Origin: an uncultured Burkholderiales bacterium
Lineage (GTDB): Bacteria > Pseudomonadota > Gammaproteobacteria > Burkholderiales > Burkholderiaceae_C
Assembly (NCBI GenBank): GCA_903935585.1
Contig: CAIZSE010000102.1
Location: 1 to 51,920 of the forward strand
Length of the DNA stretch: 51,920 nucleotides
Direction: 5' to 3'
Below the pieces are notes generated by a model. The model was not told where the DNA came from. It was given only the letters and a program-made list of their open reading frames with translations, and searched no databases. Of this stretch, positions 1 to 51,920 are shown piece after piece. A program made the translations under genes and the position numbers. Within the stretch, counting starts at the first letter, position 1. Each line of letters opens with the position of its first letter.

Positions 1-171
1 GCGCGTTGGTTGGGTTTCAAGACATTCACTCCTTGGCCTTCCTTCGAGGAAGGCCAGAACATGCGTCCTGCCCACAGGTGCCGACGGTGTCGGCGTTGAG
101 ACCCTGTCCCCGATCAATTCAGGTGGGGGAGTTTGAGGTGGCCATAAGTGGGGGAATTTGGGTGGCCATCA
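1..171. mobile_element. IS21-like element, terminal part
   Basis: Two near-identical direct repeats of 22-23 nt lie at 123-145 and 148-169. Each begins GTGGGGGA and ends GGTGGCCAT, and they are spaced 25 nt apart. Multiple short terminal repeats of this kind, with the element ending in CA, are typical of IS21-family ends; here the CA is at 170-171. The homology of the following gene resumes immediately afterwards, in the middle of its conserved domain, which is how I place the boundary. Further in are a perfect 10-bp stem with a 3-nt loop at 34-56 and a 6-bp stem at 80-94. A reading frame open from position 1 stops at 97-99, but I do not recognise it. The rest of the element lies outside the window. 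The family assignment is from the repeat pattern alone. Confidence 0.45.
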
Positions 172-1100
172 GGGCCCAGTTCATGGCCCGGAAAAAGGGC
201 TATCCCGATTTCAACCGATCTGAACCCGACTTCCTGATCTCCTGCCTAGACCGTCACCCCGATTGGGCTGTGGTCGTATGTCTGGTTGGCGGTGGTCAAG
301 AGATCAACACGGGTGAAGCTGGCATCGGAGAATGGCTCAAGGCCATTCATGAACACTATCCAGATTGGGCCGTTCACATCTCGCCGTACCTGCAAGATTC
401 TGAATACGGCGCGGCCGATACGCTGTTGCAGTTAAAGTCGCGGGACAACGTTTGCCACAACGACGACCTGCATCTGTCGGTATCCATGCGCTCCTTTCGC
501 GCTGAACATGTTTCGACCTTTGTGAAGCATTTGTTGGACCGCAATACACATCAGGCCAAAGCCTTATTCCAAGAGGTCCAGGCGCGCTATCCGATCGTGG
601 TGACCCGCGATTTGGACAAGGCCAAACACTGGCTTCGTGATAAAGCGCGAGGCAGCGAGCGCTTCGGAATGGTTGTTTCTTCGCAAGCAGTTCGCCTGCG
701 TCCACTCGCCATTGATGTTCGTTCCCCGATGGACCCTATTCATTGGTTTTTGGACGACCGGGATGACGTTCGATCGTCTTTTTATTTGGAAGACGTGGCT
801 ACCGAGTTTCACGTTCAAGGGCTTGAGCTGGACTGGGCTTGTGTAGTTTGGGATGCCGACCTTCGATTTGGTGACGCCGACTGGGAATACCGTTCGTTTG
901 TAGGAAACAAATGGCAAAAAATACACCTGGCGCATCGCCAGATGTATTTGAAAAACGCTTATCGGGTTCTGCTCACCCGAGCTCGGCAAGGCATGGTGAT
1001 CGTTATTCCTCCAGGAGATCCCGAAGACCTGACCAGAGCCCCGTCTTTTTACGATCCAATTTTTGGTTATTTGACCTCGATTGGTATCCAAGTTATCTGA
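172..1100 (+). pseudogene. DUF2075 ATPase/helicase-like protein, 5'-truncated
   Basis: This is the C-terminal part of a DUF2075 (P-loop, superfamily 1 helicase-like) protein of about 305 residues. Visible family motifs are the [14 protein letters not shown] segment soon after the break and the closing [15 protein letters not shown] segment, the equivalent of helicase motif VI, followed by a [10 protein letters not shown] tail. Walker A and the DEAQ-type Walker B box, which normally precede this part, are missing. The reading frame does run on upstream to position 6, but those residues come from the IS21-like terminal repeats and are not protein-like. An ATG at 183 could start a remnant polypeptide, though it would lack the nucleotide-binding site. 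Full-length relatives often accompany restriction or phage-defence loci. Here it is most simply an inactivated gene. Confidence 0.7.
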
Positions 1101-1115
1101 GTGGTTTCTCTGAAT

Positions 1116-1576
1116 TCAAGAGCCGCTTAGAGTTACCTTGTGTGAGGCTTGGTTTTGCATGCCCTCATCCCATGAGCGCGGCTTTGCTTGCTTGCACAAT
1201 TCGTTGGTCCTGACGTTTTGACGGAAGGTGTCTGGTGGTCGAAAGTATTCTTCGGGTTCCACCCAATACACCGTCCAATCGCCATACAACTTGCCGTCCA
1301 AGCACAACAGGTCACCGTTGATGGCCAAGTCCATCAGCATGTCACGGGTGCCGGTGAACAACTGAGCATCTGTGGGGCTGGCAAATTCCACATGCACCGA
1401 GCAAGCATAGGTGGTGTGAAAGTACCTGAGCGGTCCAATGGCCGGGCCATCGAAGCCCCAGCTGTGCATGGCTTGGTTGGGCGGTCGCGGCCATGAAACA
1501 AGCCCAGATACAAGCCGGGCTTGCTGGGGCGAACGCCATAAACGGACTTGGTGCCTGGGTCGGTTGTGGGGTGCAT
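1116..1576 (-). pseudogene. Conserved hypothetical protein, frameshifted
   Basis: The ATG at 1576 opens a frame reading VYGVRPSKPGLYLGLFHGRD. After about 33 codons the protein-like sequence continues in another frame as NQAMHSWGFDGPAIGPLRY, running through GDLLCLDGKLYGDWTVYWVEP to a stop at 1116. The switch falls at the C/G run near 1479-1482. Adding one C restores a single frame of about 153 residues with a continuous protein-like sequence. This points to a one-base deletion in a homopolymer, either a real frameshift or a sequencing error. The reconstructed protein is soluble, rich in aromatic residues, and has no signal peptide. I do not recognise its family or function. Confidence 0.5.
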
Positions 1577-1686
1577 GCTGACTCCATGTGAGTGAGGCAG
1601 TCAGCTTAAGAAATGGCTGCGGCTTGGTGTACCAGGGCTTTGCCTGGGTCAAGAAAAATTCACCGCTTCTCGCGCCCCGCACGCGC

Positions 1687-2412
1687 CTAGTCGAGCACCC
1701 CTGGCACAACCGTGCGCACTTGCACAGGCACTTGCGCTTGCGCATCGAGGGCCATCACCTCACGCAGCCCCACCCCAAAACTCTGAAACCCCTGCTCAGC
1801 CCAACGCGCGCTGCTGTCAATGCAGTCGTGCTGGTGGCCGTGAACGGTCATGCGCACGCCCATTCGGCGGGCCAGATCGTCCAGTTGGGCAAAGCCGTGC
1901 ACGTGGTAACCGGGTGCTTCGTGCGTGATCAGGATGTCGGCTTGCTGTGTGGCCAGGTGTTCGACTTCGTCTGGGTAGATGCTGGACCAGTGCTTGAGGT
2001 GCACGCTGCCTTGCCAGCGTTCCTGGCGCGGGGTGACGCGGACGTGCTCTTCGCGGTTGCGAAACTTCGGTGGCTGCGGGTCTTTGGGGTACCAGACCGA
2101 GCCGCGAAACACACCGCCCAGCCCGGCGATGCGGGTGCCGCAGGGCAGGGTGACCACGCGGCCGTGCAGGTGCCGGTCCGCCAATTCGCCGTGCCAGACG
2201 TTGGCAAAATTTTCAGGGTCGTCGGTGTCGTGGTTGCCGTGGATGAACCAGACGCGCTCCCAAATGGCAGCCAGCTCGATGTGCAGCGGGCGCGCGGGCT
2301 CCAAATCACCCAGCAAGATGACGGCGCGGGCCTTGGTTTGCAGGGCGGCATCCACAATGTGCTGCCATTGGCCGTGCGGGTCGCCGCAGAAAAGGAGGGG
2401 GCCTGAGTGCAT
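1687..2412 (-). CDS. Metallophosphoesterase family protein
   Basis: This 241-residue protein belongs to the calcineurin-like phosphoesterases. It shows the metal-ligand blocks in order: GDPHG at 10-14, GDLE near 35-38, GNHD at 59-62, a THEAPG segment in the middle, and VHGHQHD at 190-196. These bind a dinuclear metal centre and suggest hydrolysis of a phosphomonoester or phosphodiester in the cytoplasm. There is no signal peptide or membrane segment. The substrate cannot be read from the sequence. The gene stands alone, divergent from the exonuclease gene across about 120 bp. Confidence 0.85.
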   Translation of the reverse strand: MHSGPLLFCGDPHGQWQHIVDAALQTKARAVILLGDLEPARPLHIELAAIWERVWFIHGNHDTDDPENFANVWHGELADRHLHGRVVTLPCGTRIAGLGGVFRGSVWYPKDPQPPKFRNREEHVRVTPRQERWQGSVHLKHWSSIYPDEVEHLATQQADILITHEAPGYHVHGFAQLDDLARRMGVRMTVHGHQHDCIDSSARWAEQGFQSFGVGLREVMALDAQAQVPVQVRTVVPGVLD

Positions 2413-2533
2413 CGGGTTACCAAATCCAAGAGTTCTTTAATATTGTGCAGCTCTATTAAAGCCCGCTTTCATGTGGCAATCCGATTCGTTTGGTTGGAGT
2501 TTGGTGGCGCTGGCTCGGTATAGTCGGACCACC

Positions 2534-3145
2534 ATGAACCCCATCGCCGTCATCGACTTCGAAACCACCGGGATCTCTCCCAACATGGGCGACCGCGCCA
2601 CCGAGGTGGCCATCGTCATGCTCGAGGGTGGCCAGGTGGTGGACCGGTTCCAGAGCCTGATGAATGCCGGGGTGCGGGTGAACAGCTTCATCACCCAGCT
2701 CACGGGCATCACCAACGAAATGGTGCTGGCCGCACCCCCGGCCGAGCAGGTGATGCGCGAGGCGGCGCGCTTTGTGGGCGGGCGGCCGATGGTGGCGCAC
2801 AACGCGGCCTTTGACAAAAAATTCTGGCAGGCCGAATTGGCGCGCTGCGGGCAGGAGGGCGCGCACCCTTTTGCCTGCACTTTGCTACTGTCTCGCCGCC
2901 TGTACCCGCAAGCTAATAACCACAAGCTTGGCACGCTGGCGGCTTTGCACCATTTGCCCTCGTCAGGCCGTGCCCACCGCGCACTGGCCGATGCAGAAAT
3001 GGCCGCGCATTTGTTGGCGCAGATGCAGCACGACCTGAAAACGCGTTATGGCTGCAACCCCGCCGACCACGCTTTGCTGATGGGCCTGCAGCGCACCAGT
3101 CGGCACATGGTGGGGCCGTATTTAAAGCAGCGTGCAGGTGCTTGA
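2534..3145 (+). CDS. DEDDh 3'-5' exonuclease (PolIII epsilon-like)
   Basis: This 203-residue protein has an exonuclease domain of the DnaQ superfamily. Exo I is DFET (D8, E10), Exo II is HNAAFD (D94), and Exo III is H148-x4-D153, so the proofreading-type active site is complete and of the DEDDh class. I chose ATG 2534 because the protein then begins directly with the first beta-strand. The in-frame extension to 2471 is not family-like. It lacks the C-terminal extension of true DnaQ, so it is more likely a stand-alone nuclease in repair or RNA/DNA turnover than the replicase subunit. Its neighbours give no operon context. Confidence 0.85.
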   Translation: MNPIAVIDFETTGISPNMGDRATEVAIVMLEGGQVVDRFQSLMNAGVRVNSFITQLTGITNEMVLAAPPAEQVMREAARFVGGRPMVAHNAAFDKKFWQAELARCGQEGAHPFACTLLLSRRLYPQANNHKLGTLAALHHLPSSGRAHRALADAEMAAHLLAQMQHDLKTRYGCNPADHALLMGLQRTSRHMVGPYLKQRAGA

Positions 3146-3487
3146 GCACGGCCATGGAGGCGCGAAGAAAAGTCGTATCCCGATCTGCATTCAAAGTCGC
3201 AAAAATTTCCAAAAAAACCGGGAAAAACTCTCCTGTGGCAAAGGTTTGCGCTGTTTTCAAAGCTGACAAAAAGCGCAAATGCTGATACCACGACCAGCGC
3301 CATTGCGATTCAACCGGCAGGGGGTTTTCAGGTGGCGTGTCACGCAGGTAACTGCATCCGTGCTGGAGGGCAGGGGCCCTAGGGTTTTCCCTTGTGGGCG
3401 TGTCGGTATCGGGTGACATACTGATTCGAGCAGCAAGAACATGGTGGCTGCCAAGAAATCATTCACCCCATTCAGGAGACTTCCAAG
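3146..3487. other. Intergenic region upstream of TRAP operon
   Basis: No credible gene lies in these 342 bases; the open frames on the minus strand are antisense extensions. An 8-bp inverted repeat (TTTGCGCT at 3245-3252, AGCGCAAA at 3272-3279, 19-nt spacer) could be a weak stem or an operator. A purine-rich Shine-Dalgarno (AGGAG) sits about 10 nt before the dctP start. I cannot place a promoter with confidence. Confidence 0.4.
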
Positions 3488-4477
3488 ATGTTGAAGACAA
3501 ACAAACGCGCATTGCTCAAGGCACTCGGTGCCGCAGCCATGGTGGCAGGCATGTCTGCAGGCCCTGCCTGGGCGCAGGCCCCGATCGTCCTGAAAATGGC
3601 GCACGTTTACAACCCCGGCAACATCTGGTTCAATGCCGCCGAGTCTTATGCCAAGGCGGTGGAAGCCAAGTCGGGTGGCAAGGTGAAGATCCAGATCGCG
3701 GCCAGCGGCTCGACTGGCGATTGGCCTGCCTCGATCGAAGGCCTGAAGATCGGCACCAACGACATCGTGCTGCAGTCCATCGGCACGCTCGACCGTTACA
3801 ACGTGCTGCCAGGCCTAGAGGCTTATCCTTATCTGGTGCGCGATGTCGACCACTTCAAGAAGGTGTACTACGGCCCTGTGGGTGCCGAGTTCATGGAAGA
3901 AGTGGCCAAAAAGACCTCTTTCCGCATCATCGGTGCGGGCTACCGTGGCGCACGCTGGCTCAGTTCCAACAAGCCTGTGGCATCGGTGGCCGACATCAAG
4001 GGCTTGAAGCTGCGCGTGCCCCCGCTCAAGATGTACCGCATGACCTGGGAGTTGCTGGGTGCCAGCCCGGTGCCCATGGGTATGGCCGAGATGTTCACTT
4101 CCATGCAGCAGGGCATGGTTGACGGGCAGGAAAACCCGCTGGAGATCATCGACACAATGAAGTACTACGAAGTGCAGAAGTACGCCATCGACACGCGCCA
4201 TGTGATCGGCGCCATGACCTGGATTTATTCGGACGCACGTTTCAAGCGTCTTCCTGCTGACGTGCAGAAACTCCTGAAAGACGAAGGCGAACGTGTGATG
4301 CTGGAGGCGACCGACACCATGGTGTCGACAGAAGGCGCCTTACGTAAGAAGCTCGAAGGCCACGGCATGAAGTTCAACGCCATTGACACCGTGGCCATGA
4401 AAGCCCGCGTGGCCGACATTGGCAAGGAATTCCCTGACTTGGCACCTTGGGCCATCAAGTTCGCGAACGTCAAGTGA
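3488..4477 (+). CDS. dctP: TRAP transporter substrate-binding protein (DctP)
   Basis: This 329-residue periplasmic solute receptor belongs to a tripartite ATP-independent transporter of the DctP/TAXI-independent type. A signal peptide covers residues 1-30 and ends PAWAQA. The mature part has the DctP hallmarks: the strand KMAHVYNP, the GDWPASIEGLKIGTNDI region, and the LRVPPLKMYR segment with the arginine that usually grips the ligand carboxylate. This favours an organic acid as substrate. An AGGAG Shine-Dalgarno precedes the ATG. The gene overlaps the next one by four bases and begins an operon with both membrane subunits and a dehydrogenase. Confidence 0.92.
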   Translation: MLKTNKRALLKALGAAAMVAGMSAGPAWAQAPIVLKMAHVYNPGNIWFNAAESYAKAVEAKSGGKVKIQIAASGSTGDWPASIEGLKIGTNDIVLQSIGTLDRYNVLPGLEAYPYLVRDVDHFKKVYYGPVGAEFMEEVAKKTSFRIIGAGYRGARWLSSNKPVASVADIKGLKLRVPPLKMYRMTWELLGASPVPMGMAEMFTSMQQGMVDGQENPLEIIDTMKYYEVQKYAIDTRHVIGAMTWIYSDARFKRLPADVQKLLKDEGERVMLEATDTMVSTEGALRKKLEGHGMKFNAIDTVAMKARVADIGKEFPDLAPWAIKFANVK

Positions 4478-5013
4478 GCGAGCGAGCCATTGAAACTGGG
4501 GCGCCCAAGGGCTTGTCCCGGTTGGCCATTGCCTGGGCTGTGCGCATCGAAAAAACCCTCGACATCTTGTTGGGACTGATGCTGCTGGCCTTGGCCTTGT
4601 CTTTGTTTTACCAGGTGTTTGGCCGGTATGTCATCGGTAAAGCGCCTGGGTGGACCGAAGAGGTTGCCCGCATGCTGGTGGCCTGGATGGCCATGCTTGG
4701 GGCTGCCGCCTGCCTGCGCGATGGTGGGCACATTGCTGTGGGGGCATTGGTCAACGCCGTGCCCCCATCTGTGCGAAGTTGGCTGCTGGCTGTTCGGGAT
4801 TTGTGCATCATGACCACAGCCGCCGTGCTGGGTTGGTCGGGGGCACGTTTCGCCGACATGAACGCGACGCAGGACTCCCCTGCACTCGAAATTTCCATGG
4901 CCATCCCTTATTCGGCGATGGGCATTGGCGCGGTGTTACTGGCGCTGATGCTCACCTTGGCCCGCATGGGGGGTGAGACACCTCCGGTCGACTCGCTTTC
5001 CTCAACGGATTGA
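4474..5013 (+). CDS. dctQ: TRAP transporter small permease (DctQ)
   Basis: This 179-residue small membrane subunit couples to the large permease. It shows about four hydrophobic helices and the family signature FGRYVIGKAPGWTEEVAR followed by AWMAMLGAAACLRDGGHIAV. The likely start is GTG at 4474, which overlaps the dctP stop as GTGA and implies translational coupling. An upstream ATG at 4447 lies wholly inside dctP and is less likely. The C-terminus is short and polar. Confidence 0.9.
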   Translation: MSERAIETGAPKGLSRLAIAWAVRIEKTLDILLGLMLLALALSLFYQVFGRYVIGKAPGWTEEVARMLVAWMAMLGAAACLRDGGHIAVGALVNAVPPSVRSWLLAVRDLCIMTTAAVLGWSGARFADMNATQDSPALEISMAIPYSAMGIGAVLLALMLTLARMGGETPPVDSLSSTD

Positions 5014-5020
5014 GAATCCC

Positions 5021-6307
5021 ATGACGATGCTTGGTGTGCTGTTGCTGTCCTTGACAGTGCTGTTGCTTTTGGCCGTGCCGGTCGCGTTTGCGCTGGTTCT
5101 GTCGGCAACGATCGCGGTGGTTTTTGTTGGGGACATTGATCTGATGATCGTGCCCCAACAGGTGTATCAGGGGCTGGACAGCTTTTTGTTGCTGGCCATA
5201 CCCTTGTTCTTGTTGGCTGGGGAACTCATGTCTCAGGGCGGCATGACCGATCGCTTGCTGGGTTTTTGCAATGCCTTGTTTGGCCGTTTTCGGGGTGGCC
5301 TGGCGATGACCAACGTGGCTTCGGCAACCCTGATGTCGGGCATTTCGGGCTCGGCCATTGCCGACACCTCGGCGCTGGGCAAGGTACTCATTCCTGCAAT
5401 GGTGAAGGCGGGTTATGGACGAGGATTTTCTGCAGCACTGACGGCGGCGGCCAACGTGGTGGGGCCGATCATTCCCCCCTCCATCACGTTTTTGATGATC
5501 AGTGTGCTGACCAATTTGTCACCGCTCAAGCTGTTTATCGCAGCGGTGATTCCGGGCGTGCTTTACGCCAGCGCGATCATGCTGGTGGCGGTGGTGATCA
5601 GCAGGCGTCGTGGTTACCCGGCGGCGCAGGCGGTTAATTTGGCCGGGATCTGGCGCGAGTTCAAGCTGGCCTTTTGGGCATTGGCGATGCCGGTCTTTTT
5701 GATCGTAGGAATCCGCACGGGAATTTTCAACGTGACCGAATCATCGGCGGTGGCGGTGGTGTATGCGTTGCTGGTGGGGTTTTTCATTCACCGCGAGTTG
5801 AACATGCGCAAGCTGTGGCTGGCGCTGGTGGGCTCGGCACGCGGCACGGCGGTGATCATGATCATCTTGGGCGGTGCGCAGGTGGTGTCGTGGTTTCTGG
5901 CTTATGAGCAGGCGCCACAGCGCATTGCCGAATGGATGCTGGGCTCCATCGGCAGCCCCATCGTTTTCCTGTTGCTGGTGAACGTGCTGCTGTTGCTGGT
6001 GGGCACGTTCATGGAAAACGGGCCTTCTTTGGTGTTGCTGTGTCCGGTGCTGTACCCGGTGGCCGCCAAGTTCGGCATTGACCCTTACCACTTCTCGATG
6101 ATCGTGGGCATTAACTTGCTGATCGGCTTGATCACGCCGCCGGTGGCGATCAGTCTGTCCATTGGCGCGCTGATTGCAGGGGCGCGTTCGGATGAGGTCA
6201 ATCGGGAAGTTTTGCCATTTCTGGCGGCCGCCATTGGCGTGGTGATGCTGATCACCTTTGTGCCTGCGGTGTCCTTGTGGCTGCCTTCTGTGATCGGTGG
6301 GCGCTGA
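5021..6307 (+). CDS. dctM: TRAP transporter large permease (DctM)
   Basis: This 428-residue integral membrane subunit belongs to the DctM family and drives sodium-coupled uptake with DctP and DctQ. It is hydrophobic throughout, about 12 segments. Conserved blocks are AIPLFLLAGELMSQGGMTDRL, the SGISGSAIADTSALG loop, PPSITFLMISVLTN, and the late GLITPPVAISLSIGA motif. I placed the start at ATG 5021, 7 nt after the dctQ stop, because upstream in-frame residues belong to the end of dctQ. Length is normal for the family. Confidence 0.93.
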   Translation: MTMLGVLLLSLTVLLLLAVPVAFALVLSATIAVVFVGDIDLMIVPQQVYQGLDSFLLLAIPLFLLAGELMSQGGMTDRLLGFCNALFGRFRGGLAMTNVASATLMSGISGSAIADTSALGKVLIPAMVKAGYGRGFSAALTAAANVVGPIIPPSITFLMISVLTNLSPLKLFIAAVIPGVLYASAIMLVAVVISRRRGYPAAQAVNLAGIWREFKLAFWALAMPVFLIVGIRTGIFNVTESSAVAVVYALLVGFFIHRELNMRKLWLALVGSARGTAVIMIILGGAQVVSWFLAYEQAPQRIAEWMLGSIGSPIVFLLLVNVLLLLVGTFMENGPSLVLLCPVLYPVAAKFGIDPYHFSMIVGINLLIGLITPPVAISLSIGALIAGARSDEVNREVLPFLAAAIGVVMLITFVPAVSLWLPSVIGGR

Positions 6308-6347
6308 AAAGGGCTCGCAGGTCGCCTATTTCCCAAGGAGTTTAGAC

Positions 6348-7139
6348 ATGTCTCGACGTTTTGATGGCCGTGTGGCAGTGGTGTGCGGTGCCGGTGCGGT
6401 AGGACCCGGTTGGGGCAATGGCAAAGCGGCGGCGGTGCAATACGCCCGCGACGGGGCGATGATCGCGGCCATCGACATTGAGCTGGAAGCTGCGCAAGCC
6501 ACAGTGGACCTGATCCGCGCCGAAGGCGGCACGGCGGTGGCCTGGCGCTGCGATGTGACCCAGCGCGATGAAGTCAACGCGGTGATGGCCGAGATCGTGG
6601 CCCATTTTGGACACATTGATGTGCTGCACAACAACGTGGGCTTGCCTGCCATGGGCACCATGGAAACTCTGACCGAGGGCGAGTGGGACCACGCGATGGA
6701 TGTCAACCTCAAGAGTGTCTTTCTAACCTGCCAGGCGGTTTTGCCTGTCATGGTGCGGCAAGGCAAAGGCGCGATTGTCAACATTTCATCGCTGGCAGCC
6801 ATCCGTTACACCGGCTACCCTTATCCGGCCTATTACGCCAGCAAAGCGGCAGTAAACCACCTGACCGCGTCCATGGCGCTTGAATATGCGCGCAAAGGCA
6901 TCCGGGTCAACGCCATCATGCCCGGCATGATGGACACGCCCCACATCTACAAAGCGATTGCGGGCCAGTACGCCTCGCACGAAGAGATGGTGGAAAAGCG
7001 CAATGCGATGTGCCCCACTGGCCGCATGGGCACGGGCTGGGACATTGCCAAGGCGGCCGCCTTTTTGGCGTCCGATGAAGCCCAGTACATCACCGGCCAA
7101 TGCCTGGCCGTGGACGGCGGGTTCTCGATCCGGGCGTGA
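6348..7139 (+). CDS. Short-chain dehydrogenase/reductase
   Basis: This 263-residue classical SDR is an NAD(P)-dependent oxidoreductase. The nucleotide loop at 14-25 reads GAGAVGPGWGNG, longer than the standard TGxxxGxG. NNVG is near 95-98, the catalytic serine is at 147-148, and the YxxxK pair is Y162/K166. The C-terminal GQCLAVDGGFS motif is typical. ATG 6348 is preceded by a good AAGGAG at 6335-6340. It lies about 40 bp after dctM in the same direction, so it probably oxidises or reduces the imported acid. The substrate is unknown. Confidence 0.88.
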   Translation: MSRRFDGRVAVVCGAGAVGPGWGNGKAAAVQYARDGAMIAAIDIELEAAQATVDLIRAEGGTAVAWRCDVTQRDEVNAVMAEIVAHFGHIDVLHNNVGLPAMGTMETLTEGEWDHAMDVNLKSVFLTCQAVLPVMVRQGKGAIVNISSLAAIRYTGYPYPAYYASKAAVNHLTASMALEYARKGIRVNAIMPGMMDTPHIYKAIAGQYASHEEMVEKRNAMCPTGRMGTGWDIAKAAAFLASDEAQYITGQCLAVDGGFSIRA

Positions 7140-7152
7140 GCCAGCAGGTGCA

Positions 7153-7620
7153 TCAACCCAAGCCCAGCGGCAGCGCCGTTTTGTAGCGCACCTGTTTCAG
7201 CGCAAAGCTGGAGCGGATTTTTTCTACGCCGGGAATGGGTGAGAGCTGTTCCAGAATAAAGCGCTCCAGTGCCGCCATGTCGCGCACCGCCACGCGCAGC
7301 AGGTAGTCGCTGTCGCCGGTCATCAAATAGCACTCCATCACCTCATCGTGCCGCGCGATGTGGGCCTCGAAGTCGGCCAGGTTTTCCTTGCTTTGGGTCT
7401 TGAGGCTGATCGAGATGAACACCGTCAGGCCCAGCCCCAAAGCCGCCGCGCTGGCCAGCGCCACATAGCGCTGGATGACGCCGCCCGACTCCAGGGCCTT
7501 GACGCGGGCCAGGCAGGGCGAGGGCGACAGGCCAATGCGTTTGGCCAGCGCCACGTTGGACAGCGACCCGTCGCGCTGCAGTTCGTCGAGTATTTTCAGA
7601 TCCACAGTGTCAAGAATCAT
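7153..7620 (-). CDS. Lrp/AsnC family transcriptional regulator
   Basis: This 155-residue regulator has an N-terminal winged helix-turn-helix (about 1-60, LDELQRDGSLSNVALAKRIGLSPSP) and a C-terminal RAM/AsnC ligand-binding domain with the MTGDSDYLLRVAVRD signature. Proteins of this type form octamers that sense amino acids or related acids. It is divergent from the E1 dehydrogenase gene across 102 bp, so it probably controls that gene and itself from the shared region. In Pseudomonas putida an Lrp-type activator (MdeR) controls an E1-type gene (mdeB), a suggestive parallel. Confidence 0.9.
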   Translation of the reverse strand: MILDTVDLKILDELQRDGSLSNVALAKRIGLSPSPCLARVKALESGGVIQRYVALASAAALGLGLTVFISISLKTQSKENLADFEAHIARHDEVMECYLMTGDSDYLLRVAVRDMAALERFILEQLSPIPGVEKIRSSFALKQVRYKTALPLGLG

Positions 7621-7722
7621 GTGCTGATTATTTGGTTAATTCGGCATATTGTGCTTCAAACAGAGTCATTCATAGTGCAAATAGGCAGCACATGCGCCCA
7701 CAGGCTCTGTACAGTAAATGGG

Positions 7723-10341
7723 ATGAATGCACCTTTTGAACCCCTGCTCAACACGATGCTCAAGACCCACGACATCGACCCCGAAGAGACCGCCGAGTGG
7801 CGCGAGGCCTTGTTGTCCCTGATCGGCACACAAGGTTCGGCGCGTGCGCGCCAGATTCTCGATGAGTTGGCCATCGTGGCCCGGCAGCAGCGCACCGGCT
7901 GGCAGCCAGAGCTCAACACACCCTACATGAACACCATCGCAGTGGACGAGCAGCCGGTGTTTCCGGGCGATCTGGCGACCGAAGAGCGGCTCGTGGCCAT
8001 CATGCGCTGGAACGCGCTGGCCATGGTGGTGCGGGCCAACCAGGCGTATGGCGAGCTGGGCGGGCACATCGCCAGTTACGCCAGCGTGGCCGATTTGTTC
8101 GAGACCGGGTTTCACCATTTCTTTCATGCGCGCACCGAGCAGCACCGGGGCGATCTGGTGTTTTTTCAGCCCCACAGCGCGCCGGGCGTGTACGCCCGCG
8201 CCTTTCTGGAAGGTCGCCTGAGCGAGGCGGACCTGATGCACTACCGCCAGGAAATCACTGCATCTGCGGATGGCGCGCGCGGTTTATCAAGCTACCCGCA
8301 CCCCTGGCTGATGCCCGACTTCTGGCAGTTTCCCACCGGCTCGATGGGGCTGGGGCCGATCAGCTCGATCTACCACGCCCGATTCATGCGCTACCTGACG
8401 CACCGCCAGCTGCAGGACTGCAGCGCCCGCAAAGTGTGGGGCGTGTTTGGCGACGGCGAGATGGACGAGCCCGAAAGCATGAGCGCGCTGACCCTGGCCG
8501 CTCGCGAAAAGCTGGACAACCTGGTGTGGGTGGTGAACTGCAATTTGCAGCGCCTGGACGGCCCGGTGCGCGGCAATGGCCGCATCATTGACGAGCTGGA
8601 AAAACTGTTTGCCGGTGCAGGCTGGAACGTGATCAAACTGGTGTGGGGCAGCGATTGGGACGGCTTGTTGGTGCGGGACACCACCGGCGCCTTGCTGCGC
8701 GCGTTTGCCAACACGGTGGATGGTCAGATGCAAACCTTTGCCGCCAAGGACGGGCGCTTCAACCGGGACAATTTTTTCGGCCAGAACGAAGAACTGGCGC
8801 GCCTGGCCCAGGGCATGACCGATGAGCAGATCGACCGCCTCAAACGCGGCGGCCACGACATCGTGAAGATCCACGCCGCCTATGCTGCAGCGGCAGCGCA
8901 CCAGGGCCAGCCCACGGTGATTCTGGCGCACACCAAAAAAGGCTTTGGCATGGGCAGTGCAGGCCAAGGCAAGATGACCACGCACAGCCAGAAGAAGTTT
9001 GACGAGCAAGACCTGATTGACTACCGCAACCGCTTTGACTTGCCACTGAGTGACGATCAGGCCAAGGGCCTGGCCTTTTACAAACCCGCCGATGACAGCG
9101 CCGAGATGCGTTACCTGCGCGAACACCGCGCGCAGCTGGGCGGCAGCTTGCCCAAACGCGAGACCTTCTGTGACCGCTTGCCCGTGCCCGCCTTGGCCAG
9201 CTACGGCCAGTTTGCGTTGCAGGCCGACGGCAAGGAGATGAGCACCACCATGGCCTTTGTGCGCATGCTGGGCAACCTGCTCAAGGACCGCCAGTTGGGC
9301 CCGCGCATCGTGCCCATCGTGGCCGACGAGGCCCGCACCTTCGGCATGGCCAACTTGTTCAAGCAGGTCGGCATTTACAGCAGCGTGGGTCAGCGTTACG
9401 CGCCCGAAGACATTGGCTCGGTGCTCAGTTACCGCGAAGCCACCGACGGCCAGATTCTGGAAGAAGGCATCAGCGAGGCGGGTGCGATTGCCAGCTGGAC
9501 GGCCGCCGCCACCAGCTACAGCGTGCACGGCCTGGCCATGTTGCCTTTCTATATTTATTACTCGATGTTCGGCTTTCAGCGGGTGGGCGACGCCATCTGG
9601 GCGGCTGCCGACCAGCGCGCCCGGGGCTTTTTGCTGGGGGCCACTTCTGGCCGTACCACCTTGGGCGGCGAAGGCCTGCAGCACCAGGACGGCAGCAGCC
9701 ATCTGGTGGCGGCCACCATCCCCAATTGCAAAGCCTACGACCCGGCTTTTTCGGGCGAGCTGGCGGTCATTCTGGACGCAGGCATGCGCGAGATGGTCGA
9801 GCAGCAAGCCGATGTGTTTTATTACGTCACCCTCATGAACGAGAACTACGCCCAGCCTGATTTGCCTGCGGGCGTCGAGGCCGATGTGTTGCGAGGTGGC
9901 TACCGCTTCGGCGCTTATGGACCGGGTGCATCGGATGGGGCGAATTCAAAGGCACCGCGCGTGACTTTGCTTGGTTCGGGTGCCATCCTGACCGAGGTCA
10001 TCAAGGCCGCTCACCAACTGGCCGCGCAAGGGGTGGGCGTGGAGGTGCTGAGCATCACCAGCTGGAGCGAACTCGCGCGCGACGGCATGGCCGATGCAAC
10101 CGGCACCAACAGCCACCTGATGCAGCTGTTGTCGGCCACCCATGGCCCGGTGATTGCCGCCACCGACTATGTGCGTGCGGTGCCCGAAAGCGTGCGCGCC
10201 TTCGTGCCAGAAGGCCGCCGCTACAGCACGCTGGGCACCGACGGCTTTGGCCGCAGCGACACGCGTGCGGCGCTGCGCCGCTTCTTTGCGGTGGACGCCG
10301 ACAGCATTGCGCAAGCTGCGCTGACGGCTTTGGTGCGTTAA
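7723..10341 (+). CDS. aceE: Homodimeric E1 2-oxoacid dehydrogenase (AceE/MdeB type)
   Basis: This 872-residue thiamine-diphosphate enzyme has the architecture of the homodimeric E1 of the pyruvate dehydrogenase complex. It decarboxylates a 2-oxo acid and reductively acylates a lipoyl E2. The ThDP motif GDGEMDEPES is near residue 243, followed by the NCNLQRLDGPVRGNGR segment. The GSAGQGKMTTHSQKKFD and PFYIYYSMFGFQRVGDA blocks are also family signatures. ATG 7723 gives the expected N-terminus; the open frame continues upstream but overlaps the regulator. No E2 or E3 gene follows, so it is probably a second, stand-alone E1. Pyruvate or 2-oxobutyrate are both possible substrates. Confidence 0.9.
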   Translation: MNAPFEPLLNTMLKTHDIDPEETAEWREALLSLIGTQGSARARQILDELAIVARQQRTGWQPELNTPYMNTIAVDEQPVFPGDLATEERLVAIMRWNALAMVVRANQAYGELGGHIASYASVADLFETGFHHFFHARTEQHRGDLVFFQPHSAPGVYARAFLEGRLSEADLMHYRQEITASADGARGLSSYPHPWLMPDFWQFPTGSMGLGPISSIYHARFMRYLTHRQLQDCSARKVWGVFGDGEMDEPESMSALTLAAREKLDNLVWVVNCNLQRLDGPVRGNGRIIDELEKLFAGAGWNVIKLVWGSDWDGLLVRDTTGALLRAFANTVDGQMQTFAAKDGRFNRDNFFGQNEELARLAQGMTDEQIDRLKRGGHDIVKIHAAYAAAAAHQGQPTVILAHTKKGFGMGSAGQGKMTTHSQKKFDEQDLIDYRNRFDLPLSDDQAKGLAFYKPADDSAEMRYLREHRAQLGGSLPKRETFCDRLPVPALASYGQFALQADGKEMSTTMAFVRMLGNLLKDRQLGPRIVPIVADEARTFGMANLFKQVGIYSSVGQRYAPEDIGSVLSYREATDGQILEEGISEAGAIASWTAAATSYSVHGLAMLPFYIYYSMFGFQRVGDAIWAAADQRARGFLLGATSGRTTLGGEGLQHQDGSSHLVAATIPNCKAYDPAFSGELAVILDAGMREMVEQQADVFYYVTLMNENYAQPDLPAGVEADVLRGGYRFGAYGPGASDGANSKAPRVTLLGSGAILTEVIKAAHQLAAQGVGVEVLSITSWSELARDGMADATGTNSHLMQLLSATHGPVIAATDYVRAVPESVRAFVPEGRRYSTLGTDGFGRSDTRAALRRFFAVDADSIAQAALTALVR

Positions 10342-10389
10342 GGCAGGTGTTGGGCGTTGGCAGCTGCCAGCGCCGGCTGGCCAGGCTGG

Positions 10390-10989
10390 TCAGCCTTGAA
10401 TCACGGCCAGATAAGCCTTGCGGGTTTCCGGGGCGACCCCATCCAGAGCTTGCTCGTAGCGGGTCTGGTGTTGGGTCAGCATGCGGGCGGAGGCGATGGT
10501 TTTTGATTTGCAAAACCAGTGGCAGCTGTGTTGCATCAGGAACATCTCGCCCATCATCCGGAACGAACGCTCTTTGGGCGAAAAGCCTTGAAGGTTGTTC
10601 ACAGTGCGCTGTATGCCTTCGGCGTGCACTTCCAGCATGCGGCGCATGTCAAAGCTGGCTTTGGGCGACAGCTGGTCAATGAATGGCAGCGCCACCTTGA
10701 AGGCCCGCGTCAAGGGTGCTGGCAATTTGGCAAATTCACGGGCCAGGTTCTGGAACTCGGAGGCCAGCTGCTGTTCGGCCTGCTCTTGCAACTGCAGAAT
10801 TTGCAGCTGGCGCTCAGGGTCGGTTTCGCCCAGCGCACGCATGTAAGCGCCGGTGAGCTGTTCCATGTGCTTTTCGATTTGGTAAGGCCGCAACTGCTCG
10901 GCCAGCAAGGCGGTGCGCTTGCGCTGGCCTTGGGTGTTGAGCCAGTGGATGCCCGTGGCCAGAATGAGCAGCAGACTGAGAAATTCCAT
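10390..10989 (-). CDS. Hypothetical membrane-anchored protein
   Basis: The 199-residue product starts with one hydrophobic segment (residues 1-17, MEFLSLLLILATGIHWL), followed by a long soluble, glutamine- and charge-rich helical region likely to be coiled coil. I chose ATG 10989 because it begins directly at the membrane segment; the upstream in-frame part lies in the promoter region of the divergent phasin gene. I do not recognise the family. It is convergent with the E1 gene and separated from it by about 48 bp containing a 12-bp palindrome (TGGCAGCTGCCA). An N-terminally anchored cytoplasmic protein is the simplest topology. Confidence 0.65.
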   Translation of the reverse strand: MEFLSLLLILATGIHWLNTQGQRKRTALLAEQLRPYQIEKHMEQLTGAYMRALGETDPERQLQILQLQEQAEQQLASEFQNLAREFAKLPAPLTRAFKVALPFIDQLSPKASFDMRRMLEVHAEGIQRTVNNLQGFSPKERSFRMMGEMFLMQHSCHWFCKSKTIASARMLTQHQTRYEQALDGVAPETRKAYLAVIQG

Positions 10990-11132
10990 AGATAGAAGGT
11001 GTGCAGACCGAAATGGCCATTGCGCCAAGTGTAATTGGAGTGCGCTCTCTAAAGTGCGGGTTTTCCCTTGCCTTGCTTGGTGTGCAGTGTTCAAATTGCC
11101 GCACTGCAACAAATTCTTCAAAGGACCTCACC

Positions 11133-11690
11133 ATGAACTTCAACGCTGAACAATTCTCCGCTTCCCATCAAGCCAACCTGACCGCAGCTGCCGGCCTGTC
11201 GCAAAAAGCCTTCGCCGGTTTCGAGCGCCTGGTTGAACTCAACATGGCCGCTGGCAAAGCCGCTGTGGGCGAGACTTTCTCCGGCATGCAAGCCTTGATG
11301 GCTGCCAAGTCGCCACAAGACCTGCTGGCTGTGCAAGCTGCCCTGATGCAGCCCGCATTCGAAAAGTCGGTGTCTTATGGCCGTCACCTCGCTGACATCG
11401 CCAACAGCACTGGCGCCGATTTCAGCAAAGCCGTCGAAGGCAAAATGGCCGAGTCCGAAAAAGCGGTCAAAAGCCTGGTTGAAAGCAGCCTGAAAAACGC
11501 CCCTGCCGGCTCCGATGCTGCTGTGGCCGCTTTCAAGACCGCATTCGAAGCCAGCCAGACAGCCACCGAAGCCCTGAAAAAAGTGGTCAAGCAAGCCGCT
11601 GACAGCGCCGAAGCCAACCTCAAGTCCGTGTCTGCCCAAGCCGAAGCTTCGGTGAAAGCTGCCATGTCGAAAGCCAAAATCAAGGCCTGA
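11133..11690 (+). CDS. phaP: Phasin family protein (PHA granule-associated)
   Basis: This 185-residue protein belongs to the phasin_2 family, whose members coat polyhydroxyalkanoate granules in the cytoplasm. It starts MNFNAEQFSASHQANL and is almost entirely amphipathic helix, rich in alanine, lysine and glutamate, with FAGFERLVELNMAAGKAA near the N-terminus. AAAGGA lies about 7 nt before the ATG. A strong hairpin terminator follows the stop. Its presence implies that the organism stores PHB. Confidence 0.9.
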   Translation: MNFNAEQFSASHQANLTAAAGLSQKAFAGFERLVELNMAAGKAAVGETFSGMQALMAAKSPQDLLAVQAALMQPAFEKSVSYGRHLADIANSTGADFSKAVEGKMAESEKAVKSLVESSLKNAPAGSDAAVAAFKTAFEASQTATEALKKVVKQAADSAEANLKSVSAQAEASVKAAMSKAKIKA

Positions 11691-11731
11691 TCTTTGGTTT
11701 GACAGGCGGGTTCCAGCGACCCGCTTGCCAC

Positions 11732-11765
11732 AAAAAAAGGGTGTCCTCGGACACCCTTTTTGTTT
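11732..11765 (+). terminator. Rho-independent terminator after phasin gene
   Basis: A perfect 13-bp stem (11734-11746 with 11749-11761) has a minimal loop and a T-run on its 3' side. Because the stem starts with A-residues it also works on the other strand, so it can serve both the phasin gene and the convergent NlpC/P60 gene. Confidence 0.85.
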
Positions 11766-11809
11766 GTGGTTTGCAGCTTGGGCGCAAGTGCCCAAGCCTG
11801 TGTCATGGT

Positions 11810-12370
11810 TCAGCGGTTGGCCGTCTCGGGCGTTGTTGTTTCCTGCACCCTGCGCGCACCCGTGAAGCGTTTGGTCCAGTAGGCCGTGCGCAGGTCATCG
11901 ACACGCACCGCTTTTCCAACGCTCGGCGCATGGATGAACTTGCCATCACCGAGGTAAATGCCCACATGGCTGAAGGTGCGGCGCATGGTGTTGAAAAAAA
12001 CCAGGTCGCCCGGGTTGAGTTCGCTTCGGTCGATTTTGTCGGTCACCTTGGCTTGCTCTTCTGCACGCCGTGGCAGCAATCGACCAATCGATGTTTCGTA
12101 GATGTGGCGAACAAAGCCGCTGCAGTCAAAACCCGTTTCGGCTGTGCTGCCTCCGCGCTTGTAGGGCACGCCCAGCAGCGTCATGGCCTTGCCCAGCATC
12201 TGGTTGGTTTTTTCGCCCACACTGGTCTTCATCTGCTCGCCCAACTGCATCAAGCTGGCAAGTTCCGTCGCGCGCTTGACCCCAGCTGCCTGGTCATCTT
12301 CAGGCGAGGCAAGGAGGGAGGAGGCGGCGATCAGCAAACAAGCGGCCAGGGCGATAGACTTCAATTTCAC
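11810..12370 (-). CDS. C40 family peptidase (NlpC/P60 domain)
   Basis: This is a 186-residue exported cell-wall hydrolase. A signal peptide occupies residues 1-21, and the NlpC/P60 domain begins near 55. The catalytic triad is visible as C83 (FDCSGFV), H135 (FSHVGIYL) and H147 (FIHAPS). Such enzymes cut D-Glu-mDAP or related bonds in peptidoglycan stem peptides. GTG 12370 is chosen because it gives a clean KLKSIALAACLL signal peptide. ATG 12400 would add ten unusual residues, and neither start has a clear Shine-Dalgarno. It is convergent with the phasin gene. Confidence 0.88.
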   Translation of the reverse strand: MKLKSIALAACLLIAASSLLASPEDDQAAGVKRATELASLMQLGEQMKTSVGEKTNQMLGKAMTLLGVPYKRGGSTAETGFDCSGFVRHIYETSIGRLLPRRAEEQAKVTDKIDRSELNPGDLVFFNTMRRTFSHVGIYLGDGKFIHAPSVGKAVRVDDLRTAYWTKRFTGARRVQETTTPETANR

Positions 12371-12481
12371 AATGCAATATTTAGTGGCGTAGCAAACCAT
12401 GATAACCGGTTCAAACCAAGGCACCTAACAGACAGAGTCATGGGCCAAGCAGGTGGTTCCCACCCCTGCAGGGGGGGCCCA

Positions 12482-13186
12482 TCAAACGCCGTAACGGTCC
12501 CGGTAGGCTTGTACTTTGGGCAGGTGCTGCGCCAGCGTGCTGCCGGTCTGGTTGGACAAATAAGCCAGCAAATCAGACAGTTGTGCGATCGTGCAGACCT
12601 GCATGCCCAGTGTGTTGCGCACATACTGCACGGCGCTGTGGGGCACGTCTTGCACCGAGCCATCGGGCTGCTTTTCGGTGGCCATTTCCTGGCGGTCCAG
12701 TGCAATGGCGATGGCGTGCGGGGTGGCACCGGCTGCCTCAATCAAGGCAATCGACTCGCGGGCTGCAGTGCCTGCGCTCATCACGTCGTCCACGATCAGC
12801 ACACGGCCTTTCAGGCTTGCGCCCACCAGGCTGCCGCCTTCGCCATGGTCTTTGGCCTCCTTGCGGTTGTAGGCAAACGGCACGTTCTTGCCCAAGCGGG
12901 CCAACTCGACAGCCACCGCGGCCCCGAGTGGTATTCCCTTGTAGGCGGGTCCGAAGATCATGTCGAACTCGATGCCGCTGGCCAGCAAGGCTTTTGCATA
13001 GAATTGGGCCAGTCGACTCAGCTTGGCGCCGTCGTCGAACAGACCGGCATTGAAAAAGTAAGGGCTCATGCGCCCGGCTTTTGTCTTGAATTCGCCAAAG
13101 CGCAGCACGCCCGAGTCGACCGCAAACTGCACAAATTCCTGAGCCAGCGCCTGCATCTCGGCGCTGCTTGCCTGTTTTGTCACCAT
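12482..13186 (-). CDS. pyrE: Orotate phosphoribosyltransferase
   Basis: This 234-residue enzyme converts orotate and PRPP to orotidine 5'-phosphate in pyrimidine synthesis. Motifs are FGEFKTKAGRMSPYFFNAG near the N-terminus, FGPAYKGIPL in the middle, and the PRPP-binding VLIVDDVMSAGTAARES. The ATG at 13186 gives the usual N-terminus; a longer frame exists but runs into the opposite gene. The gene is divergent from exonuclease III with essentially no space between starts, so each promoter must lie inside the other gene. GC-rich palindromes at 12452-12474 lie upstream of the next gene and may form a weak terminator. Confidence 0.95.
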   Translation of the reverse strand: MVTKQASSAEMQALAQEFVQFAVDSGVLRFGEFKTKAGRMSPYFFNAGLFDDGAKLSRLAQFYAKALLASGIEFDMIFGPAYKGIPLGAAVAVELARLGKNVPFAYNRKEAKDHGEGGSLVGASLKGRVLIVDDVMSAGTAARESIALIEAAGATPHAIAIALDRQEMATEKQPDGSVQDVPHSAVQYVRNTLGMQVCTIAQLSDLLAYLSNQTGSTLAQHLPKVQAYRDRYGV

Positions 13187-13196
13187 GGGGAAATCC

Positions 13197-13988
13197 TTGT
13201 TCAAACTCACCAGCCTTAACCTGAACGGCATTCGTTCTGCTTCGACCAAAGGGCTCGAAGCCTGGTTGGCGCAAGCCAGGCCCGATTGTATTTGTGTGCA
13301 AGAAGTCAAAGCCCAGGCCGCTGACGTGGCCGGTAAATTCGAAGCCTTGGGGGGCCTGAAAGGCCATTTCCAGTTCGCCGAAAAGAAGGGCTATTCGGGC
13401 GTCGGCGTTTACACCCGCCACGAACCCAGCGATGTGGTGGTGGGCTTTGATGGTGGAGAGTTCGACGCCGAAGGTCGTTATGTGGAGTTGCGCTTTGACA
13501 CCCCCGCACGCAAGCTGTCCATCATCAGCAGCTATTTCCCCAGTGGCTCGTCGGGGCCTGAACGGCAAGAAGCCAAGTTCCGTTTTCTGGACAAGATGTA
13601 CCCCCACCTCATGGGTCTCAAGGCCGAGCGGGAGTTCATTGTGTGCAGCGACGTGAACATCGCGCACCAGCAAGCCGACCTGAAAAACTGGCGCAGCAAC
13701 CAAAAGAACAGTGGTTTTCTGCCGCAAGAGCGCGCCTGGATGACCCAGCTCACGACCGAGGGGGGTGTGGTTGATGTCTACCGCCACTTGAAGCCTGACA
13801 CCACGGAGGCTTGCTACACCTGGTGGAGCAACCGGGGCCAGGCCTATGCCAAAAACGTGGGTTGGCGCCTCGACTACCACCTGGCCACCCCTGCCCTGGC
13901 AGACAAAGCCCGAAGTGAGTCCATTTACAAGGATGAAAAGTTCTCCGACCATGCACCCATCACGGTCGAATACGACCTGAATTTTTGA
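13197..13988 (+). CDS. xth: Exodeoxyribonuclease III
   Basis: This AP endonuclease/3'-5' exonuclease of about 263 residues acts in base-excision repair. Active-site segments are visible: LTSLNLNGIRSA at the N-terminus, VQEVKAQ with the metal-binding glutamate, SDVNIAHQQADLKNW, and the closing FSDHAPI with the catalytic Asp-His. Two starts are possible. ATG 13185 shares its bases with the pyrE start codon on the other strand. TTG 13197 gives the family-typical FKLTSLNLNG beginning and has GGGGA about 5 nt upstream, so I prefer it. Confidence 0.92.
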   Translation: MFKLTSLNLNGIRSASTKGLEAWLAQARPDCICVQEVKAQAADVAGKFEALGGLKGHFQFAEKKGYSGVGVYTRHEPSDVVVGFDGGEFDAEGRYVELRFDTPARKLSIISSYFPSGSSGPERQEAKFRFLDKMYPHLMGLKAEREFIVCSDVNIAHQQADLKNWRSNQKNSGFLPQERAWMTQLTTEGGVVDVYRHLKPDTTEACYTWWSNRGQAYAKNVGWRLDYHLATPALADKARSESIYKDEKFSDHAPITVEYDLNF

Positions 13989-14106
13989 GCACCGATAAGC
14001 GGGAATAGAGTTCTGAACCAAAAAATAGAGTTTCCAAAACGCTTCTTGAGCTCGGTCCTTTTATAAAGTTTTCGCCGGGAAAAGGCGCCAAAAACAATGT
14101 CAATCG

Positions 14107-15087
14107 TCAGCTATTGACCGAAACAAAAGCATCGGCAAAGAAATTGGCGGCCGGCAGACCTTTTGTTTGTATGAAAGCCTCTCGGCAGGCCGAAACCATG
14201 AGTGGGGCACCGCAGACATAGGCCTGGTGGTCCGTCAGATTGGCGTGGTCAGCCAGCACGGCTTCGTGAACCAGCCCGGAACGACACCCAGCAGGAGGTG
14301 GACCATCTGACACCGTACCCACAAAATGGAAATTGGCGTGTCTTCGTTGCCATTTTTGAATCTGCTCCATCGCATAGAGCCCGTTCTCGTGGCGAGCGCC
14401 CCAGTAAAGTGTAAAACTCCGGTCCGGGTATTTGGGTAACGCCTCTTCGAGCAGCGACTGAATGGGGGCGAATCCGGTTCCCCCGGCCACTAAAACCACA
14501 GGTAATGCGCCCTCGCGAAGGTAGAAGTCACCAAAAGGCAATTCAAGCTCAACAGTTTGTCCGGCCTGCATCGTGGCAAGAATGCGCTCTCCAAAAATGC
14601 TGCCAGGCAGAACGCGCACCTGCAACTGGGCACCGTCATTGGCCTTGGGCGAGTTGGCCATTGAGAAGCTGCGCGGCTGCTCCCCTTCCATCAGCACATG
14701 CAGGTACTGGCCAGCCTTGAAAGGGATGCGTACGCCCGCAGGGAAGCGAAGGTCGACGATGCAAACGTCATCGGCCACCAGGCGTTTGCGGAACAGGCGG
14801 GCCTGCACCTTGCGACGTTCACCTTTTTGCACGGGCTCTATCCGGTTAGCTGCAATTCTTAGATCGCTGTCCGCCCGGACCTGGCACAGCAGCACGGTCC
14901 CTCCTTGTGCCGCGGGTATGGTCTGGCCCTCCAGAACAGTGACGCGGCAAGATTCGCAGCTGCCGCGTCGGCATGAATGAGGCAGCTCCCATCCGGCAGA
15001 TGAGGCCGCGTCCAGCAGTGTCAGCCCTCCAGCACAGTCAAAGCTTGCTGCAACTTTGCCCCCAATTTCAACGGTACAAGTGGTCAT
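14107..15087 (-). CDS. tphA1: Terephthalate dioxygenase reductase-like (2Fe-2S, FAD)
   Basis: This 326-residue electron-transfer protein has an N-terminal plant-type ferredoxin with C39, C44, C47 and C68 as cluster ligands. It is followed by a ferredoxin-NADP reductase module with the flavin motif PRSFSMANSP and the nicotinamide motif LVAGGTGFAPI. It passes electrons from NAD(P)H to the Rieske oxygenase encoded upstream. It is last in the set A2-A3-B-A1, the order of the Comamonas terephthalate operon, and its start overlaps the previous stop as ATGA. The substrate assignment rests on the whole set. It could also serve a related dicarboxylate dioxygenase. Confidence 0.82.
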   Translation of the reverse strand: MTTCTVEIGGKVAASFDCAGGLTLLDAASSAGWELPHSCRRGSCESCRVTVLEGQTIPAAQGGTVLLCQVRADSDLRIAANRIEPVQKGERRKVQARLFRKRLVADDVCIVDLRFPAGVRIPFKAGQYLHVLMEGEQPRSFSMANSPKANDGAQLQVRVLPGSIFGERILATMQAGQTVELELPFGDFYLREGALPVVLVAGGTGFAPIQSLLEEALPKYPDRSFTLYWGARHENGLYAMEQIQKWQRRHANFHFVGTVSDGPPPAGCRSGLVHEAVLADHANLTDHQAYVCGAPLMVSACREAFIQTKGLPAANFFADAFVSVNS

Positions 15088-16046
15088 GAACAGGCCCGGG
15101 ACAATAGCTTGAGCGTTGCTGTCATGGCAGATGCATCGGCACTTCCTTTGCCTGCAAGGTTGAAAGCCGCGCCGTGCCCCACACTTGCAAAAAGTAGCGG
15201 AACACCGGCCACAAGCGCTGTCGCTCCCTTGGGGCTGAGCATCTTCACGGCAATATGCCCCTGGTCGTGCAGCATGGCCACATAAGCGTCGTGCAGGCCC
15301 TCGGATAAAGCCAGATCGGCACCAACCGGGCCATCCACGTGCCAGCCTAGCGCTTGCATTGCAAGAACCGCAGGCTTGGTGATGCGTTCGTCATCGTTGC
15401 CAAAAAGACCATTTTCTCCTGCATGCGGGTTGATGCCCAAGACGCAAAGCCTCGGCTGAGCGATACCAAGCCGCAGCAGCACGTCGCGCGCCGCTTGAGC
15501 TGCTGCTTGCACCAATGCTGGCGTTAATCGGTCGACAGCTTGGGTCACGCTCTCATGCAGCGTTGCGTGCACGACCCGAAGTCCTTTGGCTTCAAGCATC
15601 AGAAAGGCGTGATCGCGAGGGGTCTGCGTGCAGTCAGCTACCAAGCCGCTGTAGCCAGAAAAGGCGATACCGGCAGCGTTAACCGCCGTTTCACTGTGTG
15701 GCGCCGCAGCAATCGCATGCACATGCCCAGAACGCACCAGCCCCACCGCCTGCCTGACGTAGGCAACAGTGGCAGATCCGGCCGCCGCACTCACGAGGCC
15801 TGGATGCCAGTCTGATGGGACCAAAGCCGCTGCGTTGTGCACGTCAAATGCATCGCGCGCGTGATGCTCAACGCCGAGGAGGTCAATGGTGTGATCGATG
15901 ATGAAATCCTCAGCCACCAGCAACGACCGCACCCCACTTTCAGCGAAAAGCGCAATGGCTGCACGCACGGCAATCTCGGGACCGATTCCGTTCGGATCTC
16001 CCACCGTGACCGCGATGCGCGGCAGGTTTTTGCTGCCAGCTGTCAT
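15084..16046 (-). CDS. tphB: PdxA-family dihydrodiol dehydrogenase (TphB-like)
   Basis: This 320-residue protein belongs to the PdxA family, with AVTVGDPNGIGPEI at the N-terminus, GINPHAGENGLFG, and LHDQGHIAVKML carrying a metal-ligand histidine. PdxA itself acts in vitamin B6 synthesis. A gene sitting between the oxygenase beta subunit and the reductase, however, matches TphB, which oxidises and decarboxylates the cis-dihydrodiol of terephthalate to protocatechuate. Both ends overlap the neighbouring genes by four bases (ATGA), so it is translationally coupled in the operon. Confidence 0.82.
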   Translation of the reverse strand: MTAGSKNLPRIAVTVGDPNGIGPEIAVRAAIALFAESGVRSLLVAEDFIIDHTIDLLGVEHHARDAFDVHNAAALVPSDWHPGLVSAAAGSATVAYVRQAVGLVRSGHVHAIAAAPHSETAVNAAGIAFSGYSGLVADCTQTPRDHAFLMLEAKGLRVVHATLHESVTQAVDRLTPALVQAAAQAARDVLLRLGIAQPRLCVLGINPHAGENGLFGNDDERITKPAVLAMQALGWHVDGPVGADLALSEGLHDAYVAMLHDQGHIAVKMLSPKGATALVAGVPLLFASVGHGAAFNLAGKGSADASAMTATLKLLSRACS

Positions 16047-16504
16047 AGAGGTAAAGCCAAAAGCGTATCGATGCGGTGGCTGTCGCACACCACGTCACGG
16101 CGACTAAAGCGCAGTGAGTTTCCGCCCTCGTGCACGATGCGGTCCAGGTAGCGTCCGCTTGCAAATACCGCTGTCTCGCCGGTGCGCATGGTCCGCAACA
16201 CAGCAAAGCCAGTCTCCACCACGGCGCTGCTGCCATCGGATTCACGCAGCCGCGGCAGGCCCACAAGATGGCGGTAAGTGTGCCGTTCAAAGATATTGGC
16301 CTTGCGCAGTGACAGCACGCGGTCTGCCAGCATCTGGCGTGAATCGCAGTACACCACGCCGGCCTCGTAGCCGCGTGAGTGGTTGTGCGCTGTGGTTATT
16401 CGGTAAAAACAGTCCTCGGTGAAGAAGGATGGCCAGTCTTCAAGCCGACCATCGTCGATGGCGGCCGCATAGTCGGCGTTGAGCTCAATGATTTTTTCGC
16501 GCAT
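16043..16504 (-). CDS. tphA3: Ring-hydroxylating dioxygenase beta subunit
   Basis: This 153-residue protein is the small subunit of a Rieske oxygenase and has the NTF2/SnoaL-like fold. Family segments are ELNADYAAAIDDGRLEDWPSFF, the DSRQMLADRVLSLRKANIFERH core, and the FASGRYLDRIV strand. Beta subunits stabilise the alpha3-beta3 complex and do not carry the metal centres. It starts three bases after the alpha subunit stop. Length and position equal those of TphA3. Confidence 0.88.
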   Translation of the reverse strand: MREKIIELNADYAAAIDDGRLEDWPSFFTEDCFYRITTAHNHSRGYEAGVVYCDSRQMLADRVLSLRKANIFERHTYRHLVGLPRLRESDGSSAVVETGFAVLRTMRTGETAVFASGRYLDRIVHEGGNSLRFSRRDVVCDSHRIDTLLALPL

Positions 16505-16507
16505 GAC

Positions 16508-17755
16508 TTAGCGTTCCATAAGATGGCGGTACGCGCGCCAGAACCCGCGTATCGACGCCTCGGTAGCCCGAAAGTCTTGGCTCTGCGTTCCGTCTCCCCC
16601 CAACTCCATGACCGAATCAAGCGATCCTGCTGCGGCGATGCCGCGCTGCACAAAGCCGCCCACAGCACCATCTTCCATGGAGACATAACCCCCAGGCCCG
16701 ACCAGATTGGCTTGCTTCAAGCGCAAGAGGCGCATCTCCCGCGAGTCATCGGCATAGCCAAGGTAAGTCCAATTCAGATCGGTGCTGGCAACGCCCGTGG
16801 GCAGGATTTGGCGAACCGCAATGCAGTTGTGGATCTGCTGCAGCACAAAGCCTGGAAAAACGCTCAGGATCTGCAGGATCACACCATCCCCAATTTCGTC
16901 CACTGTCTTGAGCATCGACATATCGCCAAGAGTCAGATCCTGATTTTCTGAACGGATGGCTTGCTGGGTATAAGCGTTATCCATGCCGTCGACCATGCGG
17001 GCCAGTGTGGCGCTTGCGTGGTTCCCCCCCTCCTCACTGATGGAGACGCCGCCTTCTTGCGTCAGTCGGGTGATGCCGAAGGTGGCAAAAAACGTGTGCA
17101 ACAGGCTCGCATGGTAGGTGTCGCGAACATTTTCCGCATAGAGCTTCCAGTTGTTGGGAAGTGTCTGCGTGAAACGTCCGATGATTTCTACGGGCTTGAA
17201 AAGTACGCGCTCCATGCGCGAGCACACGGCATCGCCCAGATACTCCTCAAGCGGCGGCACATCATCGTGCAGGCTGGCAAATACAAGCCCACAGAACACG
17301 GTGGTGCGCAGCTTGCGTGGCCCATGATCTTCGCGGCAGAAGGTGTCGGGCATTCCCCCCTTGCCATTAACGCCCTTCTCAAATGCAACACCTCGCAGAT
17401 TTCCCTGAAGGTCGTACCGCCAGGCGTGATAAACGCAACTGTGCTCAGTGGCGTTGCCGAAGTCTTCCAAACAAATCAATGCGCCTCGGTGCGCGCAACG
17501 GTTCTCGAAAGCATAGATCTCCCCATCGGTATCGCGCGACAGCACCACCGGCATGCTTCCGGCAAATGTGGTCTTAAAGTCCCCAGGCAAAGGGACCTCT
17601 GCTTCCAGGCCCAGATAGTTCCATACCGGGCCTTCAAATACGCGCGCCTGCTCTGCGGACAGAATGTCGCTTCGCTGGAACACAGCGTACGGGACGCGTG
17701 TGTAATTGCCTGGGTGCCAGTGCACCGGTGCTTCATGCGTTGTAGATGTTGTCAT
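16508..17755 (-). CDS. tphA2: Ring-hydroxylating dioxygenase alpha subunit (TphA2-like)
   Basis: This 415-residue oxygenase component has Rieske ligands C87, H89, C107 and H110 and a mononuclear iron site of D212, H215 and H220 in [12 protein letters not shown]. It dihydroxylates an aromatic acid using electrons from the reductase. Segments such as [14 protein letters not shown] and [13 protein letters not shown] strongly resemble the terephthalate 1,2-dioxygenase large subunit as I remember it. A GTG at 17782 could add nine residues and would overlap the RidA gene by eight bases; I prefer ATG 17755. Related dicarboxylates remain possible substrates. Confidence 0.85.
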
Positions 17756-17774
17756 GGCTTTTGCCGTTCCAGGT

Positions 17775-18167
17775 TCATTCACCGGTCAGTGCGGTGAGGT
17801 CACATTGCAAGTGCATGCCAGTCGGCAGGCGGTCGGTGGTCACCACATGGCGAGCGGGCCGCGACGAGGGGTCCGAAAACAACCGCAACCAGTGGGCATT
17901 GATCATTGCACGCGGGAAATCGGGTGCGACAAAAAAGTTCATCTTGAGGACGCTGTCCCATGATGCGCCGCCTGCCTCTAATAAGCGCTCGGCAACGGAA
18001 AACATCAGGTCGCACTGAGCCTGTTCACCTTGGGCCAACTTTTGGGTCTGTGGGTCCATCCCGAAGAGAGTGCCGCTGATGAGCAGCCCCCCGCCAACAC
18101 AGGCAGCAGGCACTGGGTTGTCGCCATGGCCAAAGCCTTCGACATAGATGCTTTTGCGCTTCATCAT
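17775..18167 (-). CDS. RidA/YjgF family protein
   Basis: This 130-residue protein belongs to the RidA family, whose members form trimers and hydrolyse enamine/imine intermediates; some are 2-aminomuconate deaminases. The key arginine is present in SRPARHVV. The following strand reads MHLQCDL, where archetypal RidA has two glutamates at the matching positions, so the pocket is altered. ATG 18167 overlaps the preceding stop as ATGA. Sitting between the aldolase and oxygenase genes, it could deaminate a ring-cleavage product. Other roles for this family are common, so this is inference. Confidence 0.85.
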
Positions 18168-18919
18168 GACTTGATCCCCTTCACAAGTTCTGTTGCTGCG
18201 CGGCCGAAGATGGAGGCATCGTTGCTCACCATCACGAAAGAGAAGCCGCGGGCCTGACTCCGTTTGGCCGCTGCAGCATCGCCCACCGCCGTTCCGCATG
18301 GGATGCCGCGCTTCATGCATGAGGCAAGTAGCCCATCGACAAGGGCTTCATTTTTTGGATCAGAAGGCGGGCGGCCACTGACCAGAGACAAGTCGCCCAT
18401 TCCTACAAATGCTGCGTTCACACCATCGATGTCCAGGATGGCGTCAGCGCCCTCCAGCGCATCAGGGTCTTCCAGTTGGACGACGCGCAGGACGCGCTCG
18501 TCACCGGCCTTCACGTAGTCCGGGATGGTCCGCTGCCCCCAACGCCCGGCCCTCGATGTGATGCCCATGCCGCGGGTGCCGCGTGGGCTAAAGATCAAGG
18601 GATCCATGGCCTGACGGGCATGGTCCGCGCTGCGAATGCGGGGCACCAAAACGCCATCGGCGCCACTGTCGAGAACACGCTGCGCATCGGCGCCTGTCGC
18701 ATCAGGCAGCCTCACCAGTGCGACCATTCCCAGTCCCTGGGCGACCACGATGGTGCGGTACAGTGACTCGAAGGTATGGGGAGCATGTTCGGCATCGGCA
18801 ACGATGAAGTCAAAGCCGGCCCAAGCCAGCATTTCCAAAGTTTCCAGCGAGTCCAGCTTGGCCCACGTGCCTAGCAAGCAGGCACCGGGTTCCCGGACGC
18901 GGTCAAAAAAGTCAGGCAT
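18164..18919 (-). CDS. HpcH/HpaI family aldolase
   Basis: This 251-residue class II (metal-dependent) aldolase belongs to the citrate-lyase-beta/HpcH superfamily. Landmarks are GTWAKLDSLETLEMLAWAGFDF, VADAEHAPH, ADGVLVPRIRS, the SPRGTRGMG arginine loop and the VQLEDPDAL metal-binding glutamate. Such enzymes cleave 4-hydroxy-2-oxo acids to pyruvate and an aldehyde, the usual last step of meta-cleavage. ATG 18919 has AGGTGA eight bases upstream. A GTG at 18931 directly after the previous stop is the alternative. Confidence 0.87.
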   Translation of the reverse strand: MPDFFDRVREPGACLLGTWAKLDSLETLEMLAWAGFDFIVADAEHAPHTFESLYRTIVVAQGLGMVALVRLPDATGADAQRVLDSGADGVLVPRIRSADHARQAMDPLIFSPRGTRGMGITSRAGRWGQRTIPDYVKAGDERVLRVVQLEDPDALEGADAILDIDGVNAAFVGMGDLSLVSGRPPSDPKNEALVDGLLASCMKRGIPCGTAVGDAAAAKRSQARGFSFVMVSNDASIFGRAATELVKGIKS

Positions 18920-18931
18920 ATTGCAATTCAC

Positions 18932-19816
18932 CTAGGCGATGATGCCAGATGAGGCCGAGATCGAAGCCAGCGACTCAGGCAACGGATACTCGTCGGCGTT
19001 GCGAACCAACCCTGGCTTGAGGGAGAAATCTCCGCGCGGCGGCGAGAAGACGTCTACCAGGCGTGTGCGGTCACTGCCCACTGCCTGCGTCGTGTGAATC
19101 GCGTTGGGTGGGATCACGATCAGGGATGGGCTGTTCACCGCGCCGTGTTCGTCCTCACGCCAAGTGGTCATGTCAGGCGTCCAGGGGTAGCGAAGGTGGT
19201 GGACATAACTGCCGGCCAGGGACAAAGAGCCTTGCTCAAAATCAGCATGTGAGTGCGGGGTCATTTTGCGCACATCGCGCGGCTTGGTCTGAGGCACGAA
19301 GATGTTGATCATCAGGTTTGTACTTCGGAACAGCCGCATGCTGTTGTCTGCACGGACGTAGTCAGCGAGCTTGTAGTGCCGCAGTTTGAAGCCCCCTACG
19401 GGATCTGGCCAGGCGATCATCGGTGCGACATGGGGTGCGCCATCGACATACTCGTCAGCGTTGTCTGCCGCAGCCATGATGTCTACAGCCAAATTGCTGA
19501 AAATTCGGTAGACCCATCCCTGCGAGGAAACCGTTACGCGGCTGTTCCCCGGTGGCAGGATGGTCAGCGAATCACCTTCGCAGGTGACGGCCTGGCTGCC
19601 GGATTCAATCCTCGCGCCTACCTGCTCGGGCAGCAGGAGCATGTATTCGTCAGGCTGACCGATGCGTTCGAGCACTGAGCCCGCCTGTGCCTGCGTTGCG
19701 ACAACGGCGAAGTTTGCAGAGCGTGTGACCCAGTGGCTCGTTCCGTCGGTGTCTTTGAGAGCGGCGGGTTCATCGTAGTAACGTGAACAGTGGGCAGGTT
19801 TGGTGGGCATTGTCAT
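18932..19816 (-). CDS. Cupin-like protein of unknown function
   Basis: The 294-residue protein shows two cupin-like halves. The C-terminal half has PHSHADFEQGSLSLAG (cupin motif 1, His-x-His-x3-Glu) and IPPNAIHTTQ (motif 2), so it probably binds a metal. There is no signal peptide. ATG 19816 has a strong AAAGGAG upstream. Its place among ring-cleavage genes suggests an isomerase, hydrolase or dioxygenase acting on a pathway intermediate. I do not recognise a characterised homologue and do not assign a reaction. Confidence 0.7.
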   Translation of the reverse strand: MTMPTKPAHCSRYYDEPAALKDTDGTSHWVTRSANFAVVATQAQAGSVLERIGQPDEYMLLLPEQVGARIESGSQAVTCEGDSLTILPPGNSRVTVSSQGWVYRIFSNLAVDIMAAADNADEYVDGAPHVAPMIAWPDPVGGFKLRHYKLADYVRADNSMRLFRSTNLMINIFVPQTKPRDVRKMTPHSHADFEQGSLSLAGSYVHHLRYPWTPDMTTWREDEHGAVNSPSLIVIPPNAIHTTQAVGSDRTRLVDVFSPPRGDFSLKPGLVRNADEYPLPESLASISASSGIIA

Positions 19817-19865
19817 GGATGTCTCCTTTATGTACCTTGAGGTCGTGATCTGTTGCGATGGGTGA

Positions 19866-20660
19866 TCAAGCGAGGTCGGCTGCGCGCAGGCCAAATCCAC
19901 GCAGGGCTGCGTCAAACATCAATTGGCCGCGGCGAGGACCGCCCGGCATTTCCCTGAAAGGCTTGGCCTGCAAAGGGATGGCATCCAGCACCGACTGGGG
20001 AACCTGGACATTCGGACCTGCCATGCTGTCACTGAGTACCTGCACTTCGCATGCACGTTGCAAGCACCACATGGTTGCAAACGCTTGGGGAATGTGCGGG
20101 CCGGCCACCAAAAGGCCATGATTGCGAAGGATCAGAACCTCCTTGTCCCCCAAACTTTGGACAATCCTGCCCTGTTCCGCCGTGTCCGTCGTGATGCCTT
20201 CAAAGTCGTGATAAGCCACTCGGCCAAACAGTTGGGCACTGTTGAAGTTGTCTGTGCGCAGCCCGCCCTGCTTGCAGGCAACGGCCATGCCGGCCGTGGT
20301 GTGCGTGTGCATCACACACTGCGCATCAGGCCGGTGACTGTGCACGGCGCTGTGAATCACAAAACCCGCCACATTGACACTGTAGGGCGTGGGTCGAACG
20401 GGATGGCCGTCCAAGTCGATTCGAATCAAGTTGGACGCCGTGACCTCGCTGTAAAGCAAACCGAACGGATTGATCAGGTAGTGGTGGTCAGGCCCCTGCA
20501 GGCGCGCGGAGATGTGGTTAAAAATGCTTTCAGTCCACCCCAAATGGTGAAACAACCTGTAGCAAGCTGCAAGTTCCAGACGCAGAGCCCACTCGTCTTC
20601 GCCCATGCCACCGGGACAAGGAGGCTGGCCTTGAGGTGAATTAAATGACATGACATCCAT
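19866..20660 (-). CDS. Class II aldolase/adducin family protein
   Basis: This 264-residue protein has the class II aldolase/adducin fold with zinc ligands in MHTHTTAG and RNHGLLVAG, and the early FNHISAR motif. Members are fuculose-phosphate-type aldolases, epimerases, or decarboxylases of aromatic-pathway intermediates. GGAGA six to seven bases upstream supports ATG 20660. The operon also holds an HpcH-type aldolase, so two different C-C lyases are available and this one may act on a hydroxy acid intermediate. Confidence 0.87.
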   Translation of the reverse strand: MDVMSFNSPQGQPPCPGGMGEDEWALRLELAACYRLFHHLGWTESIFNHISARLQGPDHHYLINPFGLLYSEVTASNLIRIDLDGHPVRPTPYSVNVAGFVIHSAVHSHRPDAQCVMHTHTTAGMAVACKQGGLRTDNFNSAQLFGRVAYHDFEGITTDTAEQGRIVQSLGDKEVLILRNHGLLVAGPHIPQAFATMWCLQRACEVQVLSDSMAGPNVQVPQSVLDAIPLQAKPFREMPGGPRRGQLMFDAALRGFGLRAADLA

Positions 20661-20697
20661 GAGATTCTCCGATCAGGGTTGCTGGGTTGCCAAGAGG

Positions 20698-21630
20698 TCA
20701 ATACCCAATGCGGGTATCGACGAGGTGCAAAAGAGGTTCACCGCGCCGTGCGCGCAACAGGTTCTCGGCCAACTGGGAGGCCACAGCCTTTGCGGAGGGC
20801 AACGACGCAACGTGTGGTGTGATCAGCAGATTGGGCACGGCCCACAGGGGGTCATCGGTGGGCATCGGCTCTCGGCCCTGCACGTCCAGCGCAGCACCTG
20901 CCAGCTGACCACTTTGCAGGGCCTGTGCAAGATCCTGCTCCACCACATGGAGCCCGCGGGCAACATTGATGAAGAAAGCACCACGGGGCAGCTTGGCGAG
21001 CAAGTTTGCGTTAACGACAGAGGTGGTCTCGGGTGTCAGGGGCAACAAGCAGACCAGAACCTGGCAACGCCCCACCATGCTGAGCAGCCCGGCGGATCCG
21101 CTGAAGGATTCGACACTTGGAATTTTTTTGGGACTGCGGCTCCAGCCACACACGTTAAAACCCAAAGCCAACAGCGCAGCGGCCACGACCTGGCCTGATT
21201 CGCCCAAACCCATCAAGCCCACCGTCACCGAAGACGGACTGGGGATTGGATGGCGCCTCCATACTTTGTCGCGCTGCTGGGCATCGTACAAAGCCTGCTG
21301 ACGGACATGCCTTAGGACCATGGCGCAGACGTATTGCGCAATTTGCTGGTTCTGCTGAACATCCACCGTGCGGGTAAGAGGCAGCGATGGTGGCATCGCT
21401 GGGCCGATGATTTTGTCCACACCTGCAGCCGAGGCAGCCAGGAACTTGATCGAGGGAAAGGCATCGAGCATGCCCGGGCTGAGCCGCCACAAAAGAATGG
21501 CTTCAACATTGTTCGCATGGGCGAGGGCAGCTTCCACGTCCATGAAAAATTCTTCGCCAGGCATCAACCGCCGCAACTCTTCAACAAAGGGTTGAGGCGG
21601 CTGTGGATGGGTAAGGACCAAGACTGCCAT
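20698..21630 (-). CDS. D-2-hydroxyacid dehydrogenase (NAD-binding)
   Basis: This 310-residue protein has the D-isomer 2-hydroxyacid dehydrogenase layout: an N- and C-terminal substrate domain around a Rossmann domain with GLMGLGESG. Catalytic elements are FINVARG (arginine), ALDVQGREPMP (glutamate) and ITPHVAS (histidine). It resembles glyoxylate/hydroxypyruvate reductases of the GhrA type. In this operon it may interconvert a 2-oxo and a 2-hydroxy acid formed after ring cleavage. The substrate is not evident. Confidence 0.87.
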   Translation of the reverse strand: MAVLVLTHPQPPQPFVEELRRLMPGEEFFMDVEAALAHANNVEAILLWRLSPGMLDAFPSIKFLAASAAGVDKIIGPAMPPSLPLTRTVDVQQNQQIAQYVCAMVLRHVRQQALYDAQQRDKVWRRHPIPSPSSVTVGLMGLGESGQVVAAALLALGFNVCGWSRSPKKIPSVESFSGSAGLLSMVGRCQVLVCLLPLTPETTSVVNANLLAKLPRGAFFINVARGLHVVEQDLAQALQSGQLAGAALDVQGREPMPTDDPLWAVPNLLITPHVASLPSAKAVASQLAENLLRARRGEPLLHLVDTRIGY

Positions 21631-21638
21631 AACGGGCC

Positions 21639-22169
21639 TTAATGCAATTCAACCGAGTCTGTGGAGGCCGACATCCGTCCCGCATGAAAGATCAGTGCAT
21701 CGCCCCCAGTCGCAGTGTAATGCTGCACCCGACCAAGGAACATGATGTGGTCGCCCGCATCATATTGGGCGTGGGTGGCGCACTCAAACGCAGCCAGCGT
21801 GCCCTCGATCAGCGGCAAGCCGTATTGGCTAGGCGCCAGCGGCACACCCTCAAACCGGTCGCCTTCCATGCGCTGCGCAAAACGCCGGCATAACGCGTGC
21901 TGGTCCGAGGACAGGACATTGATCGCAAAGCTGCCGGCATTGCAAAACAGTTCCAGGCTGGCCGAGCGCTTGCTCAGGCTCCACAACACCAAAGGCGGCT
22001 CCAGTGAAACGGATGTAAATGAGTTGGCGGTCAAGCCAATGGGCTGACCTTGTGGCCCAATCGTGGTGACGATGGTGACCCCGGTTGCGAACTGGCCAAG
22101 CGCAGCGCGAAGTGCCGCTGGGTCGGTTTTAGCCCCAGCGCAAGGCGTGCGAGTGCTTGCATCGTTCAT
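21639..22169 (-). CDS. Flavin reductase (HpaC-like)
   Basis: This 176-residue NAD(P)H:flavin oxidoreductase supplies free reduced flavin to a partner monooxygenase. Family motifs are ALGQFATGVTIVTT, GLTANSFTSVSLEPPLVLWSL and the GDHIMFLGRV strand near the end. ATG 22169 is 13 nt after the monooxygenase stop; longer in-frame starts lie inside that gene. Adjacency to the HpaB-like gene makes the partnership clear. Confidence 0.88.
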   Translation of the reverse strand: MNDASTRTPCAGAKTDPAALRAALGQFATGVTIVTTIGPQGQPIGLTANSFTSVSLEPPLVLWSLSKRSASLELFCNAGSFAINVLSSDQHALCRRFAQRMEGDRFEGVPLAPSQYGLPLIEGTLAAFECATHAQYDAGDHIMFLGRVQHYTATGGDALIFHAGRMSASTDSVELH

Positions 22170-22182
22170 GACAAGCCCGGCA

Positions 22183-23685
22183 TCAAGCAGTGAGTCTGTG
22201 GGAACCAGCGGTCCCGCCGTCCCAAGCATCGTTGCGCCGCTCGATGTCTTCCAAGATACCGTCCATGCGCTCCTGAAAAGGTTTTTTGTCGTAGAGGTTG
22301 AACAGCATGCCTGCCAAACGAACCGGGTCGCCTGTGTAATAGCGCTCATAAAGTTGCTGCCGACCGGCAAACGCCGACATCGATGCGTCAAAGGCAAGAC
22401 GGAACAGCTTGATGCGCTCGGGTGCATCGCTGTTGGCAGACTGATAGTAGCGATCCACCAGATCAGCGCCTGTGCCACGCAGTTCTGCGTAGGATGGAAC
22501 TGCCACCAGTCCGCTCGCACCCAGCAGTTGGATGATCTCCTGCATGCGAATGAACATTTTTGGAAAGCCCATTCGGACCACCCATAAGGCGTTGGCATCC
22601 GGCACCAGCGTACCGAATGGCGAGACCGTGGCATTGACTTCGCTGGCCGTCAGTACGGAGCGCAGCGTTTCGCGAAACACCATGATTTCTGACAACATGC
22701 CCTGAACGTGAAGGTGCTCGTCAATCTTTGTCGAGCGCGCAATTCTCAATGCCAATGACAGCATGAACTCGGTCTTGGCCAAAGCGCGCACTGCCGACTG
22801 CGTAGCCGCTTGTGGACCGGATGAGGTTTTTGAGTGGACCTGGTTGCATGCTTCGACATTGCGATAAAGAAATACACGCTCCCATGGCACGAAGGCATTG
22901 TCGAATACGACCACTGCATCAGTCTCGTCCATGCGCATGGACAGCGGAAAGTCCGCATAGCATGCGTTCGCACCCGGCAGCAGTGTGGGACGAGAAATCC
23001 AGGTCACTCCCGGCGTTGCAATCGGGATGCCGCATCCAAACGCATAGTCGGCTGCCTCGGGTGAAGGGGTCAGATACGTGGATGGAAAAACCAGCACCTC
23101 ATTGGAGAAAGCTGCCAGCGTGGACACCGTGCGGGCGCCGGAGATGTAAATGCCGCGGTCATCTTCCTTGACGACCTTGGCGGCCAGATCCTTCTCCTGC
23201 TTTTCAACAGTGCGCGAGCGATCTACCTGTGGGTTGACCAGCACGTGGGTCATGACGATGTCGTTTTCACGGCAATGTTCTGCCCAATTGCGCATGTTGT
23301 CACCGCAACCCTTGTGGGCCTGCTCGAAAAACGGATGAGCTGTGCCCAATGCAGAAACCATGACGTTCATGAAATCGGGGCTTCGTCCCATCATGCCGTA
23401 GGTTGCGTCAGCCCATGTTTTGAGACCTGCACGGCGGCGGGTGAGGTCTTCCTGTGTGCGAGGAGCCATATGGCTTACGCCCACTTTATGCCCTGTTGTC
23501 GGGGAAACGTAGGTCAGTTTTTCTGCTTCAGCGCCGTGCTGCATGTCCAGTAACTCCGCGATGGTGTGCGCAGCGCCGCTGAAACGCGGGTCGCGAGTCA
23601 CGTCAGTCACCAGTTCCCCGTCAATCAGGATTCTGCGGCCATCGCGCAAAGACTCCAGGAAAGCTTTTCCGGTTTTCATACCCAT
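22183..23685 (-). CDS. HpaB-family FADH2-dependent monooxygenase
   Basis: This 500-residue protein belongs to the 4-hydroxyphenylacetate 3-monooxygenase (HpaB/TftD) family, which hydroxylates phenols ortho to the hydroxyl using reduced flavin. Seen are GKAFLESLRDGR at the start, the ALGTAHPFFEQAH region, DRGIYISGARTVSTLA, and DNAFVPWERVFLY. GGAG is eight bases before ATG 23685. It heads the long minus-strand operon and is divergent from the IclR gene. It is not next to the hpa operon at 46-52 kb, and its gene partners imply a different substrate from 4-hydroxyphenylacetate. Confidence 0.87.
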   Translation of the reverse strand: MGMKTGKAFLESLRDGRRILIDGELVTDVTRDPRFSGAAHTIAELLDMQHGAEAEKLTYVSPTTGHKVGVSHMAPRTQEDLTRRRAGLKTWADATYGMMGRSPDFMNVMVSALGTAHPFFEQAHKGCGDNMRNWAEHCRENDIVMTHVLVNPQVDRSRTVEKQEKDLAAKVVKEDDRGIYISGARTVSTLAAFSNEVLVFPSTYLTPSPEAADYAFGCGIPIATPGVTWISRPTLLPGANACYADFPLSMRMDETDAVVVFDNAFVPWERVFLYRNVEACNQVHSKTSSGPQAATQSAVRALAKTEFMLSLALRIARSTKIDEHLHVQGMLSEIMVFRETLRSVLTASEVNATVSPFGTLVPDANALWVVRMGFPKMFIRMQEIIQLLGASGLVAVPSYAELRGTGADLVDRYYQSANSDAPERIKLFRLAFDASMSAFAGRQQLYERYYTGDPVRLAGMLFNLYDKKPFQERMDGILEDIERRNDAWDGGTAGSHRLTA

Positions 23686-23720
23686 GGTTATTGCTCCAAT
23701 GTAAGGTGAACTTCACCAGA

Positions 23721-23751
23721 CGTTTCGATATGCGGTACAGTGTATCCGTGA
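23721..23751 (+). promoter_or_regulatory. Putative IclR operator, site 1
   Basis: The 31-bp sequence begins CGTTTCGAT and contains GTATCCGTGA. It matches site 2 at 27905-27935 in 24 of 31 positions. It lies in the 143-bp space between the divergent hpaB-like and iclR starts, where an IclR-type regulator would be expected to bind. Overlapping GTATC/GATAC inverted repeats run to 23757. Confidence 0.5.
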
Positions 23752-23828
23752 GAGATACGGTTGTCACCGGTAAAAAGCGAGATATATACTGGTTAAAACC
23801 CTATGACCACCTTCTGATTGCCTTGTCT

Positions 23829-24635
23829 ATGACCGATCACATTGAAGACACGCTGCCGGCCGGCTCCAACCAATCAGTCACCATATCGGCCCGCATCCTG
23901 GGTGAACTGGCTTCCAGCGCCAACCCCTTGGGCGTCAGTGAAATCGCACGTCGTCTTGGTGAGTCGAAAGCCCGTGTTTTTCGGCACCTGGCGACCATGA
24001 AGCAATGCGGTTTGGTCAGTCAGGAGAACGCCGGTGATGCCTACCAACTGGGCTGGAACATTTACAGGCTGGGCGTTGCGGCGGCGAATCAATTCGGATT
24101 GACCCGGGTGGCGCAGCGCCATATGACCAAGCTTCGCGACAACACGCAGGAGACGATTGCGCTGGCTATTCCGGCCAGTGGCGATGCGCTCGTGGTGGGT
24201 TCTGTACAAAGCGAGCGCCAGGTCGCCATCTCGATCAAGCATGGTGTCGTGATCCCCGCCAACTCGTCGGCACTTGGACGCGTTGTGCTTGCGTTCGCGA
24301 ACGAAGAGACGCAGGAAAACATTCTTTCGCGCCCTCTGCTGTCGTTTGGCGAAAAGTCGATCGTGGATGCAGACAAGCTGCGCAGTCGTTTGGCCTTCAT
24401 TTGCAAGAACTATTACGAGATCGCGATCAATGAAAACGGCTTTGGCATCGCCACACTGGCTGCACCGGTGTTTGATGCCAACAACAAGCTCGCCGCGGCA
24501 GTTGCACTCGTGGGCTCCCCATTTAACATCTCCCTCACCCCCGATAAAAAGCTGGTGACCGCTTTGCACGAATGTGCCGCAGCCATTTCGTCAGAACTCA
24601 ATTCGACCGCATGGAATGAATGGCGGCTGAAATAA
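23829..24635 (+). CDS. IclR family transcriptional regulator
   Basis: This 268-residue regulator has an N-terminal winged helix (ILGELASSANPLGVSEIARRLGESKARVFRHL) and a C-terminal IclR effector domain with SALGRVVLAF and GFGIATLAAPVFD. IclR proteins commonly sense aromatic acids or intermediates. The open frame extends upstream to 23691, but that stretch contains the putative operator, so ATG 23829 is the likely start. It sits between the two minus-strand operons. A short stem at 24635-24656 at the convergent junction may act as a weak terminator. Confidence 0.88.
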   Translation: MTDHIEDTLPAGSNQSVTISARILGELASSANPLGVSEIARRLGESKARVFRHLATMKQCGLVSQENAGDAYQLGWNIYRLGVAAANQFGLTRVAQRHMTKLRDNTQETIALAIPASGDALVVGSVQSERQVAISIKHGVVIPANSSALGRVVLAFANEETQENILSRPLLSFGEKSIVDADKLRSRLAFICKNYYEIAINENGFGIATLAAPVFDANNKLAAAVALVGSPFNISLTPDKKLVTALHECAAAISSELNSTAWNEWRLK

Positions 24636-24654
24636 ACCGGCAGCTGCTGCCTGG

Positions 24655-25635
24655 TTAAGCCGTGCCAAATCGGTTGCGAAGCTTGCCAATACCCTGAATC
24701 TCCAGTTCAATTTCATCACCAGCCTGTGGGTATCGGCCGAGCTCAAACCCGCAACCATTGCCCACTGTGCCCGACCCGATAAATTCACCTGCGTACAGGG
24801 TTTCGGATGCAGACACATGGGCGATGATGTCCTCAAAGCGATGGTGCATGGTGCTGCTGTTGCCACGCGACCATTCAATTCCGTTGACGCGTGCCACCAT
24901 CTCCAGTGCGTAGGGTTCGGTCAACTCATCAGCCGTCACGATGCACGGCCCGATGATGTTGCCCGTGTCAAAGTCTTTGCCCTTGGCAGGCCCCAGCATG
25001 CAGGCCATCTCATCGGCTTGGGCATCACGGGCCGAAACATCGTTGTAGATGGTGTAGCCAAAAATGTGTTCGTGCGCGTTTGCTGCCGAGATGTCACGCC
25101 CGGTCTTGCCAATGAAGATGCCCAGTTCCAGTTCGTAGTCCAGCATTTGGCTGTATGCGGGCCATTGAACGGTCTCGCCATCACCGATGACAGTGAATCG
25201 GTTGCACTTGTAATACACGGGTTGGCGAAACCACACAGGCGGAATCTCCAATGCACCAGAAGACGCCAGCGCAAGCAACTGTTCCTCGGCTTGTGGGTGG
25301 TTGCGCAGGCGCATGCGCGCGCTGGCGCGCTTGGCTTGGCGAAGATGTAACTCGAAAGCCAAAGCATCGCGCATCTGAATGGGTCGGGGCACGGGTGACA
25401 GAAGGCGAACACTGGAGGTTGGCCGAATCGCGTTGTCAGGACTGGCCTCGACCAGAGTGCGAGCGAGGTCCAGGCCCCTTGCGCCTGATTCGATGAGACT
25501 TTGCATGGACGCAAACGCATCGGTAGGCCGACCTTGCGCAGCGGCCGCGCTGGCCAGGTCGATGAACTGGCGGTCGCCGTCTATCCAGGCGCCGGTTCGG
25601 GCTTCCTGGCCATCGTGAAATGTGATGAGTCGCAT
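24655..25635 (-). CDS. Fumarylacetoacetate hydrolase family protein
   Basis: This 326-residue member of the FAH superfamily has YELELGIFIGKTGRDI with the metal-binding glutamates, GYTIYNDVSARDAQ, and the SGTVGNGCGFELGR loop. These enzymes hydrolyse, hydrate or decarboxylate ring-cleavage products. ATG 25635 starts a typical MRLITF beginning eight bases after the ligB stop. It is the last gene of the operon that starts with the Bug receptor. The long middle segment makes it more like true fumarylacetoacetase-type hydrolases than HpaG. Confidence 0.87.
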   Translation of the reverse strand: MRLITFHDGQEARTGAWIDGDRQFIDLASAAAAQGRPTDAFASMQSLIESGARGLDLARTLVEASPDNAIRPTSSVRLLSPVPRPIQMRDALAFELHLRQAKRASARMRLRNHPQAEEQLLALASSGALEIPPVWFRQPVYYKCNRFTVIGDGETVQWPAYSQMLDYELELGIFIGKTGRDISAANAHEHIFGYTIYNDVSARDAQADEMACMLGPAKGKDFDTGNIIGPCIVTADELTEPYALEMVARVNGIEWSRGNSSTMHHRFEDIIAHVSASETLYAGEFIGSGTVGNGCGFELGRYPQAGDEIELEIQGIGKLRNRFGTA

Positions 25636-25643
25636 GGGTGCAC

Positions 25644-26477
25644 TTAAAAAGTTTGTAGAGCCAGCAGGCCGTAGCCGGTGAGCATGGGTGCGTCGTAATA
25701 GCGCTGAATCCTTGTTGGCTTGCCAGAACCCAGAGCACCGCGCATCGTGAGCCAAACCATCATCTCGACCGACTCGGCCCCCCCGCGTTCTATAAGTTCG
25801 TCATGAGTGATGGTGGCCAGCAGGCTGGGGTTTTCTTCGAGAAGGTCCAGAAAATGCTTATCCCATGCGGGATTTGTGAAGCCGAAGTCCGGTCCGTGAA
25901 GCTGATGGGACAGCCCACCAGTGGCCATGACCACCACGCGCTCGTCGCAAGGCATGGCGTTGATCACTCGGCCGATCGCCTGGCCAAGTTTCCAGCAACG
26001 CATCGGGGTGGGCATAGGGTCGAGCACCACGTTCACTGCAAGAGGAACCACACGCATCGACCACGGAGGCGTATCCACCAAAGGCAAAACAGAAAGAATG
26101 CCGTGATCCAAAGCCATCTCTTGGCACAGAGACAGATCGAATTCCTGCTCGACCAGGCCACGCGCCAACTGCCAGGCCAGCGCGCTGTGACCAGGGACTG
26201 GCTTGAGTGGGCGCGGCGCCTTGCCCTCATTCGCCAACGGGTGCAGGTTTCCAGTCCCCAGCGCGAAAGAAGGGTAGTTGTCAAACTGGAAGTTGTTGAG
26301 GTGGTCGTTGTAAACCACCACCAAGGTATCTGCCCTGACATCACTCAGCCACTGACGAACGGGTCCATAGGCATCGAAGAAAGGCTTCCATGCTGGCTGA
26401 TTGCCATGCCCCGCATCCCATGCGAAGGCTATGGATGGCGCGTGCGAAGAACCTATGCCGCCAACAACATGTGCCAT
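25644..26477 (-). CDS. ligB: LigB-type extradiol dioxygenase catalytic subunit
   Basis: This 277-residue catalytic subunit is of the protocatechuate 4,5-dioxygenase class (type III extradiol). It begins GGIGSSHAPS with an iron-ligand histidine and continues with VVVYNDHLNNF and ATGGLSHQLHGPDFGF. It cleaves a catechol-type or aminophenol-type ring next to the hydroxyl using non-haem Fe(II). Its ATG shares one base with the ligA stop (TAATG). The exact substrate cannot be told; protocatechuate, gallate and 2-aminophenol enzymes all belong here. Confidence 0.87.
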   Translation of the reverse strand: MAHVVGGIGSSHAPSIAFAWDAGHGNQPAWKPFFDAYGPVRQWLSDVRADTLVVVYNDHLNNFQFDNYPSFALGTGNLHPLANEGKAPRPLKPVPGHSALAWQLARGLVEQEFDLSLCQEMALDHGILSVLPLVDTPPWSMRVVPLAVNVVLDPMPTPMRCWKLGQAIGRVINAMPCDERVVVMATGGLSHQLHGPDFGFTNPAWDKHFLDLLEENPSLLATITHDELIERGGAESVEMMVWLTMRGALGSGKPTRIQRYYDAPMLTGYGLLALQTF

Positions 26478-26845
26478 TAGCCGCGCCCTTTTTCAGCCAA
26501 AAACTCTTTAGTCGATTGACCGCGCATGGCAGCACCAATCTCCAGCAGCGTTGCACCGAACACGTAGCCCGATTTGGCGATCGCGTAAATGTTGACGCCG
26601 GCAAGCAGCAAACCTGCATAGTCACGATGGCGGACCAGTTCACGCTCAGACGGGGCAAGGCCCCACGCCTGCATGGCGGCTTCCTCGTCGATCAAATAGG
26701 CCTCTCGATTCTCGCGCTGCGATATGTGGATAAGGAATCGGTTCAGCCTTAATGCGCCTTGCGCCAATTCACCACGGTAGCGTGCTGCGCTCTGAAGGTT
26801 TGCAGTCGGCCCGAAGCGGCTGCTGCTTGCGCCAAGGTCCACCAT
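26477..26845 (-). CDS. ligA: LigA-type extradiol dioxygenase small subunit
   Basis: This protein of about 122 residues is the alpha subunit that caps the LigB active site. Core segments are LNRFLIHISQRENREAYLIDEEAAMQAWGL and RDYAGLLLAGVNIYAIAKSGYVFG. ATG 26845 lies five bases after the receptor stop. GTG 26854, which overlaps that stop as GTGA, is the alternative. A frame continuing further upstream runs inside the receptor gene and is unlikely. Confidence 0.82.
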   Translation of the reverse strand: MVDLGASSSRFGPTANLQSAARYRGELAQGALRLNRFLIHISQRENREAYLIDEEAAMQAWGLAPSERELVRHRDYAGLLLAGVNIYAIAKSGYVFGATLLEIGAAMRGQSTKEFLAEKGRG

Positions 26846-26850
26846 TTCAA

Positions 26851-27882
26851 TCACTTGGCAGGCGCTGGCGGAAGTTCCATTTGCAGATTGAAGCGGTCGA
26901 CGATACGTTTTTCCACTGGCAGTTGTTTGCGTGCCCATTCGGTAAAAGGCGCGCTGGCGATGAAGTCAGGCTTTTGGTAATTGCGGTCCAGGAATTCAAG
27001 AATTTCTTTTTCTTCAAGGATGCGCTTGAAGGTTTGCTCCAGCAACGCAACGTGAGCTGGGTTCATCCCGCGAGGGCCACCGACACCGACAATGGCATTG
27101 ATCTCAACGGGGTAGCCCAACTCTCGCAAGGTTGGAATTTGCGTTAGCCTTGGGTGGCGTGCGCCGTTCAGCCAGGCAACGAGCCGCAGCTTGCCATCCT
27201 GGACAAAGGGCATCGCACTGCCACCTGCCACGATCATGTCAATGTCACCGCGAATGAGCTGAAGGACAGATTCGTTGTCTCCTTTGTAGGGCACATGGAG
27301 CAACTGGATCCCTGCCAATCGGGAGAAATCTTCCATGGGCACATGGGCAAGACCGCCATGGCCAAAGGCTGTTCCATACTTCACATCGTCGGGTTTCGCC
27401 TTGGCTGCATTGATGATGTCCTGCACTGTCTTGTAAGGGGAGGTGGCGGACACGTAAAGGCCGAACCAAGAGCTCGTAATGCCTGAAACCCAGGTAAAAC
27501 CCTCTACCGGCTGATACGGTAAGCCATTGCGCAGTTGGTGATGCAAGGACAGGTGCGATCGCCCCACGATGCCGATGGTGTAGCCATCGGGCTCGGCCAT
27601 GGCTATCGAATTGGCAGCGACACCCCGACCCGGGCGATTTTCCAGCACCATCGGCTGGCCAGTTATCGCCTGAAACCGCTCGCCAATGCGCCGAAATGTC
27701 ACATCAGTGATCCCGCCTGCAGGAAATGAAAGCACCATCTTGACCGGTCTGGCGGGGTAAGTCTGAGCGTGCGCCGCCCAAGGCACCAGACTGAGCCACG
27801 CAGCAAATGCCAAAAACGGGACACAGCGAACGAGGCGCTGTGAGAAAGCAGTCAAGCAAGCAAGTTTCACAGTTGTCTCCAT
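26851..27882 (-). CDS. Bug/TctC-family tripartite tricarboxylate receptor
   Basis: This 343-residue periplasmic solute receptor has a long signal peptide ending AAHAQTYPARPVK. It shows the Bug signatures SFPAGGITDV, VLENRPGRG and LHVPYKGDN. TphC, the terephthalate receptor of Comamonas, is of this family. It is first in the ligAB-FAH operon, so it probably delivers the pathway substrate. No TctA or TctB membrane genes are present, as is usual for orphan Bug receptors in Burkholderiales. Putative operator site 2 lies just upstream of its start. Confidence 0.9.
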   Translation of the reverse strand: METTVKLACLTAFSQRLVRCVPFLAFAAWLSLVPWAAHAQTYPARPVKMVLSFPAGGITDVTFRRIGERFQAITGQPMVLENRPGRGVAANSIAMAEPDGYTIGIVGRSHLSLHHQLRNGLPYQPVEGFTWVSGITSSWFGLYVSATSPYKTVQDIINAAKAKPDDVKYGTAFGHGGLAHVPMEDFSRLAGIQLLHVPYKGDNESVLQLIRGDIDMIVAGGSAMPFVQDGKLRLVAWLNGARHPRLTQIPTLRELGYPVEINAIVGVGGPRGMNPAHVALLEQTFKRILEEKEILEFLDRNYQKPDFIASAPFTEWARKQLPVEKRIVDRFNLQMELPPAPAK

Positions 27883-27904
27883 TTGACCTTGGGGTCAATT
27901 TTAT

Positions 27905-27935
27905 CGTTTCGATCAGCGATACGCCGTATCTGTGA
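27905..27935 (+). promoter_or_regulatory. Putative IclR operator, site 2
   Basis: The 31-bp sequence starts CGTTTCGAT and contains a perfect 13-bp palindrome, GATACGCCGTATC, at 27918-27930. It sits 22 bp upstream of the minus-strand receptor start, in position to block or activate its promoter. It matches sites 1 and 3 in 24 and 22 of 31 positions. Confidence 0.5.
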
Positions 27936-28033
27936 TTGAGAATAAGCGTGTTTATTGCGAATGTCAACAAGAAGACTTTCCCTGGTTGGGCTGAGTCGGA
28001 GTGCGCTTCCTCAAAGCTACTCAGGAATGAATG

Positions 28034-28064
28034 TGTTTCGATAAACGAGACGCCGCATCGACGC
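28034..28064 (+). promoter_or_regulatory. Putative IclR operator, site 3
   Basis: The sequence starts TGTTTCGATAAACGAGACG and matches site 2 in 22 of 31 positions. GTTT-CGAT-AAAC within it is a small inverted repeat. It lies about 175 bp upstream of the plus-strand receptor gene. It is the weakest of the three sites. Confidence 0.4.
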
Positions 28065-28238
28065 GGTTGGCTATCTGTTATTCTCGAAATTCAGTTGGAC
28101 TTTTGCGACCTTAACGGCATGGTGTTGCAGTTAAGTCTTTGTCCACACTTGCCTGAAGCGTGTTGAGCACTTGTGGCTTTCAGCGCTTGGGCCTTTGTGG
28201 TCCTAGTACGTTGATGTTGGATTCAATAGGAGCCAGTT

Positions 28239-29234
28239 ATGACCAGACAACCCACAATCAATCGCAGACAGGCCGCATCTTTGGTAGGTGGCGCTTTGAT
28301 CGCGTCCGCATGCCCGCTTGTTCAGGCGCAGTCAAGTTATCCAAGCAAGCCTGTCAAGCTTGTCGTGACTTACGCTTCGGGTGGGGCGAATGACTTGACA
28401 GCACGCATCTATGCCATCTTGCTTGGTGACAAGTTCAAGCAGTCGTTCATCGTGGAAAACCGGCCTGGCGCAAGCGGGGTCACGGGCACTTTGGGCGTTG
28501 CACGCGGTGAGTCCGACGGCTACACGCTTTTATTGGGGGCGGGTGGGACCATGACGATCAACCCGGTGCTGCTACCCAACATCCCCTACGACCCCTTGAG
28601 GGATTTCGCACCCATTGGTCTTGCAGCGCAGGCGCCGCTGGTCGTCTTGGTCCCGCCGAATCTTCCAGTCAACTCGATTCAAGACCTGATCCGGTACGCC
28701 AAATCGCGCAAAGAAGTGATCAGTTATGCATCCCCTGGGGCGGGCACGCCGCTTCATCTGGCTGCGGAAATGTTCATGCATCAGGCTGGCCTCACTGCCT
28801 TGCACGTCCCATACCGGGGCAGTGCCCCAGCACTCACAGACTTGATGGCTGGCCGAGTGGATCTCATGTTTGATGTCCAGGGCAGCTCGCTCCAGTTCGT
28901 CAAGGCAGGGAAGCTGCGAGCGCTCGCTGTGACAAGTATGCAGCGCAGCACATACTTGCCGGATGTGCCAACACTTCATGAGTCAGGTCTCAAGGATTTT
29001 GAGGTGACGTCCTGGTTTGCCTTGTTTGCGCCCATCCAAACTCCAGCAGATGTTGTCGCCCAACTCAGCCAGTCCCTTCAAGCGGTTGCCCAAACACCCG
29101 AGGCATCTGCCAAGCTCGCACCATTAGGGATGAGTCCGGCCAACTCCACGCCTCAAGCACTGCGGGAATTGGTACAAAAAGAACAAGCCAAGTGGCGAGA
29201 AATTATCAAGCGAGCCAATATCAAGGTTGAGTGA
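28239..29234 (+). CDS. Bug/TctC-family tripartite tricarboxylate receptor
   Basis: This 331-residue periplasmic receptor is a second member of the TctC family in the island. The signal peptide ends VQAQSSYPSKPVK, and the mature part shows VTYASGGANDL, VENRPGASG and LHVPYRGSA. It is divergent from the other receptor, with shared operator-like sites between them. The twin-arginine-like NRRQAASLVGG at the N-terminus resembles Tat signals seen in some Bug proteins. Substrate is unknown; a carboxylated aromatic is a fair guess. Confidence 0.9.
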   Translation: MTRQPTINRRQAASLVGGALIASACPLVQAQSSYPSKPVKLVVTYASGGANDLTARIYAILLGDKFKQSFIVENRPGASGVTGTLGVARGESDGYTLLLGAGGTMTINPVLLPNIPYDPLRDFAPIGLAAQAPLVVLVPPNLPVNSIQDLIRYAKSRKEVISYASPGAGTPLHLAAEMFMHQAGLTALHVPYRGSAPALTDLMAGRVDLMFDVQGSSLQFVKAGKLRALAVTSMQRSTYLPDVPTLHESGLKDFEVTSWFALFAPIQTPADVVAQLSQSLQAVAQTPEASAKLAPLGMSPANSTPQALRELVQKEQAKWREIIKRANIKVE

Positions 29235-29328
29235 GGTAACTGGTACTGCTGGCTTCTTTGCGCTGTTGTCGGGCCCTTTAGATCAGCCACGGATACGCTT
29301 AAAAATATCCCAATTCGGGCGGCATGCT

Positions 29329-30108
29329 TTAACCCCGGGTGTAGGTCAGCATGCGGCCTTTGTAGGCGGGTAAATCTTCGTGTGCAGACTGCTCCAGCAC
29401 TTGCTCGTGCATCGAAAAGCCTACGCGTGCCATGTGTTTGTGAAATGCGCTGCGGTTGCCCCTGTTGGGGTCGACCACCCAGATTTCGGAGGCCGCTGCA
29501 GCATGCGCATGGATGAAGCTGGCCAGTGTGCCTTCGTCATCGCGCTCGTACAAAATATCACTGCCCACAATCAGATCAAACAAGCCACTCACGCCTGCAT
29601 CATGGGCAGACGTGAGGACGGGCAAGCCATCACCTCTCAGCGCTGCTGTGCCCCATAAGCCATGGCGGTAAGCCATCGGAGGCAGATCGTTCAAGCGGGT
29701 GTTTTCATCGAGAAAGGCGTGCGTCAAGGGGTGGCAATCGCTGGCTGTGACATTGGCGCCGCGTCGGTGTGCCACCAGACTTGAAAGCCCCAGGCCGCAG
29801 CCAATTTCCAGAATGCGCTCGGCCGTCACAGGCCGTTGGGCCATGCGCTCGGCCATGTGCAGACCCGACGGCCACAGCAGGCCAAACAAAGGCCAGGTGG
29901 CCGAAGAAATGCCCAAATTCAGGGCCTCGTCCAGCGGGTCATAAAACTGGTTCTTGTCGAGCAGGGAGCAAATCAGCAGGGCGTCCGCGCCGGGCACAGC
30001 AATACTTTCCTGTTTGGTCAGGTAGCCGGAATGTGAGGGAAGCAAAAGAACAATCGTTGCAGCGCAAAGGCAGAAAATGAAATGGCGCTGGCTGCGCAGA
30101 CTGTACAC
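29329..30108 (-). CDS. Class I SAM-dependent methyltransferase
   Basis: This 259-residue protein has Rossmann motif I LEIGCGLGLSS and an acidic loop TASDCHP, then a VGSDILYERDDE segment. This pattern resembles methyltransferases of the protein-lysine/METTL21-like group. There is no complete signal peptide, although residues 10-26 are hydrophobic. It is separated from the MocR gene by about 110 bp on the same strand. The substrate is unknown. Confidence 0.75.
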   Translation of the reverse strand: MYSLRSQRHFIFCLCAATIVLLLPSHSGYLTKQESIAVPGADALLICSLLDKNQFYDPLDEALNLGISSATWPLFGLLWPSGLHMAERMAQRPVTAERILEIGCGLGLSSLVAHRRGANVTASDCHPLTHAFLDENTRLNDLPPMAYRHGLWGTAALRGDGLPVLTSAHDAGVSGLFDLIVGSDILYERDDEGTLASFIHAHAAAASEIWVVDPNRGNRSAFHKHMARVGFSMHEQVLEQSAHEDLPAYKGRMLTYTRG

Positions 30109-30217
30109 CCAGGCAGGTGTTCAATCGCGTCAGACCGCTCGTGGGTATGGTGCCGGATTGCAACGGTCAGAAGCTTGTTGCGGATGCCCACATCAGAAGG
30201 CTCAGCGCGCGATCCCG

Positions 30218-31609
30218 TCAACGAATTTTGGTCAACGCCTTGACCAATGCACGCGAGACTTTGGGGTCTGCAAGTGCGCCGGTATTGAACCTTGACCAAG
30301 CGCAAGGCGCCTCCGAGTTGACACAAAAAAGCCGGCCGGGTGCCAGCAGGATATTTTGCTTTTGCAGTTTCTGGGCGAGTTCGTGGGTGTCTGGATGCCC
30401 TGGCAGGCTGGCCCAAAGATACAGCGACTGGGGGCTGCTGCCCAACACATCGGCACCCAGTTGTGCCAACACATCCCGTGCGGCCAAGGTGGCCTGGGTG
30501 ACCCGGTCTCGCAGTTTCACCACGTGCCGTTCGTAGTGACCTTCGCGCAGGATCACATTGACCGTTCTCTCGCAATACTCGGACGAGTTGGTGGAGACCA
30601 GTGTTTTCAGATCGGCCAACTCGCTGGCCAGGTCGTCACTGCAGGCGATGTAACCCACGCGCAGCGATGCAGAAAATGACTTGGAAAACGAGCCGATGTA
30701 GATCGTTCTTTCCAACTGGTCCAATGCGGCCAGGCGCGGGGTGGACAAGGGTTTGAAGTCGGCCAGGGCGTCGTTTTCGACGATCATGACATCGTGCTCT
30801 TGCGCCAGTTTCAGCACCCGAAAAGCCTTGCCCGGCGAGATGTCCGTGCCGGTCGGGTTGTGGCAAGCCGACTGCGTGAAGAAAAGGCGTGGCTTGTGCA
30901 CAGCCATCAAGTGCTCCAGGGCTTCCAGGTCGGGGCCATCCGCCAGCCTGGGCACGCCAATGATCTTGGCATCCGCCAGCTTCAGTTTGCCAAAGAGCAG
31001 GTAGTAGCCGGGATCGTCCACCAGCACGGTGGCACCTGGCGGCACAAAGTAGCGGATCACCAGGTCCATCGCACTGTTGGCCCCTTGTGTCAGCAAAATT
31101 TGACCGGGCTTTGCACCGATGCCAAATGACGCCAGCCTGTGAATCAGGTGCTCGCGCAAAGGCATGTAGCCGAACCGGTTGCCATACCGAAAGACGGTGC
31201 CCATGCCGCTGCGAACCACTTTGGGGTGGAACTTGTCCAGCCGCAAGTCCGACAGCCATTCGATGGGCGGGAAGCCATCCCCGATGGGGTGTGCGTCCGG
31301 GATGGTCTTGAACTGCTCACGCATCATCCAGACGATGTTCATCGCCCGGTCCAGTGAGTTTTTTTCTTCGTCCTGATGGGGTGCTTTGGCGCTGCCCGTG
31401 ACATAAAAACCAGAGCCCCTGCGCGGCTCCAGCACGCCATCGGCCACGAGCAACTCAAAAGCTGCAACGACGGTGTTTTTGGAATACCCGTGCAAATCCG
31501 AGAGTTCGCGCAAGGAGGGCAGCTTTTGACCGGGCCGGTATGCACCCTCGTCTATTTGGCGGCGTATCGAGTCGGAAAGACTGTGGGCGATGGTGGGTTT
31601 GCTGGCCAT
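30218..31609 (-). CDS. MocR-type GntR/aminotransferase regulator
   Basis: This 463-residue regulator fuses an N-terminal GntR winged helix (about 1-75, PSLRELSDLHGYSKNTVVAAF) to a fold-type I aminotransferase domain. The PLP lysine lies in YIGSFSKSFSASLRVGY. MocR proteins bind PLP and usually respond to amino compounds or other small metabolites. It is divergent from the ABC transporter and HMG-CoA reductase operon across 153 bp containing a clear inverted repeat, so it is the likely regulator of that operon. Confidence 0.9.
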   Translation of the reverse strand: MASKPTIAHSLSDSIRRQIDEGAYRPGQKLPSLRELSDLHGYSKNTVVAAFELLVADGVLEPRRGSGFYVTGSAKAPHQDEEKNSLDRAMNIVWMMREQFKTIPDAHPIGDGFPPIEWLSDLRLDKFHPKVVRSGMGTVFRYGNRFGYMPLREHLIHRLASFGIGAKPGQILLTQGANSAMDLVIRYFVPPGATVLVDDPGYYLLFGKLKLADAKIIGVPRLADGPDLEALEHLMAVHKPRLFFTQSACHNPTGTDISPGKAFRVLKLAQEHDVMIVENDALADFKPLSTPRLAALDQLERTIYIGSFSKSFSASLRVGYIACSDDLASELADLKTLVSTNSSEYCERTVNVILREGHYERHVVKLRDRVTQATLAARDVLAQLGADVLGSSPQSLYLWASLPGHPDTHELAQKLQKQNILLAPGRLFCVNSEAPCAWSRFNTGALADPKVSRALVKALTKIR

Positions 31610-31689
31610 GGTGGTTGAGAAGCAATTGCAGGGTTAACTATGACAGTTTTCAGTACAAAAAGGTATGGTTGGGTCACTGTCCTCGCAAA

Positions 31690-31713
31690 CTGTACCTTTA
31701 ATCACTGGTACAG
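31690..31713 (+). promoter_or_regulatory. Inverted repeat, probable MocR operator
   Basis: CTGTACC (31690-31696) and GGTACAG (31707-31713) form a perfect 7-bp inverted repeat with a 10-nt spacer, 50 bp upstream of the ABC transporter operon start. Related half-sites (CAGTAC near 31650, GGTATGG near 31661) precede it. Binding by the divergent MocR regulator is inferred. Confidence 0.5.
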
Positions 31714-31762
31714 ATGGCATAAAGTTCGGCCACCTCAACTGACCTATATGAAGGAGACAACC

Positions 31763-32965
31763 ATGGCTCAACACCCGAAAACCCGTCGCCTGTCGACCGT
31801 GCTGACCACAGCACTGCTGGCATTCGCAGGTTCTGCTTTTGCCCAGGACATCAAATTTGGCTTCAACGCCGACCAGTCGGGCACCGCGGCTGCGGAGCTG
31901 GGGATGGCGGCACGTTATGGCTTTGAGTTGGCCATTGAAGACATCAACAAGGCGGGTGGTCTGCTGGGCAAAAAAGTGCTGCCGGTTGTTCGCGATGACA
32001 CGGGCACACCCCCCAAGTCCATCCAGAACATGACCGAGCTGATTGACAGCGAAAAAGTCGCTGTGGTGGTGGGCCCGACCAATTCTGGCAACGCGCTCGC
32101 TTGGCTGCACATTCCCCAGCAGAAAAAAGTGCCGGTGATCGTGCCCGTGGCCACGGCGACCGACATCACCAAGCGTTACCAGAACGAGCCGCAGAACTTT
32201 ATTTTCCGTGTCTCCATGGTGGACCGTGAGCAGGTCGGTTTGCTGCTGGCCTATGCCGTGAAGTCCAGCAAGAACAAAAAGATTGCTTTCATTGCTGATT
32301 CCACCGGCTTTGGCACGCAAGGTGTCAAGGATGCGACCGAGGTGTTGGCGCTGCATGGCCTGAGCCCTGTTGCTGTCGAAAAATTCGGTCCCAAAGACAC
32401 CGACATGACCTCGCAGCTGGCCAAAATTCGCGATGCGGGCGCAGACACGTTGTTGATCTACGGTCTGGCAGATGGCAACGCCCACACCTTGCGCAGCATG
32501 GAAAAAATCAACTACATGCCCACCGCCATCGGCACCTGGGGAAACATGAGCTCGGTGCTGGTGAACACGGCCGGTAAAAAGCTGGCTGAGCACCTGATCT
32601 TTGCAACCTCGACAGCAGAAGACAGCAACGCCCGCTCTGCAGCCTTGGCCGTGCGGGTTCGCGAGCGTTACCCCACCATGGTGACCTTTGTGTCGGCAGC
32701 GCAATCCTACGATTCAGTGATGTTGGTGGCTGCGGCGATCAAGCAAGCCGGGACCACCGATGGCGCCAAAGTCGCTGCAGTGCTGGAGAGCGGCATGCCG
32801 GATGTGCAAGGCATCATCAAAAACTACAAGAAGCCGTTTTCCAAGACAGACCACGAAGGCCTGGGCGTTGAAGACTTTCAGCTGGGCAAGTGGAAAGATG
32901 GCAAGGTCACGAATTTTTCAGACGCCATCACCAAGTCACTGACCGCCGCTGATCTGAAACGCTAA
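31763..32965 (+). CDS. ABC transporter substrate-binding protein (LivJ-like)
   Basis: This 400-residue periplasmic protein belongs to the branched-chain amino acid type (HAAT family). The signal peptide ends AGSAFAQD. Features are IKFGFNADQSGTAAAELG, GPTNSGNALAWLH, and FVSAAQSYDSVMLVAAAIKQAG near the end. AAGGAGA about 6 nt before ATG 31763 supports the start. The family binds amino acids, amides or small organic acids. Since the operon ends in HMG-CoA reductase, mevalonate is a reasonable ligand. Its stop overlaps the next start as TAATG. Confidence 0.9.
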   Translation: MAQHPKTRRLSTVLTTALLAFAGSAFAQDIKFGFNADQSGTAAAELGMAARYGFELAIEDINKAGGLLGKKVLPVVRDDTGTPPKSIQNMTELIDSEKVAVVVGPTNSGNALAWLHIPQQKKVPVIVPVATATDITKRYQNEPQNFIFRVSMVDREQVGLLLAYAVKSSKNKKIAFIADSTGFGTQGVKDATEVLALHGLSPVAVEKFGPKDTDMTSQLAKIRDAGADTLLIYGLADGNAHTLRSMEKINYMPTAIGTWGNMSSVLVNTAGKKLAEHLIFATSTAEDSNARSAALAVRVRERYPTMVTFVSAAQSYDSVMLVAAAIKQAGTTDGAKVAAVLESGMPDVQGIIKNYKKPFSKTDHEGLGVEDFQLGKWKDGKVTNFSDAITKSLTAADLKR

Positions 32966-33879
32966 TGGTTTTCCTGCAAGCACTGTTCAGCGGACTCGCG
33001 CTCGGGGGCATCTATGCGCTCGTGGCGCTGGGTTTCAGCATCACCCACACCACCACAAAAACCCTGAACTTCGGTCAAGGCGAGGTGCTGGCGGCGGGTG
33101 CATTTGTGGCTGTGGGCTCACTGCTTTTGCTTGCTGGCAAACCGTACACGGCTGTTCTGGAGCCCGCCGATGTGAGCATTGGCCGCTACCTTCTGGCCTT
33201 GGCCATGACGGTCGGTGTGGTGGGGCTCATTGGGGTTCTGTTGTACTTCACGGCCATCCGGCCTTTTTTTGGTTCAGGCGGCATGTCCTGGGTCATGAGC
33301 ACCATCGGTTTCGGCATCGTGTTGCAAAACTCCGCGATGGCCATTTGGGGCAGCAGCTCCATCGCCATGCCTTCTCCCCTGGGCGAGGGTGTGATCCGAA
33401 TCGCAGGCGCTGGTGTGCGACCGCAAGAGATCCTGGTGATCGTGGTGACCCTGTCCGTGATGGCCGGTCTTGACTACGTGCTGCGCAAAACCAAGATCGG
33501 CAAGGCCGTCAGGGCAGTGGCCACCAATCAGCAAGCCGCATCGCTCATGGGCATCAACGTCGGCGCCATCGTGGTGCTGGCGTTTGTCTTGTCTTCCGGG
33601 CTGGCCGGCTTGGCTGGCTTGCTGATCGCCCCGATCACCACGGCCTCGGTTTTCATGGGGCTGAGCATTGCACTCAAAGCGTTTTCGGCAGCCATCGTGG
33701 GTGGGCTTTCCAGTCCGCGCGGATGCATTGCCGGGGGAATCTTGCTGGGCTGCCTGGAGGCGCTCATTGGCTTATGGCGCGCAGAGATGCGGGAGATCAC
33801 CTTGTTCTTGCTGATCATTTTGGTGCTGATGGTCAAGCCTGAGGGTCTGTTTGGCAGCAAAACCATGGAGAAGGTTTGA
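32965..33879 (+). CDS. livH: ABC transporter permease, LivH family
   Basis: This 304-residue inner membrane permease has the typical FSGLALGGIYALVALGFSITHTT opening and the RAVATNQQAASLMGINV cytoplasmic loop that contacts the ATPase. It has about eight hydrophobic segments and no signal peptide. It pairs with the LivM half of the next protein. Confidence 0.92.
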   Translation: MVFLQALFSGLALGGIYALVALGFSITHTTTKTLNFGQGEVLAAGAFVAVGSLLLLAGKPYTAVLEPADVSIGRYLLALAMTVGVVGLIGVLLYFTAIRPFFGSGGMSWVMSTIGFGIVLQNSAMAIWGSSSIAMPSPLGEGVIRIAGAGVRPQEILVIVVTLSVMAGLDYVLRKTKIGKAVRAVATNQQAASLMGINVGAIVVLAFVLSSGLAGLAGLLIAPITTASVFMGLSIALKAFSAAIVGGLSSPRGCIAGGILLGCLEALIGLWRAEMREITLFLLIILVLMVKPEGLFGSKTMEKV

Positions 33880-33881
33880 AC

Positions 33882-35651
33882 ATGGGGGGCCACCGTTTAC
33901 TTTCGATATTGGCGATTGCGCTGGCCGTGGTCGTGCCGGCGCTGCTGGACAATGAGTTTTACCTGAAGATCATCTTCACCGCAGGCATGTACTACATCGC
34001 CGCTGCCGGGCTGAATGTGCTGGTGGGTTGGAGTGGCCAGAAATCGCTTGGGCATGCCGGCTTGTTTGCGGCGGGGGCCTACACGGCAGCATTGCTGACG
34101 GCGCAAGCAGGCTGGAACCCATGGCTTGCCTTGCTGGCTTCTGCGGTGGTGGCAGCCTTGTTTGGTTTGCTGATCGCTTTCCCCTCATTGCGCGTCAGGG
34201 GGCCATCCTTGGCCATGGTCACCATTGGCTTTGGCATCGTGGTGGAAAAGATCGTGACCGAATGGCAAGTGCCCTTTGGCGGTCAGGCCGGGATCTACGG
34301 GGTGGTTCCCCCTTCCTTGGGGGGGCAGATGCTGGGCATCCGTGAGTGGGCCTGGCTCATTTTGGCCTTTGCCTTCATCACGCATTTCCTCATCACCAAC
34401 TTGCTGCACGGCAAATATGGCCGGGCCATGCTGGCGGTGCAGGCCTCGGAGGTTGCTGCAGAGAGTGTGGGTGTCCATGTTCACCGTTTCAAAGTTCTGG
34501 CCTTTGTCATCAGCGCCGTGACCTGCGGTCTGGCCGGTGCCTTCATGGCGCAGCAAAACCAGTACATCAATTCGGACTTCATCAATTTCCGCTTGTCGAT
34601 TTTCCTGCTGCTGATCGTGCTCTTTGGCGGCCCTTCTGTCTGGGGGCCTGTTCTGGGTGCGATCGTGCTGACCTTGCTGGATGCATTTTTAGCCCGTTGG
34701 CCAGAGCTGCAGCACTTCACCTATGGCGCGCTGTTGCTGTTTGCGCTGTATGCCATGCCGCAAGGTTTGGCGGGGGCCCTGCACAAGGGCATGCGCAGAC
34801 TCGGCATGGGGGCTGCACTGGCGCCGATCGACCCGCCCAAAGAGGCCTGGAAATGCAAATACGCCGTGCCGCGAAATCCTGACGCGGTCATGCTGGAGGC
34901 GCAAGGCTTGTACAAAGCCTACGGCGGCGTGATCCCCACGCACAACATCAGCCTGACGCTGCGCCCGGGCCATATCCATTCGCTGATTGGCCCCAATGGG
35001 GCTGGCAAGACCACCCTTTTGAACATTCTTTCCGGCATCGTCCAGCCCGATCAAGGCTCGGTTAAGTTGTTTGGCAAAGACATCACCCGCCTGGGCGCCA
35101 GCGAAGTTTGCACGCTGGGCATTGGCCGAACTTTTCAGAACCTGCGCTTGTTTGCGCACATGTCGGTGCTCGAAAATGTGTTGGTCGGCCTGCATTCGCA
35201 CCTCGAAGCCGGCATCGCAGCCAGCATGCTGCGCACCCCGGGTTCTCGGCAGGAAGAAGCCGCCGCCCGGTCTGAGGCCATGGCCTTGCTTCGGTTTGCC
35301 GGACTTGAAGCACGCGCACATGCGCCGGCCGGCAGCTTGCCTTACGGCTTGCAGCGACGGCTGGAAATCGCCCGGGCTTTGGCAACACACCCCAGGCTGC
35401 TGTTGCTGGACGAGCCTGCGGCCGGCCTCAATCCTCAGGAGACCCAGGAACTGATTGGCTTGATCCGGCAAATTTCAGGCCTCGGCATCACGGTCATGCT
35501 CATCGAGCACCACATGGACTTGGTGATGGCGGTGTCAGACCACGTGGTGGTGCTCGACCATGGTGAAAAGATTGCAGAAGGCAGCCCCCAAGAGGTCCAG
35601 GCCGACCCTGCTGTCATCAAGGCCTACCTGGGTGACGAGGAGGATGAGTGA
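33882..35651 (+). CDS. Fused LivM permease and LivG ATPase
   Basis: This 589-residue protein joins two transporter subunits. Residues 1 to about 320 are a LivM permease (GLNVLVGWSGQKSLGHAGLFA, AESVGVHVHRFK). After a linker that includes WKCKYAVPRN, residues from about 340 are a LivG ATPase with Walker A GPNGAGKTT near 370, signature LPYGLQRRLEIARA near 486 and Walker B LLLLDEPAAGLNP near 506. The ATG at 33882 follows the livH stop; the frame is uninterrupted across the junction. Such fusions exist but are less usual than separate genes. The signature motif lacks the canonical LSGGQ. Confidence 0.92.
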   Translation: MGGHRLLSILAIALAVVVPALLDNEFYLKIIFTAGMYYIAAAGLNVLVGWSGQKSLGHAGLFAAGAYTAALLTAQAGWNPWLALLASAVVAALFGLLIAFPSLRVRGPSLAMVTIGFGIVVEKIVTEWQVPFGGQAGIYGVVPPSLGGQMLGIREWAWLILAFAFITHFLITNLLHGKYGRAMLAVQASEVAAESVGVHVHRFKVLAFVISAVTCGLAGAFMAQQNQYINSDFINFRLSIFLLLIVLFGGPSVWGPVLGAIVLTLLDAFLARWPELQHFTYGALLLFALYAMPQGLAGALHKGMRRLGMGAALAPIDPPKEAWKCKYAVPRNPDAVMLEAQGLYKAYGGVIPTHNISLTLRPGHIHSLIGPNGAGKTTLLNILSGIVQPDQGSVKLFGKDITRLGASEVCTLGIGRTFQNLRLFAHMSVLENVLVGLHSHLEAGIAASMLRTPGSRQEEAAARSEAMALLRFAGLEARAHAPAGSLPYGLQRRLEIARALATHPRLLLLDEPAAGLNPQETQELIGLIRQISGLGITVMLIEHHMDLVMAVSDHVVVLDHGEKIAEGSPQEVQADPAVIKAYLGDEEDE

Positions 35652-35652
35652 C

Positions 35653-36363
35653 ATGTTGAACATTCAGAACTTGGTGGTCAACTACGGTGCGATAGAGGCT
35701 TTGCGTGGCGTCAGCCTGCAGGTGAATGCGGGTGAAATTGTGGCCATCATCGGCGGCAATGGCGCCGGTAAAAGCACCTTGATGAAGGCCGTTTCAGGCT
35801 TGCAAGCTGTCAGTGGTGGCGCCATTCATTGGCAAGGGCACGACATCACGGCGATGCCCCCTCACCAAAGGGTGGCGGCAGGCATTTCCCAGTCCCCCGA
35901 AGGTCGACAGGTCTTTGCGGACCAATCGGTCGAAGACAACTTGCTCTTGGGGGCCTATCTGCGCCCTTCACGCGACCCTGAAGTGAAAGCCGATCTGGAA
36001 AGGCAGTACGCCATTTTTCCCAGATTGCGAGAAAGAAAAAACCAGCACGCTGGCACTTTGAGCGGGGGTGAGCAGCAAATGCTGGCCATCTCCCGGGCGC
36101 TGATGTCGCGGCCCAAGCTGTTGCTGCTGGACGAACCCTCGCTCGGTCTGGCGCCGCTCATCGTGAAAGAAATCTTTGCGGTTATCCGGCGCGTGCGGGA
36201 TGAAGGCGTCACGATTTTGCTGGTTGAGCAAATGGCCAACCAGGCCTTGAAAGTCTCTGACCGGGCCTACGTTTTGAAAAACGGCGTCATCGTCAACTCT
36301 GGCGCATCCAAAGACATTGCCAACGATCCGAGCGTGCGTGAGGCTTATCTGGGCAAGCACTGA
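35653..36363 (+). CDS. livF: ABC transporter ATP-binding protein, LivF family
   Basis: This 236-residue ATPase has Walker A GGNGAGKST near 35-43, signature LSGGEQQMLAISRAL and Walker B LLLLDEPSLGLAP. AGGAGG lies nine bases before ATG 35653. An ATG at 35644, overlapping the previous stop, would leave no spacing from that Shine-Dalgarno. It forms the second nucleotide-binding half of the transporter with the LivG domain upstream. Confidence 0.92.
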   Translation: MLNIQNLVVNYGAIEALRGVSLQVNAGEIVAIIGGNGAGKSTLMKAVSGLQAVSGGAIHWQGHDITAMPPHQRVAAGISQSPEGRQVFADQSVEDNLLLGAYLRPSRDPEVKADLERQYAIFPRLRERKNQHAGTLSGGEQQMLAISRALMSRPKLLLLDEPSLGLAPLIVKEIFAVIRRVRDEGVTILLVEQMANQALKVSDRAYVLKNGVIVNSGASKDIANDPSVREAYLGKH

Positions 36364-36386
36364 CATTCAAAAAAAGAAAGACCGAC

Positions 36387-37664
36387 ATGAACAACGCCAA
36401 CTACTCCAGCCGCATCAGTGGATTTCATAAAAAATCTGTCGATGAGCGCATTGCGCTGATTGCCGACATGGCGGGCCTGAACGACACCGAGCGCGCCTTG
36501 ATGGGCAACTCCGGCAACCTCGATCAGGAAATCGGCAACCACATGATCGAGAACTTTCTGGGCACGATGACCATCCCCGTGGGCATTGCGACCAACATGA
36601 AGGTCGATGGGCGCGATGTGCTGGTGCCCATGGCCACCGAAGAGTCCTCGGTGGTGGCGGCGGTCTGCAACGCGGCCCGCCAGTCTTATGACAACGGGGG
36701 CTTCATCACCTCGATGTCGGGCACGCGCATGATCGCGCAGATTCAGTTGGTGCAGGTGTCAGACCCGTACCACGCCCGAATGGCCATCCTGGAGCGCAAA
36801 GAAGACATTCGCCTGATTTGTGACGCCTGCGACCCGATGCTCATCAAGCTGGGGGGCGGATTCAGAGAGCTGGAAGTGCGCGTCATTGACACGTTGTCAG
36901 GCCCCATGGTGATCACCCACATCATTGTGGACACCCTGGATGCCATGGGGGCCAACGCGGTCAACACCATGGCCGAAAAACTGGCGCCATCCATTGCGCA
37001 GTGGACGGGTGGGCGTACCTACCTGCGCATCTTGTCCAACCTGGCGGACCATCGGCTGGCGCGCGCGCGCTGTGTCTGGCGCAGCGAAGACATCGGGGGG
37101 GCAGACGTGCGTGATGGCATGTTGCTGGCTTATCACTTTGCCGAAGCAGACCCCTACCGTGCAGCCACGCACAACAAGGGCATCATGAACGGCATCAGTG
37201 CCGTGGTGTTGGCCACGGGCAATGACACGCGTGCTGTCGAATCGGGCGCACACGCCTACGCCTCACGCCATGGGCGATACACCAGCTTGACCCGCTGGGA
37301 AGTCACCAACGAAGGCCACCTCGCCGGCTCGATTGAAGTGCCCATGGCCGTTGGTTTGATTGGCGGCGCCACCAAGCTGCACCCCATGGCCAAGACCGCG
37401 CTGAAGATCCTGAATGTTCAATCGGCCAGTGAACTGGCCCGCATCATCGCTGCGGTCGGATTGGCACAAAACTTTGCCGCCATCAAGGCGCTGGCCACCA
37501 CCGGCATCCAGAAGGGCCACATGTCCCTGCATTCGCACAACATCGCCATGATGGCCGGTGCGGTGGGCCACGAGGTGGATCAACTGGCCCAAATTTTGGT
37601 GGCCAAAGGCATGGTCCGCCTGGATATCGCCGAAAAGGAACTGGCGATCCTTCGCGCCAGCTGA
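36387..37664 (+). CDS. mvaA: Class II (degradative) HMG-CoA reductase
   Basis: This 425-residue enzyme oxidises mevalonate plus CoA to HMG-CoA with NAD, the first step of mevalonate catabolism. The active-site set is complete: E85/E86 in ATEES, K264 in THNKGIMNG, D280 in ATGNDTRA and H378 in KGHMSLHSH. The spacing K264-D280-H378 equals that of Pseudomonas mevalonii K267-D283-H381. It follows livF by 23 bp in the same operon. The next step needs an HMG-CoA lyase, which is not in the window. Regulation by the divergent MocR protein is inferred. Confidence 0.93.
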   Translation: MNNANYSSRISGFHKKSVDERIALIADMAGLNDTERALMGNSGNLDQEIGNHMIENFLGTMTIPVGIATNMKVDGRDVLVPMATEESSVVAAVCNAARQSYDNGGFITSMSGTRMIAQIQLVQVSDPYHARMAILERKEDIRLICDACDPMLIKLGGGFRELEVRVIDTLSGPMVITHIIVDTLDAMGANAVNTMAEKLAPSIAQWTGGRTYLRILSNLADHRLARARCVWRSEDIGGADVRDGMLLAYHFAEADPYRAATHNKGIMNGISAVVLATGNDTRAVESGAHAYASRHGRYTSLTRWEVTNEGHLAGSIEVPMAVGLIGGATKLHPMAKTALKILNVQSASELARIIAAVGLAQNFAAIKALATTGIQKGHMSLHSHNIAMMAGAVGHEVDQLAQILVAKGMVRLDIAEKELAILRAS

Positions 37665-37689
37665 GTCTTTCAGCCTTTAACATCGAGGG

Positions 37690-38331
37690 ATGCTGCAATA
37701 CCAAACCATCCCCGTCACCCCCTTCCAGCAAAACTGTTCCTTGGTCTGGGACGATCAGACGCTTCAGGCGGCAGTGGTCGATCCGGGGGGCGACCTCGAT
37801 TTGATTTTGGGCGCCGTGAAGCAACACGGCCTTCGCCTGGAGCAGATCTGGATCACCCACGGCCATCTGGACCACGCCTCGGGCACGGCCGATCTGGCCG
37901 AACAACTGGGGGGCCTGCCCATCATCGGCCCGCATCCGGCCGACCAGTTCTGGATTGACGGTTTGCCGCAAGCGGCCTCGGCCTATGGTTTTCCGCCGGC
38001 TCGGGTCTTCAAGCCCACGCGTTGGCTGGCCGATGGCGACACCGTCACGCTGGGCGCGCACACCTTGCAAGTGCGCCACTGCCCGGGGCACACGCCAGGC
38101 CATGTGGTGTTTTATTCGCCGGAGATCAAACGTGCCTTTGTGGGCGATGTGCTGTTTGCAGGCAGCATTGGTCGAACCGATTTTCCGCAAGGCAACCACG
38201 ACGATTTGATCGCCAGCATCACCCAGCGCCTGTGGCCCATGGGCAATGACACAGTGTTCATTCCCGGCCATGGCCCCGAAAGCACCTTTGGCCGTGAACG
38301 CCAGTCCAACCCCTATGTGGGTGGCACCTGA
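37690..38331 (+). CDS. MBL-fold metallo-hydrolase (glyoxalase II-like)
   Basis: This 213-residue metallo-beta-lactamase-fold hydrolase has the zinc motif THGHLDHASG at 56-65, then HCPGHTPGHVVF and GDVLFAGSIGRTDFP, ending with FIPGHGPEST. This pattern is that of the YcbL/glyoxalase II-like group, which hydrolyse thioesters such as S-lactoylglutathione. It is cytoplasmic and single-domain. It follows mvaA by 25 bp but is a common housekeeping gene, so functional linkage is doubtful. Confidence 0.88.
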   Translation: MLQYQTIPVTPFQQNCSLVWDDQTLQAAVVDPGGDLDLILGAVKQHGLRLEQIWITHGHLDHASGTADLAEQLGGLPIIGPHPADQFWIDGLPQAASAYGFPPARVFKPTRWLADGDTVTLGAHTLQVRHCPGHTPGHVVFYSPEIKRAFVGDVLFAGSIGRTDFPQGNHDDLIASITQRLWPMGNDTVFIPGHGPESTFGRERQSNPYVGGT

Positions 38332-38345
38332 AAGGGCTGGCGCCC

Positions 38346-39215
38346 TCAGCCTTTGAGGGCTTGCTCGTACAGGGTTTGCACCTTGGGCAGGTTGGCCTCG
38401 AGTTCCTGAATGCGGTTGGCCCCACTGGGGTGGGTAGACAGAAATGAAGGGCTGCCATTGCTGCTGGCCGACTGCATTTTTTGCCACAGGCTGACACTGG
38501 CTTCCGGCTTGTAGCCACCTCGCGCGGCGATTTCCAGGCCCACCAGATCCGACTCGGTTTCGTCGTCGCGGCTGTACTTCAGGGTGAGCAACTGGGTGCC
38601 CAGATTGGCGGCGACATCGCCCAAAGAACCCAGGCCCAGCAGTTGTGACGCAATCGACAAGCCGATGCTGGTGGCCTGGCTTTTGGCCAGCCGTTCGCGG
38701 GCGTGTTCGCGCAGGGCGTGCGCCATCTCGTGGCCCATGATCATGGCCGCCTCGTCATCGGTCAGCTTCAATTTGTCCAGGATGCCGGTGTAAAAAGCAA
38801 TCTTGCCCCCAGGCATGCACCAGGCGTTGATTTGCTGGCTGCCAATCAGATTGACTTGCCACTTCCATTCGCGCGAGCGGGGGTTCCATTGGGCCGTATG
38901 CGGAATGAGTTTTTGCGCGATCGTTTGCAGGCGTTGCAGTTGTGGGTGGCCATCGGGGGCCAGCGCACCCTTCGCCCGGGCATCTGCCAGAACCTGCGAA
39001 TACTGTTGCCTGGCCGAGGTTTCCAGCGTTTCGGCCGGCACCAGTTTGCGCAAGCCGGACGAAGAACCCACGTCTACCTGGGCCAAGGCCGAACCGGCCG
39101 CTGTGGCACCCGCAGCCAGCATGAAAGCCCGGCGGGCTTGCCAGCGAGGGGATGCGTGAGCCGATGCTTTGGCGGCATCGTCAGGCTGGGTTTTGAAGTC
39201 GCAAATAAAGCACAT
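38346..39215 (-). CDS. M48 family metallopeptidase
   Basis: This 289-residue exported zinc peptidase has HEMAH at 162-166, followed by EHARERL, and a later ETESDLVGLEIAARGGY carrying the third zinc ligand. An RRAFMLAAGATAAGSALAQ segment near 28-46 acts as the signal peptide and looks Tat-like, though it starts late after a cysteine-containing N-terminus. ATG 39215 is preferred over an upstream TTG. Homologues such as LoiP/BepA act in outer-membrane protein quality control. Confidence 0.88.
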   Translation of the reverse strand: MCFICDFKTQPDDAAKASAHASPRWQARRAFMLAAGATAAGSALAQVDVGSSSGLRKLVPAETLETSARQQYSQVLADARAKGALAPDGHPQLQRLQTIAQKLIPHTAQWNPRSREWKWQVNLIGSQQINAWCMPGGKIAFYTGILDKLKLTDDEAAMIMGHEMAHALREHARERLAKSQATSIGLSIASQLLGLGSLGDVAANLGTQLLTLKYSRDDETESDLVGLEIAARGGYKPEASVSLWQKMQSASSNGSPSFLSTHPSGANRIQELEANLPKVQTLYEQALKG

Positions 39216-39255
39216 GGTCCGCAAATGATAGCGATTTGCCCAAGTTCAAGATGGC

Positions 39256-39277
39256 CGGACCCTTGCGCAAGGGTCCG
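39256..39277. promoter_or_regulatory. Perfect 22-bp palindrome upstream of permease gene
   Basis: CGGACCCTTGC and its reverse complement meet to form a 22-bp palindrome ending 11 bp before the permease ATG. A wider pair, AGCGAT (39230-39235) and ATCGCT (39281-39286), flanks it. It lies in the divergent region with the M48 gene and could be an operator or an RNA hairpin over the ribosome-binding site. Confidence 0.6.
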
Positions 39278-39288
39278 ATAATCGCTGC

Positions 39289-40665
39289 ATGGCCGATACC
39301 GCACCCCCCACCCCCACCACAGCGACCACCCCCACAGCCCCTTCCTCGCCGAACACGGTGCGCACCTGGCGCGAGGCGCTGCGGCTGTATGTGCAACCCG
39401 CCAGCTTGCGCATGCTGGCGCTGGGATTTTCGGCGGGTCTGCCCCTGCTGCTGGTGCTGGGTACGCTCAGCTTCAGGCTGCGCGAGGCGGGCATCGACCG
39501 CAGCACCATTGGTTACCTGAGTTGGGTGGGCCTGGCCTATGGCGTCAAGTGGATGTGGGCGCCGCTGGTGGACCGCATGCCCCTTCCCTGGCTCACACGG
39601 CAACTGGGGCGGCGGCGCAGCTGGTTGCTGCTGTCGCAAATCGTCATCGCGGTCGGTCTGGTGGGCATGGCCCTGAACGATCCTTCGCAGCTGCTGGGGC
39701 CCTTGGTGGCCTGTGCTTTGGCGGTGGCGGTGGCCTCGGCCACGCAAGACATTGCGCTCGATGCCTACCGCATCGAGTCGGCCGAGGTGAACGCCCAGGC
39801 GGCACTGGCGGCCAGCTACCAGACCGGTTATCGCCTGGCCATGATCTGGGCGGGTGCTGGCGTGCTGTGGATCGCTGCGTGGGCCCAGGGTGATCAGGCC
39901 TCGGGCTATGCCCAGGCGGCCTGGAAAATCGCTTATCTGGTCATGGCGGCCAGCATGCTGCCAGGCATGCTCATGGTGTTGGGCTCGCCCGAGCCGGTGG
40001 CTGCGCCACTCAAGCCAGCGCGCAACCTGGCCGAATGGCTGCAAGGTGCACTGGTGGAACCATTTGCCGACTTCTGGCAACGCTACCGCTGGCAAGCACT
40101 TTGGCTGCTGGCGCTGATCGCGACGTACCGCATCAGCGATGTGGTCATGGGCATCATGGCCAACCCGTTTTATGTCGACATGGGTTTCACCAAAACCGAA
40201 GTGGCCAGTGTGACCAAAGTCTATGGGGTGGTCATGACCCTGGTGGGTGCCTTTGTGGGGGGGGTGCTGTCTGCGCGGTGGGGTGTCATGCGCATCCTCA
40301 TGCTGGGCGCGGTGCTCAGCGCGGGCACCAACTTGCTGTTTGTGTGGCTCAGCGGGTTGGGGCACAACGTGAGCGCCTTGATCTGGGTCATCTCGGCCGA
40401 CAACCTGGCCAGCGGCATCGCCTCGGCCGCCTTCATTGCGTATTTGTCGTCGCTCACCAACATCAGCTATTCGGCCACGCAATACGCGCTGCTGAGCTCC
40501 ATGATGCTGCTGCTGCCCAAGTTCGTGGCGGGTTTTTCGGGCGAGTTTGTCGATGCCTATGGCTACGCCAGCTTCTTCACGGCCACCGCCTGGATGGGTT
40601 TGCCGGTGCTGCTGCTGGTGGTTTTGGCGTCCAGGGTGCATGCCCGGCAAACCGGGGCCGCCTGA
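39289..40665 (+). CDS. ampG: AmpG-like MFS permease
   Basis: This 458-residue major facilitator protein belongs to the PAT/AmpG group, with about 12 membrane segments. Landmarks are LALGFSAGLPLLLVLGTLSFRLREAG, KWMWAPLVDR, the SATQDIALDAYR motif and GMRILMLGAVLS-like repeats. AmpG imports anhydromuropeptides from peptidoglycan recycling. The proline/threonine-rich first 25 residues look like a flexible N-terminal tail. No clear Shine-Dalgarno is visible, because the palindrome occupies that region. Confidence 0.85.
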   Translation: MADTAPPTPTTATTPTAPSSPNTVRTWREALRLYVQPASLRMLALGFSAGLPLLLVLGTLSFRLREAGIDRSTIGYLSWVGLAYGVKWMWAPLVDRMPLPWLTRQLGRRRSWLLLSQIVIAVGLVGMALNDPSQLLGPLVACALAVAVASATQDIALDAYRIESAEVNAQAALAASYQTGYRLAMIWAGAGVLWIAAWAQGDQASGYAQAAWKIAYLVMAASMLPGMLMVLGSPEPVAAPLKPARNLAEWLQGALVEPFADFWQRYRWQALWLLALIATYRISDVVMGIMANPFYVDMGFTKTEVASVTKVYGVVMTLVGAFVGGVLSARWGVMRILMLGAVLSAGTNLLFVWLSGLGHNVSALIWVISADNLASGIASAAFIAYLSSLTNISYSATQYALLSSMMLLLPKFVAGFSGEFVDAYGYASFFTATAWMGLPVLLLVVLASRVHARQTGAA

Positions 40666-40722
40666 GGCGCCCCTTTTTGACCTGGTCGAACGGCTTGCAG
40701 GGGCAGCTTTGAGGATAGCAAG

Positions 40723-40763
40723 GCAAAAAAAATGCAGCGAACACCTGAAGGCGCGCTGCATTT
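40723..40763 (-). terminator. Rho-independent terminator of CHCC zinc protein gene
   Basis: On the minus strand a 10-bp stem (AAATGCAGCG at 40730-40739 pairing with 40754-40763) has a 14-nt loop and a T-run of eight or more (40724-40732). It follows the minus-strand stop at 40797 and also faces the convergent permease gene. Confidence 0.8.
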
Positions 40764-40796
40764 GGGGCGCATCACCATGATGGTGAATGCAAGCCT

Positions 40797-41003
40797 TCAG
40801 TGGTGGTGTCCCACCACCTCCCCGGCTTTCAGTTTGTAAACCGTGCCGCAATAAGGGCACCTGGCTTCACCGGTTTTGGTGATGTCCAAATAAACCTTGG
40901 GGTGGCTGTTCCAGAGCTTCATGTCGGCTTTGGGGCTGGGGCAAAACACACCGCCTTGGGGGTTCAGGTCGGTGGCCAGCAGTTCAACAGGGGTGGTGCT
41001 CAT
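40797..41003 (-). CDS. Zinc-finger domain protein (zf-CHCC type)
   Basis: This 68-residue protein has C21, H34, C49 and C52 as likely zinc ligands, in a pattern like that of the zf-CHCC family related to the mitochondrial NDUFS6 subunit. The end, VVGHHH, is histidine-rich. ATG 41003 follows the ilvE stop by 11 bases, so it is probably co-transcribed with ilvE. Role unknown; a small accessory of respiratory or Fe-S proteins is possible. Confidence 0.8.
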   Translation of the reverse strand: MSTTPVELLATDLNPQGGVFCPSPKADMKLWNSHPKVYLDITKTGEARCPYCGTVYKLKAGEVVGHHH

Positions 41004-41014
41004 GTTCACGGTCC

Positions 41015-41965
41015 TCAAACCAAAGTCAGCCAGTGGGCGTATTTGGGGTTGCGGCCGTTGACGATGTCAAAGAACGCGGTCTGGATTTTTTCGGTGATCG
41101 GGCCGCGGCTGCCGACATAGCCGTCCTTGCCCAGCTCGATGCGGTCGAGTTCACGGATTGGCGTGACCTCGGCGGCGGTGCCGGTGAAGAAGGCTTCGTC
41201 GGCGATGTACACCTCGTCGCGGGTGATGCGCTTTTGCACGATTTCCAGGCCCAGATCCTTGGCGATGTGGAACACCGTGTTGCGGGTGATGCCGTTCAGG
41301 GCGCCTGCCGACAAGTCGGGGGTGTAGATCACACCGTCCTTGACGACAAAGATGTTTTCGCCAGCGCCTTCAGACACAAAGCCCGAGGTGTCCAGCAGCA
41401 AGGCTTCGTCGTAGCCCTCGTCGGTCACTTCCATGTTGGCCAGGATCGAGTTGGTGTAGTTGCTCACCGCTTTGGCCTGCGTCATGGTGATGTTGACGTG
41501 GTGGCGTGTGTAGCTGCTGGTCTTGACGCGGATGCCGCGCTTCATGCCTTCTTCGCCCAGGTAGGCGCCCCAGGTCCAGGCGGCCACCATCAAATGGATG
41601 GTGTTGCCCTTCGGGCTCACGCCCAGCTTTTTGTCGCCGATCCAGGTCAGGGGGCGGATGTAGCCGCTTTCCAGGTGGTTCTCTCGGACCACGGCGCGCT
41701 GGGCTTCCTTGACTTGGTCTTTGGTGAACGGAATGGCCATGCGCAGGATTTTGGCGCTGTTGAACAGGCGCTCGGTGTGCTCTTCGAGGCGAAAGATGGC
41801 GGTGCCTTGGCCGGTTTTGTAGGCGCGCACGCCTTCAAATGCGCCGCAGCCGTAGTGCAGGGTGTGGCTCAGGACGTGGATCTTGGCGTCGCGCCAATCG
41901 ACCATCTGGCCATCCATCCAGATTTTGCCGTCACGGTCTGACATGGAGGGAATGACTACGCTCAT
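41015..41965 (-). CDS. ilvE: Branched-chain amino acid aminotransferase
   Basis: This 316-residue fold-type IV PLP enzyme interconverts leucine, isoleucine and valine with their 2-oxo acids. Motifs are HVLSHTLHYGCGAFEGVRAYKT, the PLP lysine in MTQAKAVSNYTNS, and EGAGENIFVVKDG. AAAGGA precedes ATG 41965 by about 8 nt. The gene leads a two-gene operon with the CHCC zinc protein. Confidence 0.95.
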   Translation of the reverse strand: MSVVIPSMSDRDGKIWMDGQMVDWRDAKIHVLSHTLHYGCGAFEGVRAYKTGQGTAIFRLEEHTERLFNSAKILRMAIPFTKDQVKEAQRAVVRENHLESGYIRPLTWIGDKKLGVSPKGNTIHLMVAAWTWGAYLGEEGMKRGIRVKTSSYTRHHVNITMTQAKAVSNYTNSILANMEVTDEGYDEALLLDTSGFVSEGAGENIFVVKDGVIYTPDLSAGALNGITRNTVFHIAKDLGLEIVQKRITRDEVYIADEAFFTGTAAEVTPIRELDRIELGKDGYVGSRGPITEKIQTAFFDIVNGRNPKYAHWLTLV

Positions 41966-42053
41966 GAAAGTGTCCTTTGAAGGGGGCTTGGAAAGGTAAA
42001 AAGCAATTTTAAGGTCTGGCGGCCCATGTGGCGAAAAAGACCTTCAGGGGTGT

Positions 42054-42485
42054 CTAGTTGGGCATTTCGTTGGGTGTCGCTTCGGCTTGGCTTTCAGGTT
42101 CGGGGCGTACCAGCGTCCATTCGGTCAGTTTGCCCCCCACAAAGGTGGCCGTGACGTGCGATTCGCTGGCATCGGTCCAGCGGTAAATCTCGGGTTGGGT
42201 GTCTTTGTCGGATTGCAGCGCGCCCAAAGACCGTGTCATGGCGATCACATGCATCAAGGTCGCGCCTTTTTGCAGCTTGGCGTTCAGCATCACGGCGCTG
42301 GCCACATGGCCGATGGGGCGGTGGGCGGCTTTTTTCAGGATGGTGACCATGCGCGTGAAGTGCAGCAGGATCCACATCACCACGCCGCCTACTGCCAGCG
42401 CAATGCCGGCCCATTGAAAGGCTTGCCAGGCCCCGATGGTGAAGACGACGATGGCCAAAGGGGCCAGTAGTTTGTTGAAATTCAT
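42054..42485 (-). CDS. Hypothetical small membrane protein
   Basis: The 143-residue product has two hydrophobic segments (about 7-22 and 26-43), then a soluble C-terminal part ending in an acidic, glutamate-rich tail. The stretch MRKxx-free loop RPIGHVASAVMLNAKLQ is conserved-looking, but I do not recognise the family. It starts 27 bp after radA on the same strand, so it may be co-transcribed. Function unknown. Confidence 0.7.
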   Translation of the reverse strand: MNFNKLLAPLAIVVFTIGAWQAFQWAGIALAVGGVVMWILLHFTRMVTILKKAAHRPIGHVASAVMLNAKLQKGATLMHVIAMTRSLGALQSDKDTQPEIYRWTDASESHVTATFVGGKLTEWTLVRPEPESQAEATPNEMPN

Positions 42486-42512
42486 GGGGGCAGATTGTGC
42501 CTTGAGGGCCTT

Positions 42513-43898
42513 TCAGTCCAGACCTCGCACCACCTGCATGGCTTCTTCGATGCGCTCGACCGGGTAGATGGTCAGGCCTGCAAAAGCTTTGTCGCTCTTT
42601 TTGGGCGCATTGGCTTTGGGCACCACCGCCACGGTGTAGCCCAGTTTGGCCGCCTCTTTCAGGCGGTCTTGCCCCCTTGGTGCGGGGCGGACCTCTCCGG
42701 CCAGACCCACTTCGCCAAAAGCGATGAAGCCTTTGGGCAGGGGCTTGCCGCGCAGGCTGCTGGTGATGGCCAGCATCACCGCCAGATCGGCCGCCGGCTC
42801 GCTGATGCGAACCCCCCCCACCGCGTTCACAAAAACGTCCTGGTCCATGCAGGCCACGCCCGCATGGCGGTGCAGCACCGCCAGCAGCATGGCCAGGCGG
42901 TCGCGGTCCAGCCCCACCGACAGCCGGCGCGGGCTGGGGCCGCCGCTGTCCACCAGGGCTTGAATTTCCACCAGCAAGGGGCGCGTGCCCTCCAGCGTCA
43001 CCATCACGCAACTGCCCGGCACGGGTTCGCTGTGCTGGCTCAAAAAGATGGCGCTCGGGTTGCTCACGCCCTTCAGGCCTTTTTCGGTCATGGCAAAAAC
43101 GCCGATTTCGTTGACGGCGCCAAAGCGGTTCTTGATGGCGCGGATCAACCTGAAGTTGGAATGCGTGTCGCCTTCAAAATAAAGCACCGTGTCGACCATG
43201 TGTTCCAGCACGCGGGGGCCGGCCAGGGCGCCTTCTTTGGTGACGTGACCGACCAGCACGATGGTGGTGCCGGTGGATTTGGCGGCGCGGGTCAGGTGGG
43301 CGGCACATTCGCGCACCTGCGCCACCGAACCCGGGGCCGAGGTGAGCTGGTCCGAGTAGACCGTCTGGATCGAGTCGATGATGGCAATGCCGGGTTTGCG
43401 TGCTTGCAGGGTGTGCAAAATCTTTTCCAGCTGGATCTCGGGCAACACCGGCACTTGCGAGTCGGGCATGCCAAGGCGCCGCGAGCGCATGGCCACTTGT
43501 GCGCCGCTTTCTTCGCCCGTCACATACAAGGTGCTCATGCCGCTGCGTTGCAGCGCATCCACCGCCTGCAGCAGCAAGGTGGATTTGCCGATGCCCGGGT
43601 CGCCGCCGATCAGCACCACACCGCCTTCGACCATGCCCCCGCCCAGCACCCGGTCGAGTTCGTCGATGCCGGTCGGGTGGCGGTCAAAGTCGGCTGCTTC
43701 GATGGCAGACAGTGGCAACACCTCGGAGGTGGGGGCCAGCGAGGCGTGCACCGAGCCAAAGCGGTTTTTGACCGCAGCGGGCTCGGTCGAGCCTTCGATC
43801 AGGGTGTTCCAGGCGTTGCAGCTGGGGCATTTGCCCATCCAGCGGGCGCTGGTGCCGCCGCATTCGGTGCAGGTGAAAATCGATTTGTCTTTGGCCAT
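42513..43898 (-). CDS. radA: DNA repair protein RadA
   Basis: This 461-residue protein is a branch-migrating ATPase of recombinational repair. It has a zinc finger (C10, C13, C24, C27), Walker A GGDPGIGKST at 98-107, the RadA-specific KNRFG motif near 252, and a C-terminal Lon-like domain with the SSLRGKPLPKGFIAFGEVGLAGEVR segment. ATG 43898 gives the typical MAKDKSIFTC start. The longer upstream frame is not conserved-looking. Confidence 0.96.
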   Translation of the reverse strand: MAKDKSIFTCTECGGTSARWMGKCPSCNAWNTLIEGSTEPAAVKNRFGSVHASLAPTSEVLPLSAIEAADFDRHPTGIDELDRVLGGGMVEGGVVLIGGDPGIGKSTLLLQAVDALQRSGMSTLYVTGEESGAQVAMRSRRLGMPDSQVPVLPEIQLEKILHTLQARKPGIAIIDSIQTVYSDQLTSAPGSVAQVRECAAHLTRAAKSTGTTIVLVGHVTKEGALAGPRVLEHMVDTVLYFEGDTHSNFRLIRAIKNRFGAVNEIGVFAMTEKGLKGVSNPSAIFLSQHSEPVPGSCVMVTLEGTRPLLVEIQALVDSGGPSPRRLSVGLDRDRLAMLLAVLHRHAGVACMDQDVFVNAVGGVRISEPAADLAVMLAITSSLRGKPLPKGFIAFGEVGLAGEVRPAPRGQDRLKEAAKLGYTVAVVPKANAPKKSDKAFAGLTIYPVERIEEAMQVVRGLD

Positions 43899-43926
43899 GG
43901 GGTGCAAGTGTGCCTGAGCGCTAGGC

Positions 43927-44976
43927 TCAAGCGGTGCGCCAAGCGTGTAAAAAGTTGTGCGTGATTTCAGTGGCCGACAGTGCTTGGCAACCACGCGCGT
44001 TCTGCCCCGCCCAGAGTGGCGAGAAATCGCTGCAGCCTTGGGCTTCGGCAGCGGCGCGCAGCGGCGCCATGTCGGCCGTGGCCAATGGAAAGGCCGGTGC
44101 CACAGGGTTCAATGGGCCTAACTCGCGCATCACGCGGTTGACGATGCCGCGGGCAGGACGACCCGTGAACAGCCGGGTCAGGGCGGTGCTCTGTGATGCA
44201 TCAGATTGCAATGCGGCCCGGTGCAGCGCACTGGTGGTGGCCTCGTGGCTGCACAGATAAGCGGTACCGATTTGCACCGCGGTAGCGCCCAGTGCCCGTG
44301 CCGCCACCACGCCCGCAGCACTGGCGATGCCGCCTGCCGCAATGACGGGCAAATGGGTGGCCTGCACGATCTGTGGCAACAATGAGAAGGTGCCCATCTG
44401 GGTGGCCAAGTCATCGCTGAGAAACATGCCCCGATGGCCCCCGGCTTCCAGGCCCTGGGCAATGATGGCATCGACGCCGTGCGCCTCCAGCCAAAGCGCT
44501 TCAGGCACCGTCGTGGCCGATGACAGCACCACACTGCCCCAGCTTTTGACCCGTGCCATCAAGTCGGCCGACGGCAGTCCGAAGTGGAAACTGACCACTG
44601 CGGGGCGAAAGGCTTCCAGCACATCGGCCGTTTCGTGGTTGAAGGGCACGCGCGTGGCGCTGGTTGCGGCGGTTTCAGGGCTCAAGCCGAAGGATTTGTA
44701 ATAAGGGGCCAGAGCTTTGCGCCAGGCGGCCAGGGCTTGTGCATCGGGTGCGGGGGGCGTGTGGCAAAAAAAGTTGACGTTGTAGGGACCTTGGGTGGCT
44801 TGCTGCAAGGCTTGCAGTTCGCGCTGCAGCTCGGTCGGGCTGAGCATGGCCGCAGGCAGAGAACCCAGCCCGCCAGCTTCGCACACGGCTGCAGCCAGCC
44901 GGTGGTTTTGCGACCCGGCCATTGGGGCTTGCACGACGCAAGGCAAGGTGTTCGGCAATCGGCTGAGTGCGTTCAT
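43927..44976 (-). CDS. Nitronate monooxygenase family protein
   Basis: This 349-residue FMN-dependent protein has the TIM-barrel fold of the 2-nitropropane dioxygenase family. Visible are VVQAPMAGSQNHRLAAAVCEAGGLGSLP at the start, IAQGLEAGGHRG with the catalytic-type histidine, and VIAAGGIASAAGV and LGATAVQIGTAYL for phosphate binding. It oxidises nitronates such as propionate-3-nitronate. It lies 29 bp upstream of radA on the same strand. Confidence 0.88.
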   Translation of the reverse strand: MNALSRLPNTLPCVVQAPMAGSQNHRLAAAVCEAGGLGSLPAAMLSPTELQRELQALQQATQGPYNVNFFCHTPPAPDAQALAAWRKALAPYYKSFGLSPETAATSATRVPFNHETADVLEAFRPAVVSFHFGLPSADLMARVKSWGSVVLSSATTVPEALWLEAHGVDAIIAQGLEAGGHRGMFLSDDLATQMGTFSLLPQIVQATHLPVIAAGGIASAAGVVAARALGATAVQIGTAYLCSHEATTSALHRAALQSDASQSTALTRLFTGRPARGIVNRVMRELGPLNPVAPAFPLATADMAPLRAAAEAQGCSDFSPLWAGQNARGCQALSATEITHNFLHAWRTA

Positions 44977-44986
44977 GGTGCAGTCT

Positions 44987-46018
44987 TCATTGTTGAGGTC
45001 GCAGGGTCTGGATCAGCCGGACCAGATCAGCCGCCATTTTTTCTTTGGCCGAAGGATCAGAGCCTGTCCATGAGAAGGTGGTGTGGTCGGCGCCATAGGT
45101 CAGCATTTTTCGGTCGATGGGGCCCTGAAAAATGCCGTGTGCGGCATGGTCGTAAAACCAAATGTCGATGTCTGCGCCTTTCATTTTGAGGCGTTGCATC
45201 CAGTCGATCGGTTTTTCTGTGAGGTCTGTCGGGTGATCACGCCCATTGCAAAGTTGCGCGTTGCCTGGAGGTATTTCGCGGCTTGGTGGCCGGTTGACCC
45301 GGCAACTTTCCTGGCGCAGCCACATCCAGTCTTCTTGGTGTTTCCCGCCATAGTTGTCGAGTTTGCCAAAGATGAGCCGCACGGGCACAGCCACAGTGTC
45401 TGGCAGGCCGATGCCCATGCCGGGCAGGCCCTCTGGGACGACAGCCCGAACATGTTCCGGACTCACCACGCTGGCGAGGTTGGCGACGACCGCCGCCCCG
45501 TTTGAGACCCCTTGCAAAAAGATGGCACGGTTATCGATCTTGTCGCTCTGTGTCAAGGCCCATTCGTAAGCGCCTAGGGTGGCTTTGTAGATCATGCGTT
45601 GGCGTGATTCATTGGTCGCCTGTGAACCCCAGAAGGGGTAGCCTTGGTAAAAGCCATTCAGGTGGTAAGCGTCAAACACCAGTGTGGCGATGTCGTGTTT
45701 GTGCAGCGCTGCAGCCAAGTTGCGTTCGAGCATGCCCAATCCGCCCCCACCATGCGCGATGATGACCAGCGGTGGCTTTGTCGGTAATGGGCTGCCGTTC
45801 CAGCGGGAAGGCACTTTGAGCTGGACGGATTTGTGGCACGGGTCAAATGGTGCCAATGGCCCTTTGACAGTATGAAAACGGGGTCGGATTTGCACCAGCT
45901 CTGCGACGTTTTCTGGCGCAGGATGGCAGTCAGACGGGGTCTGTGCAGCACTGCACAGGCTGATCAGACCGAGGCATGCGGCCAAAGGCCAATTGGTCAG
46001 GCGTCGCGGGCGGGTCAT
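44987..46018 (-). CDS. Alpha/beta hydrolase (dienelactone hydrolase-like)
   Basis: This 343-residue exported protein has a signal peptide ending LCSAAQT. The alpha/beta hydrolase elements are an oxyanion AHGGGGLG, the nucleophile serine in LQGVSNGAAV, an aspartate in FGKLDNYGG, and the histidine in YDHAAHGIF. GGAG upstream supports ATG 46018; the frame runs on to 46237 but into the hpaR region. Four cysteines suggest periplasmic disulfides. It is divergent from hpaR, but esterase function in that pathway is not shown. Substrate unknown. Confidence 0.8.
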   Translation of the reverse strand: MTRPRRLTNWPLAACLGLISLCSAAQTPSDCHPAPENVAELVQIRPRFHTVKGPLAPFDPCHKSVQLKVPSRWNGSPLPTKPPLVIIAHGGGGLGMLERNLAAALHKHDIATLVFDAYHLNGFYQGYPFWGSQATNESRQRMIYKATLGAYEWALTQSDKIDNRAIFLQGVSNGAAVVANLASVVSPEHVRAVVPEGLPGMGIGLPDTVAVPVRLIFGKLDNYGGKHQEDWMWLRQESCRVNRPPSREIPPGNAQLCNGRDHPTDLTEKPIDWMQRLKMKGADIDIWFYDHAAHGIFQGPIDRKMLTYGADHTTFSWTGSDPSAKEKMAADLVRLIQTLRPQQ

Positions 46019-46117
46019 GGGGTCTCCGGGGTTGAGGCATCTTATGAGAAAAGTCTTGCAGGGGGATACAGACCACAGTTGTTCAGTAAAAACCCGCATG
46101 TCAACTCGGGTGAATTC

Positions 46118-46133
46118 ATTTAACATGTTAAAT
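46118..46133. promoter_or_regulatory. Perfect 16-bp palindrome, probable HpaR operator
   Basis: ATTTAACATGTTAAAT is a perfect palindrome ending two bases before the hpaR ATG. MarR-family repressors typically bind palindromes of this size. TAACAT at 46121-46126 may double as the -10 element, which would put transcription start at the ATG and give a leaderless mRNA. Binding by HpaR is inferred. Confidence 0.7.
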
Positions 46134-46135
46134 AA

Positions 46136-46627
46136 ATGACCACCAAGCCTTCTTTTGTGCACCGCAACTTGCCTCGCCTCTTGCTTGAAGCCCGAGAGGC
46201 GGTGATGTTGCATACCCGACCCGCCTTGCGTGAGCATGGTCTGTCAGACCAGCAGTGGCGGGTGTTGCGGGTGTTGGGCGAACATGCCGATGAGCAAGGG
46301 GGCATCGAAACCGGGCGGGTGGCCCGTGAAGCCTATTTGCTCGGTCCCAGCCTGACGGGTGTGTTGGCCCGCATGGAACGCGATGGCTTGATTGAACGCC
46401 GGCGCTGCCCGCAAGACGCCCGCCGCAGCGTGGTGCGTGCCACGGCAGACGGGTTGGCCAAAGTGCAGGCCTTGTCGCAAACCATCGAAGCGCATTACGT
46501 TTGGATGGGGCAGCACTTGGGCAAGGCAAGTCTCACAGCCTTGTATGACTTGCTGGACAAAGTGATTGCGTTGGAAATACCCGATGCAGGTGCCACAGCA
46601 CCGGCATCCGAGAACTCAGAGGAATAA
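46136..46627 (+). CDS. hpaR: Homoprotocatechuate operon repressor HpaR (MarR family)
   Basis: This 163-residue MarR-type winged helix protein starts KPSFVHRNLPRLLLEAREAVM, the typical HpaR beginning, and has the LSDQQWRVLRVL and RDGLIERRRCPQDARRS wing region. HpaR represses the homoprotocatechuate genes and responds to aromatic inducers. It is the first gene of the hpa operon, and a perfect palindrome abuts its start, indicating autoregulation. Confidence 0.92.
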   Translation: MTTKPSFVHRNLPRLLLEAREAVMLHTRPALREHGLSDQQWRVLRVLGEHADEQGGIETGRVAREAYLLGPSLTGVLARMERDGLIERRRCPQDARRSVVRATADGLAKVQALSQTIEAHYVWMGQHLGKASLTALYDLLDKVIALEIPDAGATAPASENSEE

Positions 46628-46630
46628 GCG

Positions 46631-47287
46631 ATGCAACCCCCGAATACGCCAACACGATCCTGGCAACCACAGGGCACGGTCTACGGCACCTTGCTCAACT
46701 TTCGCCGTGAATGGGACTTGTGGTCACCTCGAATGACGCAAGACCCGTACAAGGCTGCGCCCAAAGCACCTGTGCTGTACGTCAAGACGGCCAATACCTT
46801 CAGCCCCGTTGGGCATGACCTGTTGTTGCAAGATGGTGTGACCGAGGTGGACATTGGCGCCACGCTGGGGCTGGTCATCGGTGACGGCGGCCAAGTGGTC
46901 GGTGTCGCGCTGATGTGCGACTGGTCTGTGCCCCACACGAGCTATTACCGACCCCCCGTCAAGTTCCGTTGCCGCGATGCTTATCTGGCCTTGCCCGAGC
47001 AAGTCACAGCCTGCGCAGGTGTCGAGCCTTGGGAGGATTTGACAATCGACATTCGCCGCAATGGCGAGCGGGTGCAAACCCTTCAGATGGCTGAGTTGGT
47101 ACGCCCCATGTCGCAACTGCTGGCCGATGTGGGCGAGTTCATGAGCTTGCAACCGGGCGATGTGCTGATGGTCGGTACCGACTGTCTGGAGGACGGCACA
47201 CGCCCGCGCGCCAAAGCCGGTGACCACGTCGAAATCACTGCACCGGGTTTGTACCCTGTGTCGGTTCAAGTCGGAGCAGCGCCATGA
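46631..47287 (+). CDS. hpaG1: HpaG1, N-terminal-type OPET decarboxylase/HHDD isomerase
   Basis: This 218-residue FAH-fold protein corresponds to the first half of the bifunctional enzyme HpaG, which decarboxylates 5-oxo-pent-3-ene-1,2,5-tricarboxylate and isomerises the product. Seen are GTVYGTLLNFRREWDL, YVKTANTFSPVG and VDIGATLGLVIGDG. The gene starts three bases after hpaR. In other bacteria both halves are one protein; here they are separate genes. Confidence 0.9.
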   Translation: MQPPNTPTRSWQPQGTVYGTLLNFRREWDLWSPRMTQDPYKAAPKAPVLYVKTANTFSPVGHDLLLQDGVTEVDIGATLGLVIGDGGQVVGVALMCDWSVPHTSYYRPPVKFRCRDAYLALPEQVTACAGVEPWEDLTIDIRRNGERVQTLQMAELVRPMSQLLADVGEFMSLQPGDVLMVGTDCLEDGTRPRAKAGDHVEITAPGLYPVSVQVGAAP

Positions 47288-48054
47288 AGCACGCACGCAT
47301 CGCCTGGTCGGGCGCCATCCAGCAAGCCATCGAGTCCGATGGCCAGTTGATCATCACCCAAGGTCCGCACAAAGGTCGCCGTGTGGGGTTTGACGATGTC
47401 GTCTGGTTGCCGCCGCTGGCCCCTGTGCCGATGGCACGCACCGTGATCGCTCTGGGCTTGAACTACGCCGACCATGCCAAAGAGCTGGCCTTCAAGGCCC
47501 CCGAAGAACCGCTGGCTTTCATGAAGGGCGAGGCCGCCCTGATCGGCCACAAGGCCTTCACCCAGCGCCCTGCCGATGTGAAATACATGCACTACGAATG
47601 CGAACTGGCCGTGGTGATCGGACGCACGGCCCGCCACGTCAAAAAGTCCGACGCCTACGACCACGTGGCCGGCTACACCGTGGCCAACGACTACGCCATC
47701 CGCGACTACCTTGAAAACTGGTACCGACCCAACCTGCGCGTGAAAAACCGCGACACCTGCACACCCATAGGCCCCTGGCTGGTCGATGCCGCCGATGTGC
47801 CCAATCCCATGGCGCTCAAATTGCAGACCACCGTCAACGGCCAGATCACGCAAAGCGGCTCGACCGCCGACATGATTTTTGATGTGCCCACGCTGATCGA
47901 ATACTTCAGCAGCTTCATGACGCTCAACCCCGGCGATTTGATATTGACCGGTACGCCCGACGGCATCGTCGACTGTCAGCCGGGCGACGTGATCGTCACC
48001 GAGATCGACGGCATCGGCGCCCTGATCAACACCATTGTGAAAGCACAGCCATGA
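47284..48054 (+). CDS. hpaG2: HpaG2, C-terminal-type OPET decarboxylase/HHDD isomerase
   Basis: This 256-residue FAH-family protein is the second half of the HpaG pair. Motifs are ALGLNYADHAKEL, the metal-binding HYECELAVVIGR, the NDYAIRDYLENWYRPN segment and LTGTPDGIVD. The ATG overlaps the hpaG1 stop as ATGA, so the two are translationally coupled. Together they form 2-hydroxyhepta-2,4-diene-1,7-dioate. Confidence 0.92.
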   Translation: MKHARIAWSGAIQQAIESDGQLIITQGPHKGRRVGFDDVVWLPPLAPVPMARTVIALGLNYADHAKELAFKAPEEPLAFMKGEAALIGHKAFTQRPADVKYMHYECELAVVIGRTARHVKKSDAYDHVAGYTVANDYAIRDYLENWYRPNLRVKNRDTCTPIGPWLVDAADVPNPMALKLQTTVNGQITQSGSTADMIFDVPTLIEYFSSFMTLNPGDLILTGTPDGIVDCQPGDVIVTEIDGIGALINTIVKAQP

Positions 48055-49520
48055 AAATCGACCACCTGATCAACGGCCAGCGTGTCGCTGGCAGCGACTA
48101 CTTCGAAACCCGCAACCCCGCCACGCAAGAGGTGCTGGCCGAAGTGGCTTCGGGGGGGCAGGCCGAGGTGAACGCCGCTGTGGCCGCCGCCAAAGCCGCC
48201 TTCCCAAAGTGGGCGGCCACACCCGCCACAGAGCGCGCCAAGATCATGCACAAGCTCGGTGACCTGATCGCCCAGCACGTGCCTGAAATTGCGGAGACCG
48301 AAACTCGGGACTGCGGCCAGACCATCAGCCAGACGGGTAAGCAGCTGGTGCCGCGTGCGGCCGACAACTTCCATTACTTTGCCGAGATGTGCACCCGCGT
48401 GGACGGCCACACCTACCCCACGCCCACGCACCTGAACTACACGCTGTTTCACCCGGTGGGCGTGTGCGCCCTGATCTCGCCGTGGAACGTGCCCTTCATG
48501 ACCGCGACCTGGAAAGTCGCGCCATGCCTGGCCTTTGGCAACACCGCCGTGCTCAAGATGAGCGAGCTCTCCCCCTTGTCGGCAGCGCGGCTGGGTGAGC
48601 TGGCTTTGGAGGCCGGTGTGCCCGCAGGCGTGCTCAACCTGGTGCATGGCTACGGCAAGCAAGCGGGCGAGCCGCTGGTGTCACACCGCGATGTGCGCGC
48701 CATCAGCTTCACGGGATCTACCGCCACGGGCAACCACATCGTGCAAAGCGCGGGTTTGAAAAAGTTCAGCATGGAGCTCGGTGGCAAAAGCCCCTTTGTT
48801 ATTTTTGAAGACGCCGACCTGGACCGCGCGCTCGATGCGGCCTTGTTCATGATCTTCAGCAACAACGGCGAACGGTGCACTGCGGGCAGCCGCATCCTGG
48901 TGCAGCAAAGCATCTATGCCGACTTTGCCGCCAAGTTCGCCGAGCGCGCCAAACGCATCACCGTGGGCGACCCGCTGGATGAAAAAACCACCGTCGGCCC
49001 CATGATCAGCCAGGCCCATCTGGCCAAGGTGCGCAGCTACATCGAGCTGGGCCCCAAAGAGGGCGCCACGCTGTTGTGCGGGGGGCTTGATCAGCCGTCT
49101 TATGCGGCCGCCTTGCCGGAGCATGTGCGCCATGGCAACTTCGTCTGGCCCACGGTGTTTGCCGACGTCGACAACCGCATGCGCATCGCCCAGGAAGAAA
49201 TTTTCGGACCCGTGGCCTGTCTGATCCCCTTCAAGGACGAGGCCGATGCCATTCAGAAGGCCAACGACATTGAATACGGCCTGTCCAGCTATGTGTGGAC
49301 CGAAAACATCGGCCGCGCGCACCGCGTGGCCGCCGCCGTCGAGGCGGGCATGTGCTTCGTCAACAGCCAGAACGTGCGCGACCTGCGCCAGCCTTTCGGC
49401 GGCACCAAGGCCAGCGGTACGGGGCGCGAAGGCGGCACCTGGAGCTACGAAGTGTTTTGCGAACCCAAAAACGTGGCGGTGTCGATGGGCAGCCACCACA
49501 TACCGCACTGGGGAGTTTGA
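48051..49520 (+). CDS. hpaE: 5-carboxymethyl-2-hydroxymuconate semialdehyde dehydrogenase
   Basis: This 489-residue NAD-dependent aldehyde dehydrogenase oxidises the semialdehyde produced by ring cleavage. The fold's motifs are SPWNVPFM, the general-base glutamate in MELGGKSP near 242, and the nucleophile cysteine in NNGERCTAGSR near 276. The last part (DLRQPFGGTKASGTGREGG) is typical of HpaE. The start overlaps the hpaG2 stop as ATGA. Confidence 0.93.
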   Translation: MKIDHLINGQRVAGSDYFETRNPATQEVLAEVASGGQAEVNAAVAAAKAAFPKWAATPATERAKIMHKLGDLIAQHVPEIAETETRDCGQTISQTGKQLVPRAADNFHYFAEMCTRVDGHTYPTPTHLNYTLFHPVGVCALISPWNVPFMTATWKVAPCLAFGNTAVLKMSELSPLSAARLGELALEAGVPAGVLNLVHGYGKQAGEPLVSHRDVRAISFTGSTATGNHIVQSAGLKKFSMELGGKSPFVIFEDADLDRALDAALFMIFSNNGERCTAGSRILVQQSIYADFAAKFAERAKRITVGDPLDEKTTVGPMISQAHLAKVRSYIELGPKEGATLLCGGLDQPSYAAALPEHVRHGNFVWPTVFADVDNRMRIAQEEIFGPVACLIPFKDEADAIQKANDIEYGLSSYVWTENIGRAHRVAAAVEAGMCFVNSQNVRDLRQPFGGTKASGTGREGGTWSYEVFCEPKNVAVSMGSHHIPHWGV

Positions 49521-49522
49521 CC

Positions 49523-50449
49523 ATGGGACAACTTGCACTCGCCGCCAAGATCACCCACGTACCGAGCATGTACTTGAGTGAGATTCCGGGACCACGTTTT
49601 GGCACCCGCCAAAGCGCGATCGATGGCCACCTTGAAATCAGCCGCCGTTGCCGCGCCATGGGCGTGGACACGCTGGTGGTGTTTGACACGCACTGGCTGG
49701 TCAACGCGGGTTACCACATCAACTGCGGACCGCATTTCAAGGGCGTCTACACCAGCAACGAGTTGCCGCACTTCATCAGCAACATGCCATTCGAGTCGCC
49801 GGGAAATCCGGCCTTGGGCCATTTGCTGGCCCAGGTGTGCAACGAACACGGCGTGGAAACCCTGGCGCACGATGCCACCACTTTGCAGCCCGAATACGGC
49901 ACGCTGGTGCCCCTGCGCTACATGAACGAAGACCAGCACTTCAAGGTGGTGTCGGTGTCGGCGCTGTGCACCTCGCATTACCTCAACGACAGCGCCCGAC
50001 TGGGTTGGGCCATGCGCCGCGCGGTGGAACAGCATTACGACGGCAAGGTGGCTTTTTTGGCCAGCGGCTCACTCAGCCACCGCTTTGCCCAAAACGGCCT
50101 GGCCCCCGAATTTGCCCACAAGATCTGGAGCCCTTTTCTGGAAAAGCTGGACGAGCAGGTGCTGCGCATGTGGGACAACCGCGAGTGGACAGCCTTTTGC
50201 GAGATGCTGCCCGAGTACGCCAGCAAGGGCCACGGCGAGGGCTTCATGCACGACACCGCCATGTTGTTGGGCGCTTTGGGCTGGACCGGCTATGACGGCG
50301 GGGTGGACATCGTCACGCCGTACTTCGGTGCATCGGGCACAGGCCAGCTGAATGCGATTTTTGAAGTCACACCGCAAAGCGGCCAGCACATTCCGGCGGC
50401 GCAGGCCAGCAGCGCGCAGGCCTACACCCCCGTCAGCACGAGGCTTTGA
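49523..50449 (+). CDS. hpaD: Homoprotocatechuate 2,3-dioxygenase
   Basis: This 308-residue type III extradiol dioxygenase (LigB fold, single subunit) opens the 3,4-dihydroxyphenylacetate ring with Fe(II) or Mn(II). Landmarks are KITHVPSMYLSE with H12, VFDTHWLVNAGYH, ASGSLSHRFAQNG, and GHGEGFMHDTAMLL. ATG 49523 follows the hpaE stop by two bases. It is a second LigB-fold enzyme, distinct from the ligAB pair at 25.6-26.8 kb. Confidence 0.93.
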   Translation: MGQLALAAKITHVPSMYLSEIPGPRFGTRQSAIDGHLEISRRCRAMGVDTLVVFDTHWLVNAGYHINCGPHFKGVYTSNELPHFISNMPFESPGNPALGHLLAQVCNEHGVETLAHDATTLQPEYGTLVPLRYMNEDQHFKVVSVSALCTSHYLNDSARLGWAMRRAVEQHYDGKVAFLASGSLSHRFAQNGLAPEFAHKIWSPFLEKLDEQVLRMWDNREWTAFCEMLPEYASKGHGEGFMHDTAMLLGALGWTGYDGGVDIVTPYFGASGTGQLNAIFEVTPQSGQHIPAAQASSAQAYTPVSTRL

Positions 50450-50451
50450 CC

Positions 50452-50907
50452 ATGCCGCATCTTGTGATTCTTTACACCGCTCAGCTGGACGCTGAATTGA
50501 ACATGACCACCTTGTGCCGCCAGATGGCCGATGCCATGTGCCGCGTGAACGACGAGGACGGCAAGCCCGTCTTTCCCACGGGCGGTGTCCGTGTGCTGGC
50601 TTATCCTGCGGCGCATTACGCCGTGGCCGATGGGGGTGCTGCGGGACGCGCAGCGGGCCAGTTCGACGAGAACCCCCATGGGGGTTCGGGCGATTACGCT
50701 TTCGTGTACCTGAACGTGCGCATGGGCCGAGGCCGCAGCGAGGCCACGCAGCAACGTGCGGGCGACACACTGACCGAGGTCGCCAAGGCTTTTTTTGCCC
50801 CCGCCATGGCCCGGCGTCACATCGGCATCACGCTGCAAATCGATGTGGGCCCGGAAGTGTTTGACGCCAAGTACAGCAACATCCACCCGCTTTTCAACAA
50901 GGCCTGA
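50452..50907 (+). CDS. hpaF: 5-carboxymethyl-2-hydroxymuconate delta-isomerase
   Basis: This 151-residue tautomerase-family enzyme converts 5-carboxymethyl-2-hydroxymuconate to its 2-oxo isomer. ATG 50452 makes proline the second residue (MPHLVILYT); after Met removal this is the catalytic base of the family. The RVLAYPAAHYAVADG and FVYLNVRMGRGR segments fit CHMI. It follows hpaD by two bases. Confidence 0.92.
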   Translation: MPHLVILYTAQLDAELNMTTLCRQMADAMCRVNDEDGKPVFPTGGVRVLAYPAAHYAVADGGAAGRAAGQFDENPHGGSGDYAFVYLNVRMGRGRSEATQQRAGDTLTEVAKAFFAPAMARRHIGITLQIDVGPEVFDAKYSNIHPLFNKA

Positions 50908-50910
50908 GTT

Positions 50911-51732
50911 ATGTCCGTGTTCACCGAAGACCAGATCCAGCAGCTCGCCCACGAGCTCAACCAGTCTGAAAAATCGCGCGTGCAGATCATGCATTTTTCA
51001 GGGCGTTTTGCGGGCATGACGATCGAAGACGGTTACCGCATCAACCGCGCCTGGATGCAGATCAAATTGGCCGAGGGGCGCAGCCTGATCGGCCACAAGA
51101 TTGGGCTGACCAGCCGCGCCATGCAGGTCTCCAGCCAGATCGATGAGCCCGACTACGGCACGCTGCTCGATGACATGCGTTACGACTGCACGCCAGGGCA
51201 GGTGCTGGACATTCCTTTCACCCACTTCATCGCGCCGCGTGTCGAGGTCGAGCTGGCCTTTGTGCTCAAGCAAGAATTGCGCGGTCCTCATGTGACCGTG
51301 CAGCAGGTGCTGGAAGCCACCGACTACGTGACCCCCGCGGTCGAGATCATCGATGCGCGCATTGAACAGTTCGACCGCCACACCAAGCTGATGCGCAAGG
51401 TGTACGACACCATCAGCGACAACGCCGCCAATGCGGGCATCGTGCTGGGCGCTAAACGGGTCGATCCGCACACCACCGACTTGCCCTGGTGCGGCGCCAT
51501 CTTGCGACAAAACGGGGTGGTCGAAGAAACCGGACTGGCCGCTGGCGTGCAGGGGCACCCGGCAGTCGGCATCGCCTGGCTGGCCAACAAACTCGCACCC
51601 TGGGGCGAGCACCTGCAGGCGGGCGAGATCGTGTTGGCGGGCTCGTTCACCAAACCAGCACCCGCTAAAGTGGGGGATGTGTTCGATGTGGACTACGGGC
51701 CATTGGGCAAGCTGGAGTTTCGGTTTGTTTGA
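50911..51732 (+). CDS. hpaH: 2-oxo-hept-3-ene-1,7-dioate hydratase
   Basis: This 273-residue hydratase is related to MhpD. It adds water to 2-oxo-hept-3-ene-1,7-dioate. Family segments are [25 protein letters not shown] (metal glutamates), and [15 protein letters not shown], with the N-terminal helix [15 protein letters not shown]. It starts three bases after hpaF and completes the run before the aldolase. Confidence 0.94.
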
Positions 51733-51762
51733 TGCCTTGTCTTTGCCGTGCACGAGCGGGAA

Positions 51763-51846
51763 GCTGTCGGTGCCGGGCTGGCGGCCCGGGCTCAGAGGCG
51801 CTTCGCTTGGCCACATCGCCCAGACCGCCACCCCGACACCGACAGC
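51763..51846. repeat. Long inverted repeat between hpaH and hpaI
   Basis: The arms at 51763-51778 and 51831-51846 match in 14 of 16 positions, with the outer ten bases (GCTGTCGGTG) perfect. A smaller hairpin, CCGGGC-TGGCG-GCCCGG, lies just inside at 51773-51789. The RNA could fold into a stem that separates the hpaI message. No T-run follows. Confidence 0.45.
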
Positions 51847-51886
51847 CTGCAAGCCATACTGCCCTTAAAGAAAGAGGAACCTACAC

Positions 51887-51920
51887 ATGAACACCCCTGT
51901 GAACCTGTTCAAGCAAGCCC
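51887..51920 (+). CDS. hpaI: Probable hpaI aldolase, 5' end only
   Basis: The window stops 11 codons into a gene beginning MNTPVNLFKQA, with AGAGGA about 9 nt upstream. The beginning resembles 4-hydroxy-2-oxoheptanedioate aldolase, which cleaves the hydratase product to pyruvate and succinate semialdehyde. That is the expected next step after hpaH. With so little sequence the call rests mainly on position. Confidence 0.6.
   Translation, partial: MNTPVNLFKQA

Follow-up and report, generated by a model that had tools for sequence, protein, structure and literature searches.

One of the closest described counterparts of the locus analysed here is the tph operon of Comamonas, with the KF-1 oxygenase structure (PDB 7q04) that was deposited under the name terephthalate 1,2-dioxygenase. 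In the known tph reaction, terephthalate (TPA) is converted to protocatechuate (PCA). The homoprotocatechuate (hpa) pathway, which employs HpaBC, a class III dioxygenase, an FAH-fold enzyme and the HpaI aldolase, provides a further point of comparison, as does a locus on plasmid 4 of Variovorax sp. WDL1 (NZ_LR594692.1). The window, the 51,920-nucleotide stretch of DNA analysed here, contains, as the earlier note had claimed, a complete A2-A3-B-A1 set in the Comamonas order; its alpha subunit is 62% identical to the KF-1 enzyme. Unlike the Comamonas operon, the tph set of the window lies behind seven other genes, and whereas a Bug gene is positioned directly upstream of A2 in 23 of 24 tph family loci, the window lacks such a Bug. 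The surrounding island resembles the hpa pathway in its kinds of enzyme (HpaBC, class III dioxygenase, FAH fold and HpaI-type aldolase) but lacks HpaE, and the window carries its own, separate hpa cluster at 46631-51732.

Gene content and organization of the island

Gene identities were assigned by Pfam/NCBIfam profile matches, which place all genes named in the earlier note at or near the positions it gave. The eleven genes between hpaB and tphA1 inclusive, all on the minus strand, are packed into a single tight run, as the earlier note had already described. It begins with an HpaB-type flavin hydroxylase (22183..23685; PF11794/PF03241; PDB 2yyg, 357 bits) and a flavin reductase (21639..22169) that matches PF01613 from residue 180 of a long ORF; this listed ORF, extending to 22634, is over-long, and the start was set from the junction sequence. 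These are followed by a D-2-hydroxyacid dehydrogenase (20698..21630; PF02826; GhrA-like, below cut-off), a class II aldolase/adducin family protein of the PRK07044 subfamily (19866..20660; PF00596; NF005451, 323 bits against a cut-off of 207), a bicupin recognized by structure model, Foldseek and alignments (18932..19816), an HpcH/HpaI-type aldolase (18164..18931; PF03328; PDB 4b5s, 119 bits) and a RidA-family protein (17775..18167; PF01042 and module alignment). The run is completed by the TphA2-type Rieske alpha subunit (16508..17755, with a GTG start at 17782 also possible), the TphA3-type beta subunit (16043..16504; PF00866), a TphB-type dihydrodiol dehydrogenase of the PdxA family (15084..16046; PF04166) and the TphA1-type reductase (14107..15087; Fer2/FAD/NAD domains). 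The TphB-type protein matches PDB 4aty, deposited as terephthalate 1,2-cis-dihydrodiol dehydrogenase, with 232 bits. Overlaps of a few bases join HpcH to RidA, A3 to TphB and TphB to A1, RidA and tphA2 are about 20 bp apart or overlapping, and gaps within the run are at most about 50 bp. Owing to these overlaps and short gaps, the eleven genes look like one transcription unit.

A second minus-strand run comprises Bug receptor 1 (26851..27882; PF03401), the LigA-type subunit (26477..26845; PF07746; start from the junction sequence), the LigB-type catalytic subunit of a class III extradiol dioxygenase (25644..26477; PF02900; NF009902, 327.6 against a cut-off of 299) and an FAH-family enzyme (24655..25635; PF01557), so that the LigAB, FAH and Bug genes of the second operon proposed earlier are confirmed at 24655-27882. 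Between the two runs lies a divergent plus-strand IclR-family regulator gene (about 23832..24635; PF01614/PF09339), whose listed ORF starts at 23691, and Bug receptor 2 is encoded on the plus strand at 28239..29234 (PF03401). Profile searches of the island ORFs scanned detected no aldehyde dehydrogenase, semialdehyde dehydrogenase, nitroreductase or amidase.

Limits and origin of the island

Alignment to relatives delimits a block of about 15 kb at about 13986-29319 (island, 13986..29319, no strand), which is absent between xth and a methyltransferase gene (MT) in these relatives. In L183, the sequence matching 7153-13985 at 94.7% is followed, after about 75 bp, by that matching 29320-30239 at 88%; L184 carries xth and MT with one other ORF between them, and L185 and L186 carry xth and MT, in each case without the island. 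Because all four genus relatives fetched lack the block at this position, the island was most likely acquired by this genome, the alternative being its loss in the relatives; moreover, none of the five same-genus genomes searched contains a tphA2 above about 40% identity. Base composition was set aside as weak evidence of acquisition: GC3 is 0.60-0.70 in the island genes, the flanking host genes are nearly as low (xth 0.71, MT 0.67), and the selection rule for the 77 ORFs used in the comparison is biased towards high GC3. Comparison of the island ends gave matches of 7 bp only, and the repeat search found no inverted repeats and two short direct repeats, both inside genes. An assembly chimera was rejected at the level of the flanks, both of which match one genus relative in order.

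A variant terephthalate dioxygenase set

The alpha subunit scores 593 bits against PDB 7vju and 592 bits against 7q04, and it shares the metal ligands, S243, I290, R309 and R390 with the KF-1 enzyme. According to the available text of the structure paper (PMC9060491), N224, S243 and R390 are TPADO-only residues suggested as a motif for TPADO discovery, and R309 is cluster-wide. The window protein matches this set incompletely, with Thr at the TPA-contacting Asn224 position and, in addition, V242A beside S243. Position 224 is Asn in 37 of the 40 TphA2-like proteins examined and Ser in one, and Thr occurs only in the window and WDL1. Judged from these residues, the tph set is a variant of the terephthalate enzyme set. 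The altered pocket (N224T, V242A) suggests that a bare carboxylate is not the para group of the substrate, or not the only one accepted, and TPA may still be a substrate, since S243, I290, R309 and R390 are all kept.

The WDL1 locus, which came from a plasmid-record sample (40 of 75 listed, 7 fetched), resembles the window in A1 (61%), A2 (64%), A3 (50%), B (52%) and IclR (45%), in a Bug beside the variant tph set that is 62% identical to Bug receptor 2, and in the same Thr224. The two alpha subunits group at 99/96 in a second TphA2 tree, from which L002 and L003 were excluded, and this join carries a long-branch warning. TphA1 is at most 49% identical to its counterparts in six other family genomes, among the matches listed at E<=1e-75. 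WDL1 differs in its order A1-A2-A3-B and in carrying, after tphB, an HsaD/BphD-like hydrolase and a BphC-like VOC dioxygenase (both below equivalog cut-offs) in place of any HpaB, LigAB, RidA or cupin genes. A third hybrid tph locus, L140, has P450, ferredoxin reductase, SDR and ALDH genes between tphA1 and tphB.

A recurrent ring-opening module

Of 80 named cupin loci, seven (L024-L029 and L032) contain the cupin-HpcH-LigA-LigB set; their hosts are a Rhodoferax MAG, a Burkholderiales SCN18 MAG that carries the set twice (L025, L028), Advenella mandrilli, and Burkholderiaceae, Betaproteobacteria and Alcaligenaceae MAGs. RidA accompanies the set in six, the contig of the seventh (L026) ending inside ligB. 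Identities to the window are 52-65% for the cupin, 52-64% for HpcH, 55-63% for LigB and 45-55% for RidA; L028 additionally shares HpaB (56%), IclR (39%) and Bug1 (39%). A flavin reductase is present in five of the seven loci, and a LysR neighbour in L024, L025 and L027. An HsaA-type flavin hydroxylase adjoins the module in five (L024, L025, L026, L027 and L032), which suggests that the flavin-hydroxylase slot serves phenol hydroxylation. Neither a class II aldolase nor a D-2-hydroxyacid dehydrogenase was seen in the seven loci, and FAH, with no 200-bit match there, is not a regular member; the island FAH is 55% identical to L065. By this recurrence the module is a conserved ring-opening gene set, apparently undescribed in the sense that literature searches, mainly of titles and abstract starts, returned no paper on it or on the present gene combination; the accessible part of a paracetamol paper matching the gene-combination search describes no such cluster.

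Unlike the window, all seven module loci lack tph genes in the DNA examined, two of the contigs being only 4.4 and 9.1 kb long. Conversely, none of 24 tph loci (from 26 tphA2 places, the two left out both being in G277) has a module gene within 1.5 kb. No second joint occurrence was found; in genome G056, which has both a cupin and a tphA2, the two are separated by about 1.9 Mb. Because each part occurs elsewhere without the other, the island is, in gene content, a joining of two parts that other bacteria carry separately, a variant tph set and a ring-opening module, in line with its earlier description as a hybrid. The earlier note had also reasoned that independent occurrence of the tph set and the upstream block in related genomes would count against its reading. 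Such independence is largely what is observed, with the module without tph in 7/7 loci and tph without the module in 24/24, but in the island the two share a single tight run and are not thereby shown to be unrelated.

Identity of the module enzymes

LigB groups with gallate and PCA dioxygenases, scoring 222 bits against a gallate dioxygenase versus 202 bits against the PCA enzyme. In the PDB, LigB matches five entries at E values up to 10, namely two gallate enzymes, one PCA enzyme, one dihydroxyphenylpropionate enzyme and TK2203. A search of plasmid records for LigB returned 70, all below 60% identity (20 among the matches listed). Glu377 in the LigA part is given as the gallate-dioxygenase criterion in the available text of PMC3962378. 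The window LigA has Ala at this position, with further changes at the positions of Tyr391 and Thr13; the seven module LigA proteins have Gly (six) or Ala (one), and Glu is kept in L149, L150 and L153. The gallate dioxygenase equivalog is likewise not reached (293.9 against a cut-off of 412), and assignment of LigAB as a gallate dioxygenase was rejected on the Glu377 position and this cut-off. Given the residue changes at all three positions, gallate itself is an unlikely substrate.

The window LigA also stays below the profile for the PCA 4,5-dioxygenase alpha subunit (TIGR02792; 45.7 against 108.6), whereas another LigAB, on contig C127, passes it with 232 and adjoins LigK; the island LigAB was accordingly rejected as the PCA enzyme of the genome. 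The C127 PCA 4,5-cleavage route is recognized here from LigAB and LigK alone. On this basis the island LigAB should not be needed for TPA alone, which agrees with the earlier view that plain TPA does not call for the extra genes. The PF00775 (intradiol) profile has matches in three places of the genome. HpaB falls short of both HpaB equivalogs (TIGR02309, 464.8 against 480.2; TIGR02310, 254.9 against 885.2), and its membership in the hpa cluster of the window was rejected, as it lies in a different run, scores below these cut-offs and accompanies the module in L028.

The cupin has no Pfam match even at E 1. Its model is a confident bicupin (pLDDT 93.6), with which the Foldseek comparison agrees, and the C-terminal domain contains a metal-type site formed by H188, H190, E194 and H241 (alignment numbering), in which the three His are invariant and the Glu nearly so. 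Alignment A1 excludes L009 (stop inside) and L012 and L013 (36-37% matches), and a larger alignment covers 46 of the 80 loci, with L072 excluded for a stop. In RidA, the Arg105 equivalent is kept in all seven copies (window and six module loci), and the Glu120 equivalent is Gln in all seven, with positions labelled in presumed E. coli numbering. In the accessible portion of PMC4433059, the Arg is tied to imine hydrolysis, the Glu is said to be kept in all Rid subfamilies, and its removal in one RidA is reported to have little effect. A role of RidA in imine chemistry is favoured by the Arg and disfavoured by the Gln; it is possible but not specifically indicated.

Proposed pathway and alternatives

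The joining of a variant tph set to a second ring-opening module indicates that the substrate may be an aromatic acid distinct from terephthalate itself. That the block is a probably acquired island whose genes serve a single pathway, directed at an aromatic carboxylate instead of, or in addition to, plain terephthalate, is judged about evenly balanced. In the module part of such a pathway, the two-component flavin hydroxylase would hydroxylate a phenolic ring, which the LigAB-type enzyme would then open, and the cupin, RidA, HpcH aldolase and, here, also FAH would rearrange and cut the product, as their families suggest. In the tph part, by analogy with the known TPA-to-protocatechuate reaction, the variant TphA2A3A1 would dioxygenate the carboxyl end of a 4-substituted benzoate, and TphB would rearomatise the product, releasing CO2 and yielding a 4-substituted catechol. 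Tentatively, and with somewhat more doubt than confidence, the module part may act first, handing a 4-substituted benzoate to the tph part, with any protocatechuate passing to the PCA 4,5-dioxygenase cluster on C127. A joint pathway is supported by the variant tph sets of the window and WDL1 both accompanying ring-cleavage genes. Against it, co-location is perhaps recent and functionally loose, and FAH, the class II aldolase and the 2-hydroxyacid dehydrogenase lie outside the regular module. An unlikely but more specific candidate is a phenolic ring bonded to a 4-carboxyphenyl group (a biaryl or aryl ketone), of which the module would open the phenolic ring, FAH or HpcH would cut the link and the variant tph set would finish the freed terephthalate-type benzoate.

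A somewhat unlikely alternative is an ordinary terephthalate operon that has picked up the module as a mere passenger, in which TphAB converts TPA to PCA, the C127 cluster opens the PCA and HpaB-LigAB serves an unrelated phenolic acid. The separate occurrence of each part, the PCA 4,5-dioxygenase and LigK elsewhere in the genome and the retention of most TPA-contact residues all fit this arrangement, but RidA and tphA2 are close or overlapping within one eleven-gene run, and the altered pocket is common to another hybrid locus, WDL1. The reverse order within a single pathway appears distinctly unlikely: TphAB would first convert a 4-substituted benzoate to a catechol, HpaB and the flavin reductase would add a third hydroxyl, LigAB would cleave the triol, and the FAH-fold enzyme, the HpcH aldolase and a tautomerase would replace the usual hydratase/aldolase. 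Since the triol would be cleaved in the gallate-dioxygenase manner, no aldehyde dehydrogenase would be needed, consistent with its absence from the island ORFs scanned and with the higher LigB score against gallate dioxygenase; the changed Glu377, Tyr391 and Thr13 positions, which make gallate itself unlikely, and the low equivalog score argue against this order. The amino- or nitro-substituted carboxylated aromatic proposed in the earlier note, in which LigAB would act as an aminophenol dioxygenase and RidA would play the part of a 2-aminomuconate-type deaminase, is now highly improbable. Aminophenol dioxygenases are present in the PDB, yet no 2-aminophenol dioxygenase appears among the LigB matches up to E 10, where LigB instead sides with the gallate and PCA enzymes, and the 2-aminophenol route needs a semialdehyde dehydrogenase, which is missing, like nitroreductase and amidase, from the island ORFs scanned. 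RidA, present in six of the seven module loci, keeps the Arg of imine hydrolases but has Gln for Glu in all seven copies, although removal of this Glu is described as having little effect in one RidA in the accessible part of PMC4433059.

Implications

Going by the titles of published studies, work on PET monomers makes use of TPA dioxygenase genes. The tph sets of the window and WDL1 keep two of N224/S243/R390 and sit in hybrid loci, making them natural test cases for the effect of the missing residue on substrate range. The cupin-HpcH-LigAB-RidA module is recurrent in several betaproteobacterial genomes, and its position next to a benzoate-type dioxygenase in the island narrows the substrates worth testing to a short list. 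If the reading of a phenolic ring linked to a 4-carboxyphenyl group is true, WDL1 would follow an equivalent scheme using BphC/BphD-type enzymes, and a variant tph set beside a ring-opening module would represent a recurrent, undescribed pathway design.

Gene content and architecture of the island

The anatomy of the island (13986–29319) is well supported, and Pfam and NCBIfam scans of 20 ORFs recovered every gene that the earlier note had named. The eleven-gene minus-strand run from hpaB to tphA1 (hpaB, flavin reductase, 2-hydroxyacid dehydrogenase, class II aldolase, cupin, HpcH, RidA, tphA2, A3, tphB and A1) has a largest gap of about 50 bp and overlaps at three neighbor pairs, and a divergent IclR gene separates it from the second run, Bug1-LigA-LigB-FAH. 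The flavin reductase, RidA, LigA, FAH, TphB and cupin were over-long as listed ORFs, and their starts were picked from junction sequences. Against the PDB, the alpha subunit matches 7vju (593 bits) and 7q04 (592 bits). TphB matches 4aty, deposited as terephthalate (TPA) dihydrodiol dehydrogenase, at 232 bits, its top matches being 8zj3 and related entries deposited as PdxA (~251 bits).

Separate occurrence of the tph set and the ring-opening module

A seven-cupin alignment served as query, and the best 80 named loci of at least 533 confirmed relatives were compared. Seven of these 80 (L024–L029 and L032) have HpcH, LigA and LigB grouped with the cupin, and six of the seven also carry RidA. A tphA2 match of at least 200 bits within 10 kb was found in none of the best 80, with L029 (4.4 kb) and L026 (9.1 kb) too short to carry much weight. 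Searched from the other side, tphA2 at ~58% identity or more is present in 24 of 398 other family genomes, at 26 places; a Bug gene adjoins A2 in 23 of the 24 tph loci examined, and module genes are absent within 1.5 kb on each side of tphA2 in all 24, wider flanks having been examined around L106 and L127. Cupin homologs were found in 8 genomes among 199 others of the family, including G056, which also has tphA2, ~1.9 Mb away.

The hydroxylase slot of the module is filled by different enzymes. L025, L026, L027 and L032 carry an HsaA-type flavin hydroxylase with 70–82% identity to the L024 copy, the family assignment being taken from L024 and L025, whereas L028 and the window carry HpaB-type enzymes sharing 56% identity; L029 starts at the cupin, so that the slot lies outside its DNA. 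Flavin reductase genes were detected in L024, L025, L027, L029 and L032, with none seen in L028. Because HsaA- and HpaB-type oxygenases are both two-component flavin hydroxylases of phenols, the slot probably provides ortho-hydroxylation. The HpaB proteins of the window and L028 have Phe directly after the SPD motif, versus Tyr, a residue with a role in phenol binding, in 2yyg and 9lft.

FAH is not a regular module member: among the seven loci, an FAH-family gene adjoins the module only in L024, where it encodes a fumarylacetoacetase (TIGR01266, 524.8 versus cut-off 375.3). The closest relative of the island FAH (55%) lies in L065 of Paraburkholderia sp. CNPSo 3274, where positions 8552–14937 hold cupin, HpcH and FAH genes together with those for a Rieske-type oxygenase and BphC-like dioxygenase; a similar tail may therefore serve another ring-cleavage enzyme. 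Neither the class II aldolase nor the 2-hydroxyacid dehydrogenase is matched in any of the seven module loci (E 1e-5). Among fetched loci, the best match of the aldolase (51%) is in L157, no more than 1.5 kb from a gene of the LigB family whose 437-aa frame is as long as a fused gallate dioxygenase. The cupin–HpcH pair is itself widespread, lying within 2.5 kb in 57 of the best 80 loci (L024–L103), in most cases with neighbors other than those of the module.

The cupin structure model is a bicupin (pLDDT 93.6; 47 sequences). Among the 50 Foldseek matches listed are oxalate decarboxylases, a DUF861 protein, ureidoglycine aminohydrolase, quercetinases and the isomerases BacB and AerE, at 6–15% identity. 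Isomerase and aminohydrolase activities are both possible, and our guess would be a double-bond isomerase. In 7/7 copies RidA retains the arginine linked to imine hydrolysis (PMC4433059), and Gln replaces Glu.

A variant tph set and its relatives

The island carries a variant tph set. According to PMC9060491, R309 is cluster-wide and N224, S243 and R390 are TPADO-only; the eight residues it names all map onto the PDB chain with a single offset. Among 40 TphA2-like proteins that are at least ~50% identical to that of the window, which is itself counted, position 224 is Asn in 37, Ser in one (L194) and Thr in two, namely the window and a plasmid of Variovorax sp. WDL1. These two alpha subunits also share V234I, V242A and M379L relative to 30 reference rows, and they pair in the tree with support of 99/96 and a long-branch warning. 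The closest copies found to the island reductase (61%), IclR (45%) and Bug2 (62%) are likewise those of WDL1. There, the genes after tphB encode an HsaD/BphD-like hydrolase, at 172 bits against a cut-off of 400, and a BphC-like dioxygenase, at 331 bits against 366. L106 groups with the pair at 94/93, and in its set A1 and B are separated by genes for P450, ferredoxin reductase, SDR, ALDH and DctP; all three rows of this branch are therefore hybrid loci. A run of tphA2-A3-A1-P450-ferredoxin reductase-SDR-ALDH-DctP-tphB in L140 (4956–14982) perhaps encodes a methyl-oxidation route to TPA.

Island LigAB and the TPA route

Island LigB matches gallate dioxygenase DesB (222 bits), LigB (202) and the dihydroxyphenylpropionate enzyme (73) in the PDB, and aminophenol dioxygenases are absent from its PDB matches up to E 10. 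Of the DesB contacts named in PMC3962378, which include Thr13, His124, His192, Thr267, Glu377 and Tyr391, it keeps His124, His192 and Thr267. The Thr13 position is Ala in the window and in 7/7 module LigB proteins, Glu377 is Ala in the window and Gly (six) or Ala (one) in the module loci, and Tyr391 is Gly in the window and in 7/7. Since the protocatechuate (PCA) enzyme on contig C127 of the same genome likewise lacks Thr13/Glu377/Tyr391-type gallate residues, PCA-like substrates are possible for island LigAB. No LigB above 49% identity was found in another genome (0/398; gene-order search, E<=1e-70).

PF02900 occurs at four places in the genome: C127, HpaD of the window, island LigB, and contig C88, whose gene resembles 4,5-DOPA dioxygenase under the cut-off. 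C127 encodes a PCA 4,5-dioxygenase alpha subunit and LigK, both above cut-offs, and a hydrolase that matched only the 4-sulfomuconolactone hydrolase model, under its cut-off, and is taken as LigI-like. The scans made identified no hydratase or dehydrogenase of this route, the remainder of which is likely in the genome. With the C127 dioxygenase, TPA-to-PCA conversion and ring opening are therefore covered without island LigAB. At the right end of the window, outside the island, a high-GC3 homoprotocatechuate cluster (46631–51732) has HpaG-C, HpaE, HpaD and HpaH above curated cut-offs and HpaG-N below its own.

Probable acquisition of the block

The island is most likely an acquired block, an argument resting on the empty site in relatives and not on GC3. 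In L183, the nearest genus relative fetched, window positions 7153–13985 align at 94.7%, followed by ~75 bp and then 29320–30239. L184, L185 and L186 have xth and the methyltransferase gene and lack the block, with one other ORF between the two genes in L184; the comparison covers these four of 29 relatives with an xth match. Alternatively, the relatives may have lost the block. All five same-genus genomes in the tphA2 search have only alpha subunits of ~40% identity. The 17 island genes have GC3 of 0.60–0.70. Elsewhere in the window, AmpG, IlvE, RadA and the hpa genes lie at 0.80–0.84 and aceE at 0.78, but the adjoining host genes are nearly as low (xth 0.71, methyltransferase 0.67); the genome median is 0.771 (sd 0.068; 77 ORFs from five other stretches, chosen by a GC3-dependent rule).

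Positions 30240–36307 (MocR and a Liv-type ABC transporter) are also absent from L183, which keeps an apparent tail of the last gene, so that this may be a deletion in L183 rather than an insertion in the window. Adjoining the transporter is a degradative-type HMG-CoA reductase (36387–37664; TIGR00532, 476 bits versus cut-off 260).

Because the eleven genes form a tight run and the oxygenase pocket is altered, we infer that the tph set and the ring-opening module, joined in the most likely acquired block, would act as one pathway.
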